A stretch of DNA of 44,983 nt from an uncultured Verrucomicrobia subdivision 3 bacterium. Its GTDB lineage: Bacteria; Verrucomicrobiota; Verrucomicrobiia; Limisphaerales; UBA11358. The position numbers and the translations under genes are program-made. The stretch is from the NCBI GenBank assembly GCA_903865745.1, contig CAIPKV010000005.1:1-44983 (forward strand), written 5' to 3'. Under the pieces are notes generated by a model. It had not been told where the DNA came from and did not search any database. It worked only from the letters and a program-made list of their open reading frames with translations. Of this stretch, positions 1 to 44,983 are shown one piece after another; the stretch's first letter is position 1, and every line of letters begins with the position of its first letter.

Positions 1-44
1 CGCCTTCCACCGGAACCTTGAGTGGCAGCAAAACAACAAACTGA

Positions 45-3000
45 AACCACCGGAAACTGTCTCATCACAAGTGGTCTAATGAACGGGGTCCAAGCACAGG
101 CTTAAATAACGGAAGCACATATAACATTTACCTGATCAATCGCTCTGGTGGTGGTGACGCGTGCAGTGCCACTATCAACGGGGTCACCATGTCCATGACT
201 GCCAGCGGCGTAAATAATGCATGGGTAGCGGGCGATGAATACATTTCCTTCGCGAACGTGCCGACCGACGGCTCCGGCAACATTGTGATTACCGTAAACA
301 ACCCTCCAAATCCGGGTTACCTTGCGGGTTTGCAAATCTATCAGGTGCCGCCCACCGGGCTGATCAATGTTGCCCTTGGCGCGGTCGCCACCGGACAGAC
401 GGTTTATACCGGCGGAGGCCCGGTGGTCGGCCAGGCCAACGACTACTGGAATGCCGTGTCCTTGGCCGCAAGCGGCACCACGGCCTATCCACCTCTAAAC
501 AGCGGCCCGCTAAATGACTCCAGCGGGCAACCCACTGGCGTGAGCGTCCAAGTGGGCACCAGTGGTGGGCCATCCCAGACCTGGAATAATGATTCCGGGG
601 GCGTAGGTCTCGGCCTCTTGGTGCAGAATTACGTTCAGATTTGGGGGAATGATTCCATCGAGTTTCATGGCTTGGATAACACCAAGTCGTATAACGTGTA
701 TTGCCTAGGTGCCCCTTGGGCCGGAAGTGTTTGCGAATTCTCGGTTGGGGGCGTCACCAATACCATTGTCTCAACTAATTCCTGGATTGCCCCTTGGCGG
801 GAAAATGAAAATTTCGTCTTTTTCACAAACGTTCCAACAGATGGATCGGGCAATCTCGTAATCAATGTCGGCGGGGATGGTATCATTCCCCAACAATTTT
901 GCGGATTCCAGCTTCAGCCGGTGCCCGTCACGTTGGTCACCCAACCGCAAAGCCAGGTGGTGCCCCCCGGCAGCAGCGTCAATTTGTCAGTGGCTGCGTC
1001 GGGTGGTAGTGGAACCCCGACGTATCAGTGGCAGCAGAATGTGAGCGGCAACTACGTCAACCTGGCTGACGGCGGCAATGTAAGGGGCTCAGCCACCAGC
1101 ACGTTGACACTCTTTAATGTTCAGGCGACGAACGCGGCCACCTATCAGGCAGTGATCACAGTCGGCCAGGTTGTCACCAATAGCAATCCGGCGACGATCA
1201 CGATTCAATCCGGCGTGCTGACCAACAAACTCACCGCCGACACCACCACCGTGTTTCGTAATCCATTCATGGGCTGGGTCATATATCCATTCGAAAACGG
1301 AGGCGTGGACATCAATCCTTTGACTTCGGCCGAATTCTGGGAACAGTGTGATGCCACGCTATGTCCCTATGCGTCCACCTGTTATATTCGCGTGTTATGG
1401 TCCGATTTGGAGCCACAGGAAGGCGTTTATGCCTGGAACAGTGACACGAATTTCATTGCGTTGGTTCAGGGCGCCTGGAGCCGGGGGATGCGGGTGGCCT
1501 TCCGGGTTTATGTCAACAGCGCCGACGTGCCGCAACAAGCGACGCCGCAGTGGGCTTTCAACGGTGGTGTGCCAATCGCTTCTCAGGATAATGACGGTCC
1601 CAGCCCTGACATCACCAGTTCGATTTTCCAGCAGAAATACGCGACATTTATTAACGCGTTTGGGGCCTACTTCAACGACCCGTCCAAGACCAGTTGGGTG
1701 GATGCCAGCACCTTTGGCAACTGGGGGGAGATGAACGTAAACAATCAGACTCTGAACACAGCCCAATTACAGCAGACCATGACGTGGGTGTGCAACACCT
1801 ACAGCAACGCCTTTACCCGCGTTCCGACGGCGATGAACTTTCCCGGCGGCACCTGGAGTGTTGCACAATTAAAGAGCTGGTGTTTCAATACGGGTTGCAC
1901 TGCGATTCGGCGGGACGGCGTTTGCGGAGTTTATGGGGATGTCACGACGAGCCAACAAAGTTCCATCCAAAGCCTCTGGCCGGGAATACCTTTCATCGCT
2001 GAAAACTACTTTCACGACCCAACTGATGTCCAAAAACAAGCCTGTCTTGCCCAGTCGCTCTATCTCCACGCGAATTTACTCGACCTACACCAGCCTTGGA
2101 ATGCCATCAGTTGGCTCCAAGACGAGCCGCAGTTGGTCAAGATGTTCAATCTCTACGGCGGGTATCGTTTCAGTGTCGGCACGGTAACATATCCCGGCAC
2201 GATACAGGCAAGCTCGAATGTTGTTCTTCAGGCGACGGTTCAGAACTGGGGAGTGGGTGTTTTGCCCAACGGCCTAAAACCATGGAACTATAAATACAAA
2301 TTCGCCTACGCCCTGCTGAGCACCAATGGAAACCCCGTGGCAACCATCGTGGATACGGCGCCCGCCGATGATCCCTCCAACTGGACCAACGGCACGGCTT
2401 ACAATCCCCCCTTGTCCAGTGGTATCCCCGTGGACTTAATGGCGAATTATTGGCAGACGAATAGCAAGACCTACACCCTCAAGGTCACGAACAACTTCGG
2501 CGCAGTGGCTCCCGGAAATTATTATCTGGGTGTCGCCGTGGTGGATACCTCCAACACTAATCATGTGGACATTTCGCTTGCGGTCACTGCGCCACGCGCC
2601 TCCTCGGGCTGGAACCTCGTTGGCCCCGTTATTGTCGGCACGCCGCCGGCCATCACGGCCCAGCCACAGAGCCAGATCGTGCCGCAGGGCGCGACGGTGC
2701 AGATGAACGTTGGTGCCAGCGGCACACCTGCGCCGACCTATCGCTGGAATAAAAACAGTGTCAATCTGAACGACGGCGCGACGGGCAACGGTTCAACATT
2801 TACCGGCAGCGCGTCTAACCTGCTGACCTTGGTCAACGCGCAGGCGGCCGACAGCGGCAACTATATCGTGGGTGTCACCAACAGCGCGGGCGGAACCAAT
2901 AGCGGCGCCGCGCAACTGCTTGTGGTTGCACCGGCGACAGCCGGACAGGCCCCACGGCTCACCAATAGTCTTTCCGGTGTTAGGTTTGGCCTGACGTTCA

Positions 3001-3170
3001 CCGCGTTACCGGGCTACCGGTATCTGGTGCAGCGCAGCACGAATTTGAGTTCCGCCCATTGGGTAACGCTTACCAATCTGCCGCCGTCCTTCACCGGGTT
3101 GCTGTTTAATTGGAGTGATGGATTAACGAGTCCGGCGGCTTATTATCGTTCTTACATGACCAACCAGTGA
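45..3170 (+). CDS. Secreted multidomain protein with DUF4874/DUF4832-type putative glycoside hydrolase core
   Basis: The frame is open from base 45, just after an in-frame TGA at 42-44, and the first recognisable domain already begins near base 96. The ATG at 189 is therefore internal and the real 5' end is missing or frame-broken at the window edge. Order seen: C-terminal half of a beta-sandwich module (about 96-357), a full copy of the same module (about 375-935), an Ig-like domain (930-1210), then a TIM-barrel-like core with NPFMGW, a WSDLEPQEG segment and GNWGEMN. The last puts a candidate acid/base Glu at residue 514 counted from 189; IAENYF gives a second candidate Glu near 605. A DUF4832-like beta domain, a second Ig-like domain and a C-terminal QRSTNL...YYRS module follow. 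Family knowledge: DUF4874/DUF4832 proteins resemble clan GH-A hydrolases. Substrate is unknown. Confidence 0.75.
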   Translation, partial: NHRKLSHHKWSNERGPSTGLNNGSTYNIYLINRSGGGDACSATINGVTMSMTASGVNNAWVAGDEYISFANVPTDGSGNIVITVNNPPNPGYLAGLQIYQVPPTGLINVALGAVATGQTVYTGGGPVVGQANDYWNAVSLAASGTTAYPPLNSGPLNDSSGQPTGVSVQVGTSGGPSQTWNNDSGGVGLGLLVQNYVQIWGNDSIEFHGLDNTKSYNVYCLGAPWAGSVCEFSVGGVTNTIVSTNSWIAPWRENENFVFFTNVPTDGSGNLVINVGGDGIIPQQFCGFQLQPVPVTLVTQPQSQVVPPGSSVNLSVAASGGSGTPTYQWQQNVSGNYVNLADGGNVRGSATSTLTLFNVQATNAATYQAVITVGQVVTNSNPATITIQSGVLTNKLTADTTTVFRNPFMGWVIYPFENGGVDINPLTSAEFWEQCDATLCPYASTCYIRVLWSDLEPQEGVYAWNSDTNFIALVQGAWSRGMRVAFRVYVNSADVPQQATPQWAFNGGVPIASQDNDGPSPDITSSIFQQKYATFINAFGAYFNDPSKTSWVDASTFGNWGEMNVNNQTLNTAQLQQTMTWVCNTYSNAFTRVPTAMNFPGGTWSVAQLKSWCFNTGCTAIRRDGVCGVYGDVTTSQQSSIQSLWPGIPFIAENYFHDPTDVQKQACLAQSLYLHANLLDLHQPWNAISWLQDEPQLVKMFNLYGGYRFSVGTVTYPGTIQASSNVVLQATVQNWGVGVLPNGLKPWNYKYKFAYALLSTNGNPVATIVDTAPADDPSNWTNGTAYNPPLSSGIPVDLMANYWQTNSKTYTLKVTNNFGAVAPGNYYLGVAVVDTSNTNHVDISLAVTAPRASSGWNLVGPVIVGTPPAITAQPQSQIVPQGATVQMNVGASGTPAPTYRWNKNSVNLNDGATGNGSTFTGSASNLLTLVNAQAADSGNYIVGVTNSAGGTNSGAAQLLVVAPATAGQAPRLTNSLSGVRFGLTFTALPGYRYLVQRSTNLSSAHWVTLTNLPPSFTGLLFNWSDGLTSPAAYYRSYMTNQ

Positions 3171-3203
3171 GGCGGAAACGAGCGTGCAACGAGCTATCCA
3201 ATA

Positions 3204-3223
3204 CCCCCTCAAAGATGCCATAG
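3204..3223 (+). promoter_or_regulatory. C-tract plus AAAGATGCCATAG element, copy 1
   Basis: CCCCCTCAAAGATGCCATAG lies 48 bases before the pseudopilin ATG. The same core recurs at 7495-7514 (reverse), 7543-7564 and 10793-10812, each time in front of a gene for an exported protein. A shared operator or leader element is inferred from position and conservation only. Confidence 0.5.
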
Positions 3224-3271
3224 ACCTTTGCCACCGCGAACGTTATTTTTTCTTTAAAACCTAATATTGTT

Positions 3272-4084
3272 ATGAATACAATAAAATTAAGGAGCGCCGT
3301 TTTGAACGGCTTCACGCTGATTGAACTTTTGGTGGTCATCGCCATCATCGCCATTCTGGCGGCCATGCTTTTGCCTGCCCTTTCCAAAGCCAAAGCCAAG
3401 GCGCAAAGCATTTCTTGTTTGAACAATATGAAGCAGATTGGCCTGGCCCACTTCATGTATGTGGGCGACAATAACCAGTCCATCCCCTATCAGGGTAGCG
3501 GGAACAATCTATGGATGTCAGTCTTGATTCAGAACTATGCCGCCGTGGACAAGGTTCGTTTATGTCCGATTGCTCAAACGGATAATCCATGGAAATCGCC
3601 TTACAACCCACAACCTCTGAACGGGGCAGGCACCGCCACGTATGCGTGGGATTGGAACCCGGCCAGTTGGGGAGCGGCAAACCCCATACGTTATCAAGGC
3701 AGCTATGCCATCAACGGCTGGTTTTACAAAGACAACCCCAATCAAGTTCAGAACTTCTCGTTTCCCAAGGAATCATCCGTGGCGACCCCGACCAAAACAC
3801 CCGTTTTCATGGACGCCATCTGGGTGGATTCATGGCCTTCCGAAACTGAGGCCCTGCCGGCGACAGTGGATCTTTTCAAGGGAAACCCGCTTTCCTCGTG
3901 GGGCCGGATTGTGATTTCGCGGCATGGTTCGGCGACGCCAAAACCGCAGTCGGTGGCTAAAAGCAGCGCCTTTCCGGGAGCCATCAACTTGGTTTTCGCC
4001 GATAATCATGCGGAGTTGGTGAAATTGGAAAATCTCTGGAATTTAGAGTGGCATCGAGGCTACGTCTCCGTTGGAAAACCGTAA
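3272..4084 (+). CDS. Type II secretion-like pseudopilin with prepilin N-terminal cleavage motif
   Basis: A 270-residue protein with a classic prepilin peptidase site and hydrophobic helix near residues 14-34 ([10 protein letters not shown], then an Ala/Ile-rich stretch), followed by the basic segment SKAKAKAQ and CLNNMKQIG. Near the C-terminus FADNHAELV fits the H-X9-DG-type region of the large pseudopilin family expanded in Verrucomicrobia, Lentisphaerae and Planctomycetes. The rest is a beta-rich head. Expected role (family knowledge): export to the cell surface as a pilin-like or surface-layer subunit; individual functions are mostly unknown. It follows the secreted glycosidase by 100 bases and carries the conserved C-tract element upstream. 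No clear Shine-Dalgarno sequence precedes the ATG. Confidence 0.85.
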
Positions 4085-4547
4085 GCCCAACAGATGGGCT
4101 GAACCAGTAAAACGCGCAAATACAAAACAATCTGACCTGCCTTCGGTTTTTAATTGTATTGCTGATTGCTTTCGTTTCCAGCCGTGTCATGGAAACTTGC
4201 CGATGTCCCGGCCGTGGCGAAGCTTGAGGCATATTGCCCTGAGGTGGGCGACACGCAGAGCATCGCGGGCTAACGCCTGTCCGGGCCGGACTGTATCGCC
4301 AAAACCGAAACCACGCACAAAATCGCCAAGAAATTCAATTAACACCCGATCAATAAGGCTGAAATGAGTTGTATGGCTGCCGCTTTGCAATGACCCCAAA
4401 ATGAGCCTCAATGGGATGTAAAATGTCGTCATTGGCAACCGCTGGCAATCGGTTTCCCCGGTCCGCTGAACCGCAAACATGTTGTTCGGGTTGATAGTTT
4501 TTTTCGGGGTCTACCGAAACACTCGGTTCAGCGATTTCCGGCCATTG
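4085..4547. other. Gene-free stretch with hairpin and dispersed repeat
   Basis: No convincing gene. A 6-bp hairpin (AGCCCA, loop ACAGA, TGGGCT at 4084-4100) sits on the pseudopilin stop but has no T-run, so it is a weak terminator candidate. Around 4290-4340 one frame reads THKIAKKFN before a stop, reminiscent of a LysM remnant but too short to call. The dispersed repeat at 4394-4459 is listed separately. Confidence 0.4.
4394..4459 (+). repeat. Dispersed repeat, copy A (matches 40774-40840)
   Basis: The block containing GCCTCAATGGGATGTAAA, and further on TGGCAACCGCTGGCAATCGG, aligns in the same orientation with 40774-40840 over about 66 bases at roughly 75-80% identity by eye. Weaker similarity extends about 20 bases further upstream from a shared TGGCTGC. 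No gene explains it. Confidence 0.6.
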
Positions 4548-4687
4548 TGTCGAGTGAAGTTTTCACGGCATTTTTCCAAACGACATGGCCAGCCGGCTTC
4601 GTCATCGGTTCCGATGTGACCAACCGGATTACGCTGCCGATCAGCGTAACCACCAAAAACGACTTCTATCGGTTGGTTTATCCATGA
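4548..4687 (+). pseudogene. C-terminal remnant of a secreted protein (YRL module)
   Basis: The frame ending at TGA 4685-4687 reads TTWPAGFVIGSDVTNRITLP and finishes DFYRLVYP. This matches the end of the C-terminal module shared by the large secreted proteins in this window (W.xxI...FYRL). Upstream in that frame the similarity stops near 4548 with no start codon or signal peptide, so it looks like the 3' scrap of a deleted gene. The minus-strand reading frame across it has no recognisable content. Confidence 0.55.
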
Positions 4688-4806
4688 CAAGGGAGCTGCG
4701 ACCGATCGCAAATACTTCACAACCACTTTGAGCCATCGCCATCCCCGCGAACGCGCCTGCAATTTGTCGGCCGTTGTTTTCCGGCGTCGAAAGAACTCCG
4801 GCAAAT

Positions 4807-7248
4807 TTAGGGCGTCCAACGGAGCCGATAATAAGCAAATGGCGGCGGCGAAGCCAAATCGTGGAAGTCGTCCAACACGCTGATCAAACCGTTTGCATCC
4901 GCTGTGTTGGTCGAGATGGGAACCCAATTCGGCGAAACCAGATTTGTGGCACGCTGGGCCACATAGGTGTAGCCGGAAACTCCGTGCGCCGTGAACGTGG
5001 TTGGATTACCGCCGACAATGGAAGCAATGGAGTTGGTTCCGGTGACGGTCAAAAGTTGCACAATCTGCAAGCCCGCAATCGGATAACTCGCATCGGCGCT
5101 GGTCAGGGAAATCACCATTTTGCCAAAGCCGTCGGTCGCCATGTTTGTGAAAACACAAAATTGATTGCCGGCCACCCACGCGGTATTCCAACCACTGCCA
5201 TCAGAGGTCATGGTTTTCGAGATGCCGTTGACAGTCGCTGTGCTGGAAGCCCCACTATAAGGTCCATTGATCAGGTAAATGTCATGCTTGCAGGCGTTGC
5301 TTAAGCCTGAAATGGTGATGGTGTTGGGACCCCGTTCTAAAATGTAGGATGAATACAGATTCTGGTAAGGCCCGATCCAGGTCCATTGAACCCAGTCCGT
5401 CCAAGTGTTGTTACTGAGGGTGATGTTGACAGCAGTGCTGTTGCCGCCGGAATCCTTGAGCGGGCCGAAGGCATAAGTGAGTTGGCCGCCGGAGCCGGAG
5501 ATCAAGGGATTCCAATAGTCAGTGGCGGAGCCAATCACCGGGCCGGCCCCCTGGTAGGTGCTGTAGTTTGTCGGGCCGAACTGGGCATTTACGAGCTGTT
5601 GGACGACGGTTCCGACCGTCTGGGTTATTGTCAGTCCCGAGACCCACTGGTTGGTAAAAAGCCGGGCGAACGAAAGGCCGCTCACCGGTGAGCCGTTGAT
5701 GCTGACGTTGTAAAAGGAGACGTTTTGAACCGGAGCAAAGGAGCCGGCGGAGACGACGGCGATGTCCGAGTTGGCCGAGTTGAGCACTTGAATGTTCGAG
5801 AATATGACGTTGCTGATGGGTGGAGCGTTTGAATAGGCCGGAGGATTCAGGGGAACGTAAGGATTGCCGGGCTGGGTGGGAACAACGGTTATCTGCCAAC
5901 TGGTGGTGGGCCAGTTATTGACGACTTTCAGCGGAGCGACGAGCGAGCCGGCTACATGCTCGACCACGATGTTTTGGAAAGTGACTCCAGAAACCGAGCC
6001 GGGATTACCCGAACCAGGATTATTGACGCATATGCCCACAGCCGGCTGCGCGGTGGTTACGGCAAGGTCATGGATCGCCGTGCAGTCTTTGAACCAAACA
6101 TTCGAGACGCTCGCTCCGTTCTCCCAAGCCAGACCGAAGCAGGTGCCGACATCTGACCAGCAGACACAGTTGGTGAACGTCACATCCTGTTGAGATATCC
6201 AGGTCTTGATCTCGAAAGCGTCGTCCGCGTTGTGGCAGAACGAGTCCCGCACGGTGGCGTGTGAGGTGCCCCCGATCGCCACGCCATCGCTATTGACGAA
6301 GTAGCCGATGACCTTGAGGTTTTGAACCAAGGCGGAGGAACTGTTGACCAGATTGACCGACCAACCTCCCGGATCACGAACCGTCACCCCTTCGATGGTG
6401 ATATTGCCGCCGCCCTCCTGGTGGATTAATTCGGCGCGTTGCTGGTTCAGCAGAGCGATCCGGGCGGACAGGACGCCCCGGCCCCGCACCGTCACGTTAT
6501 TGACCCACCGGGCGTTAATGAGGGGATTGACGCCCGCGAAGGCGATGCCATATAAGATATCGGAATAGTTGGTTGGATCAAGGCCGGTAATTGGCTCTAA
6601 TTCGACCACTGCACCTCCTGCAACATAAATGGTTTCGCCGTTCACGGGCGAAATGGATGGAGATTGATGCACGCCGGGTTGAAAATATAAAATTGTCTGA
6701 CCGCCGGACAAGGCAATGTCGGCGGCGGTATGTATTCCCGGAGCCAAGCTTTTGACATTCGAAGCGGCCGGGTTAGGCGCGTTTGTCTCCAACGCATTGG
6801 CAAACAGATGCAACGGCCGTGCAGTTTGTCCCCCCGGTTCAATGCTTAACTGGCAAGGCTGGCTCAATTGGAATGTGATAGTGTTGGAAGAGGTGACTGT
6901 CGGGGCCAGGCCGCTGGCCAGAGGCCGGATCGTCACGGTGCTGGTATTAATACCCGCCTGGGTCAGCGAGCTTCCGAAGGCAACGGTGACCGTCACCGTG
7001 CCTTGGAAGTCGAACGAGGCAAAGGTCAACGGCGCAACCGGACGCCCATTGAGCGTCTGTGAACTGTTGGGATCGAATTCGTAGGAGGTATAGCCGAAGA
7101 CCGGCTGGCCGTTGACCCACACCTGATAGTCTGTTGACTGGGGTTCCCCAGCAGGCGTCGGGTAAATCACCACCTGCGCCGAGGCGGCTTGGAAAAGCAG
7201 CATTGCGAGCGCAACGAGCGATTTCGATACCGCCAAACGCAAGTTCAT
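4807..7248 (-). CDS. Secreted pectin-lyase-fold glycosidase (GH28/GH49-like) with C-terminal beta-sandwich module
   Basis: The start at 7248 gives an N-terminal signal peptide (MNLRLAVSKS, hydrophobic core, cleavage after AASA). An in-frame ATG at 7389 would add 47 residues lacking signal-peptide character, though it begins MKTMQLFK like the neighbour's MKTIQLSK. An N-terminal beta domain (YPTPAGE...VWVNGQ) resembles the one in front of GH49 and related right-handed beta-helix enzymes. The helix has NSDGVAIGG and, about 20 residues on, CHNADDAFEIK (roughly residues 318-345), the usual place for catalytic Asp residues in polygalacturonase-like enzymes. After the helix comes the same ~170-residue module seen in the first gene (GAGPVIGSATDYWN, LKDSGGNSTAV), then the QRATNL...YYRL C-terminus. 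Likely an extracellular polysaccharide hydrolase or lyase; the substrate cannot be read from sequence. It is divergent from the gene at 7721. Confidence 0.8.
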   Translation of the reverse strand: MNLRLAVSKSLVALAMLLFQAASAQVVIYPTPAGEPQSTDYQVWVNGQPVFGYTSYEFDPNSSQTLNGRPVAPLTFASFDFQGTVTVTVAFGSSLTQAGINTSTVTIRPLASGLAPTVTSSNTITFQLSQPCQLSIEPGGQTARPLHLFANALETNAPNPAASNVKSLAPGIHTAADIALSGGQTILYFQPGVHQSPSISPVNGETIYVAGGAVVELEPITGLDPTNYSDILYGIAFAGVNPLINARWVNNVTVRGRGVLSARIALLNQQRAELIHQEGGGNITIEGVTVRDPGGWSVNLVNSSSALVQNLKVIGYFVNSDGVAIGGTSHATVRDSFCHNADDAFEIKTWISQQDVTFTNCVCWSDVGTCFGLAWENGASVSNVWFKDCTAIHDLAVTTAQPAVGICVNNPGSGNPGSVSGVTFQNIVVEHVAGSLVAPLKVVNNWPTTSWQITVVPTQPGNPYVPLNPPAYSNAPPISNVIFSNIQVLNSANSDIAVVSAGSFAPVQNVSFYNVSINGSPVSGLSFARLFTNQWVSGLTITQTVGTVVQQLVNAQFGPTNYSTYQGAGPVIGSATDYWNPLISGSGGQLTYAFGPLKDSGGNSTAVNITLSNNTWTDWVQWTWIGPYQNLYSSYILERGPNTITISGLSNACKHDIYLINGPYSGASSTATVNGISKTMTSDGSGWNTAWVAGNQFCVFTNMATDGFGKMVISLTSADASYPIAGLQIVQLLTVTGTNSIASIVGGNPTTFTAHGVSGYTYVAQRATNLVSPNWVPISTNTADANGLISVLDDFHDLASPPPFAYYRLRWTP

Positions 7249-7720
7249 TTTCCGGGGTGCAGAGAACAGGTTCAAGGGCTTCAGTTCAAGATGCTTTCTT
7301 GCTGGTCGGGCCGAACTGGACAATGACGAGCTGCCGGGCGCGGCTGCCGTCAACATCACAGGCATTTTGAACAATTGCATTGTTTTCAATCGTTTTATTG
7401 TGCGTTTTATGATTTTTTAGAAATCCTCAGAAACACACAGAACATTGCGCCGATGAGAATGGATGCCGAACTTAATCGCTACCGTGGTTTTTTGCTATGG
7501 CATCTTTGGGGGGGAGATTTTTGGAAATCATAATTTCGCCCACCCCCCCCCCAAAGATGCCATACCCAGGAAACTCCAGGTGTGCTAAATTTTCCTTAAT
7601 AGCATCCTCTGGAAACTCTCAGAACTGGTTTCTGGGCGCTTAAAAACTGTAGTAAATGCAGAAAGAGCAATAGTAAAAGCAGTAAAAACAATCAAGTTAA
7701 AACCAAGCCGAAACAACATC
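7249..7720. other. Divergent intergenic region with inverted repeat
   Basis: This separates two divergent secreted-protein genes. It holds the inverted pair of C-tract elements at 7495-7564 and, from about 7640, an A-rich stretch with repeated GTAAA and GCAG words leading to the ATG at 7721. The part 7249-7389 may be coding if the longer start of the minus-strand gene is used. No other gene seen. Confidence 0.5.
7495..7564. promoter_or_regulatory. Inverted pair of AAAGATGCCATA elements between divergent genes
   Basis: 7495-7514 is the exact reverse complement of CCCCCCCAAAGATGCCATAG. 7543-7564 is a direct copy with ten C residues followed by AAAGATGCCATA. The two arms could pair as a ~20-bp G/C-rich hairpin with a 28-base loop. 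Each arm points away from the gene it is closest to. A shared bidirectional control element is inferred. Confidence 0.55.
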
Positions 7721-10312
7721 ATGAAAACAATTCAACTATCTAAAACATGGCTCCAATGTCTCATGCTGACGCTGGCCGCCTTTAGTAGTCACGCCGCGCT
7801 GCTCTGTTATGAGCCGTTCAGTCCCACCGGCGGCGTCTCGGACAACCTCCTGAACGTCACCGCCACCGGGTCCGGCTTCGCCGATTCCTGGGCCCAATCC
7901 TACTCAAATGGCGACACCGGTGGCGGCTTCACCCGACCGTCGGATGCCGGCATCTTCGCCAACGGCTGGCCGGCGAATGTCTCCTTTTCCCCGGCCAGCG
8001 GCCAGGCAGAGGCTATCACCACTTGGCAGTGGCAGTCGTTGACCCGCACAATGTCCTCGCCGCTCAACTTCAGCAGTGCCGGGACTTACTACTTGAGTTT
8101 TCTCGTCCGTGACAATGGCAACAACAACTATAGCCTATCCGTTTTCCTGGGAAATTCCGCGTCACCGAACCGGATTTATATGGGACCCGGTTATGGAAAC
8201 AGGGTGGTCAACGCCGGGGACCCAACCACTTATCCCTGGTGGCTACCCGAAGTCGACACCGTGAACAACTGGCCCGGTTTGGGAGGCAATTCGTTGATGT
8301 TCGTGGTGGCGATGATTCAGACCGACGGCGCCGGCAATGTTACGGTCAAGATGAAGCATTACGATTACGACCCGGTCGCCCAAACGGGTGACGTGGTGGA
8401 CATTGACCCTGCACTCGTGGCCTGGGAAGCCACCTATACCGGCACCGTCTCGGGGACTTATGACCAGTTCGGGATTTCCGGGGCCGGCCAGGATAGCGCG
8501 GAGGCGCTGACGGAGATTCGTTTGGGGACCACGTGGAGCGAGGTCACGGGCACCACGGACACGGCAATCACCTGGCGAGGTGATGGCAGCGCCAATGCCT
8601 GGGATACCAATACGGTCAACTGGGTGACCACCGGCGGCGGCACGCCCTCGACCTACTCCGACGGCTTTAGCGTGATCATTGACAACACCGGTTCCAACAC
8701 CCCCGCCATCAATATCACCGCCCCGGTTTCACCGCTGTCCGTCGCGGTGGCCGCCACCGGCAGTCATAACTACACCATTGGCGGCGCAGCCATCACCGGC
8801 GCAGCCACCTTCACGCAATCGGGCAACTCCACAACGGTGCTCAACAACCCGAACAGCTACACCGGATCAACCGCCGTCGCCAATGGGACCCTGACGGTCT
8901 CCAACGCGCTCGGTAACACCGCGTCCATCAGCATTTCTGGCGGCGCGATTTTGAACTTGGGCGGCGCGGCCACCATCAATGGCGGCAGCTACGGCGGTGC
9001 CATCAGCGACAGCGGCACGCTCAATTTCAACAGCTCTGCCGCGCAGACCCTGTCTGGCGTCATCTCCGGGGCCGGTGCGGTGAATGTTAATGGGTCCGGC
9101 ACGCTGACGATCGACGCCCTGGAAAACTTTTCCGGCAGTGGCAGTTACACCATCAATAGCGGAATTCTGACCGTTACCACCAACGGAATGCTATACGGAA
9201 ATGGCTGGACTCCCAATGGCGTTGTCACCATCGGCAACGGCGCAACCCTGCAAGTCCATGGTTGGGGTTACGGCGTCCCGGGCGGCCCGGGCGACCTGGG
9301 CGTTGCAGCCGGCAATATGTTCGTCAACGGAGGCACCATCGAGTATCTCGGCGACGGTTCTCAATTTTGGGAGCAATGGTTCACGGTCGGTTCCGGCGGC
9401 TGCACATTCAAAGCCTCCGGCACCGGAACCTGGCAAATGTGGGGATTTAACAATCAGGAAAACACCATTGACTCATCCTACGGCCTCACTTTCACCGGCG
9501 CGGGCAATGGTATTATGTTCCAAAACATCTTTGGCAGTGGCAGCGTCACCAAGAGCGGCGCAGGCACCTGGAAGATTGACACCTGCACCTGCACCTACAC
9601 CGGCGCCACCATCATCAGCGCCGGCACCCTGGCCTTGGGGGGCCAGGGAGTCGGCGGCTCCATCAACAATTCGAGCAACATCGTCATCGCCGCCGGGGCA
9701 ACCTTTGACGTGTCGGCACAGCCGACCTACACCTTGAGCAGCAGCACCGCCTTGAGCGCCAGCGGCACGGCCAGTCCGGCGACCATAAACACCTCACCCA
9801 CCAACACGGTGAGCCTCGGCGCACAGCCGGTCAAGCTCACCTTTGACGGCTCGCATCCGGCGCTGACCCTCGCGCAAGGCACGCTGTCATTGAGCGGCAA
9901 CCCATTCACCGTCATCACCGGTTCTGCCTTGGCCCCCGGAGTCTATACTCTGGTCTCCACGCCGAACCCGGTCAGCGGCACGGTCAACCCCGCGCCCTCC
10001 TACGCCGGCGGCAGCGGAGTGGCCATCGGAACCACCGGGATGGTCTCCATCAGCGGAAACGACGTGATTCTCACCGTTGCTTCCACCATTCCCAACACTC
10101 CGACCAACATCACCTACACCGTGAGCAGCGGTCATATGACGATCAGTTGGCCGGCTGGCTACCTGGGCTGGATTCTGCAGTCGCAGACCAACGCGCTTAC
10201 CAAAGGCTTGGGCACCAACTGGGTGGATGTGCCTGGCACGGCGGCTGTGACCTCGACCAATCTGCCGATCGATCCGGCGAATCCGACGATGTTCTATCGC
10301 CTGCGGCGCTAG
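7721..10312 (+). CDS. Secreted protein with autotransporter-associated beta-strand (PATR) repeats
   Basis: 863 residues with a signal peptide (MKTIQLSK, hydrophobic core, cleavage near SSHA). Residues ~25-270 form a beta-rich LamG-like region. Next comes TWRGDGSANAWDT, the usual opening of the PATR type, with NPNSYTGST, ANGTLTVSNALG and GAGAVNVNGSGTLT, all typical of autotransporter-associated beta-strand repeats. A ~115-residue unit beginning LQVHGWGYGVPGG and containing NGGTIEYLGDG recurs twice in the protein at 12465. The C-terminus (WILQSQTN ... FYRLRR) is the window's shared module. No outer-membrane beta-barrel domain is present, so it is not a classical autotransporter. Probable cell-surface or extracellular adhesin or glycan-binding protein; no catalytic motif is visible. 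Confidence 0.8.
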   Translation: MKTIQLSKTWLQCLMLTLAAFSSHAALLCYEPFSPTGGVSDNLLNVTATGSGFADSWAQSYSNGDTGGGFTRPSDAGIFANGWPANVSFSPASGQAEAITTWQWQSLTRTMSSPLNFSSAGTYYLSFLVRDNGNNNYSLSVFLGNSASPNRIYMGPGYGNRVVNAGDPTTYPWWLPEVDTVNNWPGLGGNSLMFVVAMIQTDGAGNVTVKMKHYDYDPVAQTGDVVDIDPALVAWEATYTGTVSGTYDQFGISGAGQDSAEALTEIRLGTTWSEVTGTTDTAITWRGDGSANAWDTNTVNWVTTGGGTPSTYSDGFSVIIDNTGSNTPAINITAPVSPLSVAVAATGSHNYTIGGAAITGAATFTQSGNSTTVLNNPNSYTGSTAVANGTLTVSNALGNTASISISGGAILNLGGAATINGGSYGGAISDSGTLNFNSSAAQTLSGVISGAGAVNVNGSGTLTIDALENFSGSGSYTINSGILTVTTNGMLYGNGWTPNGVVTIGNGATLQVHGWGYGVPGGPGDLGVAAGNMFVNGGTIEYLGDGSQFWEQWFTVGSGGCTFKASGTGTWQMWGFNNQENTIDSSYGLTFTGAGNGIMFQNIFGSGSVTKSGAGTWKIDTCTCTYTGATIISAGTLALGGQGVGGSINNSSNIVIAAGATFDVSAQPTYTLSSSTALSASGTASPATINTSPTNTVSLGAQPVKLTFDGSHPALTLAQGTLSLSGNPFTVITGSALAPGVYTLVSTPNPVSGTVNPAPSYAGGSGVAIGTTGMVSISGNDVILTVASTIPNTPTNITYTVSSGHMTISWPAGYLGWILQSQTNALTKGLGTNWVDVPGTAAVTSTNLPIDPANPTMFYRLRR

Positions 10313-10387
10313 CGCCCGAAAAAGACAAAAAAGGCGGTCCACAAATAAATCCAATGTTTGCCCGCCCATAAGAAAGGTCGCGTTTGC

Positions 10388-10423
10388 CCCGCGCCACAGA
10401 CGAACTGTGGCGCGGGTGTTTTT
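10388..10423 (+). terminator. Rho-independent terminator after the PATR protein gene
   Basis: A perfect 12-bp stem, CCCGCGCCACAG (10388-10399) with CTGTGGCGCGGG (10405-10416), loop ACGAA, is followed by TGTTTTT. It lies 76 bases beyond the stop codon, in the right place to end transcription of 7721-10312. Confidence 0.9.
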
Positions 10424-10987
10424 CGAGTATGGAAATGCAACGGCGCGGAGCGGAACGGCAGGTTTTCCGTCACCAACCCGGATCAGGGATTCCGGTTTGG
10501 GATGGGTGGCGGCGTTAAGAGGTTGACGCCGCCACTCGATTTAAGTTTTGAAATGAATAAAAACCAAAAAGACGGGGACAACAGAAGGGGGAGTTTTTTT
10601 GCGGAGTTGACGATCAATGGCCAGAAATTTTCGTTGTGGCGTTCTACAAAAAACCGTCCTTGGCACAAGGACAATACCTCCTGCACCGCCACGTTGCTGG
10701 CTTACGCCACCGGTAACGTGGCTATATAGTTGGATTTTCCAGCGCGCCGCGAAAGTTTTTGGCCTCCCGAAAGTGGATTAGCCGGGCTTTCACCCCCCCA
10801 AAGATGCCATAGCCCAAGTGACTGGAGTGTGACATCTTTAAAAAGATCGTAAAATCAAAAACAAAAATAGAATTCCGACTTTTTAATGGCTTATTAATTC
10901 AATGTTTAATGGAGCTGACAAACAGTGTAAAACGAGTGGTTGGGTTTCGACTTTCAACCATCCTTTGAGCGGAAATTAACCCTTAAA
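10424..10987. other. Gene-free stretch before the esterase gene
   Basis: A second hairpin, GTGGCGGCGT (10506-10515) with ACGCCGCCAC (10526-10535), has no good T-run. A frame from ATG 10553 to TAG 10729 (58 codons, polar, with LTINGQKFSLWR) has no recognisable family and may be a decayed fragment. The C-tract element at 10793-10812 and an AT-rich leader (10840-10930) precede the esterase. Confidence 0.4.
10793..10812 (+). promoter_or_regulatory. C-tract plus AAAGATGCCATAG element, copy 4
   Basis: CCCCCCCAAAGATGCCATAG, identical over 20 bases to the reverse complement of 7495-7514. It lies 175 bases before the esterase ATG at 10988. Confidence 0.55.
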
Positions 10988-12460
10988 ATGAAAATAACCA
11001 TAATGGCCCTTGTCCCGTATTCATTTCTGGCCATGTTTTTCACCGGTCTGTCTGTTGCCGCCGCCGCTTCTGGCGACCACGAATGGTTCTCCCTTAATGG
11101 GCAGTTTGTTGACTCGGGGAATCCCGTGGATGCGGATGGAGTGGTCCACCAATTCAATGCGCCGTGCTTGCAAGTCACACGCACCACGGTCGCCGCGCCC
11201 CAAGGCACCATTCTGCTGCTGCCGGGGGGGGGCTACCGGGGCTTGGAACTGGTGAATGAGGGAGCGAAAACGGTCGAAACCCTGAACCGCTTTGGCTTCG
11301 ATGTGGTGACGCTTCAATATCACATAGGCGCGGGCGACCAAACCCGCGATCTCGCTTTGCAAGACGCGCTGGCTGCCTGGCGCCTGTTGAAAAAGCATCC
11401 GCGCAAACTTCATATTCATGGCGGCCGCCTCGGAATCATGGGCTACTCCGCTGGCGGTCACCTTGCCGCCCGCACCGTCGAAACGCTGGCCGGCGGTTCA
11501 CCGAACGAACAGCCGGATGATCTGATATTGATTTATCCCGCTTATCTCGATGAGCGCACCCCAGGTTCAAGCGCGCCGCTGGTGGGCCCGCCGGCGCAGC
11601 CAAAGCCGCGCCTCATTACGATGATTGCCTCCAATGACAATCCGGCGTGGGTGCAGGGCAGCCGGGATTACACGGATGCCTGGATAAAATCCGGCGGCCA
11701 AGGAATTTTCTATCTTTTCAAGGATGGCGGCCACGGTTTCGGCATGAAGGAGCACCGCACCGGCGACATCGAGCAATGGCCGAAAATCCTCAATTACTTT
11801 CTGCAAAATGGCGTCACGCCCGGCGTCGGTCCCTTCAACACCACCGGTCTGCCGTGGTTTATTGATGGCCGAGACCATCGGCTGGCGCAGTTTGAAACGG
11901 ACCAGGCCAAGGACCAAGGTGCTGTTGTTTTTTTTGGCGATTCCATCACGGAACACTGGGACGTGGCAAAATATTTTCCGGATTTGAAAACCGCCAACCG
12001 CGGGATTTCCGGTGACACCACGCGCGGGATGCTGTGCCGGCTCCAGGACAATATCCTCAATCTTCATCCCCGGGCCGTCGTTTTTCTCGGCGGCATTAAC
12101 GACACCTGGCAGCAACCAGTAGGCACGCCGCAGACCGTTGCGACCAACGTGCGCTCCATCCTGGAAGGTATTCGTCAGGCAACGCCGCGGACGCCGGTGT
12201 TCGTGTGCGAAATATTGCCCACCTCCGGGAAGCCCGATGAACTTATCCGCGCCATCAACCGCACTGTGGACGGCGTGGTGAAGGAATTTCCGAATGCGCA
12301 CCGGGTGCGGACCCACGACCGGTTTTTGAATGCCGACGGGAAACTAAATGCGTCCTTGTTCAATGACGGCACGCATCCCTCGCCGGCCGGCTATGCGGTC
12401 TGGCAGGCGGCGGTGGCGCCGGAACTGGAGAAAATTCTCGGCAAACCGGAAAAAAAATAA
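10988..12460 (+). CDS. Secreted two-domain esterase: alpha/beta hydrolase fused to SGNH/GDSL hydrolase
   Basis: The start at 10988 puts a signal peptide at the N-terminus (MKITIMALV ... cleavage near AAAA); an upstream in-frame ATG at 10940 would bury it. The N-terminal domain (about residues 65-275) is an alpha/beta hydrolase with LPGGGY oxyanion region, nucleophile elbow GYSAGG (Ser ~154) and DGGHGFG (His ~249). The C-terminal domain (about 295-485) is [14 protein letters not shown] (block I Ser ~319), NRGISGDT (block II Gly), LGGINDT (block III Asn) and DGTHPS (block V Asp/His ~460-463). Both catalytic sets look intact. Family knowledge: both folds include carbohydrate acetyl esterases, so deacetylation of plant or microbial polysaccharide outside the cytoplasm is likely. 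The stop lies 4 bases before the next gene's ATG, suggesting co-transcription. Confidence 0.88.
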
Positions 12461-12464
12461 ATTT

Positions 12465-15400
12465 ATGAACCCCAAGATTCACCCCATGATCACACGAACC
12501 CTTTTTGCGCTTGCACTGGCATTGTTCGCGCCGCTGACCAGCCGGGCGCAATATCACTTCTTCAACGTCCCCGGCGGCTCGGACACCATCATGCAGGACT
12601 ACCGCTCGCCGGACGTGCCGCCGGGAATTTACGACGCGATCCACGAGGAGAATGTCAATAGTTCCGACGGCGGCTCCGGTTATTTTTACGGCGGTTTCAC
12701 GCACCAGAATTACATCAACGGCAGTCCCATGACGCTGGTGCAATACGTCTGCTGGCCCGCAAGCGGCGGATACGCGCCGTATTCGCAGCAGATTCCGACG
12801 TTCGCCGGCACGAACATGGTGGGCTTTGCACAGATCGGCGAGGGTAGCAGTTGCGCGATCAAGGGCTACTGGCCGCAGTTCACGACCAATCTCTGGACGC
12901 GCGAGGTCGTGCGCTACTGGCAACCGGCGGACGGCACGCCGCATGTCGGCTATCAAGGCATGTGGATCAAGGAGCCGGTGAGCGGCAACTGGTATCATGT
13001 CGGCACGTTTCTCTATCCGTTCGCGGTGACGGGCGTGACCGGCATGAGCGGCTGGCAGGAAAATTTCAGCAGTTACGGCGGCGACTACATTGTGGAGCAC
13101 GCCAACGGCTATTACCACAAAAGCGGAACGTGGTCGGCGGCAAACCAGATTTCGTTTACGACCTACAGCTACATCACCGTGCTGGGCGGAAACACGTTTG
13201 CGCGTTCTTCGGTCGGGCCGGATTACAGCAGTTTATATAACGTGCCGTTCACCGCGACCTTGAGCGGTCAGCCGTCCTCGCCGCCACTGGATCCCATCGT
13301 GGTGAACAGCGCCACGGCCACCGTTTATGGCTCGCAATTGCTGGTGCAATGGAATTTGCCGCTGACCAGTTCACCGCAGTTGCAATACCGGGTGGAGGTT
13401 TTTAACAATTCTAGTTACACCGGTTCGCCCGCCGTCACGTTTTTTGACCGCGAACCAGAGACGCGCCAGAAGCTGCTGAACATTTCCGGCGTCGCCACGC
13501 CCTACGTGCGGCTGACCATCGCGGACATTTTTTACCAGACGAATACGCCCATCCTCATCACGCCCACGACCGCCACGTTGTCGGCGGCGACGAACGTCTC
13601 CGGCACGGTCGCCGGGCTGGCGTATCAATACTTCGAGGGCAACTCCGGCGACTGGGGCAGCCTGCCAAACTTTGCCGCGCTCGCGCCGGTGCTGTCCGGT
13701 GCGGTGGATTTCCCCGATGTCTCGCCGCGCAAACGGCGCAGCAACTACGGCTTCACCTACAACGGATTTTTCAACGCGCCGTCCAACGGGCTTTACGCCT
13801 TTACGCTGCATTCCGGTGACGGTGCGAACGTCATGATTGACGGCACGACGGTCATCAATTTCGACGGCCTTCACGACTCGACGCAGTTCAAAGGCGGGGG
13901 CATTGCGCTCGCGCAGGGGCTGCATTCATTTAATGTGCAATTTTTCAAGGGTGCGCAAAACCCGTTGAACAACACGCTGACCGACGGCCTCGGTCTAACC
14001 TACGAGGGGCCAGGCATCGCATTGACGGGCGTTCCCGCGTCCGCCTACTCGCGCGTGCCGACAGGCACGGAACCGGTCATCACACTTGCGACACCGACGA
14101 GCGGCGCGACGATCCCCAATTTTAATCCCGGCCTTTCTGCGAGCGTCACGGCGAACGGCGCGACGGTCAACAGCGTCCAGTTTTTCCTGACCGACTTTTA
14201 TTCGTATTATCCGCGTCCGAGTAGCACCACAGATTACTATCTCGGCCAGGACACGACCCTGCCGTTCACGCTGAACTCGCTCATCTGGACCGCGCCGACC
14301 AATCTCGTCCGCGCCCGGCTGGTTTACAACAGCACCAACACGATTGACTCTGCGCCCGCCAGCATCGCCACCACGAATGGCTCGTTCGGTGCTTGGTTCT
14401 GGTCGCCGCTGGAAATGCACAATTATCCGTCCGGCGCGAACAAATCCGGCAACACGTTCAACATTCTTGGCGACGGCATGAATATGTTGAGCCGCCAGGT
14501 CACCGGCGATTGCACGTTCATCGGGCATTTGTCCGGCATTACGCCCTACAACGGCAGCACCGACGGCATCTGGCCCAGCACGGATTGGCGCGCGGGCATT
14601 GTCCTGCGCGGCACCACCAATGCCACCATCGGCCAGCCGCTCGGCGACGGCTCGGGCACCCGGTTCGCGGCGCTCTTCAGTTCGGTTGGTGGCGGAACCT
14701 ATTATGAAGATGACACAATGCGGAATGGAAACGGCGACGCGAACGCGTGGTCAAGCGATCTGGGTGGCGGCAACCGCTGGTATAAAATCCAGCGCGCGGG
14801 CGACACGTTCACCAGCTCCATCTCGCCGGACGGTGCGAATTGGACCGTGGTCAACACCGTCACGCTTTCCGGCATCGGCTCGTCCATTTACGCCGGTGTC
14901 TTCAGCCACGCCCTTCAATCCATGAATCCGAACATCCACTGGGCAAGTTTTGACAGTTACAGCCTGACCGGCGCCAACGTCGCCGGTCCGGCCAGCGTGA
15001 GCATCAGCCCGCAGACCAATTCCGTTGTCGGCGGTTTGCCTGCAACTTTCAACTCGATGATCGTTGGCCCGGTGCCCGCGAGCTATCAGTGGCAATTGAA
15101 CGGAACCAACATTGTCAATGCCACCAACGCCTCTTATACCATCGCCAGCGTCACCGCCAACAGCGTGGGCAGCTACACCGTCGTGGCCAACAGTGTCACG
15201 AGCGCGCCTGCCGCGCTGGTGATTTCGCTGCCCGCCGGTTCGGGCGTGTGGACGAATTTGAACGGCGGCAGTTGGGTGGTCGGCGGTAACTGGACCAATG
15301 GCGCGGTGGCCGGTGGCACGGATGCCGTGGCGGATTTCAGCACGTTGAACTTGAGTTTGAATCCGACCGTTTCGCTGAACGGCACGCGCACCGTCGGCAC

Positions 15401-18400
15401 GATTTTGTTCGACGACCAAAATGTTTCCGTAAAACACGGTTGGACTTTGAGCACCGGCTCCGTCGGGCCGTTGACACTGGCGACCAGCAGCGGCACGCCC
15501 AGCCTCGCCGTTCAAAGCTCCACCAATACCATCAGCGCCGTGGTCGCCGGTTCGCAGGGTTTCACCAAGACCGGCGCGGGCTATCTGGTCTTGAGCGGAG
15601 CCAGCACCGTTACCGGCAACATCGCCGTCAACAACGGCGCGCTCGAAATGCAAAACAAGTCCGGCGACACGACTTATTCCGTGGCCGCTGGCGCGACGTT
15701 GAAAATCGGATACAGCACCAGCGGCGGTTACGCGGGGACGGGCATGACGGTCTATGGCAACGGCGCGGCTGACTCCTCCGGCCTGTATCTCAAAGGCGGC
15801 ACCAGTTACGACGCTAACGGCGGCATTTTATTGAGCGGCGCACCCTGCACCATCCGGCAATATGGCTCGGGGCTCGCGAGCATCGGCCTGTTTGATGTCA
15901 ACGTGCCTCCGGGCTTGTCGGTCAACACCGCCGCTTCTGGCTCCGTGCTGGACCCGAACATCCAGTTGATCAGCCTCGGCTACGGGATGATTGTGACCAC
16001 CGACATCGGGGCGAACAACTGGAGCGGCGACCTGGTGGTCAACGGCTCGCTGAACGTCGGCAACCTTGGACTTTACAAGCAGGGCTGGGGATCGCTGGCG
16101 TTGAACGCCACGGCCAACAGCGGCAACGCGGCTGTCAATATCCAGTCGGGCGTCGTCTATTGCGGCGCGGTGAACTGCCTCGGCGTGAATGCATCAGTGC
16201 CGTTGACCGGCGGCTGGCTGGCCATGAACGGCTACAACCAGACGGTCGCCTCGTTGAGTGTCTCGAGCGGCAGCGGAATTAATTTCGGCGGCGCGAACAC
16301 CCTGACGGTCGGCGGCGCGCCCACTTTGTCCGGCACGTTGCAGATGCTAGTCAGCAAAAACGCCACGCGCACCAGCAGCCTGTTGAAGGTGAACAGCGGC
16401 ACGCTGACTTACGGCGGCGCGTTGTCCGCCGGTTTCACTGGCACCAATACGCTTGCAATTGGCGACACGTTTACCTTGTTCAATGCGTCCGGCTATGCCG
16501 GCAGCTTCAGCAGTCTCAGCCTGCCCGCCCTCCCTTTTGGGCTGGGTTGGAGCACGGCGAACCTCGCCGTCAACGGATCAATAACCATTGTCAGCAATAA
16601 TACAACCATCAATTTCTCGGCTCCCGGTTATTCGGGGGCGGGGGCGGACTCCGGCGGCGTCACGAGCGAGATCTGGAATACGATCACCCAGAATGGCACC
16701 ACCAGTTCCTGCAAGGACTCTCAAGGGAATACAACGGCGGTGACCTTCGTGGATGCATCGCCTTCATCATACGCTGGTTGCAGTAGTCCTGGGATTGCTT
16801 TATTCAGTCCCTTTTTCTATGGAAACAGTCCGGTAACTGAAACGTTTAACAATGTCCCCCCTGGTATTTACAATGTTTATGTCTATGGTGTAAACGGTTC
16901 CTGTGCCGGCCGGGGGGCAGTTTTCACCATCAATGGTGTTAGTAAAACGGTTTTGAACAACGGCAATACTTCGACGTTCCAATCCGGGGTGAACTACACG
17001 ATGTTCACGGTCACCAACACGACCGGCGCGATCAGTTTCACCTATTCACATAACTCCACTGGAACTGAAGCCGATTTCAATGGTGCCCAGCTCGTGTATG
17101 TCAGCACGTTGCCTTCCTATGCTTGGGACACCGCGCCGAACAGCGCCAATCTAAACACCGCGAACTGGACCAGCGGCACCACCTCCGGCTCCGGCACGGC
17201 CACGCCGGGCAGCGGCAGCAGCCTCTATTTCGGGGTTTCCAGCCAGACCTCGCCGGTCAACAACTTTGCCAGCGGTTACAACATTGCCGGCCTCACCTTC
17301 AATTCCGGGGCCAGCGCTTACACAATGAGCGGCAGTGTGGCGGACAATCTCGCTGGCGACATTGTCAACAACAGCACCAGCCTGCAAACCATCAATTTCC
17401 CCATGGCGCTCACGGCCAACCGCACCGTTAGTTTGACGAGTGGCGGAGGCAATGTTGCCTTGGGCGGGGTTATCAGTGATGGTGGCAACGGCTATGGTTT
17501 GACGACGGCTGGCAGCGGCCAGTTGACGTTGAACGGCTTGGAGACTTATAACGGAACGACCACGGTTGGCAGCGGAACCACCTTGACGGTGGGCGCGGCC
17601 GGTGAGCTCTACACCACCGCTTGGATCGGATCCACAGCGATCGCCGTCAATAGCGGTGGAACATTCCAAGTGAACGGTTGGGGTTACGGCGTTCTCGGTG
17701 GTGCGGGCCACGTCGCCAATACCATTCTTAACGGCGGCACCATCGAATATATTGGCAACGGCTCCAGTGGTTGGTGGTATCAAGGGGTTACCATGGAAAA
17801 CGGCGGCGGCACTTTGAAATCTTCCGGCAGCGCCACCTGGCAACTGTGGGATAACGGCGGCGGCAATCCGATTCAAATCCCAAGTTCACAAACGCTCACG
17901 CTCTCCGGCGCCGGCAATGCTTACATGGCCCAAACTATTTTTGGCAGCGGCAATCTCGCCAAGAGCGGCACGGGCATTTGGGAGCTTGACAACACGGAAT
18001 CCTCCGGTGGCAACCCCTTTACCGGTAATATTACGGTCAACAGCGGGGTCTTGGAAATCGGGCCGAATTGCTTGCTTTCCGGTTTAGGTGGCTCGCAAAC
18101 AATCACCGTCAACAGCGGCACCAAGATCCAGGTCAACAACTGGTCCTATGGCGCGGCCGGTGGCTTTGGCAACCTGTGGAACGGTCCCAGCCAGTGCGCT
18201 GTCAACGGCGGCACCATTGAATACGTCGGCTCCGGCAGTCCCGGCGGCACGTCGCAGGGCATCGCCATCGGGATTGGCGGGCTGACCTTGTTGAGCTCCA
18301 CGCCCGGTGTGACCTGGCCTTGGTGGGACAGCGGCTGGCCGTTCAACTCGGCCAATGGCATCACCCTCGGCGGCGTTGGTAATGGCATCATGTATAACTC

Positions 18401-19202
18401 TATTACCGGCAGCGGCCCGGTCACCAAGACCGGTCCGGGCACTTGGACCCTCGCGGCCGCGGACAATTACAGTGGCAACACTGTCATTAATTCTGGAACG
18501 CTTGCGTTAAGCAGCGCCGGCTCAATCGTAGGCACCACTCAACTTTTCATCGCTTCTGGCGCAGCGTTTGATGTCTCGGCCCAAACCAGTCCTTTGCAGC
18601 TCGGCTCCACTCAATCCCTAAATGCCGGTGCCAACGGGACGAACCCGGCGGGAACCATCGTGCTGGGCGCGGCGGCGGGGCTGACCTTGTCGTCCGGTGG
18701 ACTGTCATTTTCAAATTATGCCGGCGGCGGAATCGCACCACTCACCCTCATCGGAGCCGGCTCGTTTGCTTTGAATGGCGCGCCCGTCACCATCACCACC
18801 ACCGCAACTTTGCCGGTGGGCACTTATACCTTGATCGCCGCCCCCGGCGCAGCGACGGTCAGCGGCACGCCTAGCGCATTGACCGTCAACGGCAGTGGCA
18901 CGGCTGCCGCCGCGACGTTGGCCGTCAGTTCTGGGCAACTGATTCTCATTGTTGGCTCGCCGCCGGGAGCAGTTAATGCGACGTTAAGCTTTAACCAAAC
19001 TAACTCAATGGCGATGTTTTACGGCGTCGCCGGCAGTTATTATGTAACCCAACGTTCCACCAACCTGACGACGGGATCTGGCTGGGTGTCCATCGGCACA
19101 AACGCCGCCCCGGCCAACGGACTTTTTCAGGTCATGGATCGTTATCTCGACTTGGGCGGCGTGTCGCCAGGGTCGGCTTACTATCGTTTGCAACCGCGAT
19201 AA
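12465..19202 (+). CDS. Giant secreted surface protein: DUF3472, PA14, Ig-like, PATR repeats, carbohydrate-binding-like module
   Basis: The start at 12465 gives a signal peptide ([10 protein letters not shown], hydrophobic core, cleavage near SRAQ) four bases after the esterase stop; earlier in-frame starts give an Arg-rich nonsense leader. Of 2245 residues, the order by eye is: DUF3472-like domain (~28-255, [19 protein letters not shown]), beta linker, PA14 (~375-532, [24 protein letters not shown]), a laminin-G/DUF1349-like domain (~625-835), Ig-like (~842-922), PATR repeats (~925-1375), the beta-sandwich module shared with the two glycosidases (~1378-1547), a second PATR block (~1551-2015) with two WGYG/NGGTIEY units, and the C-terminal QRSTNL...YYRL module. 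It looks like a long stalk carrying glycan-binding heads. No outer-membrane barrel domain and no clear catalytic dyad were found. Confidence 0.82.
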
Positions 19203-19269
19203 CCGAGTCAATAAATCATGTGTGGGATCAAAAATATAATCTGATTGTCTGCCATTTCGTCTTACGAAT

Positions 19270-21096
19270 TTGAAAACCAAAAGGAGCCCAGCCAGTCAGG
19301 GGAGATTACCAGAGATCATTGCTGACCCGACTTTGGCGAATGTGAGTAATTGCCATCGCCGATACAACCGCCTGCTTTTGGTCGTTGCCGGTCTCGGCGG
19401 GCTGCTTTATGGCGTAGATGTGGGTATCATCGCCGGGGCGCTCCCGTATCTGGAGCCCACATCCGGTCTGAACGGCAACCAGCTTTCTGTTATTGTCGCC
19501 GCCGTGCTGCTGGGCAGCGTCATTTCCACACTGTTTGCAGGTGCGCTGGCCGACTGGATGGGCCGCAAGAAACTGATGACCGCAAGCGGCGTTCTTTTCG
19601 TCATCAGCATCCCGATGATTGCGCTGGCGCATGGCTATGGCTCGCTGGTGCTGGGCCGTCTGTTGCAAGGGGTCAGCGCCGGTTTGATTGGCGTGGTCGT
19701 GCCGCTCTATCTCGCAGAATGTCTCGGCGCGGCCCAGCGCGGCAAAGGCACGGGCATTTTCCAGTGGCTGCTCACGCTCGGCATCGTGGTAGCGGCGGTT
19801 ATCGGCTATTATTTCAGCCTCCGGGTGGACACCATGGAAAAACTGCACGATGCCGCAAGGCTGTTTGCCTTCAAGGATGCTGCGTGGCGCTACATTTTCT
19901 GGGTGTCCCTCCCGCCGGGAATTTTGTTTGTCCTCGGCAGCCTTTATGTCGCCGAGTCGGCGCGCTGGCTCTTCCGCAAAGGCAATCCGGAAGCCGCGCG
20001 CGCCGCGCTGCTGCGCTCGCGCACCGGCGAGCAGGCTGAACTCGAATTGAAAGAAATGGCTGATACCATGGCCGCCGAAAAGGTGAAGTCCGCCAACACC
20101 GGCGCGCAAATCAAGGAGTCGCTTTTGAGCCGCCGCTATGTCATTCCGTTTGTGATGGCCTGCGTCATCCTCGCGTGTAATCAGGCCACCGGGGTCAACT
20201 CCATCATTGGCTACAATGCCACCATACTTATCCAGGCTGGCTTGAGCGACGCCAATGCGCATCTCGGCTACGTCATTCTCACGCTCGTCAATTTTCTCGT
20301 GACGATGATTGGCGTGGCGCTGGTGGATAAAAAGGGCCGCAAGTTTCTGCTCTCGATCGGTAGTGCCGGCATCATCGTTTCGCTCATCGCCACCGGCCTA
20401 GTTTTCAACCAGACCGAGAAATATCGCGTGGACGTTAAGGATGACGTGCAGGCGCTGGTCGTTTCTTCCAACCAGACGGCGACGGTTGAATTCAATTCCG
20501 ACACCGCCGCCAAAATGCTTGCCGGCAAAGGCGATTCGCAACCGTCAACGCTCGTCGTGATCTATTCCTATGGCGATTTTCACGCCGCCTCGAGAGTGGT
20601 TCGGTCCGACGATGCCGCCGGGCAGATCGAAATCGACCGCGAAGGTTGCCTGCCGCCCAATAAGGTCGCGGCGTTTTTCCAAAACCCGTTTGCCAATCTG
20701 GAAAAATCCCGCGCCGCGCCGCTGGTGATAGACAACGCGCTTGTCACGCCTGTGCCATCGCAGGGCACTGGCTGGCTTACCGCCGTTTGCATTTTCTGTT
20801 TCATGGCGTTCTTTGCCGCCGGTCCCGGCGTCTGCGTCTGGCTCGCTCTCTCCGAACTCATGCCCACGCGCATCCGCTCCAACGGCATGAGTGTCGCCTT
20901 GTTAATCAACCAAGGCGTCTCCACAACCATCGCGGGGATCTTCCTGCCGACGGTCGGCAAGTATGGCTATGCGACGATGTTCTTCATCTTCGCTGGATGC
21001 ACCGTCGTTTATTTCATCACTGCCGCATTCTTCCTGCCGGAGACGGCAGGCAAAACTCTGGAAGAGATTGCAGAACATTTTGAAAGTCGAAAATAA
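19270..21096 (+). CDS. Sugar-porter family MFS transporter with a large loop insertion
   Basis: 608 residues, longer than the usual ~450-500. Sugar-porter signatures are present: GGLLYGVDVGIIAGAL in TM1, DWMGRKK (~95) in the loop 2-3, GRLLQGVSAG, PLYLAE, NQATGVNS (~304, the QxxGxN substrate motif) and PETAGKTLEEI (~590). A ~115-residue non-membrane stretch (about 381-497) sits between TM9 and TM10, predicted extracytoplasmic. The start is uncertain: TTG at 19270 is used, but GTG near 19342 is also possible and neither has a well-placed Shine-Dalgarno. As first gene of the cluster it probably imports the sugar released by the extracellular enzymes, by proton symport as in the family. Confidence 0.88.
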   Translation: MKTKRSPASQGRLPEIIADPTLANVSNCHRRYNRLLLVVAGLGGLLYGVDVGIIAGALPYLEPTSGLNGNQLSVIVAAVLLGSVISTLFAGALADWMGRKKLMTASGVLFVISIPMIALAHGYGSLVLGRLLQGVSAGLIGVVVPLYLAECLGAAQRGKGTGIFQWLLTLGIVVAAVIGYYFSLRVDTMEKLHDAARLFAFKDAAWRYIFWVSLPPGILFVLGSLYVAESARWLFRKGNPEAARAALLRSRTGEQAELELKEMADTMAAEKVKSANTGAQIKESLLSRRYVIPFVMACVILACNQATGVNSIIGYNATILIQAGLSDANAHLGYVILTLVNFLVTMIGVALVDKKGRKFLLSIGSAGIIVSLIATGLVFNQTEKYRVDVKDDVQALVVSSNQTATVEFNSDTAAKMLAGKGDSQPSTLVVIYSYGDFHAASRVVRSDDAAGQIEIDREGCLPPNKVAAFFQNPFANLEKSRAAPLVIDNALVTPVPSQGTGWLTAVCIFCFMAFFAAGPGVCVWLALSELMPTRIRSNGMSVALLINQGVSTTIAGIFLPTVGKYGYATMFFIFAGCTVVYFITAAFFLPETAGKTLEEIAEHFESRK

Positions 21097-21108
21097 TTTC
21101 GACGTAAC

Positions 21109-22488
21109 ATGACGACCATAATCAAATCGACGATTGCCGCCCCGCTCGACCCCGGCTTTGTGCCAGCGGTGTTGTTCAATCGCAACTATGTTGCCGCTGC
21201 GAAAAAATCCGGCCATGCTGCGCCGCTGGTGATTGGCCTCGAACGCGAATGCGGCCTGATGTCGCGTTATGAAACCGTGGTTCGCCCATCAGCCGATGCG
21301 GAAACGCTTCGCTATGTGGATCGCATCGTAAAATTCCTGCTCTGGGCGCGCGGCGGCTGGAAGCTGCATTTCGGCGGACCGAAAGCCATCGGCCAGCGCA
21401 TCACGAAAATCTATTCAGCACGCGGCGAGCGGAAGTTTGATTGCGAGATGATGGAGAAATCCTACGGCAAGAAATTTCAGGTGGTCCTCACCACCGTCGC
21501 GAAAGTTCCCAAGAACAAGGAACGGCAAGTCGCCGTCGTCGGTCATCTCAAGGGCTACCGCCTCGGCTTCGACCTCGGCGCGAGCGATTACAAAGTCTCC
21601 GCCGTTATCAACGGAGAGGCCGTCTTCACTGAGGAAACGTCGTGGATTCCTACCAAGGCGGCGAATCCCGAATATCATTATCACCACATTTCCGCCGCGC
21701 TGCATCGCGCCGCCACCCATTTACCGCGCGTGGACGCCATCGGCGGCAGTTCGGCGGGCATTATCGTGGACAACGAAATTCGTGTCGCCTCGCTGTTGCG
21801 TTCCATCCCCAAGAAAGATTTTGCCAAGGCAGCAGGTGTGTTCAAGCGCATCCAGCGCGAATGGAACGTGCCGGTCGTGGTGATTAACGACGGCGACGTG
21901 ACCGCGCTTGCGGGCGCGCTCTCGCTGCGGCAGAAGGGAATGCTTGGCATCGCAATGGGATCGAGTGAGGCCGGTGGATTCATGGATCGGCAGGGGCGCA
22001 TCCTCGGCTGGCTGAACGAACTTGCCTTTGCGCCCGTGGATTACAATCCGCAAGCAGTGGCCGACGAATGGTCCGGCGACAGGGGCGTTGGCGCGATGTA
22101 TTTCTCGCAGCAGGCCGTGAACAAATTGCTATCTGCGGCGAAGATCAAGCTGCCGGAAAAGCTGGTCCTGCCGGAGCGACTCAAGGAAGTCCAAGCGCTG
22201 ATGGCCAAAGGCGACGAACGCGCGGCGAAGATTTACGAGACCATCGGCGTTTATCTTGGCTACACCATTCCACATTACGCGGACTTCTATGACTTCAATC
22301 ACCTGTTGATATTGGGGCGTGTTACGACGGGGAAAGGGGGAGACATTGTCATCGCGAAAGCACGCGAAGTGTTGAAGTCGGAGTTTCCGGAAGTGGCGCG
22401 GAAAGTGGCCATTCATGTGCCGGACGAAAAATCCCGTCGCGTCGGTCAGGCGGTGGCGGCGGCAAGCTTGCCTGAACTCAAGAAATAA
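21109..22488 (+). CDS. Divergent ROK/ASKHA-fold protein, putative sugar kinase
   Basis: 459 residues. The ASKHA core starts near residue 145: GFDLGASDYK (phosphate-1 loop), GGSSAGIIVDNE, VVVINDGDVTAL (the ND catalytic-Asp region of ROK proteins) and GIAMGSSEAGGF (phosphate-2 loop). About 145 N-terminal residues precede it and match nothing I recognise. The zinc-binding Cys cluster (CxCGxxGCxE) of canonical ROK kinases is absent; the corresponding stretch has no cysteines. It follows the permease by 12 bases. In context it could phosphorylate the imported sugar (glucosamine would fit NagB downstream) or be a regulator without activity. No DNA-binding HTH was seen, so a kinase is favoured. Confidence 0.72.
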   Translation: MTTIIKSTIAAPLDPGFVPAVLFNRNYVAAAKKSGHAAPLVIGLERECGLMSRYETVVRPSADAETLRYVDRIVKFLLWARGGWKLHFGGPKAIGQRITKIYSARGERKFDCEMMEKSYGKKFQVVLTTVAKVPKNKERQVAVVGHLKGYRLGFDLGASDYKVSAVINGEAVFTEETSWIPTKAANPEYHYHHISAALHRAATHLPRVDAIGGSSAGIIVDNEIRVASLLRSIPKKDFAKAAGVFKRIQREWNVPVVVINDGDVTALAGALSLRQKGMLGIAMGSSEAGGFMDRQGRILGWLNELAFAPVDYNPQAVADEWSGDRGVGAMYFSQQAVNKLLSAAKIKLPEKLVLPERLKEVQALMAKGDERAAKIYETIGVYLGYTIPHYADFYDFNHLLILGRVTTGKGGDIVIAKAREVLKSEFPEVARKVAIHVPDEKSRRVGQAVAAASLPELKK

Positions 22489-22492
22489 GCTT

Positions 22493-23353
22493 ATGGAATT
22501 GCACCACTCAACGGCGGAGATTTTTATTCCCGATGGCAAACCACAAGCTGACGCCCTGAAGCGCATCACGCACCTCGGCATCGGCGCACATCAGGACGAT
22601 CTGGAATTCATGGCCTTCCACGGCATCCGCGAATGTTTTGCGCGCCACGACAAATGGTTCGGCGGTGTCACCTGCACCAATGGCTCCGGCAGTTCCCGCA
22701 CCGGCTCGTATGCCCAGTTCACCGATGAACAGATGATGAAAATCCGGCGGCAGGAACAAAATACTGCCGCCACCATTGGCCAATATGGTGTGATGATTCA
22801 ATTGGACTATCCGAGCCAGGCCATCAAACGCCGGGACGACCGGGATCTGAAAAATGACCTAAGGGTCATCCTGGAAGCAACCCAGCCGGAAGTGGTCTAT
22901 ACACATAATCCGGCGGACAAACACGACACGCATATCGCGGTGGTGGTGGCGGCCTTACAGGCGATGCGTGAGATGATGCCGGCCAAACTTCCCAAGCGGG
23001 TCATCGGCTGTGAAGTCTGGCGTAATCTCGACTGGTTGCCGGACAATGAAAAAGTCGTCATGGATGTGAGCGGGCATGACAACCTGGCGGACGCGTTGAA
23101 CGGGGTGTTTGATTCGCAAATCACCGGGGGCAAGCGTTACGACCTGGCCACTTATGGCCGCCGTTCCGCCAACGCGACCTTCTTCGATTCGCACGCGACG
23201 GACAAAGCCAACCAAGTCATCTTTGGCATCGACCTCACGCCTCTGATCTATGATGACCCGAAACTTGATGTCCGGGACTATGTGTGTGGTTTCATTGACC
23301 GGTTCCAGGCGGATGTGCGCAAAAAATTCGGCGATCGCTTTGGATATCTTTGA
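22493..23353 (+). CDS. PIG-L (LmbE) family deacetylase
   Basis: 286 residues from ATG 22493, four bases after the previous stop. The zinc motif is GAHQDDLE (~31-38, a variant of AHPDDxE with Gln for Pro) and the second metal/active-site motif is HNPADKHDTH (~138-147). Family members remove N-acetyl groups from GlcNAc-containing small molecules and oligosaccharides. Lying directly upstream of nagB with one base between genes, the likely role is conversion of an N-acetylhexosamine to the free amino sugar in the cytoplasm (no signal peptide). That would replace NagA, which is not in the window. Confidence 0.85.
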   Translation: MELHHSTAEIFIPDGKPQADALKRITHLGIGAHQDDLEFMAFHGIRECFARHDKWFGGVTCTNGSGSSRTGSYAQFTDEQMMKIRRQEQNTAATIGQYGVMIQLDYPSQAIKRRDDRDLKNDLRVILEATQPEVVYTHNPADKHDTHIAVVVAALQAMREMMPAKLPKRVIGCEVWRNLDWLPDNEKVVMDVSGHDNLADALNGVFDSQITGGKRYDLATYGRRSANATFFDSHATDKANQVIFGIDLTPLIYDDPKLDVRDYVCGFIDRFQADVRKKFGDRFGYL

Positions 23354-23354
23354 T

Positions 23355-24125
23355 ATGGAAATCATCATCCAACCCACGGCCGAAGCCGCGACCAGCATCG
23401 CGGCCCGTATCATCGCCTGCCTGCTGCGCGAGAAACCAAACGCCGTGCTTGGTTTGGCGACGGGCAGCACGCCACTGCTGCTCTACCGGGAACTGATCGC
23501 AATGAAGCTCGACTGGCGCAAGGTGACGACCTTCAACCTCGACGAGTATGTCGGTTTAGATGCCGCGCATCCGCAGTCCTACCACAGCTTCATGTGGGAA
23601 AACCTGTTTTGGCACGTCAACATTCCTGCAAAGAACGTGAACATTCCCAACGGCATGACTAAAAATATCCCAGCCTGCTGCGAAAGCTACGAGCGGAAGA
23701 TTTTGGCGGTGGGAGGTATTGACCTACAGGTGCTCGGCATCGGCACGGACGGGCATATCGGCTTCAACGAGCAGACATCGTCGCTGGCCTCACGCACGCG
23801 GATCAAGACGCTAACGCCGAGGACACGCAAGGACAACGCACGCTTTTTTGGCAGTGAGGCCAAGGTTCCGCATCATGTCATAACGATGGGCATCGGCACA
23901 ATTCTGGACGCGCGCCACTGTCTGCTGCTGGCATTCGGAAAGCAAAAAGCCCGCGCCATCGCCGAGGCGGTCGAAGGGCCGGTCACCTCCATGAATCCGG
24001 CTTCAGTGCTGCAATTGCATCCAAAAGTGACCGTTTGCCTCGCCGCCGGCGCCGCCTCGAAATTGAAGCTTCGGGATTATTACCGTTGGGTCTTTGACCA
24101 AAAGCCGGACTGGCAAAAAATTTAA
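23355..24125 (+). CDS. nagB: Glucosamine-6-phosphate deaminase
   Basis: 256 residues from ATG 23355, one base after the PIG-L stop. NagB hallmarks are GLATGSTPLLLY (~33), FNLDEYVGL (~66, with the catalytic Asp/Glu region), GIGTDGHIGFNE (~127) and a late SALQLHP-type segment (SVLQLHPKVT). Slightly shorter than the 266-residue E. coli enzyme. It converts glucosamine 6-phosphate to fructose 6-phosphate and ammonia in the cytoplasm. Its position between a deacetylase and a sugar kinase supports amino-sugar catabolism. Confidence 0.93.
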   Translation: MEIIIQPTAEAATSIAARIIACLLREKPNAVLGLATGSTPLLLYRELIAMKLDWRKVTTFNLDEYVGLDAAHPQSYHSFMWENLFWHVNIPAKNVNIPNGMTKNIPACCESYERKILAVGGIDLQVLGIGTDGHIGFNEQTSSLASRTRIKTLTPRTRKDNARFFGSEAKVPHHVITMGIGTILDARHCLLLAFGKQKARAIAEAVEGPVTSMNPASVLQLHPKVTVCLAAGAASKLKLRDYYRWVFDQKPDWQKI

Positions 24126-24126
24126 G

Positions 24127-25212
24127 ATGATGCTGAAACATGATTTCCGCGCGGTGGCCCGCGAATTCCAGATTCACGGTGAATTTCTGGAGGCCGTGCC
24201 GTATGGCAGTGGCCATATTAACGACACCTATTGCGCCGTCTTCGACCAGGGCGGCCCGCGGGTTCGATATATTTTTCAGCGTATCAACTGCCACGTCTTC
24301 CAGCAGCCCTTGGCACTCATGCAAAACATCCGGCGGGTCACGGAGCATCTTGCCGTCAAGGTGGCCTGCGAACCGGATGCCAACCGCCGGGTGCTGACCC
24401 TCGTCCCCGCCCGCTCTGGCGAGGCGTTTTTCCGCGATGCGACAGGTAATATCTGGCGCGTTTACATTTTCATTGAGGGAGCGCGCGGCTACGACGCGGT
24501 GGAGAATCCAGCGCAGGCGTTCGCGGCGGCCAGGGCGTTTGGCCAGTTCCAAAAAATGCTCGCAGATCTGCCTGCACCTTGTTTGAACGACACGATTCCT
24601 GATTTTCATCACACACCGAAACGCTTCGCCGCGCTGGAACGGGCGATTGAAGCCGATCCCGCGAACCGCGCACAGTTGGCGAAACCGGAAATTGAGTTTG
24701 CCCGCCGTCACCAGGCAATTTGTGGCGTGCTGCTTGACGCAAAACTGCCGGAGCGCGTCACCCATAATGACACCAAGTTCAACAATGTGCTGCTCGACGA
24801 CGCGACGGGCGAAGGCATCTGCGTGATTGACCTCGACACGGTGATGCCTGGCCTGGCGCTCTATGATTTCGGCGACATGGTGCGGACTACGACCAGCCCG
24901 GCAAAAGAGGACGAGCGCGATTTGTCGAAGGTGATGATGCAGTTCCCAATGTTTGAGGCGTTGGCGCGCGGCTATTTGAGTTCGGCGGCGGAGTTTCTGG
25001 CCCCGGCGGAGAAAAAATTCCTGCCGTTTTCCGGCAAGCTGATCACGTTTGAAATCGGCATCCGCTTCCTCACTGATTTTCTGGCGGGCGATACTTATTT
25101 TAAAATCCATCGCGCGGGCCACAACCTCGACCGTTGTCGGACGCAGTTCAAGCTCGTCGAGTCCATTGAACGACAGGAAGACCAAATGAACAAACTCGTG
25201 GAGACCATATAA
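24127..25212 (+). CDS. NahK-like N-acetylhexosamine 1-kinase (APH fold)
   Basis: 361 residues from ATG 24127, directly after the nagB stop (tandem ATGs at 24127 and 24130). The aminoglycoside-phosphotransferase fold is shown by GSGHINDTY near residue 23 (phosphate loop), THNDTKFNNVLL (~211, catalytic loop) and CVIDLDTVMPGL (~233, Mg-binding Asp). The NDTK.NN and IDLDTVMPG strings are those of Bifidobacterium NahK, which phosphorylates GlcNAc or GalNAc at C1 in galacto-N-biose/lacto-N-biose use. The adjacent epimerase fits that scheme, but no GNB/LNB phosphorylase or uridylyltransferase is nearby. The long minus-strand frame here is a shadow. Confidence 0.82.
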   Translation: MMLKHDFRAVAREFQIHGEFLEAVPYGSGHINDTYCAVFDQGGPRVRYIFQRINCHVFQQPLALMQNIRRVTEHLAVKVACEPDANRRVLTLVPARSGEAFFRDATGNIWRVYIFIEGARGYDAVENPAQAFAAARAFGQFQKMLADLPAPCLNDTIPDFHHTPKRFAALERAIEADPANRAQLAKPEIEFARRHQAICGVLLDAKLPERVTHNDTKFNNVLLDDATGEGICVIDLDTVMPGLALYDFGDMVRTTTSPAKEDERDLSKVMMQFPMFEALARGYLSSAAEFLAPAEKKFLPFSGKLITFEIGIRFLTDFLAGDTYFKIHRAGHNLDRCRTQFKLVESIERQEDQMNKLVETI

Positions 25213-25213
25213 A

Positions 25214-26137
25214 ATGAAAATTCTAATCACGGGCGGCGCGGGATTCATTGGCAGTCACCTCGTCGAGCATTTTCAAGGCAGGGCTGAGGTGCGTGTGCTG
25301 GATAATCTGCGTTCCGGTTTCAGACACAACCTCGTGGCATTTCAGCACGAGTTTATGGAGGCTTCCATCCTGGACCGCGAAGCTGTGCGCAAGGCCGTGC
25401 AAGGCGTGGATTACGTCTTTCATCTCGCGGCGATGACCAGTGTGCCGGAATCCATGGCCAAGCCGGTCGAGTGCAACGAGCTCAACACCACCGGCACGCT
25501 CATCGTGTTGGAGGAGGCGGCCAGGGCCGGCGTCAAGAAACTCGTTTTGAGCAGTTCGGCGGCCATCTACGGCGACAACCCGGTCGTGCCGAAAGTCGAG
25601 ACCATGTTGCCCGAACCGAAAAGTCCCTATGCCATTACTAAACTCGACGGGGAGCATTACTGCAGGATATTCGCGGAAGCAGGCCGGTTGCAGACCGCCT
25701 GTCTGCGTTACTTCAACGTCTTCGGTCCGCGCCAGGACCCGAAGAGCCAGTATGCCGCTGCCGTGCCCATCTTCATTGATCGTGCGGTCAAGGGTCTGCC
25801 CATCACCATTTACGGCGATGGCGAGCAGACGCGGGATTTTATCTTTGTGAAAGACATCGTCGCCGCCAATGCCTTCTTCGCCACGCAATCCAAAGCCACG
25901 GGTATTTTCAACGTGGCTTGCGGGGAAAAAATCACGATCAAGGAGTTAGCGCAAAAGATTTGCGCGCTGACCGGCTCGAAGTCGGAAATTAAGCACGCGC
26001 CGGAGCGGGCGGGTGATGTGAAGCATTCGTTGGCTGCGATTGACAAACTGCGCGCGGCCGGCTTCGCGCCGGCGAGCAATTTTTCCGACGGCCTGGCGGC
26101 GACGATCCGGTTTTTTCAAGGCTGGAACAAAAACTGA
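25214..26137 (+). CDS. NAD-dependent sugar-nucleotide epimerase/dehydratase (GalE-like)
   Basis: 307 residues, one base after the kinase stop. Extended SDR: the NAD-binding GGAGFIGSH is at residues 8-16, DNLRSGF follows the second strand, LSSSAAIYG supplies the catalytic Ser/Thr and YAITK (~139-143) the Tyr/Lys pair. RYFNVFGPRQ and a conserved YGDGEQTRDFI segment match UDP-glucose/UDP-N-acetylglucosamine 4-epimerases. Probable role: interconverting gluco- and galacto-configured UDP sugars for the NahK branch. Specificity for acetylated or plain sugars cannot be told. Confidence 0.88.
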   Translation: MKILITGGAGFIGSHLVEHFQGRAEVRVLDNLRSGFRHNLVAFQHEFMEASILDREAVRKAVQGVDYVFHLAAMTSVPESMAKPVECNELNTTGTLIVLEEAARAGVKKLVLSSSAAIYGDNPVVPKVETMLPEPKSPYAITKLDGEHYCRIFAEAGRLQTACLRYFNVFGPRQDPKSQYAAAVPIFIDRAVKGLPITIYGDGEQTRDFIFVKDIVAANAFFATQSKATGIFNVACGEKITIKELAQKICALTGSKSEIKHAPERAGDVKHSLAAIDKLRAAGFAPASNFSDGLAATIRFFQGWNKN

Positions 26138-26178
26138 CACGACAATTTCAAAACCAGAATCGAACAAAAAATTACTTT

Positions 26179-28152
26179 ATGAAACCGATCAAAAAAATGG
26201 GCGGAATCGCGGCACTTTGGGGCGCGGTGATTTTGACGACGGCACCGCTGCGCGCGGCGGAATACACCTTGGACAACGACCAGGTGGTGCTCACCTGCGT
26301 CACAAAAAGCGGACAGCTTTTGCCCGGTGTGCTGCGCGACAAGAAGACTGGCGGGATGGTGAAGCTGGGCGGCGATCTTTTCAGCCTGGTGTTGACGAAC
26401 GGCGACTATTTGAACGCCGGTGATTTCAAGCTCGTCGGCAAGCCGCACGTTGAGCCGTTGCCGGTGAATCCCGGCGCGGCGCGGCAGGCGGAGCAATTGC
26501 CGGGAAAAGAATTGGTCGCGGATTTGAAAAGTGCGGATGGTAATCTGACGCTGTGTTGGCGTGCGATTTTGCGCGATGGCTCGCGGTATCTGCGGCAGGA
26601 ATTCACGTTCCGAGCCGGAAATGCGGAAGTGCCGTTGACCGGAATTTTGCTGCTGGAATTGAACCTGCCCGGCGCACATCCCACGGGCACGGTGGACGGT
26701 TCGCCGGTGGCCACCGACACCATGTTCTTTGGCGTGGAACATCCCCTTTCCATCAACCGGGGCGAGATGGGCTATGTGCGCTGCTTCCTGCCGCGCGGGA
26801 CGTCGTTGCTGCCGGGCGAGAGTTTCACCTGTTCATCTGTCATCGGCTTTGTGACGAAAGGCCAGTTGCGTCGCGATTTTCTGGCTTACCTTGAACGCGA
26901 GCGCGCCCATCCGTATCGTCCATTTTTGCATTACAACTCGTGGTATGACATCGGTTACTTCAGCAAGTATGACGAGGCGGCAGCGCTGAACGTCGTCAAT
27001 ACTTTCGGCGAGGAGCTCACGGTGAAGCGCGGCGTGAAGTTGGATTCGTTTTTGTTCGACGACGGCTGGGACGATCCGGCGACGCTGTGGCGGTTTGATA
27101 AAACAAATTTCCCGAATGGCTTCGCACCAATTCAGGCGGCGGCGGCGAAATACGGCGCGGCACCGGGCATCTGGCTCTCGCCGTGGGGCGGTTACGGCCA
27201 TCCGCATGAATTGCGCATCAAGTTCGGCAAGGCGCAGGGCTTCGAGACGCGCGAAAACAATTTCACGCTGGCCGGGCCGAAATACTACGAGCGTTTTCGC
27301 GGGTTGTGCGTGGACGTGGTGAAAAAATACGGCATCAACCAGTTCAAGTTCGACGGCATCGGCCAGAACACCGGCATGGGCGGCGGCGGCGCGCAACGTG
27401 ATTTTGACGCGATGCTCAAGCTGATCGGCGAGCTACGTTCGCTCAAGCCGGACATTTACATAAACCAAACCACGGGAACGTGGCCATCGCCTTTCTGGCT
27501 GTTGTATGCGGATTCGATCTGGCGCGGCGGCGAGGATCACTCATTCATGCTTGGCGACGCGCCGGAGCGCGAGCGGTGGATTTCCTACAAGGACAACGAT
27601 GTTTATGACGAGGTGGTCAGCCGGAGCGATTTGTATCCGCTGAATTCGCTGATGCTGCACGGCATTATTTACGCCAAGTCGGCGCACGGACTGAACTACG
27701 ACACCAACAACATCCTCAAGTCGGAGATCCGCGCCATGTTCGGCAACGGCACACAGTTGCAGGAAATGTATATCACTCCGGCGTTGCTCACGCCGCAGAA
27801 CTGGGATGATCTCGCCGAAGCGGCGAAGTGGTCGCGCGCCAATGCGGACACGCTGGTGGACACGCATTGGATCGGCGGTTCGCCGGAAGACCGGTCGGTT
27901 TATGGCTGGGCCTCGTGGTCTGCAAAAAAAGGGATTTTAACTTTGCGCAATCCGCTGGCGCACACGGCGGAAATCAAAATTGATCCGGCAAAAGTTTTTG
28001 AATTGCCGGACGGCGCGGCGAAAAATTATGTCGTCGTCAATCCCTTCAAGGATCAAATTGTGGATATGACGGAATTGCGCGCAGGAGAAAAAACCGTTTT
28101 CAAACTCAATCCGTTCGAAGTGCTGGTTATCGAAGCCTTGCCCGAGAAATGA
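26179..28152 (+). CDS. Secreted clan GH-D glycosidase (GH36-like alpha-galactosidase or alpha-N-acetylgalactosaminidase)
   Basis: 657 residues with a signal peptide (MKPIKKMGGI, hydrophobic stretch, cleavage near RAAE). An N-terminal beta-sandwich (~30-240) precedes a TIM barrel with HYNSWYDIG (~254), FLFDDGWDD (~290), GIWLSPWGGYG and NQFKFDGIG, where Asp392 is in the position of the GH-D nucleophile. DSIWRGGEDHSF carries the candidate acid/base region (~444-455), and a C-terminal beta domain closes the protein. Family knowledge: GH27/36 enzymes release alpha-linked galactose or GalNAc. The neighbouring HexNAc genes make GalNAc plausible, but this is inference. It comes 41 bases after the epimerase and lacks a clear Shine-Dalgarno. 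Confidence 0.75.
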   Translation: MKPIKKMGGIAALWGAVILTTAPLRAAEYTLDNDQVVLTCVTKSGQLLPGVLRDKKTGGMVKLGGDLFSLVLTNGDYLNAGDFKLVGKPHVEPLPVNPGAARQAEQLPGKELVADLKSADGNLTLCWRAILRDGSRYLRQEFTFRAGNAEVPLTGILLLELNLPGAHPTGTVDGSPVATDTMFFGVEHPLSINRGEMGYVRCFLPRGTSLLPGESFTCSSVIGFVTKGQLRRDFLAYLERERAHPYRPFLHYNSWYDIGYFSKYDEAAALNVVNTFGEELTVKRGVKLDSFLFDDGWDDPATLWRFDKTNFPNGFAPIQAAAAKYGAAPGIWLSPWGGYGHPHELRIKFGKAQGFETRENNFTLAGPKYYERFRGLCVDVVKKYGINQFKFDGIGQNTGMGGGGAQRDFDAMLKLIGELRSLKPDIYINQTTGTWPSPFWLLYADSIWRGGEDHSFMLGDAPERERWISYKDNDVYDEVVSRSDLYPLNSLMLHGIIYAKSAHGLNYDTNNILKSEIRAMFGNGTQLQEMYITPALLTPQNWDDLAEAAKWSRANADTLVDTHWIGGSPEDRSVYGWASWSAKKGILTLRNPLAHTAEIKIDPAKVFELPDGAAKNYVVVNPFKDQIVDMTELRAGEKTVFKLNPFEVLVIEALPEK

Positions 28153-28176
28153 CCCCAAAAGCCTAGCTGACAAACC

Positions 28177-29208
28177 ATGAAAGCATTGGTCAAAAAAGAA
28201 TCCAAACCCGGCCTTTGGCTGACGGACGTGCCGGAGCCAAAAACTGGCATCAATGATGTGCTCATCAAAGTAGACCGCACCGGCATCTGCGGCACGGACT
28301 TGCATATATACCAATGGGACGCGTGGGCGCAGAAAACCATCCCGGTCCCGATGATCGTCGGCCATGAATTCGTAGGCGAAATCGTGGAGGTCGGCGCGAA
28401 TGTTAATGATTTTCATTTCGGCGACGTGGTAAGCGCCGAGGGTCACGTCGTCTGCGGGCGCTGCCGCAACTGTCTTGCCGGCCGCCGCCATCTGTGCAAG
28501 GACACCCAGGGCATCGGCGTGAACCGCGCCGGCGCATTCGCGGAATACATTTCCGTGCCGATGACCAATGTCTGGCATCACCAGCCAGACATTGACCGCG
28601 ACGTGGCCGCGATTTTCGATCCGTTCGGCAATGCCGTCCACACCGCGCTGTCGTTTGACCTTCTCGGCGAGGACGTGTTGATCACCGGCGCGGGTCCGAT
28701 TGGCATCATGGCCGCAGGTATTGCCAAACACGCCGGGGCGCGCCACGTCGTCATCACGGATAAAAATGATTACCGGCTCGATTTGGCCAAAAAAATGGGC
28801 GCGACTGTGGCACTCAACGTGAAAACCGGCAATCTGGCCGACGTGCAGAAACAGCTCGGCATGAAGGAAGGTTTCGACGTGGGCCTGGAAATGTCCGGCA
28901 ACGCGTCGGCATTCCGCGACATGATTAACAGCATGGCGCACGGCGGCAAAATCGCGCTGCTCGGCATTCCGTCCGAGCCGATCGCGATTGACTGGAACAA
29001 AGTGGTTTTCAATATGCTAACGATCAAAGGCATTTACGGGCGCGAAATGTATGAGACTTGGTATAAAATGACCGTGATGCTGGAGAGCGGTTTGGACATC
29101 CGCCCGGTTATCACGCACCGCTATCATTTCACCGAGTTTGAAAAAGGTTTTCAGTCGATGCTGTCTGGACAGTCGGGCAAGGTGATTCTGGACTGCAGGG
29201 ACAAATGA
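28177..29208 (+). CDS. tdh: L-threonine 3-dehydrogenase
   Basis: 343 residues, essentially the full length of E. coli Tdh and closely similar throughout from memory. Catalytic zinc ligands lie in [11 protein letters not shown] and VGHEFVGE; the structural zinc loop is [15 protein letters not shown]. The NAD-binding site is [11 protein letters not shown], and [17 protein letters not shown] and [13 protein letters not shown] are conserved blocks. It oxidises L-threonine to 2-amino-3-ketobutyrate in the cytoplasm. The partner enzyme Kbl is encoded one gene downstream; the gene between (29205) overlaps the tdh stop by four bases. Confidence 0.96.
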
Positions 29209-30470
29209 AAAAATATGTTTTATTCGTCGCGCTGGCCGCCGTTGCGACGGCTCTGTCGACGCGGGCTGGCGAACTGCGCGTGCCCGCCTTCACTGCCTAC
29301 CTTGATCCTCTTGACGGCAACGCGGAAGTTTCTTCCGACCACGGTGTCTCCGGTTGGAGCGATCCCACGCAAAAGATTCTTTGGTTCGGCGAAATCAAAA
29401 TGCCGGGTCGGCTCAAGTGCTCGCTGTCGTTGCGTCTGCCCGTGGGCACGGAAAGCAAACTGCGCCTGACCGTTGCCGGAAAATCCAGCATGGCCACCGC
29501 TAAAGGCGCGGGTGATGACGCGGTGAATATTTCCTTCGGTTTCTTCGACATCGCCTCGGCCGGCTATCAAAAATTCACGCTTGAATCGCTCAATGCCGCC
29601 GGCCAACCGGCGGGCGACATCGAAGCCCTGGTGTTAAGCGGCGCGGCGGCCACCGACGCGCAGTTCAATCTCCAGCCCCGCCGCAACGCCGCCTCTGTGC
29701 ATCTTGCCTATCCGACTTCCGGCTTCACGAACATTGACGCGTTTTACTGCGAGGTGGCCGCGACGACCACGCCGCTGTGGACCTACTTCGAGGCCTGCGG
29801 CTGGCAGCGAGGTTATTTCGGGATGCAAGTCAACAGCCCGACCGAGCGCCGGATTATTTTCAGCGTTTGGGACAGCGGCAATGAAGCCGTTAGCCGCACC
29901 AAAGTCGGCGCAGACAACCGCGTGACGATCGTGGCCAAGGGCGAAAAGGTTTTCAGCGGAGACTTTGGCAACGAAGGCACCGGTGGCCACAGCCACCTAG
30001 TTTATAACTGGCAGACCGGCGAAAAACAACGCTTTGTTGTCACTGCCAAAGTTGCCGACGCCACGCACACCATTTATTCCGGCTACTGGTTTCACCCGCA
30101 GCAAAAAAAATGGATGCTGATTTCCAGTTGGAATGCACCGAAGGACGGCGCGTATCTGCACGGACTTTACAGCTTCGTCGAGGATTTCGGGGACGACAAT
30201 GGCCAGCTTAACCGCAAGGCACTTTACGGCAACCAATGGCTGCACACCGCCGACGGCCAATGGCATGAAGTGACCGCGGCCAGCTTCAGCACCGACCCGA
30301 CGGGAAAGGCCAACCGCTTCGACCGTTTTATGGGTATCGAAAATAACCAGTTTTTTCTCTCCACCGGCGGGTTCATTTTCGGCTTCACAAAATTTGGCGC
30401 GAAATTCAACCGCCCTGCCACCGGCCGGCCGCCGGAGGACTTTGAGTTGTCGGCCATTCCCAAAAAATAA
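29205..30470 (+). CDS. Secreted DUF5077-DUF3472 protein inside the tdh-kbl operon
   Basis: 421 residues with a signal peptide ([10 protein letters not shown], cleavage near TRAG). An N-terminal DUF5077-like domain (~25-165) is followed by a DUF3472 domain (~175-405: [40 protein letters not shown]). Family knowledge: DUF3472 and DUF5077 occur in extracytoplasmic proteins of Bacteroidetes and Verrucomicrobia next to carbohydrate enzymes; the reaction is unknown. The ATG overlaps the tdh stop (ATGA), and kbl starts three bases after its stop, so all three genes should be translationally coupled. A second DUF3472 domain is at the N-terminus of the giant protein at 12465. Confidence 0.8.
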
Positions 30471-30472
30471 TT

Positions 30473-31657
30473 ATGATGTCCGCCTTCAAGGAATATTTGG
30501 TGTCGCAGTTGGCCGGCATCCGCGCTGCCGGCACCTACAAAAATGAGCGCGTCATCCTCACGCCGCAGGGCGCGACCATCCGCGTGGCCGATGGCCGACC
30601 GGTCTTGAATTTGTGCGCCAACAATTACCTCGGCCTCGCGCAACATCCCGGCGTTGCCGCTGCCGCGAAAGCCGCGATTGACGAATGGGGTTATGGCTGT
30701 GCCAGCGTGCGCTTCATCTGTGGCACGCAAGGCGTTCACAAACAGCTCGAAAAAAAATTGAGCGAGTTTCTCGGCACCGACGACACGATCCTTTATTCCT
30801 CCTGCTTCGACGCGAACGGCGGCTTGTTCGAGACGCTGCTCGGCGAAGCGGATGCTGTTATTTCTGACGAGTTGAACCACGCGAGCATCATTGACGGCAT
30901 CCGTTTGTGCAAAGCGCAGCGGCATCGCTACAAAAACAATGACATGGCTGACTTGGAGGCGAAGTTAAAAGCGGCGGCAAATTGCCGTTTCAAAATGATC
31001 GCCACCGACGGTGTGTTCTCGATGGACGGCTGCATTGCAAATTTGAAAGCGATTTGTAATCTGGCAGAAAAATACGGTGCACTGGTGATGGTGGACGATT
31101 CGCACGCAGTTGGCTTCATCGGCAAAACCGGACGCGGCACACATGAACTCCATGAGGTCATGGGGCGCGTGGACATACTCACCGGCACGCTCGGCAAGGC
31201 GTTTGGCGGTGCGAGCGGCGGTTACACGAGCGGACGCCGGGAAATCATCGAGCTTCTGCGCCAGCGTTCGCGGACGTATCTTTTTTCCAACACGCTGGCG
31301 CCATCCATTGCCGGCGCCTCGCTGAAAGTTTTGGAATTGCTGGACGCTTCAGCCGAGTTGCGTGACAAGCTGGAGGCGAACACAAAATATTTTCGCGCCG
31401 GCATGGATGAGCTTGGCTTCGACCTCCCGCCCGGCTCGCACCCGATTTGTCCGGTGATGCTAGGCGACGCGGCGCTGGCCGGAAAATTCGCGGAAGCGAT
31501 GCTGACCAAAGGCGTCTATGTGATCGGGTTTTCCTATCCGGTGGTGCCGCCTGGCCAGGCGCGCATCCGCGTGCAGATTTCGGCAGCCCATTCGCTACCG
31601 GAACTGGAACTGGCTATGCAGGCGTTTGCCGAAGTAAAACAGCAGCTCGGTATTTAA
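30473..31657 (+). CDS. kbl: 2-amino-3-ketobutyrate coenzyme A ligase (glycine C-acetyltransferase)
   Basis: 394 residues, the family's normal length. Alpha-oxoamine synthase fold: [46 protein letters not shown] and [10 protein letters not shown]. The PLP-binding lysine is in [12 protein letters not shown] (Lys242). It splits 2-amino-3-ketobutyrate with CoA into glycine and acetyl-CoA, completing the Tdh pathway. The start at 30473 (tandem ATG) is three bases after the DUF3472 gene. Confidence 0.96.
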
Positions 31658-31780
31658 ACCCGCAACCATGAGGCGAGTAAAAAAACTGTCACGCGTCTAC
31701 CCGGCGGCTGGATATAAATTATGATGAGTCACAATGTTTGTTTATACGCAGATTATTATACCGCAGCCCCCTAAAAATTT

Positions 31781-34582
31781 ATGAAACAGATGCTATTCGG
31801 AATTTTGTTCACCTTAGGCCTTTGCGTGATGGGGAACAAACAGAGTCTGGCAAACTCGACGCCAGCCGGTATTGCTCAAACTTGGACGGACGCTGTGGGA
31901 CAACCAATTTCCGCTCACGAGGGTGGGATTTCCCGATTTGGAGACGAATATTACTGGTATGGCACCAGCTACCGAGGAAATCCCGACGGAGCCTATGGCG
32001 TGGCCGGACACAAACTGGCCAACGGTTTCAACGTCTATGAGTCAAAAGATTTGAAAAACTGGACCTGCCAAGGAGTCTGTCTCGCCATCCCGACGAATGG
32101 CTGGGGAGCTAGTGGCACCTTGCACCGGCCTTTCGTTTTTTTCAACGCGAAGACTCGGCAATATGTGATGTGGTTTTTTCAATTCACCGCCACTTATCCA
32201 GACGCCATGCTGGGGGTGGCGGTTGCGGATTCCCCCGCTGGTCCGTTTCACATCGTCGGTCACCGGAACAGCGGCGAGGAGCATGGCTGGGCGCAGGATT
32301 TGGGAGGATTACAGGACAATGACGGCCACGCCTATATCGTTTATGACGACGGGCACCGCAATTTGCGGGTAAACCGGCTGACCGAAGATTATCTGGATGT
32401 CTCCGGGCAGGGCGTGATCGCGCTGAAATCGCCGCCCGAATGTGAAGGTGCTGCCATGACCAAGTGGCGGGGGAAATATATTGTCGCCGGATCGGGTGTG
32501 CATGGCTGGAACGGCTCCGACACCCAATATGCCGTCGCCGACCAGCCGCTAGGACCTTATGGCCCACCCCGGTTGATGAATCCGGTGGGAACGGCGACCT
32601 GGCAGTCACAAATCTCCAATTTTTTCCCCGGACTGGAACCGGACTCCGTCTATGCGCTTTGCGACCGTTGGTGGTTTAAGCGCGACGGAACCGAGACTCA
32701 CGACCTGGAGCAATCCTCCTATTTGTTTCTACCACTGCGCCAGAATTCAAAATCCGGAGAATTTCAGCTGGATTATGATCGCCGGCTGGTTCCGCCGGAC
32801 AAAGCGAACATAGCTGCTTCCGCACATTTACTACCCGCTGCCCACACCTTTGCCGTTGGTGCCGAGGATTTTCTGCTCGACGGAATGCCCTTCCAAATCA
32901 AGGCCGGAGAAATGCACCCGGCGCGTGTGCCGCATCAATACTGGGCCGACCGCCTGCGCATGATCCACGCAATGGGGCTGAACACGGTTTCGATTTACGT
33001 TTTCTGGAACCAGCACGAGCCGCACGAGGGTGAATTTAATTTCAAGGGCGACGCGGACATAGCGCAGTTCGTGAGGCTGGCCCAGAAAGAAGGTTTATGG
33101 GTGATTTTGCGGCCCGGTCCGTATTGCTGTGCCGAGTGGGAATTCGGCGGCTATCCGTGGTGGCTGCTCAAGCAGCACGACCTGAAAATCCGCAGTCAGG
33201 ACCCGCGCTTTTTGGCGGCGGCGGAAACTTACATGAAAAAACTGGGGGAACAGCTCGCCCCGTTGCAAATCACGCACGGCGGGCCGATCATTCTAGTGCA
33301 AGTAGAAAACGAATACGGGAGCTACGGCAGCGATCATAGTTACATGGGCAAGATTCTTGACCTGGATCGCGCCGCCGGTTTTGACGTGCCATTCTTCACC
33401 GCCGACGGTGGCGGCAACATGATGGTCAATGGTCATCTGCCCGAAGTTTTGCCCGGACTCAACGGCGGCAGCGGGCCGGACATCATGAAGGAAATTGGCA
33501 AGTATCGTCCCAACGGCCCATGGTTCGTGCCTGAATTGTATCCCGGGTGGCTCGATCATTGGGGTGAGCCGCATGCGCAGATTGGCATTGAAGATCTTGT
33601 GGGCGATACGGAGTGGAAACTGACGAACCACGTGTCGTTCTGCTATTACATGATTTACGGTGGCACATCGTTTGGCTTTATGAATGGCGCGAATTACGGT
33701 GACCATTTTCAACCGCAGCCCACGAGTTATGATTATGACGCGCCGATGGACGAGGCGGGCTGGCCCACGAAAAAATATTATGCACTGCGCGAAGTATTCA
33801 CCCGGCATTTGACACCCGGCGAAGTCTTGCCGGAAGTGCCGGCCATGAAACCGGTGATTGAGATTCCAAAAATTGAATTCACCAGTTCGGCGAGTGTTTT
33901 TGATCTGCTCGGCAAACCCGTGAAATCGGAAAGGCCATTGAGCTTTGAAGACCTTGATCAAGGCTATGGCTACGTTTTGTATCGCTCAAAAATTTGCGGC
34001 CCAGTGGATGCGATACTAAAGCTCAAAGAACTGCGCGACTACGCCGTCGTGTGTGTGGATGGCAAGCGAGTGACCACGCTGGATCGCCGACTCAAGCAAG
34101 ATTACCTGGCACTGGTCATTACCAATACCGGCGCAACGTTGGATATTCTCGTTGAGAATAGTGGGCGCATTAACTACGGCGGCGAGTTGTCGCGCAACCG
34201 CAAAGGTATCACCGAATCCGTCATGCTTGGCGACCGGGAGCTAACCGGTTGGGAGATGTTCAAGCTGCCGTTCGACAAAGTGCCGAAGGTTAAAACCGCC
34301 CACCACGCGGCGAACACCGCCCCATTCGTTGCGCACGGCACGTTTGCACTGTCACAAACCGGCGACACGTTTTTGGATTTGCGCGGCTGGGGCAAGGGAA
34401 TTGTATTCGTGAACGGACACAACCTCGGCCGTTATTGGAACATCGGTCCGCAGCAGACGCTTTACTGCCCCGGCGTTTGGCTTAAGGAAGGCCGCAATGA
34501 GATTGTGGTTTTTGAGCAGATCAAAGACGGCATTCAAGAGCTAACCGGAATAGCGTCTCCAATTCTGGATCAGCTCAATTAA
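31781..34582 (+). CDS. Secreted GH43-like/GH35 fusion, exo-galactanase plus beta-galactosidase
   Basis: 933 residues with a signal peptide (MKQMLFGILF, cleavage near SLAN). The first ~330 residues are a five-bladed GH43-like domain resembling exo-beta-1,3-galactanases of GH43_24 type: ISAHEGGISRFGDEYYWYG, FNVYESKDLKNW, LHRPFVFFN and DLGGLQDNDGHAYIVY. From ~370 a GH35 beta-galactosidase follows: GEMHPARVP, YVFWNQHEP, LRPGPYCCAEWE, QVENEYGSYG (acid/base Glu511) and PELYPGWLDHWGE (nucleophile Glu585), then beta domains ending RNEIVVFEQ. Both catalytic sets look complete. Together they would strip beta-galactosyl units from galactan or glycoprotein side chains outside the cytoplasm. There are 123 bases between kbl and this gene, so it may have its own promoter. 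Confidence 0.88.
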   Translation: MKQMLFGILFTLGLCVMGNKQSLANSTPAGIAQTWTDAVGQPISAHEGGISRFGDEYYWYGTSYRGNPDGAYGVAGHKLANGFNVYESKDLKNWTCQGVCLAIPTNGWGASGTLHRPFVFFNAKTRQYVMWFFQFTATYPDAMLGVAVADSPAGPFHIVGHRNSGEEHGWAQDLGGLQDNDGHAYIVYDDGHRNLRVNRLTEDYLDVSGQGVIALKSPPECEGAAMTKWRGKYIVAGSGVHGWNGSDTQYAVADQPLGPYGPPRLMNPVGTATWQSQISNFFPGLEPDSVYALCDRWWFKRDGTETHDLEQSSYLFLPLRQNSKSGEFQLDYDRRLVPPDKANIAASAHLLPAAHTFAVGAEDFLLDGMPFQIKAGEMHPARVPHQYWADRLRMIHAMGLNTVSIYVFWNQHEPHEGEFNFKGDADIAQFVRLAQKEGLWVILRPGPYCCAEWEFGGYPWWLLKQHDLKIRSQDPRFLAAAETYMKKLGEQLAPLQITHGGPIILVQVENEYGSYGSDHSYMGKILDLDRAAGFDVPFFTADGGGNMMVNGHLPEVLPGLNGGSGPDIMKEIGKYRPNGPWFVPELYPGWLDHWGEPHAQIGIEDLVGDTEWKLTNHVSFCYYMIYGGTSFGFMNGANYGDHFQPQPTSYDYDAPMDEAGWPTKKYYALREVFTRHLTPGEVLPEVPAMKPVIEIPKIEFTSSASVFDLLGKPVKSERPLSFEDLDQGYGYVLYRSKICGPVDAILKLKELRDYAVVCVDGKRVTTLDRRLKQDYLALVITNTGATLDILVENSGRINYGGELSRNRKGITESVMLGDRELTGWEMFKLPFDKVPKVKTAHHAANTAPFVAHGTFALSQTGDTFLDLRGWGKGIVFVNGHNLGRYWNIGPQQTLYCPGVWLKEGRNEIVVFEQIKDGIQELTGIASPILDQLN

Positions 34583-34612
34583 TTCCGCGTTCTGGGAGTG
34601 TCGCAATCCTCA

Positions 34613-34888
34613 TTATTTGGCATGAGACACGATGCGCTGGCGGATTTCCGCCAGTAGCTTCCGACCGCGCGCCGGATTGCCGCGCTTCTCGCGCACCACA
34701 AAGCGGGCTTCCGCCTGCCTCTCGGTAATGACGTGCGTGACAAAGTTATCAAACAACCGCTGCATACTCGTGCCGGTGGAGCGCGCCGCGCCCAGCGACC
34801 CTCTTTGCCGCGAGTCATCGCAACGATAAGGTATGGTTTTCAATTTACAATTTTCAGATGTTGCGAATCCGAGCTCATCGCGCAACAA
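34613..34888 (-). CDS. Hypothetical small protein, possibly a fragment
   Basis: 91 codons ending TERQAEARFVVREKRGNPARGRKLLAEIRQRIVSHAK-like (charged, helical C-terminal half), with a less protein-like N-terminal part. No family recognised. It lies downstream of the mobile-element operon on the same strand, separated by ~385 bases. It may be the 3' end of a broken gene rather than a complete one; the start at 34888 is not supported by a ribosome site. Confidence 0.3.
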   Translation of the reverse strand: MLRDELGFATSENCKLKTIPYRCDDSRQRGSLGAARSTGTSMQRLFDNFVTHVITERQAEARFVVREKRGNPARGRKLLAEIRQRIVSHAK

Positions 34889-34980
34889 CTCGCGTTGGCG
34901 GACAAACCAAAATTCCTACTGGACGGATGGCTTGGTGGCTGCCGCTGGCGGTCAACTTGTTTGCTGTCTGTCGGATGTTT

Positions 34981-35023
34981 CTCGTGCGGGAAACAGTCAA
35001 ACTGTCACGAGTTGAGTTTTTTT
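34981..35023 (+). terminator. Possible terminator hairpin with T-run
   Basis: CTCGTG (34981-34986) can pair with CACGAG (35006-35011), and inside it ACAGT with ACTGT around a CAA loop. The structure has a six-base one-sided bulge and is followed by TTGAGTTTTTTT. It is 400 bases past the GH43-GH35 stop, so its client is uncertain. Confidence 0.4.
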
Positions 35024-35110
35024 GGACTTTGTTTCTGATAAGAAAACTGTCTTTCTTCGTGAACCGCACTCCCCGCGCGAAATCTTAGAAGCAAAAGCAT
35101 CGGAGCCGGG

Positions 35111-35167
35111 CAGTTTGTCACAGGTGGAGGCCGGACGGCATACGGACGGCACGACCTTGACAAACTG
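35111..35167. repeat. 10-bp perfect inverted repeat with internal direct repeat
   Basis: CAGTTTGTCA (35111-35120) and TGACAAACTG (35158-35167) are exact reverse complements around a 37-base spacer. The spacer contains ACGGACGGCA-like words in tandem. Position and size would suit an operator or a recombination or nicking site near the end of the mobile-element operon. Confidence 0.5.
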
Positions 35168-35273
35168 ACCGGCGACCTACCATGGAAACCGGATTCGCGC
35201 GCGTCCTGATTGGCGCGGTTGCCCCTCAACGGAATGACCTTGGGTGAAAAGGTGAAACGTGGATTTCCGCTCG

Positions 35274-35867
35274 TCAGCGATATTTGAATGCAATTACCAA
35301 GCCGACAACAAGACCAATCACGATGCCGACCGCAATTAATCCGAGCAAGGCCAGCCAGTCCCGTCGGATTTGCAGTCCGGCGATTCGGCCATCCAAGTCC
35401 TCGCAGGTTTTATGAAACCTTTCGCTGGCGGCTTTGAGATCGTTCTTGACCCGATGGTGCGCGGAAACCCCGTCGTCCAGATGTCTTCTGATGTCCATGG
35501 CAGCGGCTCCGATTTCCTTCAACTGACTGCGGAATGAACCGGATGCCTGATTCAACGCTTCGGTGTGAGCCTTGACGATGTTGTCTAATTCCCCGGTTTG
35601 CTCCGCACCAACGGCGGAGAAATTGCCGATCAGCGCGGCGGTCTGCCGCCGGTATTCGGCCAGATGCAGTTCAATCAATTTGCGGGATTCATTGACCGCC
35701 TGCGGCACGAGCGCCGCCGCGCGCCATTGCGCCCGCGTCAGCATCACAAGTTGGACGGGAAATCCGTTTTCGTCTCCGTCACACCATTCGGCCAAAATCT
35801 TCCGCAGCCGTTTGGCTTCGTCGGCGGACAGCCCATTGCACAAAAAATCAAAATCCGTGTCCTCCAT
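35274..35867 (-). CDS. Coiled-coil protein with C-terminal membrane anchor (TraM-position gene)
   Basis: 197 residues from ATG 35867, preceded by GGAG at good spacing (GGAGAATAATC ATG). This is one of the few clear Shine-Dalgarno sites in the window and it rules out the longer frame to 36014. The N-terminal part is acidic (MEDTDFDFLCNGLS), the middle is long, helical and rich in Glu/Gln/Arg, and the last ~30 residues are one transmembrane helix (LLGLIAVGIVIGLVVG) with a short basic tail, so the bulk faces the cytoplasm. No family recognised. By order (HTH protein, ParA-like ATPase, membrane protein) it corresponds to TraM in RP4-type Tra1 operons, a positional analogy only. Confidence 0.6.
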   Translation of the reverse strand: MEDTDFDFLCNGLSADEAKRLRKILAEWCDGDENGFPVQLVMLTRAQWRAAALVPQAVNESRKLIELHLAEYRRQTAALIGNFSAVGAEQTGELDNIVKAHTEALNQASGSFRSQLKEIGAAAMDIRRHLDDGVSAHHRVKNDLKAASERFHKTCEDLDGRIAGLQIRRDWLALLGLIAVGIVIGLVVGLVIAFKYR

Positions 35868-35869
35868 GA

Positions 35870-36688
35870 TTATTCTCCGAAGTTCAACTGCGGCTGCGGT
35901 TCGGCTTTCGCCTTCTCCTTGGCCGGCGCAGGTTTTTCCTTGGGAACAAATTCCGTCGGTAACAACAAATCCGCAATCGCGTCGTATTGCCGGAATAATT
36001 TCTGCATCGCCCATTGGATTTCACCGGCGAGCAACCGTTCCAAGTGACCAGCCTCAACGTGCGACAGTTCGGCGAAGCTCAAGCCACGCTTGGCGATGGC
36101 CTCGGCTTTTTCAATCGCCAGCAAGGTTGTTGGCGTGACAGCCGGCAACGTCACGGATTTCGCGCCAAACTCGATTAACTGCTTTTCCAGTTGTGAACCC
36201 TTGAACAAATCACCGCGCGCCTTGGCGGGATTGTTGACAATGCAATAATCCACGCGATCGCCCGCGTAGAGAAACAACCGTCCGGCGTTGGTCATGCTCT
36301 CCGTGTCGTCAGTCGGGAACAGGAAAAATGTCAGTCGCACACCCTGTTCGGCGCAGACGACCAGCACTTGCAATTCCTCCAGCGCACCCAAGATCAAGGC
36401 GTCGGCTTGAGCGCGGGTGTCAATGACGTGAACGGGTGCCGAATCTTTCAGCACCCGCCGGAACAAACTTAACAGAGCCGTCTTGCTCTCGTGTTCGTTG
36501 CCGAGATGATAGGAGCGGACTGCTTGTGGATGCCGGTTGGCAAAGGTGTGATGGCGGTCGTCGAGGTCGGAACCGTTCCACGGCACACCGAGCTGGTCGA
36601 GCCAGGCAGTGCGGAATTCGGCTTCAAAACTTTTGCCAAGATTGCCTTTGGACTGGGGATTGAGGTGGATGCGTCGGGTGGTGTTCAT
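35870..36688 (-). CDS. ParA/MinD-like deviant Walker ATPase (TraL/StbB-like)
   Basis: 272 residues. The N-terminus has NPQSKGNLGKSFEAEF, a deviant Walker A (KGNLGKS, signature Lys followed by GK-Ser) where ParA proteins have KGGxGKT. TAWLDQLG, HVIDTRAQAD (Walker A' / switch-like Asp) and VDYCIVNNPAKAR fit a ParA-type core. The tail (after ~240) is Lys/Pro/Glu-rich and likely disordered. The ATG overlaps the end of the HTH gene by four bases. ParA-like proteins in this gene position position plasmid DNA or transfer complexes (RP4 TraL, R388 StbB). Partition of an integrated or extrachromosomal element is the alternative. Confidence 0.7.
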   Translation of the reverse strand: MNTTRRIHLNPQSKGNLGKSFEAEFRTAWLDQLGVPWNGSDLDDRHHTFANRHPQAVRSYHLGNEHESKTALLSLFRRVLKDSAPVHVIDTRAQADALILGALEELQVLVVCAEQGVRLTFFLFPTDDTESMTNAGRLFLYAGDRVDYCIVNNPAKARGDLFKGSQLEKQLIEFGAKSVTLPAVTPTTLLAIEKAEAIAKRGLSFAELSHVEAGHLERLLAGEIQWAMQKLFRQYDAIADLLLPTEFVPKEKPAPAKEKAKAEPQPQLNFGE

Positions 36689-37050
36689 AGTTTTGTTGGA
36701 TCGTTGAGTTTGATGTTTTCAGGACTCGGTTGCCGGAATGAACGGGGAGTTGGCGTAGCCGCCAGCACCGGCTTAATGACTGGTGCTGTTGGCTTCACCG
36801 TGGCCGGTAGCGACATCACTGCTCCATCCTCCCAGTGAGGCTTGGCCTGCCGTTTCAGGTAGCGCCGGTAGAATTGGTGCAATCCCTGAAACGTGATGAC
36901 GCAACCTTTCTCGGTGCGAAGCAGCGCGGCGATTTCCTGCCATGTCCGGCGCTGCCGGCGCTGTTCGCGGATGAAGTCCACGAACGCTTCGAGGCGGCTG
37001 CGATAGGCGCGTCCGCCGCCACACCGTTCATTCTTGGTTTCCGAGTCCAT
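36685..37050 (-). CDS. Small helix-turn-helix protein (TraK/StbA-like)
   Basis: 121 residues. A basic N-terminal half contains FVDFIREQRRQRRTWQEIA and VITFQGLHQFYRRY, a predicted helix-turn-helix like those in plasmid TraK/StbA/MobC-type proteins that bind repeats near oriT. The C-terminal half is Pro/Thr/Ser-rich and disordered. It is the first gene of a three-gene minus-strand operon (stop overlapping the ATPase start). A phased GTTGAA array starts ~110 bases upstream and is the obvious candidate binding site. Confidence 0.6.
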   Translation of the reverse strand: MDSETKNERCGGGRAYRSRLEAFVDFIREQRRQRRTWQEIAALLRTEKGCVITFQGLHQFYRRYLKRQAKPHWEDGAVMSLPATVKPTAPVIKPVLAATPTPRSFRQPSPENIKLNDPTKL

Positions 37051-37160
37051 TCACCGCCAGTTTAGGTCAATGCGAATCAACTGTGTTAGCGAGTAGCGGG
37101 CGGATTGAGCCGGGAAAATGAGCGAGTTAATGCCGGTAACTTTTGTGTTTATTGAAAGGC

Positions 37161-37260
37161 GTTGAATCGCCGGTTGAAAATTGTTGAACGGTGTTGAACC
37201 CTGATGTTGAAAGTTGTTGAGCCGCGTTGAATTCATCAACGCCCTTCAACGCATTTCAAC
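37161..37260. repeat. Helically phased GTTGAA repeat array with inverted arm
   Basis: GTTGA(A) starts at 37161, 37173, 37183, 37193, 37206, 37216 and 37226; after that the inverted form (T)TCAAC ends at 37240, 37250 and 37260. Most steps are exactly 10 bases, with two of 12-13, so sites lie on one face of the helix. Seven direct and three inverted half-sites lie just upstream of the operon for the HTH and ParA-like proteins, as with stbA-type or iteron repeats. Confidence 0.75.
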
Positions 37261-37454
37261 ATGATGCTTTATGTCACCGGCGCATCGCCAAAAAGCCTAC
37301 GCGAAATCGTAGGGGTGAGGCGTCCACCTTTAAGCAGACGAATAGGAGGCCAACCCATTTGCATAAAATCCGACCGGCATCGGTCAAACACGAATGTTCA
37401 TTGCCAACATTTGGCGATGGTTGATTGGATGAAAATTGATCTCGTGTCGCGCTG

Positions 37455-37616
37455 AATGTCCGTTTCTGAAACCGGAGCGCAACGAAGCGGATGTGGAGTA
37501 AGTGAGGTTTTAGAAACGGACATTGAGGGCGTGACAGACTTGGTTCAGGTCACCTGCCGGCGGTTTGTCTGCGCGGTTTGTAAGGCACGCGCAAACCGGG
37601 CAGTCAAAGCGCCGTG
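37455..37616 (+). ncRNA. Structured two-stem element, copy 1 (candidate RNA or folding ssDNA)
   Basis: Stem 1 is AATGTCCGTTTCT (37455-37467) with AGAAACGGACATT (37512-37524), 13 perfect pairs. Inside it lies a small hairpin CGC, loop AACGAA, GCG (37478-37489). Stem 2 runs from CGGCG (37558-37562) to CGCCG (37610-37614) with inner helices TTTG/CAAA, CTGC/GCAG and GGTTTG/CAAACC, closing on a loop that includes AAGGCACGC. Copy 2 keeps both stems with different bases. Strand and transcription are unknown; plus is written only for reading convenience. Confidence 0.55.
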
Positions 37617-37670
37617 ATCCCACCGTTCAATTTAGTTCCGGTTCGTTCCCGCTGGATTGCCAGCGCACTG

Positions 37671-37827
37671 AACCGGCGTTTCTGAAATCGGAGCCGACGG
37701 AACGGCTGTGGAGTCGCGGGATTTTGGAAACGCCGGTTGAGTGCGGTGCCGGCTAGGTGCAGTCCCGGCGGTTTAGTCTGGCTGGTTTCCAAGGCACGCC
37801 GGAAAGCCAGCCAGTCTAAACGCCGTG
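37671..37827 (+). ncRNA. Structured two-stem element, copy 2 (candidate RNA or folding ssDNA)
   Basis: Stem 1 is AACCGGCGTTTC (37671-37682) with GAAACGCCGGTT (37727-37738), 12 perfect pairs. Its inner hairpin is AGCCG, loop ACGGAA, CGGCT (37692-37707). Stem 2 is CGGC (37766-37769) with GCCG (37822-37825), then GTTTAG/CTAAAC, CTGGCTGG/CCAGCCAG and TTTCC/GGAAA, loop AAGGCACGCC. Shared unpaired words with copy 1 are TGTGGAGT and AAGGCACGC, and CGCCGTG also recurs at the right foot of stem 2. Copies are offset by 216 bases. Confidence 0.55.
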
Positions 37828-37930
37828 GAAATTTATCTTGTGGGTCTGGCCCACCTTGGGTCTGAACGATTCTGCCGGATTGACCGCCGCTAGATGAACA
37901 GAGTGCCTGACGGTTGTCAGATCCGCCAAA

Positions 37931-38356
37931 TTACTTCTTCTTGGCGGCTTGGGCGGCCCGAACCTTGGCCCAACGCGCTTTCGTAGCGGCAATAATCCGG
38001 GCCATTCCTTCCGGACTGATCTTGCCTTTCTTGGAAGCCGGTTTGGCAACCGTAACCGCTTTGACCGCGGGTTTAACAGCCACTACGGCTTTGGCGGCAG
38101 GCTTGGTCACCGGAGCGGGTTTGGCTTTGGCCGCGTTGATCTTGGCCCAACGTGCTTTGGCTTTGGCGGAGAGAATGGCTTTGGCGGCAGCACTCATCAC
38201 GAACTTTTTGGCCACCACCGGTTTGGCCGCCCTGGTGGGAGCAGGTGTGGCACCGCCGCTGAAAAGGGCCGTGAGTTCTTGGTTCAGGCTGGCAATCTGT
38301 TCTTTGAGATCGGCGGCCTGTCTGAGCTGGGCGGAAGTTAGATTGATCAGACTCAT
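37931..38356 (-). CDS. Histone H1-like Lys/Ala-rich DNA-binding protein
   Basis: 141 residues. A short helical N-terminus (LTSAQLRQAADLKEQIASLN) is followed by a strongly basic Ala/Lys/Pro-rich tail. Two related units end in AKAKARWAKI (~residue 63) and AATKARWAKV (~125), a motif common in small bacterial H1-like or NUMOD3-like proteins. It is probably a nucleoid-associated protein. It sits 16 bases downstream of the HU gene on the same strand, which suggests co-expression of two DNA-packaging proteins. Confidence 0.65.
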   Translation of the reverse strand: MSLINLTSAQLRQAADLKEQIASLNQELTALFSGGATPAPTRAAKPVVAKKFVMSAAAKAILSAKAKARWAKINAAKAKPAPVTKPAAKAVVAVKPAVKAVTVAKPASKKGKISPEGMARIIAATKARWAKVRAAQAAKKK

Positions 38357-38372
38357 AAAATTAAAATATCAC

Positions 38373-38660
38373 TTACTTGGTGCCGAGGATGGCGTCCTTG
38401 GCGGCTTTGGCGACACGGAATTTCACGACGCGCTTGGCCTTGATCTTGATGGTTTCGCCGGTGGCCGGGTTGCGGCCCATGCGCGCGGCACGGTTGACGA
38501 GGACCAGCTTGCCGAGGCCGGGAATGGTGAAACTGTTCTTAGCGTTCTTGTAGGCCAGTTGAACGAGGGATTCCAGGACTTCAACGGCCTGTTTCTTGGT
38601 GAGGTTGTTCTTGGTGGCGAGTTCCGCCGCGATTTGTGATTTGGTCAATGCTTTTGCCAT
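38373..38660 (-). CDS. HU/IHF family DNA-binding protein
   Basis: 95 residues: MAKALTKSQIA at the N-terminus, the helical dimerisation part (KKQAVEVLESLVQLA), FTIPGLGKL, then the DNA-binding beta-arm region RAARMGRNPATGETIKI, with the conserved arm-tip RNPATGE. It binds and bends DNA and compacts the nucleoid. It is co-oriented with the H1-like gene and divergent from the J-domain-like gene at 38776. As part of a mobile-element region it could be an accessory copy. Confidence 0.93.
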   Translation of the reverse strand: MAKALTKSQIAAELATKNNLTKKQAVEVLESLVQLAYKNAKNSFTIPGLGKLVLVNRAARMGRNPATGETIKIKAKRVVKFRVAKAAKDAILGTK

Positions 38661-38775
38661 AATCTGAATAGAAGCAGTTCCATCAACAACGTGCTTTCTC
38701 AGCCTATTGGCCGCGAGCAGGCGCGAAGATGCGCTGGAAGTGGGGCGGGCGGACTGATACTGTGCGGCACTTTTA

Positions 38776-39846
38776 ATGCCACGCCGCGCGCCCAGACAAA
38801 AAACCCACGGTCAAGCCGACGTTCACGCTCACGCGGGCAACCATTGCCGCGCGCTGGTGCGGGTGGATGGCTCGGGCATCCGGAAGAAAATCAAGCAGGA
38901 CTACGAGAAGGCGCGGCGCGACTTGGACAATTCGCGGCGGGTGCTCGACCAGTTTCAGCAGACGGATCAGCCGCAGTTCATGCGTTGGCTGAACAGTCAC
39001 TTCGGGGCGTTACTCACGGAACTCCGGGAACTTAATCTGAAGCTGGCGGCGGATGAGGCCATCGTTTTCATGGTGCAGAACGAAGTGATGTTTGGCGGCG
39101 GCTCCTACGCCCGGGCTTTCAAGCGGGTGATGGAACTGCGGGATAATCCTGAACCACCGCCACCACCCCCGCCGCCCGGCGGCGAACGGGATAGGAATCC
39201 GTTTGGAGCGGGACCGGACTGGGGAAATCCGCACGGCCCGGACGATCCGCTGAAAGCCATTTTCGAAGAGATGTTCGGCGAGGTTGGGCCGGATGAACGA
39301 CCCTGGGAAGAGCGCGGTCGTCAAGCCGGGCATCCTCCCCAAGCCGCTGCGTCGGCGCACGTTTCGAAACGGCTCAAGGAATTGTATCGCGCGGTGGTGC
39401 GCCGATTGCATCCGGACAGTCAGCGGGAAATGACGGCGCAAAAAACGGAATGGTGGCATCAGGCGCAGGCGGCCTACGAAGCGGGCGACGCGGAGCAACT
39501 GGAAGTGATCCTGACACTCTGCGAGATCGGCGAGCGCGGCACGACGGCGCACACGAGCGCCTCGCTGTTGCAGCGGATCACGGCGCAGTTGAGAAGTTCG
39601 CTGCGGGAGATCAAACGGCAGATCACCCAACGGCGGCGCGAGCCAGCGTGGAATTTTTCCAAACGAACCGACCACGCGGCGATGGCGGACCAAGTGGGAC
39701 GGGAGTTGCGGGGCGAGCTGATGGCGATGAAGCAGCGGTGGATGGATACGCAGGAGGTGATTGCGAAGTGGAAAGCGGCGGCGGAAAAGCTCAAGCCGCG
39801 GCGGCGGAAGGCGCAATCATTCAGGGACGGGGAGTTTCAGCTTTAA
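38776..39846 (+). CDS. J-domain-like protein of unknown role
   Basis: 356 residues. The N-terminal ~45 residues look unlike the rest, and the start could be further in (a GTG lies near 38859). A helical segment (IKQDYEKARRDLDNSRRVLDQF), a Pro run (EPPPPPPPPGG) and a Gly/Asp/Pro-rich linker lead to KELYRAVVRRLHPDSQREM (~residues 200-215), which carries the HPD tripeptide and spacing of a J-domain. A basic, coiled-coil-prone C-terminus follows. HPD suggests interaction with an Hsp70 partner, but flanking helices are weakly matched. No partner gene is nearby. Divergent from HU. Confidence 0.55.
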   Translation: MPRRAPRQKTHGQADVHAHAGNHCRALVRVDGSGIRKKIKQDYEKARRDLDNSRRVLDQFQQTDQPQFMRWLNSHFGALLTELRELNLKLAADEAIVFMVQNEVMFGGGSYARAFKRVMELRDNPEPPPPPPPPGGERDRNPFGAGPDWGNPHGPDDPLKAIFEEMFGEVGPDERPWEERGRQAGHPPQAAASAHVSKRLKELYRAVVRRLHPDSQREMTAQKTEWWHQAQAAYEAGDAEQLEVILTLCEIGERGTTAHTSASLLQRITAQLRSSLREIKRQITQRRREPAWNFSKRTDHAAMADQVGRELRGELMAMKQRWMDTQEVIAKWKAAAEKLKPRRRKAQSFRDGEFQL

Positions 39847-39887
39847 GGTCGCGCAGATTCTGGCGGTCGGGGCGGACGGAAGCGCCA

Positions 39888-39922
39888 TTGACAAGCCGGT
39901 GCCAAAGTGGCACCATACAGGC
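39888..39922 (+). promoter_or_regulatory. Promoter and palindromic operator of the DUF1778/GNAT pair
   Basis: TTGACA (39888-39893) is followed by a perfect 7-bp inverted repeat, GGTGCCA (39898-39904), AAG, TGGCACC (39908-39914). It ends nine bases before the antitoxin ATG. Ribbon-helix-helix antitoxins of this type bind such palindromes to repress their own operon. No consensus -10 is obvious. Confidence 0.6.
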
Positions 39923-40207
39923 ATGGAACAAGTTTTAGACGAACCGCGCAAGCGGATCACGGCCCGCGTCTCTGACAGCGTGCGCGACACGCTGGAGCAG
40001 GCGGCGGAGCTTTTGGGCGCGACGGTCAATCAATTCGTCGTGCAAACGGCGTATGTGGAAGCGCAGCGCGTGATTGAACGCGAGTCGGTCATCCGGCTTT
40101 CGCAGAAGGACGCGCACAAAATTCTGGCCCTGCTGGACAATCCGCCGAAGCCCAACAAGCGGCTGAAAGACGCGGTCAAAATCTACAAAGGCGCGGTCCG
40201 TGCATAA
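39923..40207 (+). CDS. DUF1778 ribbon-helix-helix antitoxin (TacA-like)
   Basis: 94 residues from ATG 39923. The N-terminal strand KRITARVSDSVRDTLEQAAELLG and following helix TVNQFVVQTAYVEAQ are the DUF1778/TacA RHH fold. The C-terminal tail (LDNPPKPNKRLKDAVK) is the type that wraps the GNAT toxin. The upstream frame to 39761 overlaps the J-domain gene and is not used. Overlaps the toxin start by eight bases, which favours coupled translation. Confidence 0.85.
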   Translation: MEQVLDEPRKRITARVSDSVRDTLEQAAELLGATVNQFVVQTAYVEAQRVIERESVIRLSQKDAHKILALLDNPPKPNKRLKDAVKIYKGAVRA

Positions 40208-40706
40208 AATTGAACTGCTGGCGAAGACTCACGACCGGGACGGTTTCGATTGCGGTAGTGAACCGTTGAATCTGTTTCTGAAGCAAACTGCGCGGCAACA
40301 CGCGGAGCGCGGAATCTCGCGAACTTTTGTGCTGGTGGATGAGGCCGTGCCTGCGCCAAAACCCATTGTCGGATTTTTCTCGCTCAACATCTGCCAGATC
40401 AAATCCGAGTCGCTGACGCCGCAAGAGGCCAAGAAGCTGCCGCGCGAGGTGGCCGGTGTCCGGCTGGGTCGGTTGGCGGTGGCCAAAGCGAACCAGCGGC
40501 AAGGCATCGGAAAAGCCCTGCTGGTGGCGGCGATGGGGAAGTTTATTGAAATTTTCAACACGGCGGGAGGGATTGGTCTGTTCGTGGACGCCAAAGACCA
40601 GGAGGCCAAACGCTACTATGAGCAATTTGGGTTTGTCTCCCTGCCTTCAAATGAATTGGAATTATTTCTGCCGGTCAAAACGATCCAAGAGGCACTGAAC
40701 GCATAA
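40200..40706 (+). CDS. GNAT acetyltransferase toxin (TacT-like)
   Basis: 168 residues from a GTG at 40200. FDCGSEPLNLFLKQTARQH is the hallmark start of TacT-type toxins, followed by VGFFSLNICQI, the acetyl-CoA loop RQGIGKALL (~100) and YYEQFGFVSLP near the end. Family members acetylate the amino group of aminoacyl-tRNA and block translation. The antitoxin is immediately upstream, so the pair reads as a stability module of the mobile region. Confidence 0.88.
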   Translation: MHKIELLAKTHDRDGFDCGSEPLNLFLKQTARQHAERGISRTFVLVDEAVPAPKPIVGFFSLNICQIKSESLTPQEAKKLPREVAGVRLGRLAVAKANQRQGIGKALLVAAMGKFIEIFNTAGGIGLFVDAKDQEAKRYYEQFGFVSLPSNELELFLPVKTIQEALNA

Positions 40707-41057
40707 CCAGCGGGGAGAGCGTGGATTATTTGGCCAATGGCGGGATGCGGTGAGCTTGGCTGCTGATTTTTAATCCCCGAAAATCAGCCTCAATGGGGTG
40801 TAAATAGTCGTTTATGGCAATCGGTGGCAAACGGTTTCGGGCGTCAAATCTCCGCCCCCCAAGAGCCAAATTTCATTCGTCAAAATCCGCCCTCCCCACA
40901 AAGGAAAGGTTCGCCAGAACGCCGCCAAGCCCCCCAAAAATGCTCAATTCGTGTCCCTTTCGGCGAGGATTTCAATCAATCGCGCCGGACGGCGCTTCAA
41001 AAGCAAAATGGCCCGCTGACGAACGTCAGCGAGCCGCGCAAAATTACTTCGGGAATT
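40707..41057. other. Gene-free stretch with dispersed repeat copy B
   Basis: Between the convergent GNAT toxin and HigA genes. It holds the 40774-40840 repeat and then a C-rich plus-strand stretch with several CCCCCC runs (40850-40945). Reading frames here lack recognisable content. Confidence 0.45.
40774..40840 (+). repeat. Dispersed repeat, copy B (matches 4394-4459)
   Basis: Contains GCCTCAATGGGGTGTAAA and TGGCAATCGGTGGCAAACGG, in the same orientation as copy A about 36.4 kb away. Its inner part is itself a near-tandem TGGCAANCG. Confidence 0.6.
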
Positions 41058-41061
41058 TGTG

Positions 41062-41355
41062 TCAGGTGGCGTCCACCAATTCAATCCGCACCGCTTTGCC
41101 CAACGCCCGTGCCACCCGCGACACCGTGGACAAACGCACGTCTTCGGCATGGTTTTCCAGCCGTGAAATCGCCGACTTTTTCGTCTTGGTGATTCGGGCC
41201 AATTTTTCCTGGGTCACACCGGCTTGTTCACGGGCTTCCCGCAGCATCAGGCCAATCTTGAACTCGGCATAGCCCGTTTCAAAATCTTTCGCAAACGCCT
41301 TGTCGGTGCGTTTGCGCCGTTCGATGTAATTTTCCACGTCGTTTTTCATAGTCAT
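41062..41355 (-). CDS. HigA-like XRE-family antitoxin
   Basis: 97 residues from ATG 41355, whose ATGA overlaps the toxin stop; a second in-frame ATG is at 41349. A Cro/C1 helix-turn-helix covers about residues 35-85: [19 protein letters not shown] and [11 protein letters not shown], then [11 protein letters not shown]. The protein is HigA-like in size and order (toxin first). It should bind its own promoter and neutralise the RelE-like toxin. Confidence 0.88.
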
Positions 41356-41699
41356 TTCTTTCGGCTTAAATAATCCCGCTTGCGTTGTTCCGCCAGCGCC
41401 AGTTCGCGTTCCGGGGTTTTCTGCGTCTTCTTGGCAAAACCATTCGTCAGGATGATCAAACGCCCGGCATCCAAAAAACCCAGCAACCGGAATGCGTCGC
41501 CGCCAAATTCCGCCCGCACCTCCCAAAGATCATCGCGCCCCTCCAGTTTTTTGAAATACTGCTGCGGCACGCGCGGCAGTTCTTGGACGGCGCGCAGCAC
41601 CCACAAGACCTTTTGCACCTGCTTCGCGTTCAGCGAATCCAGAAACTCTTCCACCGGACAGGCTCCGGCTGCGGTCCGGTAATACTGGACTTCCAACAT
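41352..41699 (-). CDS. HigB/RelE-superfamily toxin (Gp49/DUF891-like)
   Basis: 115 residues from ATG 41699 ([12 protein letters not shown]), chosen because the promoter leaves no room for the longer frame to 41735. The sequence [11 protein letters not shown], the helix [31 protein letters not shown] and [13 protein letters not shown] follow the Gp49/HigB pattern, with the basic residues of the last block expected at the ribosome-dependent mRNA-cleaving site. Partner antitoxin overlaps downstream. Confidence 0.88.
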
Positions 41700-41706
41700 T
41701 GTGCCA

Positions 41707-41735
41707 ATGTTAACGCAATTGTGAACCTCTGTCAA
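41707..41735 (-). promoter_or_regulatory. Consensus sigma-70 promoter of the higBA-like operon
   Basis: On the minus strand TTGACA (41735-41730) and TAACAT (41712-41707) are separated by exactly 17 bases. The start ATG (41699) lies only seven bases past the -10, so the transcript should be leaderless or nearly so. Confidence 0.75.
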
Positions 41736-41795
41736 ACCCGGTCGCGCGCCGTTTTCGCCGTGCGCAGCAAGGTGAAGCTGTTCGCGGCCTGATTC

Positions 41796-44612
41796 TTAAA
41801 CGTGGACCCCGTGCGATTTTGAAACCTGTTGCGTTTGCGTCTGACGAATCGCCTCGTGTTCCCGCGCCCGCCGGCTATTGGTCATCAGCACCGCCCTGCG
41901 TTTGCCCCAGCGTTTGGCGATCAGGCGATAAAGCGGGTTGTTTTGATAATGCGCCGCTAGCAGGTCAAGCACCGACAGCCGATTCCCGCTGCGCGTGATG
42001 TTCTCGCGTAGCTGCTCCTTGTCGCTGGTAAAAATATGAATCCCCTTCTTGCCGCGCGAAATAGTGACATACCATTGCTGCTGATTCGTCGCCGCCTTCG
42101 CTGCGGAATCGGAAAATAACACCTGATCCACAGACTTGCCCTGCGAGGCGTAGGACGTGATGGCATAGCCCCGGACAAACTGCCGGAAGTTTTTGTCCAG
42201 CACCCGACCGTCCGCCAGCGCGATGCGCCCGTCGGGATGAACCATCTTGACCGTCACCAGTTCGCCATTGACCAGCTTACGGTTTTCGATGCTGCGGCCA
42301 TTAACCTTGAGTTGCAGCCGGTCACCGGAAGCTAATGCCAGTTCCTTGCGCTGGCAGGCCGTCAGTTTGTCGAGTTGCTTGAACGGAATGGGAACCGTCC
42401 GAGACTCTGCTTCCACCAGCAAATGCGTGTCCGTAATCTGTTTCAACTTCGCCGATTCACCGGACTTAAACCCGCGCACGTCCCGATTGAACACCAGCAC
42501 ACTGTTTTCATCATAAGAACGGACATCCTGTTTTTGCGCGTCGGTCAAATCCACCGGCTGAAATGCTGTCACAGTGGTTTCCGATTCACCAATCAATTTG
42601 TCCTGCTTGAGCGCGCCGCGAATGGCGTCATTCACTTTATGAATCTCATTCCAACTTTGGGAAACGACCACCGTGGATTGATGCTCTTTTACCAGTTCCA
42701 AGTAACGTGCCGTGAGCTTTTCATGTTTGTCAGCCAACGTGCAGGATTCGATGGTTTTCATTTTGTCCAGCCGCTCAAAAGATTCCGTGAACTTGCCGTC
42801 GCGGGCCTCCGTGACCGCCTGCCGGTATTCCCGAATGCGCCGGCGTTCCTCGATGTATTTGGCCAGGGCCGGATTTTGGCGGCGGATGTTCGTCAATTCC
42901 ACGGAGGGGATGCCAGAGTGTTTTTCAATCGCGCGTAACGCATCCGTCGCCTCGACCGCGCCGTGCTGCCGGGTGTCGCCCGACAAAACCAGCCGTGCCT
43001 TTCGCTGCACCACCAATCGGATCAACTCCAACATGGTCTTGCCACCAAGCTGGCCGGCCTCGTCCACGATGACGGCGGTGCCTTGAGCCAGTTCACGTCT
43101 GGCCAGAAAACTGGCCACGGTGGCCGGCGCGGGAAATCCGTCGCGTTCCATGTCCAGCACCTGCTGGCGTTGCGGCGCGAGGACGACCACACCACGCCCG
43201 TTGTCATGAATTTGTCCGACCATTTCACGCAGCACAAAACTTTTGCCGGTGCCGGCACCGCCGCGAAAGACCGAGACGCGGTTGCGGTTGGCTAACAGCG
43301 CGGCTAGGGCTTCACGTTGTTCCTCATCCAGCTTGGAATCAAACGGCTTTGACTCCCACACCAGTGGATAACAATCACTGATGCCCTGCCTCACGGCGCA
43401 GACAATTTGCAATTCGCGTTCGAGATGCTCGCGTGTGGAAACCTGGCTGGGATGATGGTCAAATCGCAGATAGCCGCGCTGCCGCGTGACGGCTTGAATG
43501 TCCGCCAATGAAACATCCCGACCTCGGGCGCGTTCGAGCGCGTGACGCCACAGCTCATGCTCGTGGACGATGGAGCGGCGTTCAAACAGATGTTGTTCCG
43601 CCCAGGCGACCGCCTGCTCGGAAACCTTCACGTCGGGAACCAGCACGGGAGATTTTGTCACCGTCAAACGGTTCAACGATGATATTTCATCCGCCGTCAT
43701 CTGGCCGGCCCACACGGTTTGCAGTTTTGCCAAACCGATGTCCCGAATTTTCCGGGGCCGTTCCTTGTGCGCGATGTTTTCACGGATGGCGGCAAGATTG
43801 CCCTCGGCCTTTTCCGGCTCGCGAGCCAGCAGTTCCCTGGTCTGTTGGTCAATCTCCCGATGCCGCTTGGAAAATCTTTCAATCAGTGCCGACGCGACAC
43901 CCTTGATTTCAAAATCACCGCGCGGTTTGTTTTCAATCTGATAACCGAACTTTACCAGTTCGCGCGTGAGCTCATGGTAATAGACATTCTCGACAAACTT
44001 CTGTGCCGCGAACATCTCGTGGTTTTGCAACGCCTTCCATTGCTTTTCGATGGCATCAAACGTGGCGTTGAAAACGATGCAGTGCGTGTGCAGGTGCGGA
44101 TCAAGTGCCCGCGACGTGTCATGCCGAAACATGGCAGCCACCAAGTTGCCCGTTTGCCGGTCGGTGCATTGGCCGTTTTTGCGCACACGAGTTGCGGCAA
44201 AGGTTTGCAATTGAATCATGGCCGACGCCACCGCTTGTTCGTGCGCCTCGACGATGTGCGCGTCATCTCCCACGAGTGCCGCGATGGATACGGATTTGGG
44301 CGGTGAAAAAGTAAAATCGTAAAACACTCGGCGATTTGCCGTCTCGCGTTCCTTGCCATCCGCCCCCATCTCGGTTCGGGTGGTCTTTTGCCGGAGCGTC
44401 AGCCGTTCGCCGGTCTGCGGATGAAGATTTTCACACAGGCGGGTGAACTCGTCGCCGGTGGTGACGCCATTCAGTCCAAGGTCGGCGGCACCCTGACCGA
44501 ACCAATGGCCGGGGACGGTTTGCCCTACGGCGTAATAATCGCCGACCGCCAGATGTTCCTTAAAATATTTTTTGGCGTCTCCAAGATTATATTGCGCCTT
44601 GGGTGCGAGCAT
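41796..44612 (-). CDS. MobF relaxase-helicase (TrwC/TraI type)
   Basis: 938 residues from ATG 44612 (MLAPKAQYNLG), the position where TrwC homologues start; a TTG nine codons upstream (44639) is possible. The relaxase domain (~1-300) has Tyr16, Tyr26 and Tyr27 near the N-terminus (TrwC uses Tyr18 and Tyr26), FYDFTFSPPKSVSI and the metal-binding HUH motif in DPHLHTHCIVFN. A RecD/TraI-like SF1 helicase follows: VFRGGAGTGKSF (Walker A, ~450), VIVDEAGQLGG (Walker B), LVLSGDTRQHG, and near the end GYAITSYASQGKSVDQVL and TISRGKKG. It nicks oriT, stays bound to the 5' end and unwinds DNA for transfer. The coupling protein and secretion genes are not in the window. Confidence 0.93.
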   Translation of the reverse strand: MLAPKAQYNLGDAKKYFKEHLAVGDYYAVGQTVPGHWFGQGAADLGLNGVTTGDEFTRLCENLHPQTGERLTLRQKTTRTEMGADGKERETANRRVFYDFTFSPPKSVSIAALVGDDAHIVEAHEQAVASAMIQLQTFAATRVRKNGQCTDRQTGNLVAAMFRHDTSRALDPHLHTHCIVFNATFDAIEKQWKALQNHEMFAAQKFVENVYYHELTRELVKFGYQIENKPRGDFEIKGVASALIERFSKRHREIDQQTRELLAREPEKAEGNLAAIRENIAHKERPRKIRDIGLAKLQTVWAGQMTADEISSLNRLTVTKSPVLVPDVKVSEQAVAWAEQHLFERRSIVHEHELWRHALERARGRDVSLADIQAVTRQRGYLRFDHHPSQVSTREHLERELQIVCAVRQGISDCYPLVWESKPFDSKLDEEQREALAALLANRNRVSVFRGGAGTGKSFVLREMVGQIHDNGRGVVVLAPQRQQVLDMERDGFPAPATVASFLARRELAQGTAVIVDEAGQLGGKTMLELIRLVVQRKARLVLSGDTRQHGAVEATDALRAIEKHSGIPSVELTNIRRQNPALAKYIEERRRIREYRQAVTEARDGKFTESFERLDKMKTIESCTLADKHEKLTARYLELVKEHQSTVVVSQSWNEIHKVNDAIRGALKQDKLIGESETTVTAFQPVDLTDAQKQDVRSYDENSVLVFNRDVRGFKSGESAKLKQITDTHLLVEAESRTVPIPFKQLDKLTACQRKELALASGDRLQLKVNGRSIENRKLVNGELVTVKMVHPDGRIALADGRVLDKNFRQFVRGYAITSYASQGKSVDQVLFSDSAAKAATNQQQWYVTISRGKKGIHIFTSDKEQLRENITRSGNRLSVLDLLAAHYQNNPLYRLIAKRWGKRRAVLMTNSRRAREHEAIRQTQTQQVSKSHGVHV

Positions 44613-44646
44613 TTTCGCCGACGTAAATCTTTTGGCCAAAATTGTG

Positions 44647-44970
44647 TCAACGCGGAGCCGAAGTGCTCATCTGAATCACCACACCATTCAGCCTTTTGGA
44701 TTTGCGTGCATTCTTGGCCTGCCAGTGGTGGCTCAAAGCTGCGGTGGCCCGTGACAACCATTCTTCGTCGTCTTCCAGTTCCAGCACTTTTTTCCGGCTG
44801 AAATATTTTTCACTGCTGGGGGCGGGCCGACCCAGCGGTTTCAGCAGACCGCGCGCGACCAGAATCGGCAGATCGTGCGGCTTGAAACCCAGGCAGGCCG
44901 CGACTTGCACAATATTCATCCGGGCGGGCAGCCGCACCAGATTCAACAGCTCTTTTAGTTCGTTGTTCAT
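44647..44970 (-). CDS. Small MerR/AlpA-like helix-turn-helix protein
   Basis: 107 residues. MNIVQVAACLGFKPHDLPIL with VARGLLKPLG and YFSRKKVLELEDD form a winged-helix pattern as in MerR/excisionase-type small DNA-binding proteins. A basic C-terminus (NARKSKRLNG) follows. It is immediately upstream of the relaxase on the same strand (short gap), so it may be a transfer-operon regulator or relaxosome accessory factor. Its start lies 13 bases from the window end, so upstream context is lost. Confidence 0.6.
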   Translation of the reverse strand: MNNELKELLNLVRLPARMNIVQVAACLGFKPHDLPILVARGLLKPLGRPAPSSEKYFSRKKVLELEDDEEWLSRATAALSHHWQAKNARKSKRLNGVVIQMSTSAPR

Positions 44971-44983
44971 AGTGTTTTTTCTC

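Follow-up and report, generated by a model that had tools for sequence, protein, structure and literature searches.

The window analysed here, a stretch of 44,983 nucleotides from an uncultured Verrucomicrobia subdivision 3 bacterium, carries towards its right end a three-gene operon, a relaxase gene and two copies of a folded element, called HP1 and HP2 below (Table 1). The relaxase is of the MobF (TrwC/TraI) type: it scores 290 bits against Pfam PF08751 (cut-off 25) and 240 bits against the NCBIfam MobF model (cut-off 100), and its residues Y25, Y35, Y36, H173, H184, and H186, which make up the catalytic tyrosines and the three-histidine metal site, are invariant with TrwC of plasmid R388. 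Among the operon proteins, the AF2 model of p272 (pLDDT 84) finds Get3, HypB, ParF, and MipZ in Foldseek at E-values of 7e-7 to 1e-4, which points to a ParA/MinD-type ATPase fold. The AF2 model of p121 (pLDDT 72) consists of four helices, and neither by sequence nor by fold does this protein have a significant match in the PDB. Elsewhere in the window, at 7721–10312 and 12348–19202, large surface proteins of 863 and 2284 aa with passenger-associated transport repeats are encoded.

Table 1. Features of the element in the window, with related features of other loci (rc, reverse complement).
Feature	Position	Strand	Remarks
p201	35274–36014	-	predicted coiled coil and C-terminal hydrophobic/membrane segment; StbC position; homologous part ~35274–35880
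p272	35870–36688	-	ATPase, P-loop QSKGNLGKS; predicted ParA/Get3/HypB/ParF fold; StbB position
p121	36685–37050	-	small helical DNA-binding-like protein by the repeats; StbA position; 4-bp overlap with p272
Direct repeats	37161–37260		six copies of GTTGAA in steps of 10–20 bp, then two inverted TTCAAC; between p121 and HP1
HP1	37449–37613	+	short sub-type two-stem element, 165 nt; ends from the all-copy alignment
HP1 parts	~37449–37530; ~37531–37558; ~37559–37613		stem 1; unpaired linker (GTGACAGACTTGGTTC...); stem 2
HP2	37665–37824	+	second copy in HP1 orientation, 160 nt; 51 bp past HP1
HP2 parts	~37665–37744; to 37824		stem 1; linker with CCGGCTAGGT follows, then stem 2 to the end
Exchanged cargo block	37691–41027		absent from L004, the sister element in the same genome; starts within the 5′ part of HP2
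MobF	41796–44639	-	relaxase-helicase (TrwC/TraI type), relaxase and helicase domains
p120	44647–44982	-	conserved small protein adjoining MobF, close to the element's right end
Sister structured element	L267 rc 1860–2225; L275 rc 1650–1990; L276 3500–3900		three hairpins enclosed by a long stem AATAATTCTGTC..GACAGAATTATT that shows compensatory changes
tRNA-Ser 3′ end copies	L004 14947–14975; L280 3005–3033; genome contig 15 755–810

The first-pass annotation had described two diverged copies of a common two-stem architecture. Both are present, with limits now refined to those of Table 1; they share 74.5% identity over 161 nt (blastn, E 2e-8), and the gap that separates them recurs at equal length in L004 and L205. 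Their predicted folds have z-scores of -6.3 (HP1) and -7.5 (HP2), with none of 200 shuffled sequences folding as well. Some details had to be revised. The closing stem, at first taken to be 12–13 bp long, actually counts some 20 pairs, interrupted by mismatches that are fixed. Both window copies do have the tip word AAGGCACGC, but the family has several tip types, of which this is one, and among the unpaired words that were thought to stay fixed, TGTGGAGT reads GGCGGAGT in the longer sub-type.

Profile and covariance-model searches brought together 74 usable, near-complete copies that could be aligned with their flanks. HP is a new family of strand-specific two-hairpin elements. Its consensus fold (RNAalifold, 24 copies) is made of an outer stem 1 (enclosing a helix or sub-hairpins), a linker, and stem 2, and lengths fall into two classes of ~152–169 nt and ~184–191 nt, the longer sub-type (~187 nt) containing an additional part of ~25 nt within stem 1. 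The conserved unit begins with G(C)ACTGAAC and ends with ..AAAGCGCC; both ends are sharp in the all-copy alignment, and outside them the flanks vary from locus to locus. The linker is conserved and unpaired, with the consensus CCGnnTAGGTT, and the letters preceding TAGG vary (GTCT, GTAT, GCAT, GGAT).

The compensatory changes first seen between the two window copies extend to the whole family. In a count over the 24 copies, 97% of the paired cells agree with the named structure and 24 of the 46 pairs show double compensatory changes; several single mismatches are retained within the stems. The covariation score is 0.320, as against 0.133±0.009 for shuffled alignments (0/500 as high), and falls to 0.03–0.06 when pair partners are slid by 1–3 columns. 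The plus strand also folds better than the minus strand in all 74 copies, the mean difference being 17.7 kcal/mol with RNA parameters and 7.6 with DNA parameters. Selection on the fold, as already proposed for the window pair, is thus supported by the strong covariation, and selection on one strand in particular by this unanimous preference. The element is not protein-coding, as no reading frame stays open in the majority of copies and their lengths fall in all three residues modulo 3. Nor does it belong to a family described in Rfam: not a single match over the whole window reaches a gathering score, and those obtained for HP at relaxed E-values are implausible eukaryotic microRNAs and snoRNAs only.

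Within the order, 33 of 293 sampled genomes contain HP, and within the genus 16 of 49 do, while in a sample of 388 genomes of the phylum it occurs in the window's own genome only. That genome has four HPs in all, the second pair lying on contig 73. Profile-confirmed matches on GTDB contigs come from Verrucomicrobiota (subdivision 3, Limisphaerales and similar) or from MAGs labelled simply “bacterium,” and the hosts are soil and freshwater Verrucomicrobiota. Pattern matches in other phyla are due to chance and, like those in viral contigs, were not confirmed by the profile; a distant blastn search of a plasmid collection returned none. MobF is present in 31 of 34 HP genomes as compared with 52 of 286 others (Fisher p = 1.6e-17), the HP and MobF genome samples behind these counts overlapping without being identical. 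The three HP genomes without MobF are incomplete assemblies. HP is part of a mobile element that carries a MobF relaxase, and the co-occurrence that the first-pass annotation had suggested looking for does exist.

The order of genes on this element is recurrent: p201, p272, and p121 on the minus strand, repeats, HP on the plus strand, and then either cargo or MobF directly. In elements without cargo, HP lies ~350–600 bp upstream of MobF and shares its orientation. The window and L004 are the reverse of most relatives, since their MobF is on the strand opposite to HP; in the window it is thus on the strand of the operon, while in most relatives the two are divergent. Repeat arrays precede p121 in many loci, with GTTGAA in one group and a GCGACAA-like word in another, and inverted copies at the end. 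These direct-repeat arrays resemble a ParB/StbA-type binding array.

Such a layout recalls that of the IncW plasmid R388, stbABC - stbDRs - oriT - trwABC, where the stbDRs form an array of direct repeats upstream of stbABC (PMC3098194). HP occupies the matching slot, between a divergent three-gene operon with repeats and MobF, and the repeats of the window resemble the stbDR array in design. Compared singly with R388 StbA, StbB, and StbC by hhalign, however, p121, p272, and p201 give E-values of 0.03–0.3 with probabilities below 2%, and a search with p272 for NCBIfam StbB has no match. Because no sequence homology to the Stb proteins is detectable, what is claimed for p201-p272-p121 is a likeness of layout and type, and not membership.

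HPs number from one to three per element (three in L200), always in constant orientation, and they flank unrelated cargo. Fourteen neighboring pairs in the same orientation were found on single contigs, with gaps from 51 bp to 6.8 kb. The intervening genes are unrelated to each other and encode a helicase bearing a restriction-type nuclease domain, radical SAM proteins along with a glycosyltransferase, a DNA-alkylation-repair protein, a DUF6036 nucleotidyltransferase, and a family that matches nothing in Pfam; the single HPs of L041 and L028 are followed by histidine-kinase and beta-lactamase-fold genes. Excluding MobF and p120, the first gene to the right of HP is on the minus strand in 41 cases out of 54 and on the plus strand in 13; to the left, 50 out of 68 first genes are on the minus strand. 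Between the stop codon of a minus-strand cargo gene and the 3′ end of the HP upstream of it, the median distance is 45 bp, and it is the template strand of these genes that folds. At the start of the window's own cargo, an ORF for a lysine/alanine-rich, histone H1-like protein (37931–38356, minus strand) is followed by an HU/IHF-like coding region read by eye (within 37931–38800).

How this cargo changes hands is best seen by comparing the window with L004. Their backbones (35057–37691 and 41027–44983) are 89–90% identical, but the cargo between them differs, its place in L004 being taken by an unrelated block of ~1.2 kb with a 254-aa gene. Divergence begins in the first ~15–26 nt of HP2; the right end of the block is not an HP. 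In 15 independent pairs, HPs with a shared left flank turn to unrelated sequence inside the element, seven times in the linker, seven times in stem 1, and never at the 3′ end. Recombination at HPs is therefore clear from these comparisons, as cargo is replaced starting at an HP in the window and L004, and switches occur in stem 1 or the linker elsewhere. The crossover points are spread from the start of HP to the base of stem 2, and a crossover fixed at the linker or at one end was rejected. So was the idea of HP as an independent insertion: no exact empty site was found, and no spanning match goes beyond shared HP ends. Comparison of loci also shows the HP cargo to move as a unit: between L026 and L203 the radical SAM cargo and its upstream HP (HP1) are 90% identical, as against 75% for MobF.

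Do elements without HP manage with nothing in its place? The MobF sister elements L267, L275, and L276 carry a different large structured element in the slot between p121 and MobF (Table 1), similar to HP by its position and its compensated long stem but of unrelated sequence and different architecture. Since these sisters bear another structured element there, the comparison lends support to the view that a folded element in cis is required in this slot. Another HP-less sister, L248, has CCTAGACCTAGACTGCC in an imperfect hairpin within the p121-MobF gap (2470–2500). The nick-like word GTCTAGGT, common to L248 and the HP linker, lies on the opposite (reverse) strand in L248 and was discounted as evidence. 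As for the element ends, copies of a tRNA-Ser 3′ end, 27–29 nt long, are located ~0.7 kb beyond MobF/p120 in L004, in L280, and near the beginning of contig 15, a stretch homologous to where the window element ends. On account of these copies, these elements are probably integrative, with an attachment end of the tRNA-Ser type; in the scanned stretches of contig 73, no complete tRNA turned up at the opposite end.

The explanation preferred here, to which we give a little short of an even chance, is that HP serves the MobF transfer machinery as a folded site in single-stranded DNA, comparable to an oriT, and is at the same time the boundary at which cargo recombines. HP would then be a cis-acting site of an integrative, mobilizable element. 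Once single-stranded through relaxase nicking, transfer, or replication, the plus strand would fold into two hairpins separated by the unpaired linker, and the latter would be recognized by the machinery of the element, most simply by MobF itself. Since an element's HPs are direct repeats, cargo could be inserted, removed, or swapped through strand exchange, either among them or with the HP of another element. The R388 relaxase indeed acts on a hairpin-containing single-stranded substrate, and TrwC recombines copies of oriT and integrates DNA there (PMC3264647). By analogy, hairpins that are strand-specific, directly repeated, and next to a relaxase with single-stranded hairpins as its substrate suggest a site of the oriT type, and HP does adjoin both the stb-like operon and the relaxase gene in cis. 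HPs sit in the position expected for a transfer origin and mark the edges of swappable cargo, probably as sites where single-stranded DNA is handled.

Several observations nevertheless argue against the oriT reading. When the stb-like operon and MobF are superimposed on R388, the folded strand of HP is opposite to the nicked one, so that the orientation would be reversed if the folded strand were also the one nicked, and the linker only resembles the R388 GTCT/A, its variable letters being loose for a nick site. Unlike the R388 oriT, HP is 160–190 nt long with two stems, occurs one to three times per element, and flanks cargo, and no coupling-protein gene was seen beside it. The HP genomes lacking MobF, the scattered crossovers, the missing empty site, and the non-HP right end of the cargo also weigh against it. 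The interpretation of the first-pass annotation is thus partly supported: a putative transfer or recombination site fits the MobF co-occurrence, the R388-like layout, and the cargo flanked by copies, although sequence does not separate RNA from single-stranded DNA.

HP might instead be a structured RNA of the mobile element, transcribed from left to right; it could, for instance, serve the MobF operon as a leader or regulator, or control transfer as a small RNA. RNA parameters give the larger strand preference, G-U pairs stand at fixed places (such as U-G at columns 159/182 of A3 in 39 of 41 copies), and the co-orientation with MobF in cargo-less elements would suit a leader; yet MobF is on the opposite strand in the window and L004, transcription of HP1 would run antisense into minus-strand cargo, and no conserved promoter-like pair was found within HP, making such an RNA possible but rather unlikely. 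A single-stranded promoter or priming site of the Frpo/ssi type, driving leftward genes from the incoming strand, would agree with the mostly minus-strand first genes on both flanks. Frpo elements are likewise folded single-stranded DNA, present in several copies per mobile element near the leading-region genes of plasmids (PMC11541004). HP copies bound cargo, however, and their -35/-10 score equals that of shuffled sequence on both strands, on which ground HP was rejected as a promoter; the TTGAC-like word of stem 2 even becomes TTAGAC with compensation. This reading is improbable.

The arrangement of genes and sites also calls integrons to mind, and HP could be the site of a separate recombinase, attC-like or other, with MobF a mere companion. 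Like attC, HPs are imperfect, strand-selective hairpins, directly repeated beside exchangeable genes close to their stop codons, with the cassette template as the folded strand, and integron integrases score above the curated cut-off in 19 of 49 genomes of the genus. But HP has two stems rather than one and lacks the R/L core boxes (perfect RYYYAAC in 0/74 copies, GTTRRRY in 35/74), which led us to reject it as an attC; moreover, the window genome, with its four HPs, has no integron integrase above the cut-off, and no constant recombinase gene accompanies the element, so that a separate recombinase seems quite improbable. Very improbable, finally, is that HPs are mere repeats for homologous recombination by the host, their fold serving something else or nothing: the mosaic breakpoints, which do not fall at a single nucleotide, speak for this, but the covariation and strand bias demand a function for the fold, and the unit ends are sharp on both sides.

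If the oriT-like reading is taken one step further, MobF would capture, lose, and swap single-stranded cargo at HPs during transfer, in a gene-cassette system that would parallel integrons, with a conjugative relaxase in charge, a doubtful but conceivable scenario. In any case, a previously undescribed, covarying, and strand-specific element marks a family of MobF mobile elements in an uncultured order whose mobilome is hardly known, and cargo exchange at this element is demonstrated. Should the relaxase prove to be the recombinase, integron integrases would not be alone in capturing cassettes, and the recombination of oriT by relaxases, so far a matter of laboratory assays, would gain a natural role.
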